Of a DNA stretch of 64,000 bases, positions 1 through 64,000 are shown piece by piece (within the stretch, counting starts at the first letter, position 1; each line of letters opens with the position of its first letter). A program made the translations under genes and the position numbers. The stretch lies in the NCBI GenBank assembly GCA_014871385.1, contig CM026426.1, positions 100,108,009 to 100,172,008 on the forward strand. The letters are read 5' to 3'. Source of the DNA: Ceratodon purpureus (taxonomy: Eukaryota; Streptophyta; Bryopsida; Pseudoditrichales; Ditrichaceae). Below the pieces are notes generated by a model, which saw nothing but the letters and a program-made list of their open reading frames with translations, did no database searches and was not told where the DNA came from.

Positions 1-1201
1 AGGCTCACAGCCCATACTGACCTAACACGGAATACTAGCCTAACTAACCTACACAGCGTTTATGGGGACCGGTGCAAACTCGGAAACAGCAAGAATGGGA
101 AGGAGGGACCACTCACTTTGCTCATGCACTCAAGAAAACAACTCAAGACAAATGTGGAGTAAAACATAAAGCCTGAATTGAACAAAAGAACACAAACATC
201 GCAAAATGGTGAGAGAAAACCCCAAGGGTTCTCCCTTTTAAACTACTGAGCCACGGACCGCGTGATCAGAATCACGGGCCACGTGGCAGCAGACTGACTC
301 TCCGCTACCCGAAGAGCCAAGGCCCGAAACTAGCAAAAAGACAAAAATAATAAAGTCTAACTAATCTTAACTACCTGCCTCAACAACTTGCACCTAAATC
401 TAACTAGAATCCTAAGCACTACCCCTCTTCTTTCGCTCCTTGGCCTCCATCTTCTTCAGCTTCCGCTTTTCCTTGCGGCCCAGCGCCGTCAGTGGAGCAA
501 GTGGAGTCGCCACCGGCCCGGTCTCGACACGTGTCCCGAGTTCTTCGACGGAACGACCGACGATCTCCGCATTCTCCGTCACCGAGGGAAGGGTCAACAG
601 GCGGTCGTGCCCGAGGTCCGCGGCAATTGCGGCACGTGGCCGCCCAACTGGCCCGCCATCGGAAGAAAGTGGCGGCGGTCAACTAACTGCCGTCCGGCTC
701 CCGCGGGACAGGTGGCAGTTCCTCCGGTCCACTTTCTGAAAAAGGTGGCGGCGGTTCCCGAGAAACAACCTGGAAGGGTGATGAAGTTAAACCCTAGCCG
801 CCTTTCCAATATCCCGGTTGAAACCCTAAAAAGGAGAGAGTCGGATCCTGCCTGGTCCGGTTATCAACCTCCCCACTTTCCGCTTTCCTTGTTGATCGTG
901 CTCCACCATGGCAAAGCTCATCTACTCCTTGACGCGGCCCACTCTCCCAGTTTCCGCCACTTTTGCCTTGAGATTTCCACCTTTAGGGGAGTTCTAACAC
1001 AATACTAATTAAGTGTTTTTAACTAATTTAACACTTTTTATTTTTCCTCTATTTCTATTTCTAACATTCTAACCTAATGTCTACAATAACTTCTAACTAA
1101 CCTAGAACATCTATCCTATTTACTACTTTTAACCCACAAACAATGTAAAAACTAGAATTCCCGGAAAGTCGTGACACGACATCTTTCAATAGCAAAGTTT
1201 T
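1..1201. other. Spacer without a supported gene
   Basis: No protein family is recognisable here. Several short frames overlap on both strands at about 388-1008, but they fall in a G+C-rich stretch (roughly 440-780) where chance frames are expected, and none has a domain or splice pattern. The position just upstream of chromodomain-gypsy integrase remnants makes an unrelated inserted piece or decayed transposon flank likely. Confidence 0.4.
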
Positions 1202-1906
1202 GCATACAACAACTCTCTTCATTTCGCAACTGGTTACTCTCCTTTCTATGCCACGTATGGATATCATCCAGCTCTCTCATTTTCACAACCTACCACAACC
1301 ACAGTACCCGCAGCAAAAGACAGAGTACGAATACTACATCAAGTACATGAGGAGATAAAAAAAATGATCCAAGTAGCAGGAGAACACGTGAAGAAATTTT
1401 ATGACCGCCAAGTTCAAGATCAACCTAGGTATAATATCGGCGACTACGTTCTTCTCTGTAGCGAATATATTGCTACGACATCCCCATCAAGAAATTGGGA
1501 TCCAAATTCCTATGACCCTTTCGGTTTATTTCAAAATTATCCAATCTAGTCTACCGACTAAAGCTGCCAGCTCCGCATCCACAACTTCTTCCATGTAGCC
1601 GTACTAGAACCCTACCGATCAGACACCATTACTTGCTCTCGACAAGTCCCTCCACCTCATGTCATTACCCCAACAGGAGATTTGGAATGGGAGGTTCAAC
1701 AAATACTAGATTCTCAAATTATGGGTCGACAACAACAATTACAGTATTTAGTATCATGGAAAGGATATGGACCGAAAGAAAAATCTTGGGAACCGACAAC
1801 ACATCTCCGCAATGCACCCCTTAAGGTTCGCGAATTTCATCAGACACACCTCAGAGCCCCTCGCTCACCTCAAGGACCTAAAAGGGGGGTAATATTAGGA
1901 ACATAG
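1202..1906 (+). pseudogene. Ty3/gypsy chromovirus integrase C-terminus with chromodomain, broken
   Basis: This is the 3' end of a chromodomain gypsy polyprotein. The integrase tail is readable from AYNNSLHFATGYSPF, the usual end of the catalytic core, through a YNIGDYVLL segment and RIHNFFHVAVLEPYR. The chromodomain follows at about 1682-1850 (WEVQQILDS, then YLVSWKGYG and SWEPTTHL). In the family the chromodomain guides integration to marked chromatin. The start and end share one frame, but the stretch around 1540-1590 carries stops, and the expected VYRLKLPA segment lies in a different frame, so there are indels. Everything upstream (gag, protease, RT, most of integrase) is missing from the window. 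Confidence 0.85.
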
Positions 1907-2148
1907 TTAATGAGAATAGGGTTAGGAATAGAACAGAACAACCTAGTATGAATGCACAAACAGTCAAAGGCGGCTCTAGCCGCCTTATGAGGCGGCTGCA
2001 AGGCAGCTCAGCCGCCAGGACCAGCAGTTGACTAACTGCTGGTTAGAAATTATGATTATATAAGCACAGTAAGGGATTATTTCCTCATTGTGCATCTTAT
2101 TTAATTAATGATTGTTTAATTGAAGTTTTGTTGTCTTCCAATATAATA
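1907..2148 (+). other. 3' flank of the chromovirus with two strong hairpins, ending at a sharp junction
   Basis: Non-coding sequence between the chromodomain stop and the start of the next element. It holds G+C-rich inverted repeats at 1968-2016 (GGCGGCT/AGCCGCC type) and a perfect 10-bp-arm hairpin at 2020-2043 (ACCAGCAGTT, 4-base loop, AACTGCTGGT). A 'tatataag' stretch lies at about 2055. It may be trailer plus LTR, but no second LTR is available to prove it. Near 2148 similarity passes abruptly to the minus-strand gypsy gag. Confidence 0.45.
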
Positions 2149-4679
2149 TGTGCCACAAGAACTGGCCCTGTTACTGGTGGTATTCTTGGTGTAGCAGCTG
2201 GTAGGAAAGCTGGTGGGCCATGCCTCACTAGATAAGTACTGTCGACCGTGTCAACTGGTACCCCTATTCCGGCACGTGGTCTAGTATCATACGGCATCCC
2301 TCTCATTATCTCTACTGGCCTTTGATATCCTATTCCTTTATCACAGACTCCTACTCTTGCTCCTACTCCTCCACTTGGCCAGTATCTCGTTTTATTCACC
2401 TCTGGTCGATACTCATCATGAGTGAGGTGATCCACGTATGCTGGATGGACTCCTCCTCCTCCTATTGGGCTCGACCGAGTCCTCAACGTGAGAAATGGTC
2501 TGCCCTTGGTCTTGTTGGTATAGAAGTTGTTGTATAGGGTACTCCCATCACTTCCGCTTCCCTTGGTTGACTTGGTCGTTCCCCCTGAATCACAGAATGG
2601 TCATATTCTGCTCATTGGTTAGCCCTTGGTTGAGCCTGGAGTTTCTAACTTTCCTCTCTTCGTATCTCTTGCCACTTGTATAGGATTGCTTGGTGATAGC
2701 TTCTTTCATCTCCTCCTTTTTCTTCTGCTGGTCCTCCAATCTCCGTGCTTCCTGTAATAAACGCAGAGCCTCTTGTTTTGGCAAATCCTGCAGCAAGCTT
2801 TTTTTCTTTTAGCAGCGTTCTTAATTTCTTCCCTCCTTTGAGCTTCCTGCCAGGTCCTAAGGGCCTCTTGCCTCTATTTCTCCTGGTTCTGCTCTTCAAG
2901 TCTCTTTGTCTCTTGCCATAAAATTCATGGCTTCTTTCAGTTTAATCTCCTTCCGATTCTTCTCCTCCCAAGTCTCAATTGTTTCTCTGAACCTGGCTGC
3001 TTGGCCCAGTTCCTTCATCTGCCCTCTCTAGACTTCCTCTATTGCCGGGTAGTTTCTTCGGTCTCTCTCTACTTGCTCTAGAGCCTTGAACTCCTCCGGT
3101 TGTCTTCTATACTTCTCTTCTTCTATCTCCACTCCTTGGAACTGCTCCTGTGCAAAATGCACCACTGGTCTCCTGGGATTCACCGATGCTAGCTTACCAG
3201 TCTTGTACATTTTTGACAGTAATGCTGCTCCTTCCGGGAGTGTGTCCTCAGTTCGACTTTGATCCAACTTCTTCTTGAGCGTCTCCAAGATCTCCACCAA
3301 GTCACTTGGTGTCTTCTTTCCTGGTTTTGGTGTGTCTGGTCTACGGCCTCTTTTCTTCCCCTCCTTTTGATAATGGTCATGCACTGATGCCATTCTCAGT
3401 TGGGCGTTCGAGCACTGTTGTGTGTCTCTATCTCCTGGCCTTGGGAATTCTCTATTGCTGGTCTAGGGCAATGGTGTATTGCCTTCATACTTCCAAATTT
3501 CCTCCTCTTTTTCGTGCCAGTTCTTGAAGCTTGGGCCAATTTCTTCCATTGCTGACCCTGTCCTCATCCCTACTCCAAGTAATGTCTCATGGCTCAAATT
3601 TTCTCCAACGAGGTCCATGTCTATCAGGTCCCTGGTTCTCCCCTTGGCTATACTTTCTTCTGAACTAAGTTGTCCGCCCATGTTTTTACCCACTTGTGCT
3701 GATGTTCTTTCCTCCCTGAGTTTGTACCTTGCCAACCTTTGTGTTGCTAGTCTCCTGGCTATCTCCTCCTTGTCCCATCCTAGGTATTCCCTATCCATTA
3801 TAATGCACTTTACTGCTCTTCCCTTGGTACTCTCTGATCGAGTGCCCTTCTCGTTTTGTTGGTGCTTCCAGTAGTTGAGTCTGCTTCTTCTAGACTCCTG
3901 GATTGGTGCTGTTGGTTCCTGTCCTCAGTCCTCCTCGGGTTTGTTGAATGCTAGTTCTCTTGCTTCCTGGTCCCTGTCCAGTTCGTTCCTTTGCCATCCT
4001 TCCACTTTGGTCCCTTGAGGGCCTGTCAGTTTTTATTGGTCCTACCTAGATAGTTCTTTTTGCCTTTGGGTTTCACACGTTTAGCATAGTCTAGGTTTTT
4101 TCCAAGGTTTTAATGCATTACACTTGTGCAATTTCTCCTACAGTTTTGTTGCTTGTTTTGCAATTTTCATTTGTTTTAAATTTTTAGTTTTTTCCAATCC
4201 CATTTTTCTTTTTGAGCTCCATACTGTTTTTCTAACTTCTTACTGCTGTTTTCATTTTTACCCACGGATTTTACTAGTTACCTTATACTGCTCCACTGCT
4301 TTTTACTGTCCTTTCATTTTTTGGTAACTTTCCAATTTTTACTGCTATGTTTTACTCCTAATTTTCACGCAAGCTACTATTCCTTTCCTTGCAACTTTAT
4401 CTCAACAATAGTTTGAAACATACTTGAACATCTGCAACTATCCTTCCTATGCTTCGGCACTGTCCTCAGCTCCTACTGTCAGGTTGACTGCTCGATATTG
4501 GCTCCCCTCCACAAGATTCTGGAGCTAATCCCATGCTGTCTCAAAGTATGCTCCTGCTGCAGCATTTGTGGCTGTCTTATGGCTGTTATCGTCATCTTTC
4601 GCCACTGTGCCTGTCCTCCCGTTACAAAACTCTCATGGTACTGTGCAACGACGGAGCACAAGCCACCTGATTCGGACTT
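2149..4679 (-). pseudogene. Gypsy-family gag and leader, 5' half only, broken
   Basis: This minus-strand block is a second copy of the plus-strand gypsy element that begins near 52,457. Shared protein stretches include MGGQLSSEESIAKGR, DLVGENLS, LASVNPRRPVVHFAQEQF (plus copy: AHVNTRRPLVHFAQEQF), the E/K/R-rich coiled-coil section, and VDHLTHDEYRPEVNKTRYW near the broken end. Gag coding is interrupted by stops and frameshifts. About 3820-4679 corresponds to the A+T-rich untranslated leader. Similarity ends near 2148, just before the retrotransposon gag core, so capsid core, protease, RT and integrase are absent. It is a truncated copy joined to another element. Confidence 0.75.
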
Positions 4680-4704
4680 AATGCATGGTCACCAATGTTA
4701 AAGG
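4680..4704 (-). other. LTR end / primer-binding-site-like sequence of the minus gypsy copy
   Basis: On the minus strand this reads TTTAACATTGGTGACCATGC. The plus copy has TTTAACATTGGCGACCATGC at the matching place (about 52,452-52,475). An LTR end in ACA followed by TGG is the usual arrangement before a tRNA primer site. The tRNA was not identified. Confidence 0.5.
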
Positions 4705-6261
4705 GAGATTTTAAATTCTCACTAAGAATCTATTATGCTCCAACTAAGTGTTTTGAAAACCCAAGAAAATTTGAGTACTAACCCTTGCTCTTACTTATTC
4801 TATCTACTCCAATTTTGGTCTGTACCAAGAAACGTATTATCCCTACTACGTTGTCAAGGATCCCTCGGTGCTAGTCTAGCAACAAATTACTCATTATTTT
4901 TTTGTCTGTGACTGTGTCAATGAAGAGAGTGAAATTGTAGGTCAAGGGTTTAGCGCTTGCTCTTGGTATAGTCCGTCGAATGATGTTGCCAATAGCAATG
5001 ACGTTGCTGCCACGCCAACGTCAAGGCGTGGAGATATTGGCTGGTACTTACATCGTGCAAAGCAGGTTCTCCAGGCAAGAGAGCGATTGGTCTAGAATCC
5101 GAGGTCGCTCTTTGGATCTTTGGTCACCAAGGACAGACTGACGCATCAAGAACTCACAAGCCACCCTGATTTTCAAAGTCCTTGTCCTTCGGTGATTATT
5201 TGTTCCATGTTTTTCTAGTTCTCTATTGAGTTCCGACCATGTATGTATAACTCTTCCTTGTTATGTTGTTTCAAGGCAACTTGTTCTACATGTTTACAAT
5301 TGACCTTGTACGTAGGTTCAAGGCAATGGTATTGGCAGGCCCTATCTTCTAGACTGTGCTCGTCCCTCTCTAACCATGTAGTCTCCATGGGTCTCATGAC
5401 GTGTAGGATGGGAGACAAGACCGGTTCATAGAGGTCGAGGGTGCGACGTTGTGGTCCCGCAGAGAAGACGGCATCTATGAAATCTGCCGAGGCTGCACAA
5501 CTAGAGAAGGCAGAGCACGATAGTGCATATCAACAATGCCATCGCAAGAGATGTTCGTAGGGTTCATGAGGAGGGGAGACAACGATGAAGGAACGAGCTC
5601 AGGATGCCATTTTGTCTTGAGATGCATCTAGGGTTGCGCAAAAAATTGCGCAAAGCCAATCTGAGGAGCTAAACCTTCCTCCTAGTTCTAGTTGTCGTCA
5701 GATTGTGCTAGAAAAGGTTCTATGTCGACATAGCTATCGTGCAAGCGGTGAATGGTGAGCAGAGAGCAGTGAGCGATAACTTTTTGGATATTTTGATGTT
5801 TATGGGAATTCAAAGCGATATGATTATGGAATTTTATGGAGTAACAAAATTTATGTTTTTTTTAGTTCTAAATATAATTGCTAATAAGACCTATGACCGT
5901 GGACAATTTCAATGAAATAAGTAGAGAACCTAGATCTATGGCCGTAGAAATCTTGGTATCCACCACAGTGGACAGTACGGGTCTACAGCCGTGGAAGGCT
6001 GTCATAAGAACTATCTAACCTTCTTATTTTCACACCCTCCGTTTCACCAGAGAGTGTGATATAAACAAGGTGTTGTATATGTGATAATGTCGCATTTTGA
6101 AGATTTGTGCATATCGCAATATTATGAATGTCAGAGTATAGTCAAATCTATACAATCTGCCTAATCATACAATTGTCCATCCAAATAATCTGTCCATCCA
6201 TATAATCTGTCCATACAAATTAACTTTTGGAATGAATTCGCACCAAAATTGGTCCATGAAC
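4705..6261. other. Spacer; possible LTR of the minus gypsy copy
   Basis: No gene is supported. About 4705-5430 lies where the 5' LTR of the minus gypsy copy should be, but I could not match it to sequence upstream of 52,457, so its extent is unknown. A 67-codon minus frame at 5215-5418 has no recognisable domain. The part from about 5745 resembles a MULE end and is listed separately. Confidence 0.35.
5745..5930. repeat. Decayed MULE terminal-repeat-like sequence
   Basis: A GGTGAGCAGAGAGCAGTGAGCG stretch near 5754-5775 resembles the GAGCGGAGAGC-rich ends of the 15.7-kb MULE. About 130 bp further in, GACCTATGACCGTGGA parallels GACCCTATAACCGTGGA, found a similar distance inside both ends of that element. 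It has the orientation of a left end; no partner end was found. It may be a relic of a related element. Confidence 0.35.
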
Positions 6262-6860
6262 TTGGCCTCTCGGGTTGGAGCCTTTTCGGATGGGCTCTCA
6301 GGTTTAATGTATTTCTTCTAGCTAGGGTGTCTTTGGGATGGCCTCGGGTTCGGGTCGTGTAGTAGAGGGGTCTTATATTTCCTTCTTTCTGAATGCATTT
6401 ATTGGCGAGTGGGGCCTAGGTCGGGGTGGGTTCTTGCTAGATCTTGGACTGAATATGTAGCAAAAGTGGTTGCATACTGTGGCCTCTCGGGTCAGTGGCT
6501 TACGGATGGACTCTCAGGTTTGATCAATTTCTTCTAGCCACTAGTGGAAAGGTGGTAGTATTAGTCCAAGCAAGTCACCCCAAAGTAATTGATTACACCC
6601 AAAGTGGGTGTAGTCAGTCACTATGGAGTGTGCTCGATTGGTCTAATACTACCACTTTTCAAGTAGTGAGCTTGGGTGAGTTTAAGAGGGCCTCGGCTTT
6701 ACAAAAATGCAGTGGTGGGGGCTTAAATCACCTTATTTCCGAATACATTTTGGGCACGTAGGGCCTGGATGGAGGGTGGGTTCTTACTGGATTTTGGACT
6801 AAATATGCAGCATAACTTATCCTGAACCTTCGCCTCTCGAGTAGGAGCCTTACAAACAGG
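6262..6860. repeat. Tandem repeat of about 215 bp, two units plus a partial third
   Basis: Unit A starts near 6265, unit B near 6480 and partial unit C near 6831. Each begins GGCCTCTCGGGT or close to it, followed by a GAGCCTT/TGGCTTACGGATGG region and TCTCAGGTTT. A and B also share the GGGCCTxG..GGGTGGGTTCTT segment and TTGGACT(G/A)AATATG. Unit B is longer only because a 130-bp MITE sits inside it. A loosely similar piece (TTACAGATAGCCTCTTAAGTTTGAT) occurs near 24,697. Confidence 0.75.
6539..6668. mobile_element. 130-bp CACTA-type MITE with 3-bp target duplication
   Basis: It starts CACTAGTGGAAAGGTGGTAG and ends in the near reverse complement (CTACCACTTTTCAAGTAGTG), giving terminal inverted repeats of about 30 bp. 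The 5'-CACTA...TAGTG-3' ends and the 3-bp duplication AGC (6536-6538 and 6669-6671) are the signature of CMC/En-Spm (CACTA) transposons. The neighbouring repeat unit A shows the empty site, AGCTAGGGTG, against AGC-[element]-AGCTTGGGTG in unit B. It has no coding capacity and would have moved with a transposase supplied elsewhere. Confidence 0.85.
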
Positions 6861-7054
6861 GTTGTCAATACGTCTGTAGTTGTTCGGGACGTCCAGACGT
6901 GAGTTGCACTAACATACTTGTGTATCTGTTGCATGGTGAACGGCCACATTCAGAACTATCTTGAATTGAAGCTTCTTCGGATGCTCTAGCTCTCTTGAGT
7001 ACTTGTTACCCAGATTTTTTGAAGTTTTTTCTGACCAATCTATCAAGTGCAACA

Positions 7055-9823
7055 ATGGCGTCTAGAGGCTACTCACCATGGTGTACCGATGTGACCGATG
7101 CGGAGAAGAAGAAGACTGAGATCATTTAGAGTGTGCTATGCAAGAACCATTTCGCAAAGAGGTTGGAGCGAATGCTCGGTCATTTGGGCTATGACAAAGT
7201 TGTAGGGGTACAGACTAGTGGTGTAAGTTGTTGCACTAATTTGTGACCCGGTATACAATCCTTGTACGAGAATTGCGGTGGCAAACTCCCCAACAACACC
7301 AGAATATTCATGTCGCAGCATAGTAGTTTCCCTGTGACTCGTTACGATATTTCCCCGGGAGTGAACACTCCAAGGTCTATGGATGTGGACTCATGTGCTG
7401 GATCTACCATGGCAACTATGTTGAACAAACCCATCTTGGTTGGTGAGGGTGTACCGTCCATTTCCACTCTTCTAGGAGAAGGGGGTGGAAAGTTTCCTCC
7501 ACTGAAGGTAAAGAGGCAATCTACCCTTCGGAAGGGCTTCAACGAGACTGAGCGACGAGAATGCGACAAAGCATGGGCCACATTTTTTTATGAGGCTAAT
7601 TTCCCATTCAACGTGGCTCGGAGTGCCTCATTTAAGGACGCAGTGTTGAAGACGTCCAATATGAAAAGATCCTACACACCTCCATCTTACCACAAACTCC
7701 GAACAAGGCTACTAATCTAGGCAAGGACTGATTTAGAGACTTCCTTGAATGAAAGGATTTTTTCCAGTGTTAGGAAGTACGGCAGAACTTTGGTCCTCGA
7801 TGGATGGACTTCCTTAAGCAGTCGCCCTCTGATGAATGCAATGCTAGTCTCTCCCGTTGGTGAGCTATTCTTGGAAGGTGTTGACATGAGCGGGAGAGAA
7901 AAGGACGCTGTCTACATGGTAACGTTCATCAAGAATTTTATTGAACAAGTTGGAGATGAGAACATCATTCAAGTATGCACTGATAATGCTCCGGTGATGC
8001 TCAATGCCAGGAAGTTGGTCAAACAACTCTTTCCATCCATTTTCATCCAAGGATGTGCGCATGCGATGGACCTTTTGCTGGAGGATTGGGGTAGGATGAA
8101 GTGGGTTAAGGACCTTTTAGATCGGACAAAGAACTTGGTTAAGTTCAAAAAGATAAGGCAAATGCCACTTGCGGTATTTCAGAAGCACAAGGCGTCTCTT
8201 AGCTTATTGATGCCTAGTTAGACTAGGTTTGCATCCCACTACATTATGATCTCACAACTACTGAAGGTTTGAGGAGCATTAGAGCAGAGCGTTGTGGATC
8301 CTGAGTGGAGAACCTACAAATCTAAGAAGACCTTATGTGCCCATGACAAAGCGAAGATCTCACGCGATGTCAAGAGGGTGGTATTAAATGATGTGTTTTG
8401 CAAGCAATGTTCAAACTTTAAGTGGATGACGAGGCCCGTAGTTTACGCCCTACAAGAGTTTGATGCAAAAGAATTGGCATTGGGTAAAGCATACGTCGTT
8501 CTCCGCAACCTTGAGAAGCATGTTCTCTCTTTACGCCTCGAGCCCTTCAAACTAGACCCTGACAATGCTGATTTGTGCGAGAACTCATTCTATGAGCGTA
8601 AAGGCATGGTCACATCACCCTTACAGTGTGCTACTGCGCTTCTAAATCCTTATCTGATTGACGATGACGACCTTCAGAATGATACAGAAGCGATGGCAGC
8701 GGCGAAGGAGGTCTTGTTGTTGCTGGCTCCTCCTACTCTGCAGGTAGTGGTATTCGAAGAGTTTTTTGCCTTTCCTGAATGTTTCTCTCCGTTTGCTGAC
8801 GTTCGTGAGTCTATCAAGTCACAATTGCCGCCTTCAGGGTGGTGGGATATATACAGATCCGCAGATAAATACATTTCCCTAATTGCGAAGAGGATTTTAG
8901 CTTAGTCGTTGTCTTCTTCTTGATGCGAGCGGAATTGGAGTAGCTAATCCTTTGTCCACGATAAGAAGTGAAACTGGTTGCTTCTTGAAAGGGCAAATGA
9001 CTTGGTGTTTGTGTTTACAAATTCCAAGATGATTTCCCAATCAAAGCTTACTGGTTTAGGGAGATTTTATGGGGAGTTGGAGAGGAAGGAGAACCCAAAG
9101 GCCGTGGAGACCAACAACGTTGACTACTCCAGTGAGTCAGACATCGATGTATCGTTCGATGCTCTATCATTTGACCATCATCTTGAAAACCCACTTGCTA
9201 AAGAGGTTTTACCGAGGGACCCATCCCCTACACCTTCTCGGTCCATGGAGCATGTATTTGAGTATGATGATGATGAACAAGATGGTGCCAACGAGGAGGA
9301 TATGATTCCTTTAGCTTCCCTTCTGAATGGAGACGGTTTAGTTAATAGTGATAAGATTTTGCGGGGCGGATCATCTCATACTACACAGGGTTTGGTCGTA
9401 CCAAAGAAAGAGGAAGACTACACCTCTAATACTATGAAGGTTGTTTCCCCAGACTTCAAGCGCGTAGAGGAAATGCTTCCACCATCCACAAAGGAGGTTG
9501 TGCCTATAACCGTACATGGTGCGTCTCGGACATTGTTTGGAACCGCAAAGACTAGGATCCAAGGTCGTGGCTTTGAATCGTCTTCGAGGTTGGTTGCCTT
9601 GTCTAGGAAAAGGAAGGAAGATGCTAAGGCTGCCGAAGTAGCGGAGAAAGCTAAGAAGAGATTGGCCCGAATTCAACAAGCTGATCCGGACATTCTCTCT
9701 AGTGATGAAGGAGTTCCAATTGGGCAGCTCTTTGGCCCGAAGTTGGCTGTGGGAAACCGGACCCGTTTCCCAAACAGCCCCTATCTAGAGCCATGTTCAA
9801 GCAGAAGGCCGAAGAAAAGGTGA
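7055..9823 (+). pseudogene. hAT-superfamily transposase with DUF659 domain, inactivated
   Basis: The frame starting ATGGCGTCTAGAGGC at 7055 stays open to 9823 apart from stop codons, giving about 920 codons with no frameshift. In order: an N-terminal region in the place of the BED-type zinc finger (7055-7260, WCTDV...CKNHFAKRLERMLGHLG); a DUF659-type core (RTLVLDGWTS, NAMLVSPVGELFLEGVDMSG, EQVGDENIIQVCTDNA, FIQGCAHAMDLLLED); and the hAT C-terminal dimerisation region (LPPSGWWDIYRSADKYISLIAKRILA, CERNWSS, LLLERANDLVFVFTNSKM). hAT enzymes cut and paste DNA as dimers and leave 8-bp duplications. Stops at 7127, 7244, 7718, 8219, about 8270 and 8903-8972 make it non-functional. The acidic tail (about 9100-9820) looks like a normal low-complexity extension. 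Confidence 0.9.
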
Positions 9824-10011
9824 TTCTTTTTAATCCTGGGAAGCCAAAAACTCCTCTGGATGTTGTGAATGGCCCAAAGAAATTCATGAACTCATTTGCG
9901 AAGAAGAAGACTACTGGGAGGGTGAAGAAGGAGCCCAAGAGCGATGACGATGACGACCCTTCCGGCCCTAGTAGGGCCAAAGTGAAGGGTGACAGTGGTT
10001 ATGAGTTATAA
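9793..10011 (+). other. Lysine-rich frame overlapping the hAT end
   Basis: A 72-codon frame overlaps the last 30 bases of the hAT frame in another register. It reads as a basic then acidic tail (FAKKKTTGRVKKEPKSDDDDD). It could be the true C-terminus reached after one frameshift near 9790-9820, because composition continues smoothly from the hAT tail. No domain. Confidence 0.35.
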
Positions 10012-10739
10012 ATGTCGCTCGTTTTTTAGAAAGAAGCTTTTTCGGTATAGCATGCTAGAATGCCACTCTTTTATGAATGTCCAATTCATGAAGCCGTGAT
10101 CAATATATATCCGCTTTAAGCGGTGCTGCCAGCCTCTTTAATATTGTCTTCAATGTTGTGTCCTTATCTTTACTTTGATGGTACTTTACGTTGGATAAAA
10201 GTCGCATTCCTTATTCCTTGTTTGTTATCCTCAATGATTAATCACTAATACTTATGGCAGAGGTTTTGGTGGGGGCTCTTAATGAATTTTGTTGCATACA
10301 ATAAATGAGGAACCGTGGATGTAACAACATCCGTAATTGCCACGTACTGTCCAATTATTGAACATCGGTAAAAATGTATCAACCACATTTACATATCTAC
10401 ATCGGCATAGACTAATTCAATGTCAAGTATTGTAGGTTTAAGGTATACCAACGCTATTAATTTTATTCTAATGCATGTACAAAATCGACATATCCAGTTT
10501 GATGCGTCAACGTACTAATAAATCATTCAACATGCATGCAATTCAAAATCAGAAATGATGTTGTTTAAAAAACAAGTGATATTTTGCGAGTACATTGAGA
10601 GGTAAAGTAAGCTCCATACTATAGACTACGCAACCAATATATTGCTCCAAGTACAACTATCACCATATGTATTCTCACGTTAATCAAAATAATGCGGGTA
10701 TGATGTCTAACGTATGTACTCTATTCAATGCTCACAATT
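10012..10739. other. Convergent intergenic region, no gene seen
   Basis: A+T-rich sequence between the hAT 3' end and the 3' end of the minus-strand RING pseudogene. I see no open frame of note, inverted repeat or RNA gene. Confidence 0.5.
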
Positions 10740-13700
10740 GATCCTCGAGTAACGCGTTTGTAACTTGGTAGTGTAATCGTACCCCCGGATTGCAATTCTT
10801 CCTCCACTGCTTCCACTTTTCAACAATTATCATCCCCACATTCTGAGTCATCTTCATAGGAAATGATAGCTTTGCGCTTTCAGACGTTCTTCCCTTCCCA
10901 TATCTCCTTTGCCTTTTCAATCTTCGCAACTGTTTCTTGCACAATCTTGTCAATACTAGCGCGTGACCTAAGAGACATGCCACCCTCATCACAAAGTGCC
11001 CTTCTCCAATCCGAAAATATTTTGTCAAGTGCATTGTCGAACTTCTTCAGGACCTCCCAGTAGTCCAGGTCCAAATATTTGAAGGATTCCTCCGTGAAAG
11101 TGCGACGATGGCGAATAGCTTCTTCCAGCTTAGTCAATATAAGTGCCCTCTCGACTAGAGTTCTGTCGTACATCATGTACTCATCAAGTTGCCCATAATC
11201 TTGCTCTACTTCACTTCTTGTACCATCGGCATGTACCACAACTTGAGGCTTTGGAAACCGGAAGAAGCGATTACGCTATACACTCCAATGTCCTCCAAAG
11301 TTCCTACAAAAAAATTCCCGCTCCTTAGTATTTGGAATTTCATGTGCCCTGATCTCTACCTCATAGTATTGGATCATCCATGAAAAATTGTCCAAATCGG
11401 CATTGCCCTCCATAGAAAGTTGGTGAGTCAATGTCATCGGGTTCCATGTAAGTGATTTACCCTAGTCAAACCAATCCACCTCTTTCTTAGGTAGTTGGTC
11501 TAGTGGTAAATTCCACCGATCAAACTCATGTCCAGGTGGCATTAAGTGTTGTAGTCCCATCATCTCATAAAACCGAGAACTAATTGGGAAGCGGCAAATA
11601 ACACATTGTCTGAAGTTTAAAGCAGCCCTCGCTATGCAAGTTATGTGGAACTTGTGCTTACAATGCCCCATCTCGAAAGCCCCTCCCCCCCCCCCCCTCG
11701 GTCCAAAATATTCTCGACAAATGGAATATTTCTCCTTCAAAAATTCCTCAGACGGTTGGCGAGTATGGATAACCTCTCGTTTTGTTTCATCCAAATGGGA
11801 GGATAGTACATCGTACGGCATCCACCCCTCCTCCACCTCTAGCGCCTAGTCAATGACCCCTTCTTTATTTTTTGAACTATGTAATGTGCGCTCCATCATT
11901 TCTCCTACATTGCGCCATATCATGATTTTTGTAGCATCCTCGCCGCCCTTGGGTGCTGCCTCGTTGTACTTCTGTAAAGATGATCAGATAGCTTCTTCGA
12001 CATCCATGGAAGTAATTGCACATTTCTTCATATCATGTTGTGCTTTAGAGACTATTGTCTCCTTATCTCGCAGTTTGTGGACCCAACCAAGCCATGATAA
12101 TGCCCTTGTGGAACATGGTGTATCGTCCACCATCTGTATGGTAAACTTCAGCATCTGAAGTTCTCTACGGGCCGTGTCTCTTTCCCTTCTAGCCACCTCC
12201 AAATCCCGTAAAAGAATGTCTAATTCTTTTTAATCATCTATTGGCCCTTTTCCTCTATCCTCATATCTTGGTGTTGCTTGGCTAGAGTCAATGTCTAATG
12301 GAACTGGACCAGATGTCGTTTTAGACTTTTGAGACGCCATCCCTTGTGTGGTCCCATCTCCACTTTTATTTGAGAATTTAGAAAGGCCGAGGTCATCGGA
12401 ATCCTCATCATTGCTCGCTAATTGTATCACACCATCCTTTTCTTCCACCTTCACCGTTTTCCTCTTCTTCATAGGCTTCACTTCTTCTATTTTGCTTTCC
12501 TCTTCTCTTTTGGATGGTACTTCTCGCAATCTTGCACTTGTAAATTGAAACTCTCCTTCATTTTCTCTAACCTTACATTTAAGGTATCAATTAGCTTCGT
12601 TGCCTCCACTAGTTCCTTACTCAACGTCACGTTCTCTTCGCCTAATTGTACACAAACTTCCAGAAGAGGCTTAATGGAAGATACCAAAGTCTCAAACCCG
12701 AGGGCACCTTGTATCATGCTGGGAGTGAGACTTGCAAATCCATGAGCCATGTTTAGAAGATCGTGTGCCATGGCAGCTAACATGGAAGCCCCATCTTTCA
12801 GGGAGCCTGCAATGTTCAAGACATTATAAATTTCTTGCACTTCCTCCGAGGTTTTCTCTGCAACTCCTCCCTCAGTGGTATTGTCTAAGCTCCTACACCA
12901 TTTCTCTGAGCACATTTCTATCCATTTGATGCTAAAATCTAGTAACTCCTTCACTGATTCGTTGTTCAGCATCGACTTCAACATCTCCACAATGTCTGAA
13001 ATGTAATGATCCAAATCCTTTGGACTATCCTCTTTTAGTATGCACCTCTACTACTACGAATGAGCTCAAAATAGTGTCTTTCGAACAAGGGTCGGAGCAT
13101 CCAAATTCCCCTGCCTTCCGATGTGTAAAATACTCATTGTCCACCTTAACTTCTACATCATCCACGACTTCCTTGCCCTTCGTATCATTAGAAGATTTTA
13201 GCGTGTTCCTCAAGTCTAAGTTAGGAATAATAGGAACATTAGTTTCCGTTGCTATTGGAAACATCGTTGCAATAACGCTAGCAACGGCAATTGGCTTTTT
13301 ATCCTCATGACGGTGCGATATATTATCCACTAAACTCTGGGCTTCATTCTTCGCGCTACTCTTCAAAAGTGACCACTGCCCCGGCTTCTTCCTCAACTCC
13401 TCTACGACCTTCTTCGCTTGCAATGGATCAATAAGATATAAATACGGGATATGTCTTAGTTTCCATCCAATTTGGAGCAGCTTGTCTTTTGTAGTGGGGT
13501 AGGTACACCAACTCACTCTACGATTCAATATTAGCTTTGCATATACCATACACAAAATGGTATAATTGAAATTGGTTTTGGTAGGCCTACGATCCCCAAA
13601 TAGAGCAGTCCAAACCTCGTATGCCCGATGCATGAAATGGTCACCCATGCATGACCCTCGCTTGCAGCTAAAAGTCCGCGTGTTCACTTCGTGCTATTCT

Positions 13701-13900
13701 TGGGGCCATAATTTATCAATGTGATACATCTTAACATACGTCTTGCACTCTTTCTGCGTTCAAAAAACGTTGCCTAAGGATTCCCAACCTTCTTACGCTA
13801 CGATGTCCTTGTTGACTAGGATATTTCAGGAAAAGTTGTGGCATGCACCCTTCTTCTTGTTCCACTTTCCAGTTCCACCATTCTCATCATGGTGCAAATC
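10740..13900 (-). pseudogene. RING-finger protein gene remnant with coiled coils, multiple stops
   Basis: The minus strand carries one long decayed gene. Its start is unclear (about 13,690-13,900). Parts in order: YEVWTALFGDRRP...MVYAKLILNRRVSWCTYP near 13,500-13,660; an acidic linker; a helical section at 12,487-13,014 (ELLDFSIKWIEMCSEKW, later GEENVTLSKELVEATKL, coiled-coil-like); a basic/acidic linker (12,230-12,529); a second helix (11,984-12,202); and a RING-like finger at 11,600-11,740 (SICREYF, then GHCKHKFHITC and QCVICRFPI). The first RING cysteine appears lost and a glycine run coded by poly-C/poly-G interrupts the finger. RING fingers usually act as ubiquitin ligases. A further helical part (LVERALILTKLEEAIRHRR) is at 10,880-11,239. 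It is convergent with the hAT gene, so it may be second-gene cargo of that element. Confidence 0.6.
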
Positions 13901-13989
13901 CCCCATAGTAGCCCCGTTTTAAACAAAAAGTTATGGTTTTGTTTTAATAAAAACAAGGAGTTGATAAATGATGGTTCACAAAATAAACA

Positions 13990-14570
13990 AATACAAAAAC
14001 ATCAAAAAATCCCCCCCCCCCTCAACAATGAATATGGACCCCCTTCTCCTCACCCCCTAGGCCCAACAAGCGCCCAAGTAAATTGGAGAGCTGGAGCAAG
14101 CACGCGGGGACTATTGAGGAGAGTGGAGTAAGGAAAAAGAAGACGGCCGTTGCCATGTATATGGCGACTGTCCCCAACCCTACGGCTGCGGCCCCCGAAC
14201 CTACGGCCGCGGCCAATGACAGACTTCCCAAACCTGCCGACGGCCGTTCGAGGCCGTTGGATTGGGGACGATGGCGACAGCCGCGGAGGTCCGAGCCTCC
14301 GAGGCCGTCCGATTAGGGCCGTCTCCTCGTTGACGGCCGTCCGATGGCAGCCATCAGCGAGGAGATGGCGGCAGAGACGGCCCCTCGAAGGGACGGTCAC
14401 TGGCCGTCCGATCCGGGCCGTCTTCGTGGCCACGGCCGTCCGATCGGGGCCGTCCGCAGGCCGTTGGATTGGACGGCCGTACGCAGTTCGCCCCATAGCC
14501 GCACCCACGCTCCCACCGCTTAGACGGCCGCGGGAACGACGTCGTCACGGCCGCGGAAAATCCACTTGCC
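13990..14570. repeat. G+C-rich block of ACGGCCGT-containing direct and inverted repeats
   Basis: A run of C at about 14,009 is followed by dozens of CGGCCGT/ACGGCC words, often as ACGGCCGTCCGAT. Similar blocks occur at 18,230-18,530 and 24,180-24,500. All three lie a few hundred bases upstream of decayed genes, so they may be element promoters or LTRs. The many frames here on both strands are compositional and I do not call genes. Confidence 0.55.
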
Positions 14571-14769
14571 TTTTTTCTTTTCTTTTTTAAAAGAAAATCT
14601 ACTACTGCAACTTTCCCTCCACAACTTCAACTAAAACTGTGATTTTGTTTGAGCACTTCCATTTCGTGGACAGTTAATGTAAACATAATTGGAGTGGGTT
14701 CGTGGTATGCTAATTGCCCAATTTTTCAATAAGTCATTATTCCTTAGACTTTTACCTGCTTAATGTATG
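14571..14769. other. A+T-rich spacer
   Basis: Nothing recognised between the G+C-rich block and the satellite. Confidence 0.4.
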
Positions 14770-15175
14770 TATCATTTTATTCCCCCGTTCATTTGTTTAT
14801 TTTTATTCCTCTAAGTCCACCACTCTTCCATCCCACCCCTTCATTTATCTCTAAAATTCAAACCCTCTTGAACCCATTTTTTTTTAATTGTTTTTAACAT
14901 TCCTCTATCATTCGTTGCCCTCCTTCATTTGTTCAATTTTATAGTTCTAATTCCACCACTCTTCCATCCTATCCCTTCACTTATCTCTAAAATTCCTTCC
15001 CTCTTGAACCCATTTTTTATTTTTGTTTTTTAACATTCCTCTATCTTTTTATTCCCTCCTTTGTTTGTTTTTTTTTATACTTCTAATTCTACTATTCTAC
15101 CACTATACCACTTTAGTTTTTTCTAATATTCATTCCCTTTTTTTTTCTATTTTTTCCTTTTTTTCTTTTTTAAAT
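14770..15175. repeat. Decayed satellite, about 130-bp unit, block 1 (about 3 units)
   Basis: Imperfect pyrimidine-rich units share ACATTCCTCTATCATT, CCCTCCTTCATTTGTTT, TTCCACCACTCTTCCATCC and TATCTCTAAAATTC in that order. Successive CATTCCTCTATC starts at 14,898 and 15,033 are 135 bp apart. The same unit resumes at 16,330. Confidence 0.65.
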
Positions 15176-16329
15176 ATTGGGAAGATCTTATACCCGTATT
15201 TAATTTAGAATTTATTTACTAAATAAGGTTTTTATTACAATGATTCAAACAAAAGTTGCACTCTTCAATTATGTAGGCTTGCAAAATAAATTTGCACATT
15301 ACTTGTAAAACTTTGCAAGCAATTACATAATTACTTTATTATGGCATGATATGCTGAATAAGGTGTAAATTAGTGAAACCCACCCACCTCCCTTACACAT
15401 GGCTTACTGGTAGTTACTCCAAACTTGAAGCTTACTTTACTTGGGGCTTACTTTACTTGGGTCTTACTACAAGCTTGAACTTTACTTTAGCAAGTCACTA
15501 ATCTATGACCATTTGATCTAGGCTAACCTTCATCTAAGGGTCATAGATGATTGGACCAGCGAGGCTTTTCCTGTCCATATAATAAACAAGTGAATCTCTA
15601 GAGACTTCTTTGAGGGTATAAAACCATGGGAGTTTCTTGGCCATATGCATCTATTTACTTGTCTGCTTTGAAAGTAATTCTAGTTTGCTACATGTGTGTG
15701 AGAGATTTTTAGAGCTTGTGAAGTTTTGGTTTATGGTGGTATGGAGCTGAAGCAAAGTGCAACATAGCTGAGTCTGGTGGAACTACTAGTCACGTCCTCT
15801 AATTTAGGTTTGCAATTAGACTCTTTCATCTCTCCCTTTGATTTGTATGTTTGGTGTAGGGTTTGAATTTTCTTGTGACTGCAATAACAAGCTATAAAGG
15901 GCTGTTGACACCTTGTCTACAAACATAATCCTAACTGTGGTTTTGGTTGTGTTTATGGGGACAGATGAGGTCCTTTACCTCTGGATTTTTCTTACTTTAC
16001 TACACCAACATTCAAGGGATGAGAAGATTTCTGGAGACTCAAACTATTTTGTGTTTGATCTTGTATTGTCAGTTTTAAGACAAACTTTTATCTATTATTT
16101 GGATTGTTTTGTCATACACTACTATATTGTAAGTAGTGTGTTGATTGAAAATTCTCTTGTGAATAGCACTATGTGTCTATACTGGTGATTTGGAATCACA
16201 AGAGAGTGTACAGATTTGATTAGGTTTGAATTGAGAATGGGCTGATTGAGACTGAAATTTGGTGAGGAAGGTGATAAAAGCTGCCCTGTAAAGGGATGTC
16301 CCGCCCACCCACCCTTAGGGGTAGGGAAG
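15176..16329. other. Sequence separating the two satellite blocks, no gene seen
   Basis: About 1.1 kb unlike the satellite on either side. Short duplications (CTTACTTTACTTGGGG and CTTACTTTACTTGGGT near 15,432-15,462) are present. A 91-codon plus frame at 15,913-16,188 has no recognisable domain. The block may be an insertion into the satellite; its ends are not resolved. Confidence 0.4.
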
Positions 16330-16653
16330 TTTTTTTCTTAATTCACTACTCTCCCACTTTACCTCTTTTTTTTAATTTTATATTCTTTTTTTTCCATGCC
16401 TTTCTAAACATTCCTCTATCATTAGATTCTCTCCTTTAATTATTTATTTTTATTCCTCTACTTCCACCACTCTTCCATTCTACCCCTTCATTTATCTCTG
16501 AAATTCAAACTGTCTTGAACCCGTTTTTAATTTTGTTTTTTAACATTCCTTTATCATTTGTTGCCCTCCTTCATTTGTTTGATTTTGTACTTCTAATTCC
16601 TCCACTATTCTACCCTACCCCTTAAGTTTTTTGGAATATTCGTACCCTCTTTA

Positions 16654-16715
<62 letters not shown>

Positions 16716-17335
16716 TTTTCAACATACCTCTATCATTAGATAATGTCCGTTGTTTGATTATTTTTATAGTTATAATTTTGCTACTCTCCCATCCTACCCC
16801 TATTTTTCCCTCTAATATTCCTACCCTCTTTGCTATTAGTTTTTATTTTAATCATTCCTCCATCATTTGTTTCCCTCCTTCATATGCTTATGTTTATACT
16901 TCTAATTCACACGCTCCTCCATGTTTTTTTTCTTTAACATTCTCCCCGTCATTGCTATTTTTTTTTTAAATTTTAATCAATCCTCTATCATTTTATTCCC
17001 TCCGTAGTTTGTTTATTTTTATACTTATAATTCCGCAACCCTACCATCCCACCTGATTATTTGTCTTTAATATTCCTACTCTCTTAATAATATATATATT
17101 TTTTGAAACATTCCTCTATCATTAAATTTTCTCCTTTGATTGTTCATTTTTATACCTCTAATTCCACTAGTTTCCCATCGTACTTCCTAGATTACTCTCT
17201 TGAATTCTTTACGTCTCTCTTACTTCTTGTATTTTTTTTTATTTTTTTTTTGTACTTGCACATGATAATTCCTTTACCACCAAAGGTTTTTTCCAATCTT
17301 CTATTTCCATTTCATCTGGTCTTGTTGTAAAAACA
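16330..17335. repeat. Decayed satellite, about 130-bp unit, block 2 (about 6-7 units)
   Basis: The same unit as at 14,770-15,175. CATTCCTCTATC-type starts at about 16,408, 16,543, 16,723, 16,852, 16,977 and 17,108 are mostly 125-135 bp apart; the 180-bp gap contains the TA microsatellite. Confidence 0.65.
16657..16713. repeat. (TA)n microsatellite of about 57 bp
   Basis: Uninterrupted TA dinucleotides inside one unit of the satellite; expansion here accounts for the longer spacing of that unit. Confidence 0.9.
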
Positions 17336-18229
17336 TATCTCCCAACACTGTACGACTATGTTATTTATTTTTTAATTTTACACAATGAGTGAAAATTGGT
17401 CTAAACTATGATTTAAATTTTATTCCTTTTCATTCTTTGATGACAAATGAATGTTGATTTTTAAATTTTTTATCATCTCGTATTCTAAACCACTAATTTG
17501 GTTATTTTATTATTTCCAACATACTAAAGTATGGGAGTATGTAAAATAAAAAAAATGAAAGTGTGAACAATCATTTCGTAAAAAACTAGAGTACAAGAAC
17601 CTACATAAAAAATGTGTACCATACGTTAAGAATAAGTTCTAAATATTTTCTTTAGTTTAACCAAGACGGTAAAAGAAAAATGTAAGGCTTTTAACTACGT
17701 GCACATAGTTTGTACCGCAATTAAAAAAAGTACATAAATAATTTTATGTTGTGAATTTCATTCAATGCATTTTGATCTCAAAATTCATTTTATTCAATTA
17801 GTTGTTGGCATATACTCTTCCAATAGATTTTATAATAAGGTAATTTTTTAACATACGTCTAAACATAAGCGTATGTGGTTCTTTGAAGGAATCTCACTAA
17901 AATATATATTGTTAGGCACACAATGTTTATGCTTCGTTACATTCAATAAATTATATTCTTCTTCGTAAACATGGGCACAATATTTGCAAGTCCTAGGGGG
18001 GAACCAACCATTGAAAGACCAAAATATCTTGTAGTGGATTAGATCCAAATTTCAATGCGGACCCCACCGCTCTGATCACAGGATCTTCGAGACATTCTCC
18101 ACGATGTCTAGGATATGTCCGAAATTTCTCCTTTTGGGGAGGATGCCTTGTCCAAACAATCCAGAAAAGGATTCTTTTTGGACAAGGTTGAAGGAGGAGA
18201 GGAGGGGAGGAGAGGAGAGAAAACTCAAG
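17336..18229. other. A+T-rich spacer, no gene seen
   Basis: No open frame with recognisable content and no structured repeat was seen. Confidence 0.45.
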
Positions 18230-18530
18230 GGGGGAGGAGAGTCCCTTGGAGGCTCCCCTCCCCGCGGCCGTTGGATCTTCTCCACCGTGGAGATCTGACG
18301 ACCGCGGCCGATGGCCCCCACGTCCGCGCGGACGACCGTCGCGACCGTAGGACGGCAGGCGATTGCCCCGCCTGGGAAGGCGCGGCCGCGGCCGCACGAC
18401 CGGTCGCGACCGTGCAAGGGAACGGCCGCAACCGGTCCCGCGGCGGTCTGCCTACGGCCGTTGGATTCTCCATTGGCCAAGATCCAACGGCCGTTTGGGC
18501 CCCGCAGTTTGACCTACGCGGCCATCTAGG
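18230..18530. repeat. Second ACGGCCGT-type G+C-rich block
   Basis: Dense CGGCCG words with CGGCCGTTGGATC-like units, resembling 13,990-14,570. A CATAAAAGG element at 18,542-18,550 directly follows and could be a TATA box for the decayed plus-strand gene starting near 18,942. Frames on both strands here are compositional. Confidence 0.5.
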
Positions 18531-18941
18531 GATTTGGGCCTGCATAAAAGGCTGGCCTAGTCTTAGTCTTCTTCACTTGGGTGCTTGTGATGGTTGTGCT
18601 GGATTTACTTCAGCTCAGTTGCGTTCCTCTAAGCTTTTCTACTCCCCCACGGAATATTGTGGCACTATTTTACGGTTCTCAACACCGTTTGTTGGTTATT
18701 ATGAAACCAACAAACTAGTGATTGATACGTACGGTAACTATCTACCGGTTTGGGGTTTTATTTTGTGGTTATGCATTAGATTCATACAAGTTTAATTCGT
18801 AATTTTTATATCTAGAAGAGAAGTTACAGTCCTTCATACTGGGTGGGTTCAATACACGGTTCTTCGGCTACTGACTTACCCGCTTTGAGCCATGCCTCGT
18901 AACGATCAGGGAGGATCGTCAACTTTTGAAAAAAAATAAAT

Positions 18942-20333
18942 TTGGATCCAGTCGCTACAAATGACCCTGACTGCTTAGCAGAGGTTGGATGGCAAGACGT
19001 ACCATCACCATGGAAGATGTCTACTTGCAGGGAATATGTGAAGATGAATCACTTCCTCAAGTTGGTACCTTTTGATCTACATTCCAAAGCTGGGGAGAAA
19101 CAAGCAAAACGTGGTGTGATCAGGGCCGAGAATTGTGGAAGTGAACATTTCAATAGAAGATATCACGAAATCATCGTAGGAGCAAACGTCCAAAACAAAC
19201 AACCACATATTATGTTGCATTCCAATATGACAATGGTGCAGGCGGAGATAGTCTTGCACAAAAGGGTCGACTGACGTACAACCCTAGGGCTGAGGACGTG
19301 GAGAATGAATAGGGAACAGATGGATGTTGACACAGTTTGGATTGGAGCTAGCGATTGTCCTCCGCTTCATTGGTCAAACTGTCCAAGTCCACCTGCACAG
19401 AATGTTGGAATACAAACTCTTGCTATTGAACAGATTGTTGAAGAACAGCAAAGACTGCCTTCAAGGAATGATTATGGTGGCACCCATCGAGAACGTCACT
19501 ACAACAACAATCCCGGGAATCCAGGTCGTTATCGTGGCTGAGAGTTTGTACGTACGAACTTTCAGGAATATGGACAATATTCTGCCCACGGGGGACATCG
19601 TTTGTGAGAATGTTACGACGTAGGATGTCACGGACAAGGTTATGCCAACATCTTTGAAGGTGGACGAAACTATGGAGAGGGGTAGAATTTGAATCGTGGC
19701 CCGCTCCAGAACTACGATGGCCACGTGGAACTTGAAAGAGCTCCCGTATCGTTCGGTGAACATTCTGCTGAAAATTGCTATCGCTATGGAGACGGTCATT
19801 ACAGAAGGGGAGCTAACACTCCGGATATGTACGGGGGACCAGCTTGGCCGGATTATGCAACGAGATCAGAAACCTATACAGACGGCTTGGAAGAAGTACC
19901 GAGTCCTCCAATGATTATATATCATCTTCTCCGCCTAGAATATTTCCTCCACCTCTAGGTTATCACAATGACGCTACTCATTTCAACAGCGGAGAAAAGC
20001 GCGACGTACTTCATCCCAATGACAGAGTACCACCTCCTCCTTTTGGATACCCTCCAAGTTGAATTGTAAGAGATTGCTATTTGGAGGAAGAATCAGAGTT
20101 GGAGGGGACAAGGCAGGATTATGTACGACAGATGGAGAATTTTTCGTTTCACCTTAAACGGGATAATCAAAGATTGAGGGAGGAGGCTGTGGAGCTTGGG
20201 AGAACCTCGACAAATTCTGCATGGCATGGGCCACCATAAACCTACAAACGAGGGGGGCCAAGCGAACTCCCCAACGATCGGAACTGGTTCATCCATATGA
20301 CTACAATGGACTAGGATGGACGGGAGACTATTA
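18942..20333 (+). pseudogene. Unrecognised gene remnant, Gly/Tyr/Asn-rich, many stops
   Basis: A coding-like stretch is followed through several stops: CLAEVGWQDVPSPWKM...FNRRYHEIIVGANVQ (18,942-19,272); IEQIVEEQQRLPSRND and NNNPGNPGRYRG (about 19,420-19,540); a Gly/Tyr/His-rich part (NCYRYGDGHYRRGANTPDMY, near 19,770-19,840); and a short helical end (KRDNQRLREEAVELGR, near 20,160). Composition suggests a structural or RNA-binding-like protein, possibly retrotransposon gag-like, but no family is certain. It ends about 20 bp before the TA-flanked MITE. Confidence 0.45.
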
Positions 20334-20353
20334 GAATGGGGTGGATGGAAGTA

Positions 20354-21318
20354 CAGTACCCACCAATAAGTTTACGTTCACAACACAAATAAGAGAACAT
20401 CTCTCAATTTTCAAAGAATCACCATGTTCTCAAAAATGATCCAAATTGCCAACTGCAAAGTGTATTGGAAAGATAATGGAGTCATTTATACCATTATGTC
20501 AAATATTTCCCATAAAAATGAAACATATGTGCTATTATACCATTTTCCTTATGTAGTATCTACTATTCACCCTTAGCTCTTATTAGGGGCTTTCTACATT
20601 GAGGTATGCCAGAAAAGAGAACTTCAACCATTTTCATAGAAAGCTCTTCCAATTCTTTTTGTATAAATGCAACTTCTTTTTAGAAAATAATATGAATTAT
20701 ACTTACCAAGAAGTTTAATTTCAGACTTTCATGCTCTAACTGAAGTGTCACCATAAACAAGTGTAACTTCAAATGATCATATCTCCCATCTCAAATGACC
20801 AAATTTCATGAAACTAACACCAAATTGTCTAAAATGTAGTAAATTTCATCAAAACCATCTCTTACATGCTGATGTAAGCCACATATGTAAGGAAATTTCA
20901 TTAGCAATCATTGCACTCAAAAATGTGTATGTTACTTTTTCACAAAGAACCACATCAACGCTTATCACGCCAACTCCATTCAATATTTGTCACTGTGAGT
21001 CACATCTATACAAAGGGCATCAAAAGAGGTCTCTCAAGAGATAATAAGATTTTTTTTCTCAATATATCTCATCATATGAAGGCCTTCATACCAGCAAAAG
21101 GTAGATACTAAAAAGTATGTTAAAACATGCTAAAGTTATTAGATAATTTTCCACTCTTCTTGGAATTTTTTCATATATTGATAAAGAAGACTCTATTATC
21201 TTCCTTATGTAATTTATACTTTACAATTTAAATTGATTTTGAGGGCATGGTGGCCAATCGAAAATTCAAAGTATGTTATCTCTTACTGCTATGAACGTAA
21301 ACTTGTTGGTGGGTACTG
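20354..21318. mobile_element. 965-bp non-autonomous DNA transposon with TA target duplication
   Basis: The left end CAGTACCCACCAATAAGTTT matches the reverse complement of the right end (CAGTACCCACCAACAAGTTT), and similarity continues through ACGTTCA to about 27 near-identical bases and, more loosely, about 45. TA flanks both ends (20,352-20,353 and 21,319-21,320). Ends starting CAG with a TA duplication fit the Tc1/mariner superfamily, pogo/Tigger-like. The A+T-rich interior has no transposase; small frames at 20,808-21,111 look accidental. Confidence 0.8.
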
Positions 21319-21320
21319 TA

Positions 21321-22400
21321 CATTCTACACAATCAGAGCGTACCGCGTCATTAATGTGAACCTGACATATGAAAGCCTAAGGTTATGGGTTACAAGCATA
21401 ATGTTTATCTAGATTCGTAGGTCTTAGTATAAGATGTATGGACTCAAGTAAATTGGCACGTGCCACATATTTAAGAAAAATAGATAGAATTAGTGGAATA
21501 GAATGTAGATGTGTTGTCTAGTAGATTGTAGTTGTTACAAGATTAAAAAGGAGTATGTCTTTTTAATCTTCTTTTGATGATCCACTGAATGTATGTACGT
21601 TATCAATATTACTATTTTAAAAAATAAAAATAAAAAACCATGTCAGAATGTCTTGCATGATTTTTGATGTTGCATTCTAGAGCTTCGTTATTTTTTGTCA
21701 TTCGTTATGTTTAACATTGACCATATTGTGAACATGTGAACACCGAGAATGGGCATGGCATGGAATGTGTTATATCCCAGACTTAGACTTCTCGAATGTG
21801 AGATTATTTCACCACCCATGAATGTCTCAAAAAGTTGTTGCACAACTTAAATGAATCTTTTTTAAACTTCAATATTTAGAATTTTAATGTAGATTCATTC
21901 TCAAAGTTACTACTGAATAAAGTTTAAAAAATAATTTATTTCTAATCCTAGAGGAATGCCTTTGTGTGAGGTATAATATGGGAAAATAAAGGAAGGTAAC
22001 TAATTTTTCAACTCTCGACAATAGGGGAATTCTAGTTAAAAAAATAGAATAAGTATATGACTAGAATATATGATACAATTAGATGAACACACATGGACGT
22101 ACATCCTTCAATTAGACCATACATAAGACATAAAATATTGAACTTTACAAATATTACAGAAGAATGAAATTTTCCAAGGGATATGAGAGATAGAAATAGA
22201 TCATACTTATTATATGAGGCTTGATAAAAACCAAATAACAATAAAATTTATAAAGAAATATAAGCCGGTTTACAAAAAATGAACTTTCAACATCTGATTA
22301 TAATTTAGATATAAGTATTCGCTACTGTGATCTATGTCCGGAAATAAAACAAACATTACGGAATTATAGAAATTCAAAAAGGCAGATATGTTGTTCCATG
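21321..22400. other. A+T-rich spacer, no gene seen
   Basis: No frame with recognisable content and no structured repeat. Confidence 0.45.
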
Positions 22401-23882
22401 TCAGGACGCCACACGGTTCTGCTCCCTCGGAGTGGGCCACTTGTGTACATCTCTGAAACGGTTAACAAGATGTCCGAGGCCACCCACCGTTCCCTTATCG
22501 TTCTTGCAAACTCTATCAAGGTAAGATTCGAAAACTAAACCAAGGTCTCCGATCCTTTGAAAATAGCGTGTTTCCACAACTTCCGCTTCGTGGTATGCCG
22601 TGCACATGTTGCCGCGGTTGATCCTTGCGGCAATCTTTGCGGTCGTGAACACCTCCGATTCAATACCCAAATCTGGACTGATTTGAATATCTTGATTTTC
22701 CTTGTGTACGTAAACCACGCGAGGATCCACCCAGTATCGCCTTCCCACGATCTCCTGCATCTGATGGGCACTCTCAAAAATCCAAGGCGACCTTCTCAGC
22801 TCATCTTTCTTCGTCATCAAGCCTCAATGGCAAACCTCGATGTAGATCTTGGACTCGAATGCTGGAAAGTGAAGTAGGATGTTGTCCGGTGACAAGTCAT
22901 TGTGGCGAAAACCCAATTTGTGCACCCCATCCATGATCTTACAGAGTGCCCAAGCAAGCTCTGTTCGCTTGCTTCAGAGAAGTCGGAGACGCTTTCCTTG
23001 AACCACACTGTCCTGTGGATTCTTACTGAAGGTGTAGTGGATGAGGATGTTATCCCCTGCCTCATCGTCTCTTTGGAGCATGTCCCAGAGGGTCCATCCG
23101 TTCCATCACTACATGTATCCCATGTGGTCATTCTGATGAATGGTTGCAAAGCGAATAAGACCCGGATGGGGAATTCTTATTGCAAGAGATTTATTGTTGT
23201 GGTCCACGCGTGCCAAATCCGGTCTAATAGACCAATTGAGCAGCCGTTTCTCAGCAAACTCCTAAGCAGGAGAGATTTCAGCAGATTACTAGATGCTAAC
23301 CCTGCGTATGGTTGCATAACCACCTTTTTGGATTTTTCCATCCAAATAACGGACAATTGCACCTTTAGACAACACAATAAAAGATCGTTTTTGTATGTTG
23401 ATCTCCGTCTCCCTACCAAGCGCGGAATTCCACCATTCAACAGAACCACGTCAATGCCGTCTCGAGCTCAGGGGCACCATTTGCTTCTCGAAGCAGTCTG
23501 CCTTAAAAATAACATCCTAGAAGGCCTCGTCTCCCACCCTATGCTCCCTTCCATACTTAGCCAAAACATCACAAGCATTCCATAACGCATCATGTGCTCG
23601 CTGTGTCACGAATATTTGGAACCCGGCCTTCTTTCTCTCCTCTTCCCATGGTGGTGCCATCAATGCATCCTCAATCTTCAACTCCATCTCCAACTTGAAT
23701 TTTTTGGGCCCTTCTTCGTCATACCGAATGTAACAACTATCCAGGGAAGCAAGGGTGGTCCGCTCATAAAATCAAACAATGAATTCTGTAACAAAATCCT
23801 TGCAACGTAAATTCGGTTTATCATCGCTGTTGTGCTTGTCCCCCTATTGTCCCACATTCTTCAGCTTCTTGTTCTTCGGCAT
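22401..23882 (-). pseudogene. Protein-kinase-like gene, inactivated
   Basis: Reading the minus strand from ATG at 23,882 (MPKNKKLKN) and stepping through stops gives a kinase-like protein. Parts: an N-terminal region (KFKLEMELKIEDALMAPPWE); a glycine-rich loop (GKIQKGGYATIRRVSI, near 23,300); a hinge-like section; the catalytic loop LGFRHNDLSPDNILLHF (near 22,880-22,930); and a metal-binding site where DWG/DFG is expected but CH-stop-GL is read (about 22,830). It ends with RFRDVHKWPTPREQNRVAS. Kinases transfer phosphate from ATP to proteins; the lost metal-binding Asp and at least seven stops show this copy is dead. A related C-terminal fragment is at 61,960-62,312. The G+C-rich block upstream (24,180-24,500) could be its promoter region. 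Confidence 0.75.
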
Positions 23883-24152
23883 CGTGGAAGGCCTTCAAGC
23901 ACTCCAATTTGCAACTCTAAATGAATCTTCAATTTCCCCAATTAAAAATAAGAGCAATTGAATTTCAAAAGGTTTTGAAAAAACCCGTTTAAAAATTTAA
24001 AAAGTCTCTCTCTCCCCCCCACTCCCCCTCCCACAAATAAAGGGTCTCCTTCCCTCTTGGTGAGAAGGCCTAAGGAAGAAGGAGCAAATCCCCCACCACT
24101 AGCAAGCACCCTCATGCAACTTGGGAGAGAAAAGCTAAAAAAAGAGGAGGGC

Positions 24153-24177
24153 GGCTTCCCCTTATATAGGGGAAGCC
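24153..24177. promoter_or_regulatory. 25-bp palindrome centred on a TATA box
   Basis: GGCTTCCCC-TTATATA-GGGGAAGCC: perfect 9-base arms around TTATATA, so a TATA-like core is presented on both strands. It lies 270 bp upstream of the kinase-like start on the minus strand and next to the ACGGCCGT block. It may be a core promoter or element end. Confidence 0.5.
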
Positions 24178-24179
24178 AA

Positions 24180-24500
24180 CCTCGCAACCGTCCCCACAGC
24201 CGTCGGATCCACGGCCCCTGCGGCCGTCCGATTAGCCGCGGCTCCGCCCGAAGGCGTGGGCCGTCAGATCAGACGGCCGTGTTGGGCAATGGCGCCGTGT
24301 GGCCATTGCCCGACGCGACCATCCGATCGCACAAGGATGGCTGCAGGATCAGACGGCCAAAGACTGCCGCCCAGATCCGACGGCCCGTGATTGCCCAAAC
24401 TGGCCGGATCGTGGACGTCGGAGTAAAGGGGCGGCTGTCGGCGGCGACCTCGCGGCGGTCCTCACCATCCGACGGCCGAGATATGGTCGCGTAGTAGAAT
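24180..24500. repeat. Third ACGGCCGT-type G+C-rich block
   Basis: Repeated ACGGCC, GGCCGTC, CCGTCCGAT and CCGATC words as at 13,990-14,570 and 18,230-18,530. Likely the same element-derived upstream region. Frames here are compositional. Confidence 0.5.
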
Positions 24501-24527
24501 TGGCCAATCGGACGGTGAGAGAAGAAT

Positions 24528-24531
<4 letters not shown>

Positions 24532-24565
<34 letters not shown>
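24532..24565. repeat. Run of 34 C
   Basis: An uninterrupted cytosine tract; shorter C runs occur at about 11,686, 14,009 and 51,647-51,660. The exact length may be an assembly estimate. Confidence 0.85.
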
Positions 24566-24566
<1 letters not shown>

Positions 24567-24689
24567 CGGGGTCGGCGAATTCTTACTGCGATGTAATTCT
24601 GGATCATCGGGGACGCCACGTTTGGGACGGGGGACGTCCGGGTTGGACATCCGGACGTCCGGAGCCGGGTCGGCCATCTTATTTGAAAA

Positions 24690-26740
24690 CCCTGCTTACA
24701 GATAGCCTCTTAAGTTTGATCTATTTCCTCCCAGGCATTCTTGTACTGTTGTCAAAGTTTTCAGTGCTGGGCTCGGAGGTTTTGTTGAATGTAAGCCTTT
24801 GTGTGTTTCTCCCTGTAAGTTTTGTTTTGGAGATTGGCATGTCCTCTCCCTGTCAATCATCTTCTTGGAGGTGTTACCGCTCTCATAGAACAAGCGAACA
24901 ACATTCCAATTCGCTTGGGAGCTGTGAGCCATAAACCCCTTAAAGTTCACTTTAGCAACCCCGTGAGTCTCCATAATGACATTCAGATTCTTCCAGAGGA
25001 CCAATTGGGCAGCCGTGTCCTCTGACTACATGTCGCTAGATGCGATTGTCATGACTCGACAATATGTGGGATCATAAACGTGGCAGGCCATCGTTGTCTA
25101 GGATCTGAGAGGCTTGACGTGATCAAACATGATCCAAGTGTTCTCCATGTCACCGCCACTATGCATCTGCTTCACCAAATCATTTCCGCTCAACTTCAGA
25201 CATCTAGAAGACAAAGACCTTGTCTGCATCATCACCTTCCCCCTGAAACATGTTGTTCTAAACAATTTTCTAGTTGCTGAAGCCTCGTAGCATTCTGATG
25301 CTGTCCATGGTGCCAAAGCGCCAAATAGCCCTGAATGACGCGACGCAATTTATAATGTTTGGAGATGAAAGATGCTTATAGTTCTCAAAAATCAGTAGGA
25401 GCTCCTCGAGCTCCAATATCTTCTGCGGTTCAACCTCTTTAGCTACAAGTAACGGGCCCATCAACTCCTTTGATGTTTCCAGGACAATAGACGAAGGGGT
25501 GGCAAATGGAGTTCGCTCCACCTGCCCTCTCTAATCAAGGTCTCTGTGTGTCCGATGAAGTCCCGGTTCTCACAAGACTTTACTGGGTGGTCGTGAGTTC
25601 CCAAGTGTACGCAAGCTCTTGTCATGTAAGGTGCTGCAATGACGTAATAAATCTTTGCAGGGCAAAGCGCAACGCAGGTCAGAGGAGTGCTGCAAGATCT
25701 GCAGACTACAGTTGAACTCTGTGGCGGACTAGATCCAGCTTCGAACAGTTCCTCAAAAATTCCATCCCACTTAGTCTCGTTTACTACACTAGTCTTATTT
25801 AGACGTGTCAAGTATTCACAGTTGACATTGTCACAACGGAGATGGCCAAGGCACAATGAAAAACGGAATGTCAGCTTTAAGTTATTCTTAATATTAGAGG
25901 TCATTGTACGAGTCCAAGGGTGGCCATTGTACCTCCTATCCATTCCACGTAACTGCTTTGCAGTAGAGTGATGGCCGTGAGCACCTAGGGGTGGGAACTC
26001 AAAAATGATATCGCCGTTGTATTGGGGTGGAGGAATTGAACTTCCTGCATTCTAATTGCATCAAAATCAATGCGCGAGAGAACACACTTGGACCTCTTAC
26101 GGACGCTAAGCTTCATGAGTCAGTGAACAACGCTCTCTGAAAGGAAGACTGTAGGGGTAGACGGAAATGTAGACTTCATAGAGACAATTACTTCCTCACA
26201 ATTATCATCTGCAATTGGCACTGTCTTTTCCTTGCACTCAGGGACTATTGTGGTCTCTTCTACGTTTTCACTATCGGAGTCATCACTCAACTCATAGATG
26301 GTCTGAAGACATGGCTCGGTTTTCACTCTCCTCAACCATGGTCCAGACCCAATACACACTATTGTGGACAACCGGGGAGTAAGCAATTCAGTAGAAGCAC
26401 CTAAAAGAGACTTTGTAACTTTGTAAACTCTATACTTCTCAGGTTTGAGCAACTAGAACGTTCCAATCTCATTCTGACTTGACAGCTGACCCACTGCATG
26501 CAAGAATGCACCAGTGATGTCGTCAAAAATCTCCTCTTCTAATTGCAGTGATTCCTCTTGAAATTGAAAACGAAGACTCAGAGTTATAGAACTGATCATA
26601 GCACAATCATCTACCCCCAAAGACAACGCAATCGGGGCAGAATGCGAGTCTGCATGAACGTAGGCCATAGTGTCCAGACGATGAGGCACTGGCAACAGTG
26701 AGATATGGAAATGGGAAACAACGGAGAGGTGCACAAATGG
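24690..26740 (-). pseudogene. MULE transposase gene copy 2, truncated and inactivated
   Basis: A decayed paralogue of the transposase in the 15.7-kb element. Matching parts in order on the minus strand: LRFQFQEESLQLEEEIFDD (26,453-26,734); STELLTPR and an acidic linker (26,120-26,452); SRIDF and YNGDIIFEFPP (about 26,000-26,070); the WRKY-GCM1-like finger (HLRCDNVNCEYL ... CRSCSTPLTC ... RACVHLGTHDHPVK, 25,600-25,943); SSPNIINCVASFRAIWRFG; HSGGDMENTWIMFDHVK; and LWKNLNVIMETHGVAKVNF (near 24,950). The transposase site read MADNAQANW in the main copy is MAHSSQANW here, so an acidic residue is lost. It ends near 24,690, before the third catalytic region and the SWIM finger. Stops and at least three frameshifts. 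Confidence 0.85.
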
Positions 26741-27379
26741 ACATTTGACTGCTTAAGTAGTGTGAAACAAATTTCAACGAGAACCTAGTAATATTGAGAC
26801 GTGGAATAAGAACTAGACTTAATCATTGTAGCGCTAATAACTAACTCGCAATTAAACAAAGATGCATCGATAACATACATATTTAATCATGGATTACTAC
26901 ATGTCAAGAGAAAGATGCTGAGTATGGCCGCCGTAATCATGCCAATTATGTTAAAGGCTGCAATATCCGAGTCATGACTTAGAATGACGGCAATTGACAA
27001 CAATAATAGAAATCCCAATGGAATAACACGTGTAGAGTACATTTCCATCAAAATCATATCGATTTAGAAGTATCAAATGTCTCCGTGTCCACTAATCTAT
27101 ATCACATGTGGCGACTGCGCTTTCTAGAACACTCACCAACCTCCACATATTTGATACTATCTTGGTCTTGCCCTTCAAAACTTTCAGATGTCCAACATCC
27201 TCTACACTATAGCTTACGTCCTCTTAGACGAGGGGTACTTCTTAAAAGAAATCTAAAGTACGTTCCATGTTTGATGAACCCAACTTTCGTGTAGGCATGG
27301 CAAGTACTACTTGATTTACCCTCAGACCCTTCTCCTTCAGCACTGATGGAGTGACAGAATGTTCATAGCCCTTCTCGTT
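26741..27379. other. Spacer upstream of MULE copy 2, no gene seen
   Basis: A+T-rich sequence; no supported coding region. It would contain the promoter of copy 2 if one survives. Confidence 0.4.
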
Positions 27380-27574
27380 CTAAGTCATTACATCCATTGG
27401 ATTTATCGAGGCATTGGACTTGCTGTAGTCAAACAAGTTGCATTCCGGAACAGGTTCAAAGAGACCTTCAAATTCATCTAAGGACATGCGCTCCTCTCTC
27501 TCCTTCGGTGAACTTGAAACTAAGTGACCAAGGGCGGGAAAATGGTCGCTCTCCATGACGTCCAAAATTGACAA
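27380..27574 (-). CDS. Small hypothetical acidic frame
   Basis: A 64-codon minus frame (MSILDVMESDHFPALGHL...) with coding-like acidic composition (SLDEFEGLFEPVPE). A second minus frame overlaps it upstream (27,474-27,737). No family is recognised. It lies between MULE copy 2 and the left end of the large MULE, so it may be an exon remnant of an element. Weak call. Confidence 0.2.
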   Translation of the reverse strand: MSILDVMESDHFPALGHLVSSSPKEREERMSLDEFEGLFEPVPECNLFDYSKSNASINPMDVMT

Positions 27575-27836
27575 TATCTACTAGTGCAGAGGAAGTCTGA
27601 TACTGAGACATAAGATATCTCATACTAAAGGTGAAGGTCATATCTCTTATGTAGGGATTGATAGTACCATGCATTGAGTCATGTTCCTTCAAATGTTTAC
27701 ATTTATTATTAAGGTGGGTTAACTTAATGCACGTCAATTATGAAAGACGGCGCCTTATCAATAGAGTTGTTAAAATGCAGTAAACAGCTAACAATACAAG
27801 AGTTGAACTAATTTTCTATGTACAACAATTACAAAG

Positions 27837-27847
27837 TCCTGGTTATG
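27837..27847. repeat. Left 11-bp target-site duplication of the large MULE
   Basis: TCCTGGTTATG, identical to 43,535-43,545. MULEs typically make 8-11-bp duplications. Confidence 0.88.
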
Positions 27848-27926
27848 GACGTAGCTTGTACGTGAGCGGAGAGCGCAGAGCGGAGAGCGGTGAGCGCAGA
27901 TTTGGAGAGCGGAGAGCACAGAATTG
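27848..27926. repeat. Left terminal inverted repeat of the large MULE
   Basis: The first ten bases differ from the other end, but from GTACGTGAGCGGAGAGCG on, about 60 bases match the reverse complement of the right end with very few changes, finishing ACAGAATTG. It is built of GAGCGGAGAGC modules, one of which is duplicated here compared with the right end. Further in, GACCCTATAACCGTGGA is also shared (about 28,040 and the complement near 43,415). Confidence 0.88.
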
Positions 27927-28691
27927 GGGACAGAACCTTAAAATAGCAATTTTGTTTACTAAAAATAAACTATAAAATTAGAGGATTCGAATATTCTTAG
28001 TATATTTTTGGAAAGTTACTAATATTAGTAATTTTATTGACCCTATAACCGTGGATTAATTACAGTATTTTCATTGAATTTGTAGTTCGTTTTCTCTTTT
28101 CTTGGTGATTAATTTTTTAGCGTGCACCAATTACTATGCTCCAGCTCCTTCTAACTAGTTCAGGCATACATTAATTTCCCTTATCTCCTCAAATTTATAT
28201 GCAAATTACTACTTAAAATGTATTGGTATTGAACCTCTTAAAAGGAATCAAGTAACATTTAATTTCCTAACATTTTCTTAACATTGCTAGAATTCATCCG
28301 CCATAGTCTACATGCCTTACAACTTTTTATCTTTTATTTTTTATATTAACTTCCATTATTCTATCTATCTTGTTAAAGGGGTCAAAAGAGTCCTTTCCTT
28401 TAATTCTCTTTCATTTTATTTTCTCTTTTATTTTCTCAATCGCCTTCATATTTTTTTCAACCTTAATATTTATTTTTCCTTTTGTTTACTTTTCTTTTTC
28501 TAATTTCATTTTTGATAATTTTATTTATTTTTTTTTTTTTTTTGCTTTTATACTTTAATTTTTTTTTTTTTAAATTTTAAATGCTAAATGACTTTTGCTC
28601 AACCCTCATCCTTTTTCATTCATTTTAGGACGACAACTTTCGAATCAATGAAAAGTCGGTTTTCAAGGGCGCCAAGCATCATCTTCACGGA

Positions 28692-28698
28692 TATTTAA
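28692..28698 (+). promoter_or_regulatory. Possible TATA box for the 28,777 gene
   Basis: TATTTAA about 80 bp before the ATG at 28,777, after a long A+T/poly-T region. Plausible spacing, no further support. Confidence 0.35.
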
Positions 28699-28776
28699 GG
28701 TGGGATTATTGTATGTCTCTTCCTCTTTTCTGTTGGTGTTTTGTGAAGCTCTTTTCCGTAGTGCGGGACAGCAGTT

Positions 28777-29229
28777 ATGGAAGACGTTAGAGATATTGTT
28801 GTATCACTTGCTGACGATGTTTGTTCATTTCAACCATATGTTCAGGTCGAGGACGAAGAAGAGGTGATGGCCAACAGCCAAGGGCGTCCTTTGACAACGG
28901 ATGTTGACGTACAACTGGATGTAAGAGCTGACCCTCCACGTTCAGAAAATTCGGATGATATCAGAGTGCTGGAGGAGAACGCAGATGTGCCTTGGCAAAC
29001 TCATGCATACTCCAGGGTTGGAAAGATCCCAAGGGGAACCTATTCCAGAGAATCAGTGAATCGGAGGCGGGGAGGTGGGCCATTGCTGAAACGTTCATAC
29101 CAAGGACACTTGCCAAGTGTTGGAACGAAAGTGAATGCAAATGTAGTTTGTCCGGTAGTACAGTCAGAGGCTGGCAGTCCTGCTGATACTGTAGTGGGCA
29201 ACCCTAAACGTGTTAGGTTCCAAGATTAG
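28777..29229 (+). CDS. Small hypothetical protein of the large MULE
   Basis: A 150-residue frame from ATGGAAGACGTTAGAG. The first half is acidic (VEDEEEV, RSENSDDIRVLEEN), the middle basic (SRESVNRRRGGGPLLKR), and the end is NPKRVRFQD. K-R-V-R-F fits the RVxF motif that docks protein phosphatase 1, but such short motifs occur by chance. No domain, signal peptide or membrane segment. It is the first gene inside the left end, oriented inward, with a TATA-like box 80 bp upstream, and it converges with the transposase. It could be an element accessory protein or an incomplete exon set. Unknown function. Confidence 0.45.
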   Translation: MEDVRDIVVSLADDVCSFQPYVQVEDEEEVMANSQGRPLTTDVDVQLDVRADPPRSENSDDIRVLEENADVPWQTHAYSRVGKIPRGTYSRESVNRRRGGGPLLKRSYQGHLPSVGTKVNANVVCPVVQSEAGSPADTVVGNPKRVRFQD

Positions 29230-29483
29230 GACATCTAATAACAAGTATATGTTTGCCGTAATAAATGGTACATGTCAGGGGATACGAGGTATATATTACA
29301 CTTCTTCAAGATAGAATGTATTGAAATAGAGTGCAATCAATGCGAACGACAGAGCCTTTAATATAATGAAAAAGTCAATACAGCTTCTGAATTGCTGACT
29401 TAGTACATGGTATATTACTAAAATCATTCACTACGTGACAAATGGCCATTGTGGAAACGGCAGTTCTAAAGTAGGAGGGCTAC

Positions 29484-32400
29484 CTACTTCTTCGCCAAGG
29501 GGTGACGCAAGATTCCACTCTCTAGGAGAAGCTTGACCTCGTTGAAGCTAAAGGTAGGCGCATGGATGAAAAGCTCGGCCTCGGGATCACGGTTGCAGAC
29601 CTTCAAGAGTATGTAGTAAAGGTGCTTACAATACGTGAACTGAGTCCTGCCTTTGAACGTAGTCATCGTCTTCTTGAATGCTGGGCAAGTGCAACCAGGG
29701 TAAGAGCTCATGGTAATCTGGTAACGTGTGATGTGTGGAGCGACGCCCGAATCCAGCCCAATGATGCAACCGTGGCCTGGCTCAGGTATCATGGTGACGG
29801 AACGGAGGCGCGCTTTGAGAGACTCGGAGGAGCCCATGGATAGTCGCTGCGCCGGATTGGGACGAGTGGCAGTGCGCTTCACCATCTTGCCGTCTCTCTT
29901 GCCTAGGTAGCGGTCAGCGTCTGCAGGGACTGGCACCGAGTTGAGATTCGCAGGGGGCGGGGCAAAGAAGAAGAGGCGTCTTGGGGAGACCGGCTTCTTC
30001 GGCGGAAGTTGAAAGCCTGCTGCTTCGAGGGCAAGAATCTCAGTCAGTTTTAGGTTAGTACTTAGTTTCACTGGCCAGACCTCAGGAATGGAGGGGAATT
30101 CCTGGTCCTTTGAGTAGTGCGCTACCCACTTGCGCTTAGAACCTTTCACGCAGCGCTCAATATCGTCGGAGCAGAAGAAGAACTCTGTCTTCTCAACTGT
30201 GTTCCTGCGATAGTTAGTCCAGAGCCCAGTGTTTGTTGGTGCAGCTGTGCAAAGGGGCCCCCTGACGATTCTCTCAGTGCACTTCTTCTTCGTTTCAGCT
30301 CTTTGGGCCCAGCAGCACTTCGCAGAAAGTTTGTGTAGTCTCGAAATGTGCCACTCCTTCACGTCCACCTTGGTTTCTTCAACCGCGTTGACATGGCGAA
30401 TGCCGCCCTTGTTCACAGGTGAAGGTAAAGGGGAATGAACTTCCTGGGCAGGAGGTTGCGTACATTGTACCTCGGTGTCGTGTTCGGAGTCGACTTCCAC
30501 AATGACGGGCATCTGCATAGGGCGAGCTCTGACGGCACGTCTTGGGCCTCTTGGGCGTGAGAAGTTTGTCTTGTCCGGGCGATGAGACTCCTCGTCAGCT
30601 CCGATGGGGACGTCGGCTTTTCGCTTCCGTGAACCGAAGACTTCCGCTTTAGGCATGATAGGGTGACGGGTGCAGAACTCATCCGCTCCTGGCATATCGG
30701 GCATGGGATTTTCGAGCAGTGTAGGATTTCCCCATCTCTTCACGTTGAGTTCCGCCATCCGGAGCCTGAGTTCCTTCTTGGACGGTCCTGTTCCGCCGAC
30801 GCCACCTTTGAGGAACTGGTAGTAGTTGACAACCTGTAGAAAAGCCCGAACAAAATTGTCCACGGTAGCAACGTAGAGGTCGTTCCCGTTGTTTCCTGAA
30901 GCTTGGAGCCACTTGTTGTGAACTGTTTCGGCGAGGTTAGAGGTGGGCATCTCTGTGAGTTCTTCTTTCGTGAATTTCTGCAGATTTGGCAGTAGGTGCC
31001 GTTAGATTCACGGATTAGAGTTTTGTAGGTTAGGGCTAGGAAACTAGTATCAAAATCATGAAAACAGAGTGCAGAGATAATACCTCGGTCATGAATCCCC
31101 CCCACTGGCGGAAGCGGTGGTGCCAGAATGACAGCCACTGATTGAGTTTGATGAGCCCGCTCTCGCCAACGACCCCGGTGGATGCCCACCATGCTCGCAA
31201 CGCGTGGTACAGAGTTTCCGCCTCTGCCATGCTGGTAGCATTCTTGTACTGAGTGCACATCTTCTTGTGCTGTTCCCAAAGTTCTTCGAGGAAGTGCTTC
31301 TGCGTATACGCCACCATGTTCTGAGTCCAGTGGAACAAGCACGACCTCTCCCGGTCCTCCATTGGGTCCTCTTTGTTGCCATTGCCGTAAAGGATTTGCA
31401 CTGCATTCCAATTCGCCTGTGCGTTATCCGCCATGAACCCCTTGAAGTTCGGCGCTGCAACGCCATTGATCTCCATGACCAGGTTCAGGTTTTTCCAAAA
31501 GACGAGCTGGGCGTCCGTGTCCTCGGACTGCATGTCGCAAGTGGCGATTGTCATCACGGGGCAGTAGGTGGCGTCGTACACATGGCACGCCATGGTCGAC
31601 CAATCTTTGACGCGTTTTACATGGTCGAACATGATCCATGCGTTCTCCAAGTCGCCACCAGCTTGCATTCGGCTGACCAAGTCGACACCACTTCCCGGCC
31701 CGACCTCCGACATCTTGAAGAGGAAGACTTTGTCACGCATAGATCCCTGACCAGGAAACCTATTCTCCTGGACATACGCCTAGAGACTGTTACCACGGAG
31801 CTTGGTGATACCGTCCATGATTCCGTACCTTTTGAATTTTTTGAAGGTGGCGACTTTGTTGCGGATGTTTGGTGACGCCATGTCTTTGCAACGATCCAGA
31901 ACAGGAACCAGCTCCTCCATCGTCAGCTTCCTCGGTGGTGCATCTTCGGGCTGTAGAAGGTAGCTCCCGATGAGGAGTTTGCTCGCCTCCAGGACAACGG
32001 CGCTCTTTGTTGCTTTGTTGTTCATCTCTACTTGCTCTTCTATTAAGCTACTAATTTCTGCTTTAGAGTCTCTGTAGTCTCCAACTTTCACTGGATGATC
32101 ATGTGTTCCTAGGTGAATACATGCTCTAGTCTGATTTGCTTTGCCCACTACGTAATAAATTATAGCCTCGCATGTAGCTACACATGACAGTGGTTCTTTA
32201 CATACCTTGCACATTAGCGTGGAATCAGATGGAGGAGGCTGATCCATGAGAAAAGCTTGCAGGGTACACCTATCGAACTCAGTCTCGTTAACATCGAAGA
32301 TCTTGGGAACACGCTTCAGAAAGTCACACTCCTCGTTGGTGCAGCGCAGCCATCCGACGCAGGTGGAACTTCGAAAAGAGAGTCCGAAGTCGTTCTTGAT

Positions 32401-33240
32401 GTTTGTTGTGATGGTCTTGGTCCACACGTGTCCGTCGTATCGTTTGTCCATTCCCTGCATTGACTTGGCGGTGAGCTTAGAGGATCCTGCAGCAGCTGGG
32501 GGCAACTCAAAAAGAACCGGACCATCAAACTTCGCAGGCAAGTACTGTACTCTCTCGTGTCTAATAGTTCAATAGTCTATCTTCTTCAAAATGTTTTTGG
32601 ACCCACGCGTCTTAGCAATCTCTTTAAGGAGCGGAACAATGCTAACTGTGACCTGGGACAATGGAGGAGACACATTGGAAGGAGGAGCATCTGCGTGGAG
32701 CTTAGGCACCAACTTGACGGGACTGACTTCGTCATCAGAAGAGAGAGATATGACGGTCGGAGGAGGTTTCTCTACATCTGAAGTCTCGGTACCAGGCTCG
32801 ACTTTGACCTTGACATCACGAGGTAAGGGAGTCTGAATTGTGCAAGTAGAAGAGCGACGGGGGGTGAGGATCTCAGTGGATGCAGCCATCAGAGAATCAG
32901 TAAGACCATAGACTCTATAGGATCCAGGAAGGAGTCTCCAGTGCAACATGTTGTTCTCATCTCTCACTGAAGGTTGCCCGAGGGTGTGGGTAACCTCGGC
33001 AGTAACGTCATCAAAGATCTCCTCCTCTATACTGATGGAATCCTCACGAAAATGGAATCTGAGACTGAGGCGAAGAGAGGACACCGTAGCTAGACCATCG
33101 TCATCTACGCGAAACCTAAGAGGGATGCCCATGCCTTGGGCGTACAGACAGACCATCCCCATATTCGCAGGCAACTCAGAGATACTAGAGGAAGAAAGGA
33201 AAAGAGGGAGTGTACTAGCAAAGCAGTATCGCGAGAGCAA
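29484..33240 (-). pseudogene. MULE transposase with WRKY-GCM1-like and SWIM zinc fingers; two in-frame stops
   Basis: About 1,216 codons in one spliced frame. Parts: an N-terminal domain shared by all four copies in the window (MGMVCLYAQGMGIPLRF, STEILTPRRS); an acidic linker; a WRKY-GCM1-like finger (32,060-32,420: WLRCTNEECDFL ... CKVCKEPLSC ... RACIHLGTHDHPVK); the MULE catalytic domain (31,084-31,740: HVYDATYCPVMTIATCDMQ, NFKGFMADNAQANWNAV, LNQWLSFWHHRFRQWGG); a 106-bp intron (30,978-31,083, GT-AG, phase kept); PTSNLAETVHNKW; a basic linker; and a SWIM finger (YPGCTCPAF ... YCKHLYYIL, near 29,600-29,680). MULE transposases cut at the inverted ends. TGA at 32,569 and TAG at 31,780 interrupt the frame, so this copy is probably inactive unless read through. 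The exact start is uncertain. Confidence 0.85.
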
Positions 33241-33764
33241 AGTGAGAGGAATGATGCATTGTTGTTGATCTTTTTATTCAAATTGGAATGTCCATGTAGA
33301 CGACTAGGTAATGATTCATTCTGTTACGTAACGAATGTATGATTAAAGAGAGACGGCGCTAACTAATTAGAATGTTGCTTTTTGCAGGCCCAAATTAAAA
33401 AGGTAGGAGTTTTTAGAACTACTCATTTAATAATTGAATCGTGGGATTTATTCTATTCGATGTGAAGTTTGGTGAGATTAGAGTGAGCCGTCAGTTGGAT
33501 CCATATTTAATACAAGTATTCAAGTGCTTAATTCAAATCTTTTTATATGTTGTGAGCTTGGTTTATTCTCTTCCAATATAGATTGATCTCATCAACTTTA
33601 ATTCAAAATGCAATTAATTATAGTTTTCATTAATTTAAGTAGGTTTAGAATAAGGTAAGTATTTAGGGCTGAGTCAGGGGGGTTGAAGGTTTGGGATATA
33701 TAAGTTAGAGGGAAGTAAGGAGGAGAGCTATATTGTGAGGAGAGTTCACTCGTTAGTTAGACAC
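33241..33764. promoter_or_regulatory. Divergent intergenic region with a TATA box (33,697-33,703) for the plus-strand gene
   Basis: Between the transposase and the cargo gene, which are transcribed away from each other. TATATAA at 33,697-33,703 is 62 bp before the ATG at 33,765, good spacing for a plant core promoter. No clear TATA was seen toward the transposase. A shared region would allow joint control; that is inference. Confidence 0.5.
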
Positions 33765-36700
33765 ATGAAGGAGAGTGGAGGGTCAGATCCCTCCACTTAT
33801 GTCACTCCTAGACCTAGAAGAAAACCAAGTGGTACAGATTTTATGAATAGGAGAGCGAGGAAGAGGAGAGAATCACGTAGAAAGGCGAAGTCGACAGGCA
33901 ACCACTTGAGTGCACCTCTAAAGGTTCGAGGCGCTGGGCTGCCTTTGGCAATTAAATTTTGCAGCATTCGTAAACTCATTCTAGAGTCCATTGTAGAGGT
34001 AAAAGAAGAGGTTTTAGTGGACAACATAGTTGAGCATCAGGAGCATGAGGTAAGAAGTAGAGGGGAAAAACAGATAGAGATGACGGAAGAATTAGGGTTC
34101 AATTGCAGTCCGACTTTGGAGACACCACAACCTTCTTTCGGATTCAAGGAGTGTTCGACAAGAGGGACGGATACACAGTCGGGTGACCAGTCTAACAAGG
34201 ATGTGGTAAGTTTCATAATTGATACATTTAAATATGCTTCATGTAAAGTATGTATATTAGTAGATTTATATTAAGTTTTACGTGTTGTCTTGGTTGCGGG
34301 TTTATTTTTTACTGCAATGAATATTTGATGCGTCATGAACTGAATGATTGTTTAAAATAGGAGAGCCGAGTAGTAAAACTGGTCATTGCTCAAATATATG
34401 CGCAGATTGTCGATTGGTTTAGAATTGAGGAAGACGTTGCAGAGGAAAAGACGCCAGAAGTGGATGCGGGCGAGGATTCAGATACTGAGATTTTGATAAA
34501 AGTGGCTCGGAGAGCGAGACGCGAAATCGTGGAGGCGGGCGAAGGAGGCGAAGCAATAGCTGTAAGACAGGCGGGACGAGGGGACCCAGGAAGTCCATTG
34601 GAAAGGAGTATAGACGAAGATCATTCGCAAGATAGGATGGCGGGGCCCGAAGTCGACATCCAGTCTGAAGAGGGTGAGGTCGCGGATCGAGGGAGAGAGT
34701 TAGATGTTACAGAGAGAGGGAGAGGTCGAGGTAGTCGAGGGAGGGTCAAGAGTAAGGGCACTTCCACACTCAAGGTCGCGGCATCGCAGGTGGAGGCTTC
34801 TGAGGGGAGAATGGCTGCTAGTGGAAAAGACCGTGGTCTGGAGGAGATGGACGCTACGGGTGTCGACACGGATCGAGATGCAGCGACGGAGGAGGTAAGA
34901 GATCCGATCGAATCATTTGTTGTTGTGGGTTTGTTGAATGTAGCAAGGTATTGGACTCGGGATTCAAAAATTGCAATGCAACAAGTCGCGCATTGTGAGG
35001 TTCCGATTGCATTCGCATATGCAACTTCGACAGATTGGGCATTAGATGGGGATTGGACATTGAGTGGGGATGCCGGGATTCAAGTGAGGGCAGTAGATGG
35101 GGATTCGGGGCCGAAAGGGGGGAGGGGCGTGAGGGGAGTGATGGGGGATGTGCGGGCACTGGGTGCATTGGGTGGGGATGCGGGGATTCAAGTGAGGGCA
35201 GTACATGGGGATTCGGGGCCGAAAGGGGGGAGGGGGGAGAGGGGAGTGATGGGGGATGTGCGGGCACTGGGTGCATTGGGTGGGGATGCGGGGATTCAAG
35301 TGAGGGCAGTACATGGGGATTCGGGGCCGAAAGGGGGGAGGGGGGAGAGGGGAGTGATGGGGGATGTGCGGGCAGTGGGTGCATTGGGTGGGGATGCAGG
35401 GATTCAAGTGAGGGCAGTAGATGGGGATTCGGGGCCGAAAGGGGGGAGGGGCGTGACGGGAGTGATGGGGGATGTGCGGGCAGTGGGTGCATTGGGTGGG
35501 GATGCGGGGATTCAAGTGAGGGCAGTAGATGGGGATTGAGGGCCGAAAGGGGGGAGGGAGGAGAGGGGAGTGATGGGAGATGTGTGGGCAGTGGGTGCAT
35601 TGGGTGGGGATGCGGGGATTCAAGTGAGGGCAGTAGATGGGGATTCGGGGCCGAAAGCGGGGAGGGGGGAGAGGGGAGTGATGGGGGATGTGTGGGTAGT
35701 GGGTGCATTGGGTGGCGATGCGGGGATTCAAGTGAGGGCAGTAGATGGGGATTCGGGGCCGAAAGGGGGGAGGGGGGAGAGGGGAGTGATGGGGGATGTG
35801 CGGGCAGTGGGTGCATTGGGTGGGGATGCGGGGATTCAAGTGAGGGCAGTCGATGGAGATTTGGGGCCGAAAGGGGGGAGGGGGGAGAGGGGAGTGATGG
35901 GGGATGTGCGGGCAGTGGGTGCATTGGGTGGGGATGCGGGGATTCAAGTGAGGGCAGTAGATGGGGATTCGGGGCCAAAAGGGGGGAGGGGGGAGAGGGG
36001 AGTGATGGGGGATGTGTGGGCAGTAGGTGCATTGGGTGGGGATGCGGGGATTCAAGTGAGGGCAGTAGATGGGGATTCGGGGCCGAAAGCGGGGAGGGGG
36101 GAGAGGGGAGTGATGGAGGATGTGCGGGCAGTGGGTGCATTGGGTGGGGATGCGGGGATTCAAGTGAGGGCAGTAGATGAGGATTCGGGGCCAAAAGGGG
36201 GGAGGGGGGAGAGGGGAGTGATGGGGGATGTGTGGGCAGTAGGTGCATTGGGTGGGGATGCGGGGATTCAAGTGAGGGCAGTAGATGGGGATTCGGGGCC
36301 GAAAGCGGGGAGGGGGGAGAGGGGAGTGATGGAGGATGTGCGGGCAGTGGGTGCATTGGGTGGGGATGCGGGGATTCAAGTGAGGGCAGTAGATGGGGAT
36401 TCGGGGCTGAAAGGGGGGAGGGGGGAGAGGGGAGTGATGGGGGATGTGCGGGCAGTGGGTGCATTGGGTGGGGATGCGGGGATTCAAGTGAGGGCAGTCG
36501 ATGGAGATTTGGGGCCGAAAGGGGGGAGGGGGGAGAGGGGAGTGATGGGGGATGTGCGGGCAGTGGGTGCATTGGGTGGGGATGCGGGGATTCAAGTGAG
36601 GGCAGTAGATGGGGATTCGGGGCCAAAAGGGGGGAGGGGGGAGAGGGGAGTGATGGGGGATGTGTGGGCAGTAGGTGCATTGGGTGGGGATGCGGGGATT

Positions 36701-37930
36701 CAAGTGAGGGCAGTAGATGGGGATTCGGGGCCGAAAGCGGGGAGGGGGGAGAGGGGAGTGATGGAGGATGTGCGGGCAGTGGGTGCATTGGGTGGGGATG
36801 CGGGGATTCAAGTGAGGGCAGTAGATGGGGATTCAAGGCTGAAAGGGGGGAGGGGGGAGAGGGGAGTGATGGGGGATGTGCGGGCAGTGGGTGCATTGGG
36901 TGGGGATGCGGGGATTCAAGTGAGGGCAGTCGATGGAGATTTGGGGCCGAAAGGGGGGAGGGGGGGAGAGGGGAGTGATGGGGGATGTGCGGGCAGTGGG
37001 TGCATTGGGTGGGGATGCGGGGATTCAAGTGAGGGCAGTAGATGGGGATTCGGGGCCAAAAGGGGGGAGGGGGGAGAGGGGAGTGATGGGGGATGTGTGG
37101 GCAGTAGGTGCATTGGGTGGGGATGCGGGGATTCAAGTGAGGGCAGTAGATGAGGATTCGGGGCCGAAAGGGGGGAGGGGGGAGAGGGGAGTGATGGGGG
37201 ATGTGTGGGCAGTGGATACAAGGGAGGGCAAGGCCGCGAGTTCAGTCATGGCTGTAGATTGGGAGATTATTTGTTTTCATATAAACTTTCTCTTTGTTTT
37301 TGTTTTATGATTTCTTGTAATTTGTTTTCTATCTGTGTTGTAGGAGTTCACGGATCAACTCACTGCGACTGAAGGTGATGGTCCAACACCTGCAGAAATT
37401 GAGGTAATTTTAATCTTATTTGCTTTTGTCTTCAACATTGCATTTTTATTAAAACTTTCTTAAGTAGTTTTGAAAACTCAAATGGTAAGTTGACATTGTC
37501 TTCGTCTCTATGCTTGTAGGGATTCTCAGATGCACCCTTGTCCATCAGTTCCCCGATCTCAGTAATCAATGTTTCCGACCTCTTGGATTCATTTGATCAG
37601 CCCCATTTACGTAGATGTGATTTAGGAACCCCTGTAGACTTAGGTAGTGGACCTCTCGAGGTCCACTCTCCTCAGTACATGCCTACGTCCCCTGTCTATG
37701 AGCCTACATCCCCGGGCTACATGCCTACTTCTCCACGACTTGGTACCCCGCCGATGTCTCCACCTTCTCCTTCCTCGCCTATTAGAGTGAGGAGGCGAGC
37801 CCATGTTGTCTTCGCCCTACCTGCGATACTGCCTTGCCTTGTCCAGCAGACCAGGCGTTTTTGGAGGAGGCGCCGTCATTGGAACTGTAGACAGGCTAGG
37901 GAGTACTATAGCCGTGCTCCACGTACATAG
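33765..37930 (+). CDS. Spliced cargo gene: basic N-terminus, 36-residue tandem repeats, CTD-like heptads
   Basis: Exon 1 33,765-34,205 ends at a GTAAGT donor; exon 2 34,361-37,253; exon 3 37,344-37,403 (60 bp, EFTDQLTATEG...); exon 4 37,520-37,930. Every junction is phase 0, strong support for a real gene. The start is chosen at the first ATG after the TATA box (MKESGGSDPSTYVTPRPRR). Exon 1 has a nuclear-signal-like NRRARKRRESRRKAK. Exon 2 begins with a helical part (VVKLVIAQIYAQIVDWFRI) and an RG-rich part (ERGRGRGSRGRVKSKG), then the 108-bp repeat array. Exon 4 holds YMPTSPV-YEPTSPG-YMPTSPR and ends in a basic tail. A TGA at 35,537 and one extra G near 36,961 break the repeat frame in this copy. 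Whether it joins the methyltransferase-like exons downstream is unresolved. No known family. Confidence 0.6.
35040..37215. repeat. 108-bp tandem repeat, 20 copies, with 432-bp higher-order pattern
   Basis: GATTCAAGTGAGGGCAGT recurs at 35,077 and then every 108 bp to 36,913, then at 37,022 and 37,130 (one unit is 109 bp). Each unit encodes 36 residues, roughly AVDGDSGPKGGRGERG then VMGDVRAVGALGGDAGIQVR. Variants recur every four units: units 7-10, 13-16 and 17-19 share the series ...D-S, D-L (CGATGGAGATTTGG), W, PKA/MED. Because 108 is a multiple of three, frames on both strands stay open across the array. Confidence 0.92.
37676..37738 (+). other. Three RNA polymerase II CTD-like heptads
   Basis: Codons at 37,676, 37,697 and 37,718 start YMPTSPV, YEPTSPG and YMPTSPR, matching Y1-x-P3-T4-S5-P6-x of the polymerase II tail consensus YSPTSPS. 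SPQ precedes and TPPMSPPSPSSP follows. The Thr, Ser and Pro codons differ between heptads (ACG/ACA/ACT; TCC/TCC/TCT; final Pro CCT/CCG/CCA), so the protein pattern, not a recent DNA copy, is conserved. Confidence 0.75.
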
Positions 37931-38067
37931 TGGCCCCTGTAGTACTTCCTACTGTGGCTTATGATTTGTTATTCAAACAAGATGTATCAGTACAGGAAGC
38001 TATTGTTCTACCTATCTTCACAATTGTTCGATTTCCTTTGATCCTCATAATGTATGACTTATGGCAG

Positions 38068-41000
38068 GTAACCCAGACACAGGATACGTTGCCAGCGCCC
38101 TCTTGTCCTAGTGAATTGACGAATGTAGTTGACAGTGAATTGGGACATCGGGTACAACACAAGCAAGACTCCAATGGCGTCATCAACAAGGTCCGAATTC
38201 ATCCAACGTCAAAGTCACGTATCCTAGTTCCCCTTTGCAGAATGCTCTCTATGGCAAAAGTGCGACATGTGGGAGAAATGGGAGTTCAACATTTGGAGCA
38301 AGACTTTGTCAAAGGCTACAGAGATGGAGACAGAGTCATGTACATTTCCATGTACAACCACGAAGAGAAGACAGCCGATGTCACTGAGGAGACCAAGGCT
38401 CAGTGGAGCCCTTGTTGGCAAAAAGCGAATGATGCTTTCGAGGATGAGCTCTTGGCGGACTCGGATTGGAAGGAGTTTTCTGGGAAGATGTTCTATGTCT
38501 GGGAAGGTAACCATCGCCTTGCTGCCTGGTACAAACATATCAACAACCATCACAGCGATGATCCTGCGTGGCACATCTCTGTGCACTGCATTGTTCTCGA
38601 CCCACGCGGACATGTGGGAAACCTTCTTCATGCCATGCACGACATCAATTGGTGAGAATATGAATCCCCTCTATTTTGGCCAGACGTCTTGATGTTTATG
38701 CATTTTACTAACTACCGTCTATTTGTGCAGGTCTACAGAAAATGATCATGTAAAGAGCAATCTTCCGGCTAAACTTTTCCAAATTCGCTCCTTCGGTGTG
38801 ATGAAATTGGAGGAATTCAAGGATCTGCTCACAGCAGAGGAGTATCAAATATCTTTGAATCATAAACCACATACTCCATCCTGGTTTACCTTGCCAACCA
38901 AAGTCTTCATCGCGTTTCTTTATCGTGTAAGCACTTCATCCATCCTTTCTCACACTTCCATTCGACAATTGATTTTTGTTCGTCTCTGTACTAAAAAGGG
39001 GGATAACTATGTTTTCCAGAGAGAAGTCGTGGCGGCCTCAGAGGAAGCTGCAAGAATCTACAAGGAGAAAACAGCCATTGAAGACCAAACCGCAGGAGGT
39101 GTTTGGGATGCCATGACTGCGGCTTCAAACAACATGGTCGAATCCATTAAGAAGAAGGACTTCACCAAGTACTTGACAATTGCAAATCCCAAGAACGATG
39201 ACAACTTCCTCAATGAGATGATACCCTTACCGTGGTTGAGTTCAGTATTTCGTTTCACTACTTTATATTTGTATTCATATTTCCTAAATCTTCTCTACTT
39301 GTTGCAGATTAATCGGCATTACAGTGACAACTCTAAACCTGAGATGTCACTCGATAAGCTTCAGAAGGTTGTTCCAGCGGCTGTTGAGGCCAAGTACAAG
39401 GCTCGTTGGTTGAGGTGGTGGAACTCATCTCCGACTTCCCGAAAGTCTTACAGATTTCCGCCATCAGAATTCAAGGACACGGATTTCGACCCATGGTTGA
39501 ACAAAGCTTCGTTCTGGGCCGGGGTGAGTTTCATTCATGAAGCGTTCTTCATTCATGACTTGAACCTTTCTTCTGTCCCTCATTTCTTCGTTACTACTAC
39601 TGATATATATTCTGTATATTAGTTGGAGGAAGCCGTCATCAACGAAGTCGAGGGCATATGCAAGGCGGAGAACCTCGTTATCAATTAGAAGGCATTTCCT
39701 CATGTACAAGAGCCGGGCGACTTTGTCGAGAGTTCACGTATTCTATTATGGGACAAGGCCTTCCCTACATTCGTTGGAAAGAATGCTGAGAAGGTGTTCG
39801 ACAAGAAATCCAACTTCGCTAAATTCCCTAGAGCTGCTGAGGTTGTCAAGCGCGTTACTTACCGGTAAGTTACTTCCCTTAATCATATTCAAATTCCATA
39901 ATGAGCTCTACATATCTTTCACATACTAACCTTCTCCATATTGGTTTCCTTAGGTACTTTAAGCGAGAGCTTGTTCTGAAGGGGGCACTAAAAGTTCAGC
40001 AACTGCCTCATTACTATACTGCTTGGACGTCGAGAACCTCGGACCAGTGTATGTACTCTCCGAAACAGCTGAAAAGGTACAGAAATCCTCACTTGCTTGA
40101 GGGATGCTGGTATCTTGATTGCTCTCGTGGTTTCACGATTGACTCAGAGGCAGACGTCAAGACTCTACACGATGGGGGTGAGGTTGTGGTGGAGGACTCC
40201 GTGGACGATGTAGAAGGTCCTGTAGGAGAGCAGGATCAGTCTTCTGCTCCACCACCGAAGAGAGGGAGAGGAAGGCGACTGAAATCTCTGCGTTCTCGGT
40301 CAGAGGCATCACAGCAAACTGGTGCGGAGTCTTCCGCGCCAACTGAGAAGGCACCAGAGTCCTCTCCGGGTATTGTTGTTACGAACCCTTCTCCAGCTTC
40401 TTCGCGGGGTCCTTCCTCGATCAGTGCTTCGGAGATCACCAGAGGTCTCCTTGAGCAGAGGAAGGCCAAACTATATCCTCAAACAACTTCTTCCGCTGGA
40501 GCTTCAATTTCCACACATGTTGCCGTCTTCAACTCATCTGTGGATTCCATGTTACGGCGAAATAAGAGACAGGAGAGAAAAGGTGGCGACCCGGATTGGA
40601 TCAAGACTCAAGACTTCATTCGCAAGGTATGTTCCGATATTTTGACATTTAATGGATTCTGCCACCTCTACTCGCTATGTAGTTACTAACTCTCCTTTCT
40701 TGTTTCCTCAAGTTTGGAGCAGGCCGCGAAAACGAAGTTCCGGACCGCTGCAAACAAGAGGACCATCTGGGAGTCGACTTGATCATTGCCGACATCCCTG
40801 AGAATCTTCCCGTCCCATCCGTTTCCGTTCCCCCCACGAGTATTCCGCCTTGGAACTCTCGCGAGAAGGATTATGTGTTCGACATCTTCCGTTTTGCAGA
40901 TAAATTCCTGCAGAAAGATGGTGCCATCTGCCTCATCTACAACACTGATCAGAAGCTGGCTAAGGATATCGACGAAGAAGCTGCCGGTGGTGACTACGTG

Positions 41001-41954
41001 CTCTTCAAGGACTGGTGGGGCGTCAATGTCCTCGGCCTCACTTCTCCTACGAACCCCGAGAACTTGGTACTTTTCCTAAACATACCCTTCTCTTTACTTA
41101 CTGATAACCCTTCCGCTTAAGTTTACTCAGTAGTTTTGCTTCACTGCAGACTATGCGGTTCTGGATTCGCGTCTACGTTCGTAGTGGCAGTACTTTCTCC
41201 TTCCAGACAAAGAAATCCGAACTGATTCATGGGAGTCTCAACATTACCGAGAGTGATGCCATTTTCAACTTCACCGATGTGGAATCGCAGCTCATGAATG
41301 GGGAGGTGCCGTGGAGAGGCCCAAGGGAGAAATCCCCTCAGATGATGCAAGACATAATTGAGGAGCTGTCGAAGCCCGGCGACATAGTCCTCGACTGGAA
41401 TGCAGGGACAGGTAACTATTCATACAAATCTCTGCTTAATTATTCCTCTCATTTTGTCCTCTGTTTCCCATTTCTTAGCTTCTCTCCGAGTTTCAGGGGC
41501 CTCCATCAAGGCTTGCCAGGCTATTGGTCGTCACATTCTCGCTTTTGAGGAGGACGAAGCCATATTCAACGCCCTTCTCAAACCATCCGCCATGGGCCCT
41601 CCTAAACATCCAAGGCCGGCAGCAGCAGGCGAAGCGCCTCCAAAGAGACCAAGACCTGATAAGTGGTGTAAGTCTTCTATTCTTTGATCAAATTATCCAA
41701 GCGTTACTTCTCTTTGCAGCTCTACGTACTCGATGTAACCACAGTCGGTTCTCTATTGCAGAGTAGTTTCAGCAACACCGCCACGTGGGCCAACATCAGT
41801 GTCCACTCCATCGTGGCGTCTTCATTCCAGCCCGATTCAGCCTTTCATACTTCCGGATTACGTAGAGGACTTAGCACAGGCGTTTCAATCTGGAGCCCTG
41901 ACATATGTTCCTAGTCGGCCAACTACTTTTGATCCCAGTATGATCGACGAATAG
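38068..41954 (+). pseudogene. ParB-like plus N4/N6 DNA-methyltransferase-like gene, about 10 exons, one in-frame stop
   Basis: Exons: 38,068-38,651; 38,731-38,926; 39,020-39,244; 39,308-39,523; 39,623-39,864; 39,954-40,626; 40,713-41,066; 41,150-41,411; 41,497-41,667; about 41,764-41,954. Phases agree at the junctions; introns are 63-99 bp. The first region has FYVWEGNHRLAAW then HISVHCIVLDPRG, like the ParB/sulfiredoxin G-x-x-R-x-x-A pattern. A helical middle and a linker with PPPKRGRGRR (AT-hook-like, about 40,250) follow. The C-terminus has DLIIADIPE (40,776-40,802) where beta-class methyltransferases have a DPPY motif, then PWRGPREKSPQMMQDIIEEL and KPGDIVLDWNAGTG-ASIKACQAIGRHILAFEEDE, where the family has KP...DPFAGSGT...R...E. 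Such enzymes methylate adenine N6 or cytosine N4; DIPE and DWNAGTG suggest altered or lost activity. TAG at 39,686 breaks this copy. Reading frame continues open upstream to about 37,912, so the true 5' exon is uncertain. Confidence 0.65.
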
Positions 41955-42180
41955 AAGGGCCAACTACTACCCTAAACCTAAACTTGTTATGATTCTCATA
42001 TCCATTTTGTCTCCGTGTTTGTAAAGGATGAAATGTCACAACTGTAATGCTCAAAATATAATATGAAGAGTGAAATGTTACAAAAGAAAGGCTCAAAAAT
42101 AATATTGCGCTGTTATTTATATTTTACTCATTCAAAATCCCACATTTCCATAGCCATGTTACCTATTCTTGACTTGGTGT

Positions 42181-42360
42181 ACATCTTGGTTTCTGCTACT
42201 CCATTATTCTACACGAACTCTGAAATATTCCACGAACTTTTAAGACCATCTCTTTTAGTTGGTTTCGAGTTGTCTTATTCCTAGAATCGTCTATATTATC
42301 TAAAACCATTATGGTGGAATACTCGTATCTAGATCCAATAAGGGACCAAATCTAAAGGAA
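42181..42360. repeat. Direct repeat flanking a small minus frame, copy 1
   Basis: TTGGTTTCTGCTACTCC...ATTCTACACGAACTCTGAAATATTCCACGAA and later CAAATCTAAAGGAATGTAT recur at 43,062-43,275 in the same order, with about 880 bp offset and many substitutions. Confidence 0.65.
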
Positions 42361-42392
42361 TGTATTCGAACACCCCACTACACTTCACAGTA

Positions 42393-42776
42393 CTAATCCT
42401 TCGAAGGATATACAGTCCAACTCTTGTCCATATCAAACCAGCAAGTTTCGCCATCCGATATGATCACTTCGGGCAGCTGAACAACTGGATTGTCATCGAC
42501 GTTCGATAGCAAAGGATATGGGATTAGGGACAACTCCATAATACGGAGAAGCTCATTGGTACAAAGCACTGTCCAACGCCATTCACCTTCACCAACATGG
42601 AGGCTTCCGATGTGCCTAAACGGTGGCAGGTCCATGCCTCGTTCCCTGGCGCGCTCCACCTCCAGCAGCCACGGCCGCAGCTCCTCATAACTCGCCGGTG
42701 CCTTTGGGGGCAAACCTACAGCCGCTCTCGTCCTCCTGGATCTCGCATTACACACCTTCGGCATCGCGCAACACAC
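42393..42776 (-). CDS. Hypothetical 127-residue protein in the right arm of the MULE
   Basis: A minus frame opening MCCAMPKVCNARSRR with a coding-like middle (SYEELRPWLLEVERARERGMDL, FRHIGSLHVGEGEWRWTVLC) and an acidic end (VVQLPEVIISDGETCWFDMDKSW). No known domain. It lies between two direct repeats (42,181 and 43,062) close to the right inverted end. It may be an exon of a larger minus gene or a captured fragment. Confidence 0.4.
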   Translation of the reverse strand: MCCAMPKVCNARSRRTRAAVGLPPKAPASYEELRPWLLEVERARERGMDLPPFRHIGSLHVGEGEWRWTVLCTNELLRIMELSLIPYPLLSNVDDNPVVQLPEVIISDGETCWFDMDKSWTVYPSKD

Positions 42777-43061
42777 TAAATTGTTGTAGTCTTAAAACGT
42801 TACACTCAAGCTTGTAGATTGACATCCCCGAACTCCTACGCTACCTTCGCATACAGCACAGCATGCCAAGGACTGTGTCACTATCCAAATACGCCACCTA
42901 GAGACAAGCTCAAGAAACCAAGAGTGACCTCCTTCTCTGGAACCCAGCTTACCAAGTGTTGTTTCATGATGAAAATCTCCTACTTCTATCACTCAAATGA
43001 AGATGCTTTGCTGCCTAGGAAGAGAGAGTAATCTTCGATGAAGACAAGGACTCTAACAAGG

Positions 43062-43275
43062 TATATCTTGGTTTCAGCAGTTAAGATATTATACACGAAT
43101 TTTGAAATATTCCAGGAAGTTTTCAAACCTTGCCTCCTTTACGTTCTTTCAAATTTGTTTTTTCCCTTGTGCATTTACATAATCCTATGAAAGAATTATT
43201 TGTTTGATCTAAAACTCAACGCCTGATCATTGTATCTTGCCTAAACCCATGACTAATCTAAAGGAATGTATGCAT
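43062..43275. repeat. Direct repeat flanking a small minus frame, copy 2
   Basis: Diverged duplicate of 42,181-42,360 (TTGGTTTCAGC...TTATACACGAATTTTGAAATATTCCAGGAAG, then CTAATCTAAAGGAATGTAT). Confidence 0.65.
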
Positions 43276-43463
43276 GACGTCATCATGACATCAGCCCTAA
43301 TTTGTATCTTTGAGAACAAACGTAATAAATTCTTACCAGAGATAACCCTAATTTCCACGGTAATATACTCTTTTTCTAAAAAAAGTGTCAAAATTAAGCC
43401 TTAATTTAGTAATTTTCCACGGTTATAGGGTCTACTTTGCTTTTGAAAATTTTCCTAATTGTC

Positions 43464-43534
43464 AATTCTGTGCTCTCCATTCTGCGCTCACCGCTCTCCG
43501 CTCTACGCTCTCCGCTCACGTACGAACTTTCCCC
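43464..43534. repeat. Right terminal inverted repeat of the large MULE
   Basis: The reverse complement reads GGGGAAAGTTCGTACGTGAG then CGGAGAGCGTAGAGCGGAG and on to ACAGAATTG, matching 27,848-27,926 except for the outer ten bases, a missing GGAGAGC module and few substitutions. Confidence 0.88.
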
Positions 43535-43545
43535 TCCTGGTTATG
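43535..43545. repeat. Right 11-bp target-site duplication of the large MULE
   Basis: TCCTGGTTATG, identical to 27,837-27,847. Confidence 0.88.
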
Positions 43546-43661
43546 AGATATTGAAATCTTACCTTTGATTGTCATCATGCAGTTGAGTACATATGAGCTT
43601 TCAGTCTGCTCATAGATTGTTGTGGCAAAGGAATGTCATGGTTTAAAAGGAGGTATTCATA

Positions 43662-43886
43662 ATGATGATAACCAGGTCGAGTGCAAAGGCTAAGCTAGAA
43701 TTTAGATGAACAATTGAAAGAGAACGACCTCTTGAGAGGTTACGGAAGTTATCGTTAAGGGAAGGCTTTGCTACTCCATACAACTTGCGTCCAAAGATGG
43801 GAAGGAAGGGAGGGAATTCCAACAAGGTTGATGTGAACAAGGTAATGATTGACAGGGTTCTGTTGATCAAGCAACGGTCTAGTTAG
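43662..43886 (+). pseudogene. Small basic gene fragment just outside the MULE
   Basis: ATGATGATAACCAGGTCGAG opens a 74-codon frame with one TGA at 43,707. The rest reads ERERPLERLRKLSLREGF then TPYNLRPKMGRKGG and KVDVNKVMIDRVLLIKQRSS, coding-like and basic. No family is recognised. The flank on either side is A+T-rich without genes. Confidence 0.35.
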
Positions 43887-44571
43887 ATTGGCGTATCTTG
43901 AGGATAGAGGTTGTTCCGCTCCGAAGGACGACTCAAAGGTAAGTTCTCCACTATACCTAGTTCGTATTCCAGTCACATCATAGTTTTTAAAAATCATCCA
44001 TTGAGTCTTTATTGATTACATAGTAATTATTATCACGAATCTAAGGTTTTGTGGGATACGAGAAACTCAGAATAAACCGGAAGAGCCCCATCCGGAGTTA
44101 GAATTTCATTAAATTTTTATTTTTTTGGTTAATTAGGTAAAAAATAGCTAGGCACTAGCCACATTAAGAGATAGCACAAACCGGATACTCCAGGAACCTT
44201 AAAACAGTTAACGCATGAAGTATTCTCGGAACCTTGATCCCGGAACTCGGAAGAGAAAACTCGGAACGGGTCAAAGATCCAAGAACAAACCATTACTGTA
44301 ACCGCGTCTAGGATCCGAAATGACGCGGAAGTCATCATGACTCGGATAAGTGCCGAGCTCGGTACGGTGGCGGCTGCAATTACGCGCCGCCGCAGCGTTT
44401 ATGATGCTCTGGGTATATAAGTGGGAGTGTTAGGGTTTGGAGCTCCTTTTTGCGGACTGGGAGTAGAGAGTGAAAGAGCGGTGAGGTGTCTTGTCTTTTC
44501 CGATTCACTAGCAGTTGGATTGCCGGGTTTCTTGCGGTCGGATCGTAGAGGGAGAGAAGTAAGGCGTAGCA
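43887..44571. other. Spacer / possible 5' region of the gag-like element
   Basis: From about 44,220 the sequence becomes rich in CTCGGAA/CCGGAAC words like the gag-like gene that follows. GGGTATATAAGTGGG at about 44,410 is a good TATA box, about 160 bp before the ATG at 44,572. Confidence 0.45.
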
Positions 44572-46708
44572 ATGTCACACGTTCAGTGTAGAGTTCTTAG
44601 CCCCGCCACTCCGGAGAGAGAGTCGGCGATGAACGAGTTGATTGACGACCTCACCCCGATGAGGTGCATGGGTTTGTTGTCACAACCTTGGTTGCTGAAG
44701 GACGAGGCGATGGTGACGGAGATCCTGGAGGGACCGGACAATAGGTGGGACAATACGATCCGGGGCAAGCCCACGCTGTGGAGTGCGGAACGGTGGGCGG
44801 AAACTTACTGTTTTGAGCAGAACGGGCTCGTTTGGGCAACCCGGACGGATAAGTACGTACAGGATAGGTTCCACGGGAAGATCCATAAGAACAACGGGTA
44901 CCCGATAGACGCCTGTAAGGATAGAAACAGAGACAGGTCCTAGCCTTCCTTGTTCCGATCCTGTATCCGTTGAAACCGGAACAGGTCACCATCACGGTCG
45001 GAAACACCATCCTCCAAGCGTACACGGGGAAGCGTCCGGTGAATTGGGCTGCGCTCATAGCGGAAATCGTGCAGAAGATGGTGCCCTCGATCGGAAAGAA
45101 GCCGACGCCAATCACTCCTTTTCTCTACCACCTCTACCATGCCAGTAGTTTGCTGATGGATAAGGAGGAGGAGAGTTATCTAGTTGCGAAGAACCTCCTC
45201 TGCTTTCAAGAGATCCTGCCCGGGTTTGACATCGTACCGCACGGCGAAACCTCGGATACGGCGTCCACGGAAGGGGAGGATGATACGGCGATCATTTCGA
45301 ATCTCGGCGCTACAAAGGCCCACTCCGAGTCGCGATCGGAACGCGCTACATCGCAGCATGCGGAGCCCTTCACGGCCCGGGGAGATGCGGAACGGAAGGA
45401 GGTCAGTTCCGAGCAAGGATTTCCGGTTGACCCGTTGCGGGGAATCCGGGAGGAAACTCATCGGGCGCAAGCCTTTAGGATCGGATCGAGACGTTGTTCC
45501 GGAGAGTCTGCACGTCGCTCGCGGGCTGCTTACCGGAAGAGGTGATCCGAGAGGTGGAGCTTTTGAAGGACGCCCCGAAGCTTCGGAGCGATAAGAAGCA
45601 GTTGGAGCTTCAGTTGCAGGAGCTTACCTCGGAACTGGCGACGAAGAGCGAGGAGATCCGGAAGTTCCATGCTGAGCAGGAGGAGACTTTCAGTGAGCTT
45701 CGGAAGTTGGTAGGAGTTCCGGGTGCTATAGTCAACAAGGCCAGGTTCTTCGACGAGAATGTGCTGCAGCCTGCAGACTTGGAGAATAAGCAGAGGATCA
45801 TCACGATCCTTTCCAAATGCGAGCACTGGATGAACCAGATTCTGAAGAAGGTTCGGCAGCTGCTCAATCCGGGAGTCGGAAGTCCTAGCGTCGGAACCAG
45901 ACTTCCCGGATCTCTCTCTCGGACCATGGTAGGGGAATCTCGCGGTATAGGGTTCAGGACCCCATTGGAGCGCAACCTCCAGCTTGAGGAGCAGATGGCG
46001 GTCGACTCGGATATCTTCAAACCGACCCGGACGATCGCGGATATGATCCGGGAACACCAAGGACGGGTGGCCTCACCCGGGGCCAGTACGGCTCAGCAGG
46101 GCTGTGCAATCCCTACCGGACAGGCGGAGGTGACAAGGACTACAGTCACTGTTAGGCGATCCGAGGAGCGGACAGTTACAGAAGAGGTAACCCGGCCCGT
46201 GCAGCCTGTTGTTCTCCCAACACTCGGATCGTCTGTGATTATTCCAGTTCACCAAGGGGAGATAGCCAGAGCGGAATGGAGAAGGTCCATTTCACCAACC
46301 GGACGGACCCGAGTGACTGTGGAGGGGGCACTCACCTCTTCACCCAAAGCCCGGACCGGAACGGTGAGTCCTATGCCAACCGGAACGCCAGTGGAGGACT
46401 CCCCTGCTGACAGTTCCGGTGCTCGGAGGATTTTGAGGAAGAGTAAGGAACCGACGGAGAAGGGACCCATTACGATTTCCGGGTCCGACTCGGATACTCA
46501 CGCGAGCTCCCAAGTTGGGACACCAGAACCGCGACTCGGACCCCGACGTTCGGAACCCCTCCCTCGCAGATGTTGCCCAAGTCTCCTAAGTCTCCGAAGA
46601 CTCGGGTCGTTACCCGGCTTTCCTTGGAGACCAAGTCGAAGGAGTAAAAGGCGGAATGGAGTGCTAGCCGTCAGGCGGAGCGGGCAGGAGGATCCGAGCG
46701 GCGGGTGA
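44572..46708 (+). pseudogene. Gag-like retroelement protein, broken by two frameshifts
   Basis: Starts MSHVQCRVLSPATPERES after a TATA box (about 44,410). The conserved-looking part is MNELIDDLTPMRCMGLLSQP, RGKPTLWSAERWAETYCFEQ, then after a 1-base shift near 44,930 VLAFLVPILYPLKPEQVTIT, NWAALIAEIVQKMVP and TPFLYHLYHASSLLMDKEE. A second shift near 45,480 leads to a coiled coil (LRSDKKQLELQLQELTSELA) and a Ser/Pro-rich acidic tail to 46,708. No RT, protease or integrase is present. The layout (globular head, coiled coil, low-complexity tail) suits a gag or 'putative plant transposon' protein of a non-autonomous retroelement; that is inference. Confidence 0.5.
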
Positions 46709-49472
46709 CCCGATCGAAGGAGAAGGACAATGAGCAGGAGAGCCACAAGGAGACGAAGATGGGATAGATTCCTCTTGCTGCAACTGGCAGTCACTTTCCG
46801 GATTTATAGGAGTAGATTTCGGATCGGGAGATCCGGATTAATCGTAAACTAGGATTCTAGGTAGATAATTAGAAATTAGGGTTTTTGATCGAACTGCCGG
46901 CGCCGCCGCTTTTGTAAAAGCCCCTGCTTACTTAAACGGGGAAGGCGATGCAGTCCGGGTCTTCGTTTTGCATGTTTTCTCCCTATATTCCTTATCAGTA
47001 AAGTATTCGTGTTTTACAAGTACTGTGCGTGGTTTCCAGTTAAGTGTGAATGATCCGGGAAGGATATGAGAGTTCCGTTGTAGCTCGGATAGGAAGGTGA
47101 CGGGAGTTGTGATGAGACCCGAACCCGAAAGGTAATGGGATTGAGCGGAAAGATTTAGCGGATTGTCGTTGGAGTGAAGCCTCACTATTCCGTCCCCAAC
47201 CCAACCTCACGCGGAATAGCCGTCGCTAGGGTCAAAGCGGATCGAGGGGTACCTGATCGGGCTCCCTGAACTTCTGAAGCGGTTTTGCACACTGTGAGAG
47301 GGGGATTTGGAACGTGGCACGGGTCGCCTAGGGATAATCGGATCTTGGTTCTCCCATATCCGGATTGGTTTGTCATTGTAGTCTCACGGATCGGAAGTGG
47401 TCGTTTGCGTGACCTGCTGGCCAGAGTACTCTAAGTCAGTTGTGAGACACTATCTTTTCCGAGACGTTGGGGTTTGTGGACGAAACACCTGACGAGAGAA
47501 AGAGAGAGAGAGAGAGTTGAGGAGTTACGTTCCGGAAACACTATCCGAGCAGTGGCAAGGCTCGGAACTTTTATGAGTAACTACTTGGTGAAACAGTATT
47601 GAGTCCCTAGACGATACTCGGAACCTAGTGACAATACGGAAGTTTACGCTCAGTTGGAGTGCTATCCGGATGTTAGTTGCGTTTCCGTGTTCCGACAGGT
47701 TTAGGATACTCAAGGAAAAGATACACAAGCCTTGTCTCTTCGAACCCTCAAACCGGCTGCGCTCAAGCACCGCAAGCCTCTCCTCTCGAGTTGCCGAGTT
47801 CATGTTCTCGGTAGTGAATCAATTCCTAGAAGAGATTCGACCCCATTTCTGGGCGGCTTGAGAATCGGTGCAAGAAGGGCGATCTACTTCCGAAACCTCT
47901 GCAGTTGGCTAGGGACTGAGGGTGGGCAATCGCAGGCAAAGAAATCTCAAGAAGTCCTCTTCTCTTACACAGTCTCAAGTGATGGCAAAATTGGGTTTGT
48001 TGAAATCCTCTTCTCCTCGGATGACTCAAGTGATGGTGGAAGCGGGTCCGGCAACTGCAAGTGGAGAAGAAGATATCAACTCAGACAACCAGGTTAGTGC
48101 ATTTTGCCGACTACTCCTTAGGTGTACTCGGTGGCTAACATTGTTTTCAATGCTTCTGAAATGAATAAGTACTCTATTCTTCTGGATGGCAATCACATGT
48201 TTGCTCAGGCTCTAGCAAACTGATGTCAATCTCTCTCATTGAATATAAGCATACCTCAGGAATTGTTTATACTGTAGAGGCCCGAGGAGACATTGCTTTC
48301 TTCACTACCTCGTACTGATTCGTGGTCTTACTTGAAATTGTGAAGGTGCTTCTCCTAGGATGTCATTGTAATATTTGGAATGTTTGTAGTTTGTACTTGG
48401 GTTCTTGTGAGCATTGGTGGCATGTGCTCAGGCCCGAGCGGAGTGTACTTCATGCTTCATTGACCTTTGTATGCCATACTTTTATGACGGATATCAATTA
48501 GTGAGCCACGTTGTCTGCACGAGGACAAGTGTGATTACATTACTTACTGTTACTCTGTTAAATTTTGGAGGGCTAAAATCGTTCGTTAGGCCCCGAGCAG
48601 ACTACAAATGAGGTTACAAAATTATAGTTTAAGCTAAATTGCTATCCTACTACGCTAATTTAGTTGTCCGAATCATTTTCCAATGCATAATTTGTAAAAC
48701 CAATTCAGACGCTCTCTTCTGCTGGGTGATGAGAGTCTGCTCGGGCCCGAGCGATGTTTATTAGCGCCTGCCCTGTCAAATTATTCTCTGAAATATATAG
48801 GGAACCGAATCCATTATGGTCTGCTCGGGAACTTCCTATTCGAATTGGGAGCATACAAGGGAGCATAAAAGTCAGATAAAGGGGAACTGAGAAGTCTGCT
48901 TGGGCTCGAGCAGACTTGTAGAGGACTTGTACATATTGATCTATAGTATGCAATTCAATAGTGCTCAGGGCCGAGCAGACTCCATTGGCTCCCGAGCATT
49001 TTTATTATGTGACCTAGCATAATGATTTTAGGATGCAGTTCAATAGTGCTCGGGGCCGAGCAGACTCCGTTGGCTGCCTTTTCATGTGTATCATGTGAGC
49101 TGACATGATCTTGCGCTTTCTTGTGCCAAAAAGAAAGCCGTGAATTTTGAGAGTCAACGCACTAAATTCTCATGTACGTTGAGCACCATGAAGTGGAGGA
49201 GAATAACGCTGAGCGCGAGCACCATGAAGTAGGGGAGATGGGTCGCAGTCATTGACAGGTCACTATGTAATGCATGGCTGCATATCCAACGTACTATATA
49301 ACTCTATACATTGAAAGGAGGTTGAAAGGCTTCACAGACACTGTTTTGTCAATTGTGAAGCACGCTATTTTTGTCATCACCCATCACTTCCTTTTGTAAA
49401 ATGACTCTTATTTTTGTCAATGGTCATCTTGTTCCCCTCTATGTCACATGCAATGTTGAGGGCATATGATCA
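46709..49472. other. Intergenic region with a possible exon and a palindrome cluster
   Basis: 46,709-47,400 continues the CGGAA-rich composition and is probably the 3' part of the gag-like element. A (GA)n tract is at about 47,500-47,516. A plus frame at 47,922-48,091 (LGNRRQRNLKKSSSL...EDINSDNQ) ends at GTTAGT and could be an exon. No other gene is supported; the palindromes are listed separately. Confidence 0.4.
48426..49075. repeat. Cluster of GCTCGGGCCCGAGCAGACT-type palindromes
   Basis: Variants at about 48,426, 48,589, 48,731, 48,890, 48,961 and 49,050 plus half sites (48,821, 48,990). The last two are part of a longer duplicate (AGTGCTC(A/G)GGGCCGAGCAGACTCC then (A/G)TTGGCT). Each can form a GCTCGG/CCGAGC hairpin. 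Confidence 0.7.
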
Positions 49473-50257
49473 ATGGAGGTTGCTTTGTTGAATGTGCTAT
49501 GCAACCTTGTTCTAAAGTCCCTTCATATAGAGAAGGAAGTCTACAATGACAACAGCCACTTAAGTCACACTATCTATCAAATTCTCATCTATAATGATCA
49601 AAGAGAAGAGTGGCTTCTAGAGACTAGAAAGGATGCGGTGCATGGTTTGACGCCAAATTTGGGAGCTTCATCTACCGAGATTCTAACGCCGCGCCGCTCT
49701 GCTCCATCCATTGTAGAGACTTTATTCCAGTCAAAGGTTCATATCTTTAGTGAGTGAGACAATGAGGACGTACCTCCTCCTCATCACTCCACACCCAAGG
49801 ACTTGCCAAGGTTTGCCACGATTGATAAGAGTGTGCAATCTTGCTTGAAAAGGCTATGTTCACTCCCTTGAGTATGTTGTCCAAAATTGATTACTCTAAG
49901 ATTAAGATGCTTAAGGTCCTTGTCTTGCCATCTGAATACAACGGAGATGTCATCTACGAACTTCCTCCAATTTCTCCATGCATGAGGCCAAGTAGAGCGA
50001 GGCTTATGCTAGAGATGGACAAGAATTTTGATTCGAATCCGTTGTGTCAAACAAAGACATTCAATATGGCAAGGGACATGAACTTAACATTTTGTTATTC
50101 AGGGTGTGCAAGACATTTGAAGTGCACAAATCTTAACTACGGTTTCTTCAATCGAGAGCCTATGGCCTCGGAGCTTAATGAAAGCATTGAGTGGTTTGGA
50201 TATATGTCCACGCCATTTGTAGTCAAAGAATCTTTGCAACTCATGTCTGCTCTTTGA
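49473..50257 (+). pseudogene. MULE transposase gene fragment, copy 3 (N-terminal middle to zinc finger)
   Basis: Matches the transposase of the large MULE: LHIEKEVYNDNSHLSHTI, GASSTEILTPRRSAPSI, then LSKIDYSKIKMLKVLVLP, EYNGDVIYELPPI, and the first half of the WRKY-GCM1-like finger (ARHLKCTNLNYGFF), stopping at KESLQLMSAL. A stop at 49,757 and a frame change lie between. It shows that SKIDYSKI is the expected reading where the main copy has IDY-stop. Catalytic domain and SWIM finger are absent. Confidence 0.8.
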
Positions 50258-50517
50258 CATGACATGATTTAAAGAAGACAACTTCTGGCATAATTACTTA
50301 CCTGATATATTAAGGTCTACAGAAAGCAACATCCTAAATTATTTGTGTTGGCTCTCCATTAGTATTACATTAGTTACTCAATAAAATGATGAAATTCCTA
50401 GTTGGGCTAGCAGGCCATTGAAATGCAATTAAATGCTCAACAACGATGCATCATTCCTGTTACTTTGCATAGGCAAATTCTCTTTGCTTGTAGGACCACT
50501 TCTCCCTTCTCTCCTCT

Positions 50518-50740
50518 ATGGCTGAGTTTCTTGCATATCCAAATATGGGCATGGTTTGTCAGTATGCCTAGGGAATGGGAATTTCTCTGAGGCTTTGCGT
50601 AGATCCGGATGGGCTAGCTACAATAACGTCTCTTTGTCTCAGTCTTAGTGTTGGAACACAGGTTGTACAAAATTTTCCCTTAAGGTGTTCAAAAGTGATA
50701 AAACACCCTAAAAGTGACTCGTGTATTGTTCCTAGGATTT
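50518..50740 (+). pseudogene. MULE transposase N-terminal fragment, copy 4
   Basis: ATGGCTGAGTTTCTTGC opens MAEFLAYPNMGMVCQYA-stop-GMGISLRLCVDPDGLA then TITSLCLSLS, matching NMGMVCLYAQGMGIPLRF and DDDGLATVSSLRLSL of the main copy; the stop replaces Gln (CAG to TAG). After about 50,648 similarity is lost. It lies downstream of copy 3 although it encodes the more N-terminal part, so it is a separate insertion or a rearranged piece. Confidence 0.8.
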
Positions 50741-52456
50741 TGTGAAGTGAGCAAAGTAGAGTGAATCTAGTGGAGGTGTCAAACAACCCAAAAGGTAAGC
50801 AAAAGTGGAGGTTTAAACTACCTCCTATCCAATTTTGCGGAAAGTCAAATCCGGATCCTTTTCTTTTTTGGATCCGGGTCCAATCAGGATCCTTTCCTTT
50901 CCCGGATTCGGTTATCCGGATTTCCCGATCCGGATCTGGTTCACAACAAGTTAATACAAAAATGAAGTTTAACCTCTATATCAGAGGGTGCCATTTGGTA
51001 TTTAGGAAGGATGGCTCCTACCCTTCTAGAGATTTGAGTGGCAGAAGTACCACAATAAAAAAAACAAAGCAACAACAAACACAAAGGGTGCACTTACTTC
51101 ATTACAACTATTCCGGGTTGATAATCCGGTCCAGCAGGTCACGCAGGAAATCCCCACAATCCTACCAATACTACAACAACGAACCTGTCCGGATCCGGTT
51201 CTTTCTGGATATCCAGATCCGGTTCCGGTTTTGGATGTGGATTTTGGTGACCAGATAACTAGGCAACCCATACCACTTGCTGTCTACGCCTTTCAAATAT
51301 TGTGGAACCTCTCAACAGGTCGGTTGGCGCTTCCTAGGCTCTTCCCGGACCATACCCAACCTAACAATGGCTATCCCACATGAAAGTTATACAAGCAAAC
51401 ACACCTAGTGAGGCTTTCACTCCTACTACACGTGGTCTTCCAACCAGCTCTTAAACCAACCCCAAAACCAGACCCTAAGATAGATGCGGGTACTCTCCTA
51501 AGTTCCTCCCTCCACGTGGTCCTCTCAAAGCTCACTCACACGTCTATAAGGAACTCTGTACTCAACACTTACAGCAAAACTCTAGATAGTGCTTTACTTC
51601 ATAGAGAAAAGGAAACAAAGATTAAGAACCAGGGAGAACCGAAAGGCCCCCCCCCCCCCCTTATTAATAAAATGCTAACCCTAGCCCTAACTCAAATCAA
51701 GAGCTAATGCGCCTTCAGCACCGCCCATTTGGTGATCCACAAAAATCCCATAATCCTACCCCTTCTGTGAATTTCGAATCTCAGTTCTATAATTTTCGGA
51801 AATCAGATCCTCCAACCCGGGTCTTCCACCCCGATCCTGTTGAAGGGATTTTTTACCTTTTCCCTGGGAGCAGTAATTTAGGAGCAGGAACAGTAAACTG
51901 CCAGGAGCAATAAACAGTTAGTTACTGCGGATTTCTTGGTTACTGCATTTTGGATGAAGTTTTGACAGTCGGATGAAAAATTGACTAGAATGAAAAACGG
52001 ACAGATTGGATGGTGACGGCTAGGGTTTGGGGGGTAGTGAGGAGTGAGGCCATGGCGGCTCTCACTCTCTCTCCCTCCCCTTGGAGTTTGTGTGGATATG
52101 GAGGTTGGAATGTGGTTGTAGAGGTTAGGAGTAGTTATGATAGCAGGAGCAGGATCGATAGGAAAGGACTGAGTGTACTTGAAGATCATTAATGTGAAAA
52201 CCAAGACTCTTTTGAGCAGATTGGATTGATGAGCATTTAATGTTAGGGTTTGTGGGAAATGTGTGTAGGGTTGTTGGGTTGTTGCTTTAATGACAGTAGA
52301 AAGAGGCAGGATGCTTAGAAATCTGGTACAGTCCAGGAGCAGAGGGTCTAGGTAGTAATAGTTAGGTGGGTATTACAAATTTCGAGGGTTCTTCATTTTT
52401 CTAGGACTATAAACTAGCTTTCAAAGTGTGAGCTAAATCACCCTTTAACATTGGCG
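50741..52456. other. Upstream region of the plus gypsy element, probable 5' LTR
   Basis: No gene. 50,840-51,245 is full of TCCGGAT palindromes. 51,647-51,660 is a run of 14 C. The part ending CCCTTTAACA at about 52,456 should be the 5' LTR, but no 3' LTR is in view so the left boundary is unknown. Frames at 50,761-51,258 and 51,408-51,707 lack domains. Confidence 0.4.
50840..51245. repeat. Cluster of ATCCGGAT/GGATCC palindromic words
   Basis: TCCGGAT or close variants occur about ten times in two groups (50,848-50,940 and 51,115-51,235), e.g. AATCCGGATCC, TTATCCGGAT, GATCCGGATCTGG, GTCCGGATCCGG. Confidence 0.6.
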
Positions 52457-52475
52457 ACCATGCATTAAGTACGAG
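52452..52475 (+). other. LTR end and primer-binding-site-like sequence of the plus gypsy element
   Basis: TTTAACA followed by TTGGCGACCATGCATTAAG; the same arrangement is on the minus strand at 4,680-4,704. It marks the start of the internal region. Confidence 0.55.
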
Positions 52476-53657
52476 CGAAGTGGCTCTTGCTGCAAACCGG
52501 TACAGTCCAGGACAGTTCTGGAACAAGTAGACAGGCACAGTGGTCAAGGCATAAGGTAGAGTCACAGGGTTACAGTCACACGATTACAGTCACTGAATTC
52601 TAGTCACAGGAGCACTGCAGATGCTGGAGCAGTAGTACAGTTGGAGGCTGAGGTAATCAGGTTCCGGAATCCAGTGGGGAGGAGCCATTGTCCGAGCTGT
52701 CAACGTTACAGGAGGACCACATATGCTGCAGTCAGAGCACATTTAGAAGCTGAGGGTACCAAGTTCCGTAATCTCGTGGGAGAGGAGCCAATGCGCAAGC
52801 AGTCAATGGCACAGGAGCTGAGGACAGCTCCAAAGCAGAGGGAGGAGAGTGGCAGGTATTCAGGTATGTTTCAAACCACTATTGAATTCAGACACTCAGG
52901 AAAGGAACAGTAGGTTGCGTGAAAAACGACCAGTAAAAAGTAGCAATAAAAATCAAAAAGTTATTAGCCAATAAAAAACATTCGAGCAGTAAAAAGTTGC
53001 GTTAAAAATTTGAAAAGTTACTAGTCAGTAAAAATAGTGGAGCAATAAAAGGTAACAGTGGAAACTAAGGGTAAAAATGCGAATAGTAAAAATGAGATAC
53101 AAAAACGGTAAGTGGCTTAAGAAGAAAAACGAGAAATGGAAAAATTGAAAAGTTAAAAACAGAAATGAATGGACAGTAAAGAACCAGGAAAAATCTGTGG
53201 GAGAAGCTTGCAAACTATAATGTATGGAAGCTTGGAAAAACTGAGACTATGATAGAACTTGCAAAACTAAGGGCAGAAAACTATCTACAGTAGGACAGTA
53301 AAGACTGACAGGTCCCAAAGGAACCAAAGTGGAAAGGTGGCAAATTGATGGACTGGACTGGACAGAAACCAGGGAACAGGAGGACTAGCATTCGACAAAC
53401 TAAAGGAGGGCTGAGGACAGGAGCCGACAGCACCTACCCAGGAGTTTTGAAGGAGCAAAATCAGTTACTGGAAGCACCTGCCAAACCGGAAGAGCACCTG
53501 ACCAGAGAGTACCAAGAGAAGAGCAGCAAACTGTACAGCAATAAATAGAGAATACCCAGGGTGGGACAAGGAGGAGATAGCCAGGAGACAAGCAGTAGAA
53601 CGGTTGGCAAGGTAGGAACTCAGAGAGCAAAGAGCAGCAGCAGAAGTAGGAAAACCA
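52476..53657 (+). other. Gypsy leader region with short internal duplications
   Basis: Before gag there are two diverged copies of an approximately 100-bp piece (GGAGGCTGAGGTAATCAGGTTCCG at about 52,642; AGAAGCTGAGGGTACCAAGTTCCG at about 52,746) and an A-rich section (52,920-53,110) built of AGTAAAAAGTTGC-like words. The minus copy has the complementary T-rich section at 4,120-4,350. No supported coding; frames at 52,641 and 53,345 are doubtful. Confidence 0.5.
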
Positions 53658-56288
53658 ATGGGAGGACAATTGAGTTCAGAAGAAAGCATAGCTAAAGGGA
53701 GAATCAGGGACCTGATTGACGTGGACCTGGTAGGAGAAAATTTGAGCCAGGATTCATTACTTGGAGTAAGCAGGAGGACAGGGTCAGCAAGAGGAGAACC
53801 TGGCCCAAGCTTCAAGTATTGGCAGGAGGATGAGGAAGAAATTCGGAAGTATGAGGGATATCCACTATCACCAAGGACCAGCAGGAGGGAATTCCTAAGG
53901 CCAGGTAAAGGAGACACACAGCATTGTTGGAACCCCCAGACCAGAATGGTATCAGCATATGACCATTACCAGAAGGACGTAAAGTAAGGAGGCAGCAGAC
54001 CATACACACCGAAACCAGGGGAGAAAACACAAGGTGATTTGGTGGAGACATTGGAAACGCTGAAGAAAAAGTTGGAAGAAGTTCACACTAAAGATAGAGT
54101 ACAGACAGGAGCAGCAGAAATGTACAAGACAGGTAAGCCAGCACACGTGAATACCAGGAGACCATTGGTACATTTTGCACAAGAGCAGTTCCAAGGAATG
54201 GAGCTGGAGGAAGATGAGGAAGACAAAAGACAACTGGAGGAGTTAAAGGCTCGACAGCAGGCTAGAAGACAAGGAGAGAGAAAGCAAAGAAACTAGCAGG
54301 CAACGGAGGACCTGTACAGGAGACAGATGGAGGAACTAGGCCAGGCAGCCCGGTTCAGAGAAACAATGGAGGCTTGGGAAGAAAAGAATCGGGAGGAGAT
54401 TAAACTGAAGGAAGCCATGAAGCTATGGCACAAAACAAAGAGACTCGAAGAGCAAGACCAGGAGAAGCAGAGACATGAGGCTCTTAGAAGCTGGCACGAG
54501 GCTCAAAGAAGGGAGGAAATGAAGCTGGCATTTGAAAGAAAAGAAGCGATGTAGCAGGACTTGCTAAGACAGGAGGCTCTGCGGTTATTACAAGAGGCAC
54601 AGAGATTGGAGGACCAGAAGAAGAAGGAGGAAGAGATGAAAGAAGCTACCCGGCAGGCGACCCTTTACAAATAGTAGGAGATACTAAGGGAAGAGAGCCA
54701 AAAACTCCAAGCCAAATCAAGGGCGGATCCGTGGGCAGCATATGACCAATCAGTGGTCCAGGGGGACAGACCAGGTCAGTTGAGGGAAGCAGAATTGATG
54801 GGAGCACCCTACACTACATTTGCTATACCAGGAAGGCCAAGGGCAGACCATTTCCCAACCTCGAGGACTTGGGTGAGCCCAAGAGGAGGAGGAGGGGTAC
54901 ATTCTACCTATGTGGATCACCTCACAAGTGATGAGTATAGACTAGAGGTCAACAGAACCGCATACTGGCCAAGCAGAGGAGCAGAAGCCGGAGCAAGAGT
55001 TCCTGATACAGGAATAGGATATGGAAGGCGAGCAGAGATAATGAGGGGGATGCCCTATGATACTAGGCCACCTGCAGGAATAGGAGTGTCAGGGGATACA
55101 ATGGATAGCAGTTATCCAGTGAGGCATGGTCCACCAGCCTACCCACTAGCTGCTAGACCCAGAGTACCACCAGCGACAGGACCAGTCATTGTGGCACAGA
55201 GGAAGCCGCTGACCTACTCCAAGTACAAGGAAGGGATGAATCCAGATGCTCATATACGCCAGTTTGAAAGGACCCTATGGCAAAATGGAGAAACTGATGA
55301 GCAGGTGATAATCAACTTGATGGGTACCACTTTGCTGGACAAGGTTGGTGCATGGTATGAGAATTTCTTGGAGAACCATGTCTACTACTCATGGGAGGAT
55401 GTTAAAGCTGCTTTCAGGAGGAGGTACAGAGACCAGACTACCGATGAGGCAGTATAAAGAGAATTGAAGTCCTTCAAACAAGGGGACAGAGAGAAGGTAC
55501 AAGACTACTATGATCGGTTTATGACATTAATTAAATGTCTACAATGTGATCCAGCAAAAGGGTTCAGAATCACTAATTTTCGAGCAGGACTACTACAGTA
55601 TATCAAGATTACTACCAGTGTAGCACCTGTCAAGAGCTTGACAGAGTTAGAGGATGCAGCCTTGAGATGCAAGGAGAACTGCACTGACTCTAGTGGTAAA
55701 CCCACTAAGATTGAGGTGAAGAAAGTGGAGACCAGCAGTAAGGCAGCCACAGTGACCAGGAAGGAACCAGACCAGGAGGCTCCAAGGAAAGCCTGTGGTA
55801 TCTGTAAGAAGCTGGGCTATGACGATGCCAACTGTTGGTACAACCCAGCCAATCAGAGGGGGTCAGGTGCAAAGAAAGAAGGAGAAGAATCTGTTTGTCT
55901 CAATGAAGTATCTGCTTCTAAATCTGCAGGAACTTATAGTTACAGCCAAGGGTACGACAGACCACCGAACCCCAGGGCAAGCAGTCGTCAACAGAGGGGT
56001 TATGGTGATCAACCACCGTGTTGTTTCTTGTGTGGAGGAGCAGACCATAGAAGCTAGAACTGCCCCAAGAAGGCACAATGGGACAAATTTTTGGCTGACC
56101 AGGAGACGACCAACAAGAAACAGGATCACCATGTAAGCAATGTGGAGATTGAACTAATAGAGGAACGTGAAGAGTTAGGAAGGGTAGCTACCATGACCAG
56201 AGTCCAACGTTTGAAGGCAGGACTGTTACCTATCCAGCATGAATCAAGGGAACCTGAACCAAGAAAGGCCAGAACGAAGGAAGACTAG
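53658..56288 (+). pseudogene. Gypsy gag with retrotransposon-gag core and CCHC knuckle, broken by stops
   Basis: One frame runs from MGGQLSSEESIAKGR to past 56,280 with stop codons but without frameshift. It contains an E/K/R-rich coiled coil (54,050-54,660), a linker (54,753-55,200), the retrotransposon gag core (HIRQFERTLWQNG, AWYENFLENHVYYSWEDVK, then after a stop LKSFKQGDREKVQDYYDRF) and a zinc knuckle CX2CX4HX4C at 56,022-56,063 whose last spacer holds a TAG. Gag packages element RNA into particles. The stops (near 53,985, 54,294, 54,552, 55,455, 56,055) mostly sit where Gln/Arg codons are expected. Confidence 0.85.
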
Positions 56289-56497
56289 CAGGCGGAAGAA
56301 AAAATCAGGAAGTCTATGCTGGAAACCTTGAAGGAAATTCAGCTCAGCAGGAGCAGGAGAAGGCAAGAGCCGAGAGACTCAGGGCGACTTTAAAAACAGC
56401 AGAGAAGGAAGGAGATGGCGAAGTACAAGATAATGAGTGGGCAAGATTTCCAGACTCGGACACACTAGACTACAGCTCGAAGACCATACACCAGGAA

Positions 56498-57500
56498 TTG
56501 GGCGCAGAAGGGGAGACCAGTATAGAGAACAACCAGGAGCAACATTACGCAACTGTGGTTGGAAGAAAAATACTGGACAGTCCCATCACCGTCTCATTGA
56601 GACAGCTTCTGAAGATGGCCCCTAATTTGACAGAATTTGTGAAGGCCCACGTGTTTCCGGAAATGGTAGCAGACGAGCGTACTCAGCAAGATCCAGCACC
56701 AAGCAAGAGACCAACCACCAGTCAACCAGGTAAGATTGATTTAATTGGCAGTCTATCCATTGATGTTGACAGGGAACTGCCGATGTTAATTGTGCAGGTA
56801 GGCAATGGGACTTTGGAGAATGTCCTACTGGATGGAGGATCAGGTGTGAACCTGATAACTGAGGAGGAGCGTAAAAGACTGGGCCTCAAGGACCCACAGC
56901 CTGCCCCTTTGAGACTAAGAATGGCAGACCAGATAGTCGTTGACTTGGTCGGAATGATTTGTAATGTGAAAATTCACATTCATGGTATTCCTTACCTTAT
57001 TACCTTGACTGTTATTAAAAATAAAGAAGTTAATGAAGCCTATAGTATGTTGCTAGGCAGACCTTGGTTGATTGATGCTAAGGTAAATCACGACTAGGGT
57101 AATAACCTGGTCACTATCAGAGGTAATGGTACTCTAAAAACGATCTCAGTCAGTCAAAGGAAGGGGCCCAGGCTTAAGTTACCTGAAGTCCTAGTCTGTT
57201 ATAATTTTACTGAAGGGCTGATAGATGAGGAGGAAGCCTTGTGGTTAGCTAGTGAGCAGGACTTACTGGCCGTTGGAACAGTCACTCTGCCTCGAATGGA
57301 GCAGAACAAGGACCAAGACAACAGCAAGGACCAGGACATGATCAAGAGCCAGGCAAAGAACTAGGACCAGAAATAGGGACCAAAGGGGGATCAGAGCGCG
57401 CCTACCCAGACCATTTTTACAACTTTGAGGGGGGCAACATAGAGGTGGATGATACACCAGCCGGGGAGAAAGTGAAGAAACTGAAGATTGCATCCTAGAC
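56498..57500 (+). pseudogene. Gypsy aspartic protease region
   Basis: The frame from GAEGETSIENNQEQ contains LPMLIVQVGNGTLENVLLDG then GSGVNLI (active-site DGGS at about 56,831-56,845), followed by MLLGRPWLIDAKVNHD-stop. DxGS with hydrophobic flanks is the retropepsin signature; it cuts the polyprotein. It is in a different frame from gag and is followed by stops to 57,500, so this copy is inactive. Confidence 0.8.
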
Positions 57501-57519
57501 CTTACCAGAGTCGGAGCAG

Positions 57520-59040
57520 TTGAGAAAAATTAACCTTGGAACAGAGGAGGAGCCCCAGTACCTGAAGATTAATGCGGCCATTAGTCCAGAACAGGCTATT
57601 GAAGCGGAGGCTCTGTTCAGGGAGTTCAAGGATGTATTTGCCTGGACCTATAAGGACCTGAAGGGTATCCCACCTTCAATTGCACAGCACAGGATTGAGT
57701 TGGAAAAGGATATCCCACCATCTAATCAGGCCAGATATCGCATGAATCCAAATTATGCCAGTATTGTAAAGCAGGACTTAGATAAACTGCTTTAGGCCGG
57801 ATTCATTACACCAGTAGAGGATGCTACTTGGTTATCCCTTATTGTTCTTGTTCCTAAGAAGAATGGGAAGTTGAGAATTTGTATTTACTTCCGTAAATTG
57901 AATGCTGCCACTAAAAAGGACACTTATCCATTGCCATTTACTAAGGAAGTTTTGGATTCTGTGGCAGGGCATGAGATGTATTCGTTTCTGGATGGGTACT
58001 CCGGGTACCACCAGATTTAGATAGCACCAGAGGACTGACACAAGACTGCTTTTGTAACAGACTCGGGAGCATTTGTGTGGATAGTCATGCCTTTTGGGTT
58101 GAAAAACGCACCTCCCACATACCAGAGGGCAGTAAACAAAGCCTTTCGTGGTTTCATTGATGATTTTACGAAATTGTTTTTAGATGATTTCAGTGTGTAC
58201 AGTGACATTATCAGTCATCTGGTTAAGTGAGGAAGTGTTTTGAGAAATGCCGTGAGTATAATATAAGTTTAAATCCTGAGAAATGCTTACTACTGGTCTT
58301 CTCTGGTATTATACTGGGCCACATTGTGTCTAAGGAAGGGAAATTTCCTGATCCTAAGAAAATTGAAGCAGTGGAGAATATGCCTAGACGAGAAAAGCCA
58401 GGTGATATACAGGTTTTTAACGGTTTTGCCTAGTCTAACGGGTGCTACATTAAGTCGTATGCACATATCATGGAGCCAATCACCAGGCTCATGAGGAAGG
58501 CCGAGGAGTTCATCTGGTCAGACGAGTGTGAGCAGGCATGGAAGAAAATCAAGAAGCAGTACCAGAATGCGCCAATTCTCATTGCACCAAGATGGGACCT
58601 GGAGTTCCACGTGCATACGGATGCTTCAAATATAGCAGTAGGAGTAATGATGGCCCAGAATCCAACAAGGAAGTGTGACCAGCCCATTTCTTATGCCAGT
58701 AGACTTCTGAATTCTGCTGAGAGGAATTATAGTACTATTGAAAGGAAGGCCTTAGCAATGGTTTATGCTCTGAACAAGTATATAAGCATTATCTGGTGGG
58801 CAATAAATTTGTTTTCTATGTTGACCATATGGCACTGGTGTATCTGGTTAACAAGCCATAGGTATCAGGAAGAATAGCAAGGTGGCTACTGCTGTTTCAA
58901 GAGTACGATTTTACAGTGGTGTATAAGCCAGGAAAAAATCATGGAGTGGCAGATGCGATGTCAAGACTGCCCAATGGAGAACCAGCAACTGGTGTTGAGG
59001 ACCAGACCAAGGATGCCAGTTTGTTTTATGTTAAACCAGA
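57520..59040 (+). pseudogene. Gypsy reverse transcriptase and RNase H, broken
   Basis: RT is read through stops: DLKGIPPSIAQHRIELEKDI, RYRMNPNYASIVKQDLDKLL-stop-AGFITPVEDATW, VLVPKKNGKLRICIYFRKLN, YSFLDGYSGYHQI, VMPFGLKNAPPTYQRAVNKA, and the catalytic LFLDDFSVYSD near 58,178. RNase H follows in another frame (LEFHVHTDASNIAVGV, RLLNSAERNYSTIERKAL). Stops replace the Gln of LLQAGF and QIQIAPED and the Arg of EDRHKTAF, i.e. CAG/CGA to TAG/TGA. It copies RNA into DNA in live elements; this copy cannot. Confidence 0.88.
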
Positions 59041-59092
59041 ATGGTAAGAGGATGTCCGTTCTTACCTAAAATCTGGTGTTGTACGACAGGAC

Positions 59093-60421
59093 TTGTCGAA
59101 GGAGGAGCAGAGGAAACTAATTCTGAAGTCACTGCCCTATACATTCGTCCAGAGAATTCTGCACAAGCAAGGATATGATCTGGTGGTCAGGAGGGTATTG
59201 GACCTAGTGCAGGCAAAGGCTGTAATGAAGGAGATGCACAATGGGGTAGCAGGTGGTCATTTTTCGCAAGATATCACCACCTGGAAGATACTAGACGCCG
59301 GGTACTGGTGGCCAGCGATACATCGGGATGTTTCAGAATACTGCAAGGCGTGTGACAGATGCCAGAGAGTGGGAGGCATGGCAAATAGTGGTTTAGCTAC
59401 GTTCGAGGCCAGTATGCCAGCAGAACCATTTATGAAATGGGGATTGGACTTTATCGGGCCCATTAAACCAACAGCATCAAGAACAGGGAACAGGTACATA
59501 TTGGTGGCTACAGATTATGCTACCAAGTGGGTGGAGGCAAGGGCGTTCAAAACCAATTCAGCAGCAGTTACTGCTAAGTTTTTGTATGAGCAGATCCTTT
59601 CAAGATACGGGTGTCCTTTGACACTTGTAAGTGACCAGGGTTCTCATTTTATAAATGAGGCTATAGAACACCTGGTGGAGCATTTTCTGCTCCAGCATCG
59701 TACAACAACAACCTATTACCCCCAGGGTAATGGCCAAGCAGAATCAACAAACAAGGTGATTGGTCACTTACTCAGTAAGCTGGTCAATGATAGGAGAACA
59801 GATTGGGATGAGCATCTTCATACTGTACTTCTCTCCTATAGGACTGCCTACAAGGTTACTACAGGTTACACACCATTCCAACTGGTCTATGGCTTACATC
59901 CGTTAATGCCAACAGAGTACATCGTACTGACCAGGAAGACCAACTCGGAGATAGATTATACGCCAACCACGGTGTTGGCAGCCAGGATTGCGGATTTGGA
60001 ACAGATGGACACTTCCAGACTGGCGGCCCAGGAAGCGGTAGGGGCTAAGCAATGGAACAGGGCACTTTGGAACCAGCAATACTACAAGCGAAAGGACTTT
60101 CAAGTGGGCGATTATGTGCTCTCGTATTCCAAGGGCCACAAAGAGCATGTGGAGAAATTCAAAAGTCGGTGGTTTGGACCTTATAGGGTCGAGTACATGC
60201 TTCCCAACAATACTGCTCTGCTGGTCCAGGTAAAAAATTTCGAACCAGACGCAGTCTTGGTCAATATTAATAAGTTAAAACCATATCGATTTTATGAGAA
60301 GGGAGTAGTGGAAACCAAGACACCAGGACATTTGACTAGAGGACTGGTCAACGAGCAAAAGGGGGATAGTTTCCAGTCAGGGTTAAAAAACACAGGATTA
60401 GAGGATGAAAAATTCGTTTAA
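59093..60421 (+). CDS. Gypsy integrase, open reading frame intact
   Basis: The best-preserved part of the element: 442 codons without a stop. The HHCC zinc-binding domain reads MHNGVAGGHFSQDI ... CKACDRCQRVG. The D,D-35-E core reads MKWGLDFIGPIK (Asp, about 59,445), LVSDQGSHFINEAIEHL (Asp, about 59,632) and YYPQGNGQAESTNKVIGHL (Glu, about 59,738). The C-terminal part (FQVGDYVLSYSKGHKEHVEK, WFGPYRVEYMLPNNTALL) has no chromodomain. Integrase joins element DNA to the chromosome. Upstream genes are dead, so expression is doubtful. The last about 90 codons are duplicated at 62,316-62,580. Confidence 0.88.
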   Translation: MSKEEQRKLILKSLPYTFVQRILHKQGYDLVVRRVLDLVQAKAVMKEMHNGVAGGHFSQDITTWKILDAGYWWPAIHRDVSEYCKACDRCQRVGGMANSGLATFEASMPAEPFMKWGLDFIGPIKPTASRTGNRYILVATDYATKWVEARAFKTNSAAVTAKFLYEQILSRYGCPLTLVSDQGSHFINEAIEHLVEHFLLQHRTTTTYYPQGNGQAESTNKVIGHLLSKLVNDRRTDWDEHLHTVLLSYRTAYKVTTGYTPFQLVYGLHPLMPTEYIVLTRKTNSEIDYTPTTVLAARIADLEQMDTSRLAAQEAVGAKQWNRALWNQQYYKRKDFQVGDYVLSYSKGHKEHVEKFKSRWFGPYRVEYMLPNNTALLVQVKNFEPDAVLVNINKLKPYRFYEKGVVETKTPGHLTRGLVNEQKGDSFQSGLKNTGLEDEKFV

Positions 60422-60934
60422 GAAGAAGGGATTGAAGCAGTAAACCAGTAGAGGGGTAAAGATAACAGTGAGGGAAAAATTAAAAATCAAAAGAAAAATG
60501 AAAATGAGCAAGAGGAAGGACAGCAGTCAAGGGAAGGAGATATGAAGGAGGTGATTGAAAAAAACAAAGGAAATGAAAAAATTAAAGAAATAAGAGAAAA
60601 AACAAAAGAAGTAGTAATCATTGGATGTGGAGTGTTGGAAGTAATGGGGGAGTTAAGTGGGCAGCCCATTAAAGAAGAGCAACGTTCATCCGACCAAGAA
60701 CTTTCATTCATCCACTTAGGACAAGAAAGGACAGTGGATGAAGTTCCATCCAACTTGGATGAAGTTATTGGACCGGGTTGGGGTTGGAGAGTCGGAGAAC
60801 TGCAACCAAGAAGAAGCCCCGACCTCACATTTTGGAGTTGTTGAGAAAATAGAGAAGGTAGGGAGCTGTGGAGAGAGGGAGAGACCACGGAGTGTGAGAG
60901 GCAGAGAGAAGGGAGTGAGTTAGGGTTAAGAAGA

Positions 60935-61447
60935 AAAGAAGTAGAAGGGAGGAGACGAACTGATAGTGATCCAAAAACACTGAGAGTTAGAGAACGGCTA
61001 GAAGAGCGGCGACTTGAGGGGCGGCACCAAGTGGAGGAGCAGCAACGACTCATCAAGCAGCGGCAAGGAGAAGAAGAAGAGCGGAGGATTGAAGAGCTGC
61101 ACCAACTTAAGGGGCAGCAGCGGCTCATCCGACAACAACAAGAAGAAGAGGAGCAGCGGCGGTTTGAGGGACGGCGGCGGCTTGGAAAGCATCAAACATT
61201 AGAGGGACAAAGACGAGCTGAAGAGCAGCAGCGTATTAAGGAGCAAAAGCGACTACAAGAACGACGGCGATTCAAGGAGGAGCAAAGGCACCGAGTAGAG
61301 GAAGACCACGGACAGTGGCTCCAAGACGAACATTGGCAGCGTTTGGACGAGGAGCAGAGGCAGCAGCTCAGCATTGGAAGTGACGATCATGAAGAAGGCC
61401 AAACCCTAGAGGGCGATCAACAATCAGGAGGTAACCCGAAGGGTTGA
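60935..61447 (+). CDS. Gln/Glu/Arg-rich coiled-coil frame after integrase
   Basis: A frame of at least 138 codons downstream of integrase: VEEQQRLIKQRQGEEEERRI, LIRQQQEEEEQRRFEG, RLQERRRFKEEQRHRVEEDH. It is almost pure Q/E/R and probably one long helix. Third frames after integrase occur in the Tat/Athila gypsy group, usually of unknown function. A diverged second copy is at 63,046-64,000, where the same words are kept, so the composition is maintained or only slowly changing. Confidence 0.4.
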   Translation, partial: KEVEGRRRTDSDPKTLRVRERLEERRLEGRHQVEEQQRLIKQRQGEEEERRIEELHQLKGQQRLIRQQQEEEEQRRFEGRRRLGKHQTLEGQRRAEEQQRIKEQKRLQERRRFKEEQRHRVEEDHGQWLQDEHWQRLDEEQRQQLSIGSDDHEEGQTLEGDQQSGGNPKG

Positions 61448-61741
61448 GGTGGCAATCAGAAGACAGGTTGTGGCAGCAAAGACAAAGGAGGTGAGGCAGT
61501 TGGCCGAAGGATTAGGAGCCACCATCAGCTCGGAAGAACACCTGCACAGACTGACAAAGGAGAAGGAGAACCGAGTCAAGGGAGCAGACAGCAAAAACGC
61601 CAAGATCAGCAACAAAGGCCGGGTCAGGTAAACCTAACGGAATTTTGGAAAGTATTTCAGCTCGGCTATGAAGGGGATCAAGAGAACTGTCATTCGGATC
61701 GTCGTAGGATAGAGTAGTTTAGATTCAACAGGAATGACTTT

Positions 61742-61898
61742 AGGAGGGGGGGCGAATACTTCTAGAGAAGGGGGGACGAGTGCTTCAAGGAAAGGGGGGC
61801 GAGTGACTTGGGGGAAGGGGGGGGCGAGAACATCAGTGGAAGGGGAGGCGCGAGCTTCTATAAGGGGGGGGGGCGCAAGTTTTTGAGGGGGCAGTCCC
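61742..61898. repeat. Six imperfect G-run repeats of about 24-27 bp (polypurine-like)
   Basis: Units such as AGGGGGGCGAATACTTCTAG, AGGGGGGACGAGTGCTTCAA, AGGGGGGCGAGTGACTTGG, AGGGGGGGGCGAGAACATC, AGGGGAGGCGCGAGCTTCTA and AGGGGGGGGGGCGCAAGTTT. Each starts with a purine run like a polypurine tract, the primer for plus-strand DNA synthesis before a 3' LTR. Confidence 0.75.
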
Positions 61899-61959
61899 GG
61901 TGAATGGGCCATACAGTTTTTATTTTTATTTTTATTTATTTTTCATTCCATTACAAAGC

Positions 61960-62312
61960 CAGCAATATCATTTCATGTTCCACAAGAGCATATATACGTC
62001 AAAAAAAATATTTATTAAAATTTTGGAAACGTGCAATCAAGGTCACGTAGGCAATCAAAATGTTCCAAATGTAAATCACTATGGAACTACAATGTGTATC
62101 TAAAACAACCAGTGGAAGCTTGGAAGTGGTAAGGGGGACTCATCAAATCCTCCACAACTCTTGCAAGTGAAAGCCTCTTCGCGGGATCTTTGTTAACCAA
62201 GCCATCCAACTTTGATGAGAACACTATAACTAACATAGGATCCATGAAGAGTTCTGGGCATTTCTCGTTGCTCCATATCTTCTTTGCCAAATGGCCTACC
62301 GAAAATGCATAT
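61960..62312 (-). pseudogene. C-terminal fragment of a kinase-like gene at the repeat junction
   Basis: The minus strand reads FSVGHLAKKIWSNEKCPELF then SSKLDGLVNKDPAKRLSLAR and VVEDLMSPPYHF, the end of a protein-kinase fold (the DPxxR motif of subdomain XI). The same family as the pseudogene at 22,401-23,882. It is cut at 62,312, where gypsy integrase sequence starts abruptly. Downstream 61,960-62,086 looks like 3' untranslated sequence. Confidence 0.6.
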
Positions 62313-62315
62313 TGC

Positions 62316-64000
62316 GATTATGTGCTCTGGTATCCCAAGGGCCACAAAGAGCATGTGGGGAAATTCAAAAGTCGGTGGTTTGGACCTTATAGGGTCGAGT
62401 ACATGCTTCTCAACAATACTGCTCTGCTGGTCGAGGTAAAAAATTTCGAACCAGACGCAGTCTTGGTCAATATTAATAAGTTAAAACCATATCAATTTTA
62501 TGAGAAGGGAGTAGTGGAAACCAGGACACCAGGACATTTGACCAGAGGACTGGTCAACGAGCAAAAGGGGGATAGTTTCTAGTCAGGGTTAAAAAATACA
62601 GGAATAGAGGATGAAAAATTCGTTGAAGAAGAAGGGAGTGAAGCAGTAAACCAGCAAAGGGGTAAAGATAACAGTGAGGGAAAAATTAAAAATCAAAAGA
62701 AAAATGAAAATGAGCAAGAGGAAGGACAGCAGTCAGAAGAAGGAGACATAAAGGAGGTGGTTGAAAAAAATAATGGAAAGGAGAAAAATCAGAAAAAAAA
62801 AAAAAAATAAAGAAAAAAGAGAAAAAAAAAAAACAAATAGGAAGGAGGGATTAGAAACAATAGGCTGCGGAGTAATGGAGGTCGTACCAGCAGGAGTTAA
62901 GGTGATGGGACAATCAAGGCTGCAGCCTATTAAGTTGGAGGAGGGACTGGATTCATCCATCCAGGCTCAAGGGAGCAGAAGGATGGATGAAGACGTTAGT
63001 TTAGGGAAAAAAAGTAGCGAATTAGGATGGACAACCAGGGTTTGCTTACACCATCGGAAGGAGAACACGAACTTCATTCTTTGCAGCAGCCGAGGGAATA
63101 GAGTGAGCAGTGAAGAAAGGGGGGAAGAGGACATTAGGGCGAGGGAGTGGAGTCTCAAGGCGCAACAATTGAAAGAGGGGCGGCGGCAACTGCTCCAAAA
63201 GGAACAACGGATTCAGCAAGAAGGAGGGCAGCAGCCACTCCACGAGGAACTGCGACGGCTGCAGGAGCTCGAGGAGGAGTGGCAAAGACTGCAGCAGCAG
63301 GAGGAGGAACAAAGGCGGCTGCTTCAAGAGCTGTAAAACGCAGAACCAGAGAAGGAGCAACGGCGGCTTGAAGAGCGGCACCAACCTAAGAGGCAGCAGC
63401 AGCTCACCCGGCAACCGCAAGAACCAGAAGAACAAGGGCGGCTTGAGGGGCAGCACCGACTGGAGGAGTAGCAGCAACTCACCAAGCAGCGGCACGAAGA
63501 AGAGGAGCAGCGGAGACTTGGGGAGCGACACCAACTTCGGGGGCAGGAGCGACTCAGCCGACAGCCATAGGGAGAGGAGGAACGGCGGCGGCTTGGAAAA
63601 CATCAGGCAGTAGAGGGACAACAACGAGCTGAAGAGCAGCAGCATATCAAGGAGCAGGAGCGATTACAAGAACGACGGCGATTCGAAGAGGAGCAAAGAC
63701 ACCGAGTAGAGGAAGACCACGCCCGGTGGCTCCAAGACGAACACTGGCGGCGATTGGACGAGGAGCAGAGGCAGCAGCTCATCATTGGGAGTGAAGGTCG
63801 TGAAGATGGAGGAACCCTAGAAGGCGATCAACAATCAGAAGGTAACCGGGGAAGTTGGAGTGGCAAGCAGAAGACAGGCTGCGACAACAAGGACAAAGGA
63901 GGCGAGGCGGTTGGCGGAAAGATTAGGAGCCCCAATCATCTCGGAAGAACACCTGCACGGACAGACGGAGGAGAAGGAGAACCGAGCCAAGGGAGTAGAC
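62316..64000 (+). mobile_element. Second copy of the gypsy 3' region (integrase tail to Q/E/R-rich frame), runs off the window
   Basis: From DYVLWYPKGHKEHVGKF the sequence repeats 60,111 onward: WFGPYRVEYMLLNNTALLVE, VLVNINKLKPYQFYEKGVVE, a stop near 62,580, the A-rich spacer (GTGAGGGAAAAATTAAAAAT at about 62,675, also near 60,470), and the Q/E/R-rich frame (63,046 on, e.g. EEEQRRLLQEL, ERLQERRRF-like). The offset is about 2.2-2.4 kb. Identity looks around 90 percent in the spacer. It is either a separate truncated element or a tandem duplication. Confidence 0.75.

What the first reader, a model, noticed from the sequence alone, without database searches (positions are those of the whole stretch)
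27837..43545. A 15.7-kb multigene Mutator-like element bounded by inverted ends and a perfect 11-bp duplication
Seen: inverted repeats of about 70 bp at 27,848-27,926 and 43,464-43,534, immediately flanked by TCCTGGTTATG on both sides. A chance match of 11 bases in exactly these positions is very unlikely. Between them lie a MULE transposase and several spliced genes on the other strand. Known: MULEs make 8-11-bp duplications and can carry host gene pieces. Inference: this is an autonomous-type MULE lineage that carries its own accessory genes, including a ParB/methyltransferase-like gene, rather than a simple Pack-MULE.
Basis: partly seen in the sequence, partly recalled or inferred. Interest (0 to 1): 0.95.

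Follow-up and report, generated by a model that had tools for sequence, protein, structure and literature searches.

The report
Moss jumping gene carrying DNA-binding cargo
A large transposon, present in very many copies in what looks like a moss genome, carries next to its transposase a bacterial-style DNA-binding and methyltransferase-like gene whose recognition half is swapped between copies, and many copies also carry lineage-biased palindromes that may be its binding sites.

Summary
The ends are real. The element is 27847-43534 with a 10-bp target duplication (TCCTGGTTAT); the 11th matching base is chance. All 13 elements whose two ends I read (window included) have perfect 10-bp duplications at different sites; one has a demonstrated empty site. 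Transposase and cargo lie together in one head-to-head order: 35 of 64 listed transposase loci (random 0.4), and 75 of 92 in diverged families (random 0.3). So this is one mobile unit, not a Pack-MULE. This copy's transposase is broken; 62 of 64 listed relatives have an open first exon.

Cargo: a spliced gene with a ParB-like GNHR exon and an N6/N4 DNA-methylase domain, a pairing already reported in giant algal transposons. New here: (1) the catalytic DPPY reads DIPE/DVPE in all 11 copies where that exon was read; (2) the ParB half is exchanged between copies (synonymous divergence 2.5-3.1 against 0.12-0.15 in the transposase); (3) many elements carry lineage-biased palindromes resembling ParB sites. 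I infer an element-specific self-recognition factor, perhaps anti-silencing. The Mutator label fits the anatomy but no profile confirmed it. Host inferred: Ceratodon purpureus, sex chromosome.

The parts
27837..27846 (.). left target-site duplication TCCTGGTTAT (10 bp)
27847..27926 (+). left terminal inverted repeat, GGACGTAGCTTGTACGTGAGCGG..., GAGCGGA-type internal repeats
   Evidence: same start in 10 of 10 left-end copies fetched; p1 and p2 begin GAGGG.. instead
28777..29229 (+). small ORF (about 150 aa), function unknown
   Evidence: conservation not validly tested (my query was in a wrong frame)
29484..33162 (-). transposase gene, 2 exons (33162-31084, 30977-29484), 1190 aa with 2 in-frame stops; D/D and C-x2-H motifs, C-terminal SWIM-like CxC..CxH (motifs read by eye)
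   Evidence: 34 metagenome relatives; 64 genome loci scored of 2775 candidates, 98-100% to P0002, 62 without stops
33687..35058 (+). upstream ORFs/exons U1 (33687-34205) and U2 (34361-35058), probably 5' part of the cargo gene or a separate gene
   Evidence: diverge strongly or are unalignable in most copies compared, near only in p1
35058..37215 (+). minisatellite, 108-bp unit x20, holding TTCGGGGCCGAA dyads (10)
37344..37930 (+). further 5' exons (37344-37403; ORF U3 37520-37930)
   Evidence: U3 matched in 12 of 12 other elements, dN/dS about 0.15
38068..41957 (+). cargo gene: ParB-like exon 38068-38651 (WEGNHRLAAW), exons 38731-38926, 39020-39241, 39308-39523, 39623-39864 (one in-frame stop), 39954-40626, then methyltransferase exons 40713-41066, 41150-41411, 41497-41666, last exon about 41761-41957; splice sites placed by eye
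   Evidence: N6_N4_Mtase PF01555 E 1.6e-8, 35.2 bits vs cutoff 26.7
42393..42764 (-). small ORF near right end (about 120 aa), 95-98% identical and without stops in the 6 copies that have it whole; a piece in p2, in two pieces in p3
43463..43534 (-). right terminal inverted repeat ending ...TTTCCCC
43535..43544 (.). right target-site duplication TCCTGGTTAT

Best explanation
A cut-and-paste, Mutator-type DNA transposon that moves as one unit of transposase plus a ParB-like/methyltransferase-like accessory gene. SHOWN: ends, 10-bp duplications, eight elements read with both genes, co-location of the two genes in one order at 110 of 156 listed transposase loci, purifying selection on both genes, replacement of the catalytic DPPY by D(I/V)PE in every copy where it was read, exchange of the ParB half between copies, and lineage-biased palindromes in many elements. 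INFERRED: the ParB half binds these palindromes as a dimer or clamp, so each element lineage recognises its own DNA; the C-terminal methyltransferase fold no longer transfers methyl to a base amino group and serves as an effector or interaction module, most likely to keep the element's chromatin open (as VANC proteins do for Arabidopsis VANDALs) or to help transposition; swapping the ParB half and its array together changes specificity, letting sublineages escape host silencing or cross-regulation.
For: 13 of 13 elements with both ends read (window, 10 of the 39 other left-end hits, 2 of 3 fetched ParB-chosen loci) have perfect 10-bp duplications; c3's joined flanks align gap-free (97%) over the window's own transposase gene, an empty site. 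35 of 64 listed transposase loci have a listed ParB exon (22 class A, 13 class B, 0 both) in the same head-to-head order, random 0.38; 75 of 92 for the diverged families, random 0.28, 0 only in another order. dN/dS (ratio of sums over copy pairs) 0.16 transposase (36 pairs), 0.09 ParB (40 of 45 pairs; 5 with uncomputable dS dropped), 0.32 methyltransferase (45 pairs). ParB half against c1: dS 3.1, transposase 0.12, methyltransferase 0.14; c4 shows the reverse identity pattern; module trees conflict in AU tests; of 150 listed methyltransferase exons (92-100%) 39 follow ParB A and 52 follow ParB B. DIPE in 10 of 10 family-1 copies with that exon, DVPE in the second family. Palindromes: CTCGGATCCGAG 8 times, dispersed, in the one second-family element read, perfect dyads 12-42 bp; 0 of 200 shuffles repeat any 12-bp palindrome; C(T/C)ACTGTC..GACAGT(A/G)G in the 6 class-B-like elements (c1, c2, c3, c5, c7, c9), in none of 8 others, with an arm change matched on the other arm; TCGGNNCCGA in 3 of 4 class-A elements.
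Against: No binding, expression or methylation data. Palindromes were found post hoc and tandem copying inflates their counts; lineage bias could be common descent of the arrays. The TCGGNNCCGA core is shared by class A and F2 (9), so it is not lineage-specific; p2 has only a wider-spaced form; c6 and c8, whose half ParB exon resembles c10's, lack c10's dyad. In 12 of 13 family-1 elements no 12-bp perfect palindrome occurs twice. The class-B grouping of c3, c5 and c9 is by eye. 29 of 64 transposase loci had no ParB of the two listed classes near, though the ParB lists were cut at 150 of about 1900 candidates. Only 4 of 10 cargo genes read (c1, c4, c10, p1) had no stop in the exons tested. Window-p1 ParB dN/dS is 0.71, on very little divergence. 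The motif could have changed without loss of activity.
Confidence: 0.6

Rival explanations
1. The cargo is a working N6-adenine or N4-cytosine DNA methyltransferase aimed by its ParB domain at the element's own DNA, marking it epigenetically, as proposed for the algal proteins.
For: PF01555 match above cutoff; best-scoring solved relatives are adenine MTases DpnA (E 9e-5) and CcrM (0.003); algal precedent and proposal in PMC12477816; GTG of motif I kept in the 7 family-1 copies shown (window included).
Against: Motif IV is DIPE or DVPE instead of (D/N/S)PP(Y/F/W) in 11 of 11 copies seen, aligned to DPPY of DpnA; in the second family motif I reads DLTTSTAS, without the glycines.
Confidence: 0.2
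2. The ParB-like protein is a transposition accessory factor (like maize MURB or Harbinger Myb-like proteins, recalled): it bridges element ends or internal sites and loads the transposase.
For: Stable pairing with the transposase across deep families; F2 palindromes include ones near the ends of the stretch read, at 301, 343, 13992 and 14119.
Against: The ParB half varies far more than the ends and transposase with which it would have to work; family-1 palindromes lie mostly in the arrays of the cargo region rather than at the ends.
Confidence: 0.15
3. Ordinary gene capture: a host or bacterial gene fragment hitch-hikes in a Pack-MULE-like way.
For: MULEs are known to carry gene pieces (recalled; PMC6446971 abstract in the listing).
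Against: Spliced, under purifying selection, found in the same order in families whose transposases are only about 60% alike.
Confidence: 0.03
4. The palindromes and the swapped half reflect only ancestry: old element lineages recombined a few times, carrying their private satellites along, and the dyads have no role.
For: Palindromes of family 1 sit mostly in tandem arrays inside the exchanged region; post-hoc discovery; c6 and c8 lack c10's dyad.
Against: F2 sites are dispersed, with dyads up to 42 bp; matched arm changes in class B and F2; both directions of mosaic (c4 against c7 and c10) and 39 versus 52 pairings argue for repeated exchange.
Confidence: 0.2

Closest known systems
Sola1-1_Ec32, 21.5-kb giant transposon of Ectocarpus, with a 1104-aa ParB-like + DNA methyltransferase accessory protein on the strand opposite the transposase (PMC12477816, passages read)
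   Same: ParB-like plus N4/N6 methyltransferase domains in one protein of similar size, opposite strand to the transposase, giant element; that paper says transposase genes of its giant families are frequently pseudogenised
   Different: Other transposase superfamily (Sola1) and brown algal host; no sequence compared here; catalytic motif, module swapping and palindromes are not mentioned in the passages I read
Giant EnSpm elements of red algae with accessory genes (Petroll et al. 2025, Bostrychia moritziana) and green algal ParB-methyltransferase-like transposon proteins (Iyer et al. 2011); both seen only as cited in PMC12477816
   Same: Giant red-algal EnSpm elements with several accessory genes; similar proteins in red and green algal transposons, as that paper cites
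   Different: EnSpm and other superfamilies; I could not read either source
VANDAL/VANC anti-silencing system of Arabidopsis Mutator-like elements (PMC5735166, abstract and passages)
   Same: Mutator-type elements carrying an accessory gene whose targets often form tandem repeats that vary between related elements; conserved domains plus highly variable regions
   Different: VANC is not described there (in the passages seen) as ParB- or methyltransferase-like; VANDALs lack or have short degenerate TIRs (PMC6446971 passage); anti-silencing is demonstrated there and only inferred here
mudrB / Mutyl MutB-type second ORFs of Mutator elements (PMC6446971, passages)
   Same: Extra ORF beside a Mutator transposase; MutB is antisense
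   Different: No ParB or methyltransferase domain mentioned; this review text held no 'methyltransferase'
ParB-parS partition systems of bacteria and plasmids (recalled)
   Same: GNHR-type motif (xGNHRxxAW) and palindromic sites
   Different: Eukaryotic transposon; no ParA noticed; binding untested; no profile match

Membership tests
Mutator superfamily (MULE) | 8-11-bp target-site duplication | tested here: met
   10 bp in 13 of 13
Mutator superfamily (MULE) | Long terminal inverted repeats | tested here: met
   about 70-80 bp, 48 nt core at 94%; shorter than the 'hundreds' called common but within the range tabulated (PMC6446971 passages)
Mutator superfamily (MULE) | DDE transposase with MULE domain, often zinc finger/SWIM | tested here: inconclusive
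   D..D, C-x2-H and SWIM-like CxC..CxH visible (motif reading from memory), but no Pfam MULE, SWIM or FAR1 match in 35 proteins and no PDB relative (two chance-level matches, best E 0.42)
Pack-MULE | No transposase of its own; captured host gene pieces, usually not under selection (recalled) | tested here: not met
   own transposase gene; cargo under purifying selection and recurring
Transposon-borne ParB-methyltransferase accessory proteins (algal class) | N6/N4 DNA methyltransferase domain | tested here: met
   PF01555 above cutoff, PHROG DNA methyltransferase 4.4e-10
Transposon-borne ParB-methyltransferase accessory proteins (algal class) | ParB-like DNA-binding domain | tested here: inconclusive
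   conserved (V/I)W(E/D)GNHR core in the alignment of 46; no Pfam ParB match; no structure available
Transposon-borne ParB-methyltransferase accessory proteins (algal class) | Encoded inside the transposon, opposite to the transposase | tested here: met
Catalytically active amino-methyltransferase | Motif IV (D/N/S)PP(Y/F/W) | tested here: not met
   DIPE x10, DVPE x1; motif consensus recalled and seen in the DpnA alignment
VANC-type anti-silencing factor | Binds element-specific repeat motif and removes its methylation | not testable with these tools
   lineage-biased palindromes found; function needs experiment

The most novel reading that the evidence does not exclude
A transposon-borne, partition-derived self-recognition system in a plant: each element lineage encodes a ParB-like protein fused to a methyltransferase fold that has lost its catalytic motif, and carries its own parS-like palindromes; the recognition half and its palindromic array are a swappable cassette, exchanged between otherwise near-identical transposons, comparable to specificity-subunit shuffling in restriction-modification systems, and used for element-specific anti-silencing or control.
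Probability: 0.35. Interest if true: 0.92.

Novelty: new variant of a known kind. Interest (0 to 1): 0.8.

Why it matters
ParB-methyltransferase transposon proteins have been suggested to bind and mark their own element (PMC12477816); the passages I read name no target site. Here one genome gives four transposase lineages (ours and groups near 99, 75 and 60% of F2) with the same two-gene order, hundreds of listed cargo loci, a specificity half that is visibly swapped, and candidate binding sites that differ between lineages. That makes self-recognition by a eukaryotic transposon directly testable by EMSA or DAP-seq, and the conserved D(I/V)PE motif questions the assumption that these proteins methylate DNA. 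It also extends the kind from algae to (probably) a land plant and to an element of Mutator-like anatomy.

Tried and rejected
Rejected: 11-bp duplication (10 bp in all 13 read). Rejected: an alternative code reading TAG as a residue; both genes end in TAG, an intact transposase relative and the other cargo copies have ordinary residues at the window's in-frame stops. Rejected: 'no homologue' of the cargo: (973-aa query) found none, probably because gene callers split it by exon and candidates are limited by length; the single ParB exon found 45. Viral or phage origin by close relatives: 0 relatives confirmed in viral contigs (limited by peptide patterns); 78 phage records matched, and in the 15 listed the match is to the methylase C-terminus only. 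No Rfam match in the window. The ORF1 conservation test and the last-exon stop counts used wrong frames and are not used. Not done: structure prediction, genome scan for the palindromes, search for an empty site of the window's own element, census of the c10-type ParB (not completed).

Paper searches. In the listings I saw, none reports a Mutator-type element with a ParB-methyltransferase gene, or a moss one; this covers only the open-licence library. The Ceratodon genome paper is not held; BOGRE is a name I half recalled for a Ceratodon transposon and searched for without useful result, so these elements may already be catalogued there under some name.
Full report
OBSERVATION. The two 11-letter flanks and the inverted ends are present exactly where stated. 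In the window no other pair of exact 10- or 11-bp direct repeats adjoins matching inverted ends; 0 of 10 shuffles gave one at 11 bp and 1 of 10 at 10 bp. Reading other copies shows that the element starts with the G at 27847, so the duplication is TCCTGGTTAT, 10 bp, and the element is 27847-43534.

GENES. On the minus strand lies a two-exon transposase gene (33162-31084, 30977-29484), 1190 aa, with two in-frame stops here. A search found 34 relatives among metagenome proteins, one 96% identical over the aligned part. On the plus strand lies a gene of at least ten exons (38068-41957; splice sites by eye) with a ParB-like GNHR exon and a C-terminal N6/N4 methylase domain (PF01555, E 1.6e-8, above the cutoff), one in-frame stop here. 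Further exons or a second gene (33.7-37.9 kb) enclose a 108-bp x20 minisatellite. The ParB exon alone found 45 metagenome relatives; in the alignment of 46 the core W-x-GNHR is nearly invariant. One transposase relative and one ParB relative lie on contigs of the same length, 674,632 bases, probably the same contig.

GENOME. The window is C6:100108009-100172008 of a 362.5-Mb genome whose C6 has 110.5 Mb, that is 30%. A review gives Ceratodon purpureus 358 and 349.5 Mb with UV sex chromosomes of about 30% (PMC13120521, passages), so I infer that moss and its sex chromosome; no tool named it. The left end gave 40 scored matches of 1333 candidates. In all 13 elements with both ends read (window, c1-c10, p1, p2) the 10-bp flanks are identical and differ from site to site. 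The third ParB-chosen locus, p3, was cut at the right and is interrupted, so it is not counted. Copy c3 sits in the transposase gene of another copy; its joined flanks align over the window's own transposase gene with 97% identity and no gap: an empty site. For the window's own site no empty site was shown.

CONTENT. Transposase over its whole length plus complete ParB exon and methyltransferase exons: 8 of 13 (window, c1, c2, c4, c7, c10, p1, p2). c5 has a transposase remnant and the whole cargo; c3 and c9 have part of the cargo and no transposase; c6 and c8 have part of the transposase and an inverted half ParB exon. None of the 8 family-1 transposases read is free of stops or frame breaks, and 4 of 10 cargo genes (c1, c4, c10, p1) have no stop in the exons tested. 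But a genome search with P0002 listed 64 loci (of 2775 candidates), 98-100% identical over exon 1, 62 without stops. ParB class A: 150 scored of 1890; class B: 150 of 1900; no locus in both. Of 64 transposase loci 22 have a class-A and 13 a class-B exon in opposite orientation at 3.8-11.2 kb, none both, none in another order; 0.38 expected at random. The remaining 29 had neither, which the cut lists may explain.

A SECOND, OLD FAMILY. In locus p3 the element is interrupted by another (F2): transposase 37-58% and ParB 38% identical to ours, same head-to-head order. I found only one end of F2. F2-type ParB: 150 scored of 1799, 29 at 79-100% and nearly all the rest at 46-58%. F2-type transposase: 92 scored of 2236, in groups near 99, 75 and 60% with some between. 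75 of 92 have a ParB exon 2.3-15.8 kb away in the same order, 0 only in another order, 0.28 at random; 19 of the first 25, 21 of the next 30, 35 of the last 37. The pairing is therefore old and stable.

METHYLTRANSFERASE MOTIF. Motif IV, aligned with DPPY of DpnA, reads DIPE in all 10 family-1 copies in which that exon was read (window, c1, c2, c4, c5, c7, c10, p1, p2, p3) and DVPE in F2; c3, c6, c8 and c9 gave no match to that exon. Motif I is DWNAGTGAS or close in most, EWSTGTGAS in c5, DLTTSTAS in F2. The strict conservation with dN/dS 0.32 suggests a changed job rather than decay. That DPPY-type residues hold the target base is recalled knowledge.

MODULE EXCHANGE. Along the element, copies c1, c2, c7 and c10 are 86-99% identical to the window, mostly above 92%, in the left arm and transposase (1-5300) and 90-99% again from about 12,600 to the right end, but 67-75% or unalignable over most of U1-U2, array and ParB (short U2 and U3 pieces up to 86%), with intermediate values (71-93%) in the middle exons; c4 is near in ParB (84-91%) and far in the middle and methyltransferase exons (67-82%). 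Synonymous divergence window-c1: transposase 0.12, ParB 3.1 (near saturation), middle exons 0.48, methyltransferase 0.14; for c2, c5 and c7 ParB 2.5-2.8 against transposase 0.12-0.15; c10 ParB not computable. dN/dS over family 1 is 0.16, 0.09, 0.18 and 0.32, the ParB figure from 40 of 45 pairs. AU tests on 8 copies: ParB and methyltransferase data each reject all four other module trees; transposase data reject the ParB, methyltransferase and right-arm trees but not the left-arm tree (p 0.25). Of 150 listed methyltransferase exons (92-100% identical; of 1690 candidates) 39 follow a class-A ParB, 52 a class-B ParB, 59 neither listed class, 0 both.

PALINDROMES. Arrays differ between copies in period and sequence (108 in the window and p1, then 117, 171, 383, 254, 212, 245 bp). 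F2 holds CTCGGATCCGAG eight times, dispersed from 301 to 14119, with perfect dyads of 12 to 42 bp and some flank changes matched on both arms; none of the 13 other elements has it, though the window has 7 places within two mismatches. No 12-bp palindrome occurred twice in any of 200 shuffles of F2. The six class-B-like elements c1, c7, c5, c2, c3, c9 hold C(T/C)ACTGTC..GACAGT(A/G)G (12, 4, 1, 1, 3, 3), the other eight none; grouping of c2 rests on the tree and of c3, c5 and c9 on the sequences. Class A: TTCGGNNCCGAA 10 in the window and 26 in p1; a spaced form 6 in p2; TCGGAGCCGA 3 in c4; this TCGGNNCCGA core is also in F2 (9). c10 has another dyad twice; c6 and c8, with a c10-like half ParB, none; 36 kb of window outside the element none of these. 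The motifs were chosen after looking, tandem copying inflates the counts, and in 12 of 13 family-1 elements no 12-bp perfect palindrome occurs twice. The F2 case is the strongest, but it is one element.

KNOWN. PMC12477816 (passages) describes a ParB-like plus methyltransferase accessory protein in a 21.5-kb Sola1 element of Ectocarpus, cites similar ones in green and red algae, and suggests that they bind and modify their own element. PMC5735166 (abstract and passages) shows that VANC anti-silencing proteins of Arabidopsis VANDAL elements bind motifs that form tandem repeats varying between related elements. PMC6446971 (passages) gives 8-11-bp duplications and extra ORFs for Mutator elements. 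Our element combines the algal type of cargo with a Mutator-type anatomy and a VANC-like pattern of variation. Whether it is a true Mutator member is open.

VERDICT. Real, multigene, recently mobile; cargo of a reported kind in a new setting with new features. The mechanism of self-recognition is my inference.

Noticed in passing
24837-26668 (-) and 49401-50646 (+): Decayed relatives of the same transposase lie outside the element (pieces of 29-74% identity); the cargo exons found no match there.
   Followed up: partly
G000 contig C6 against the others: ParB exons with in-frame stops: 28 of 113 on C6 against 11 of 187 elsewhere in the two capped lists (Fisher p 4.6e-6, loci taken as independent): copies may decay more on the putative sex chromosome.
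   Followed up: partly
G000, ParB loci: 300 distinct ParB-exon loci in two capped lists plus 150 in a third list not cross-checked by script, mostly without stops: an unusually large family.
   Followed up: partly
7247-9823 (+): Looks like a decayed hAT transposase gene (by eye).
   Followed up: no
54678-62582 (+): Ty3/gypsy-type retrotransposon polyprotein pieces (by eye); possibly a second partial copy at 2097-3924 (-).
   Followed up: no
window 37676-37728; U3 ORF 37520-37930: Heptad-like YMPTSPxYEPTSPGYMPTSP repeats resembling the RNA polymerase II C-terminal domain (resemblance recalled); a 21-bp repeat of this kind recurs in c1, c2, c3, c5, c9 and c10.
   Followed up: no
42393-42764 (-): Small ORF, 95-98% identical and without stops in six copies, no assigned function.
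   Followed up: partly
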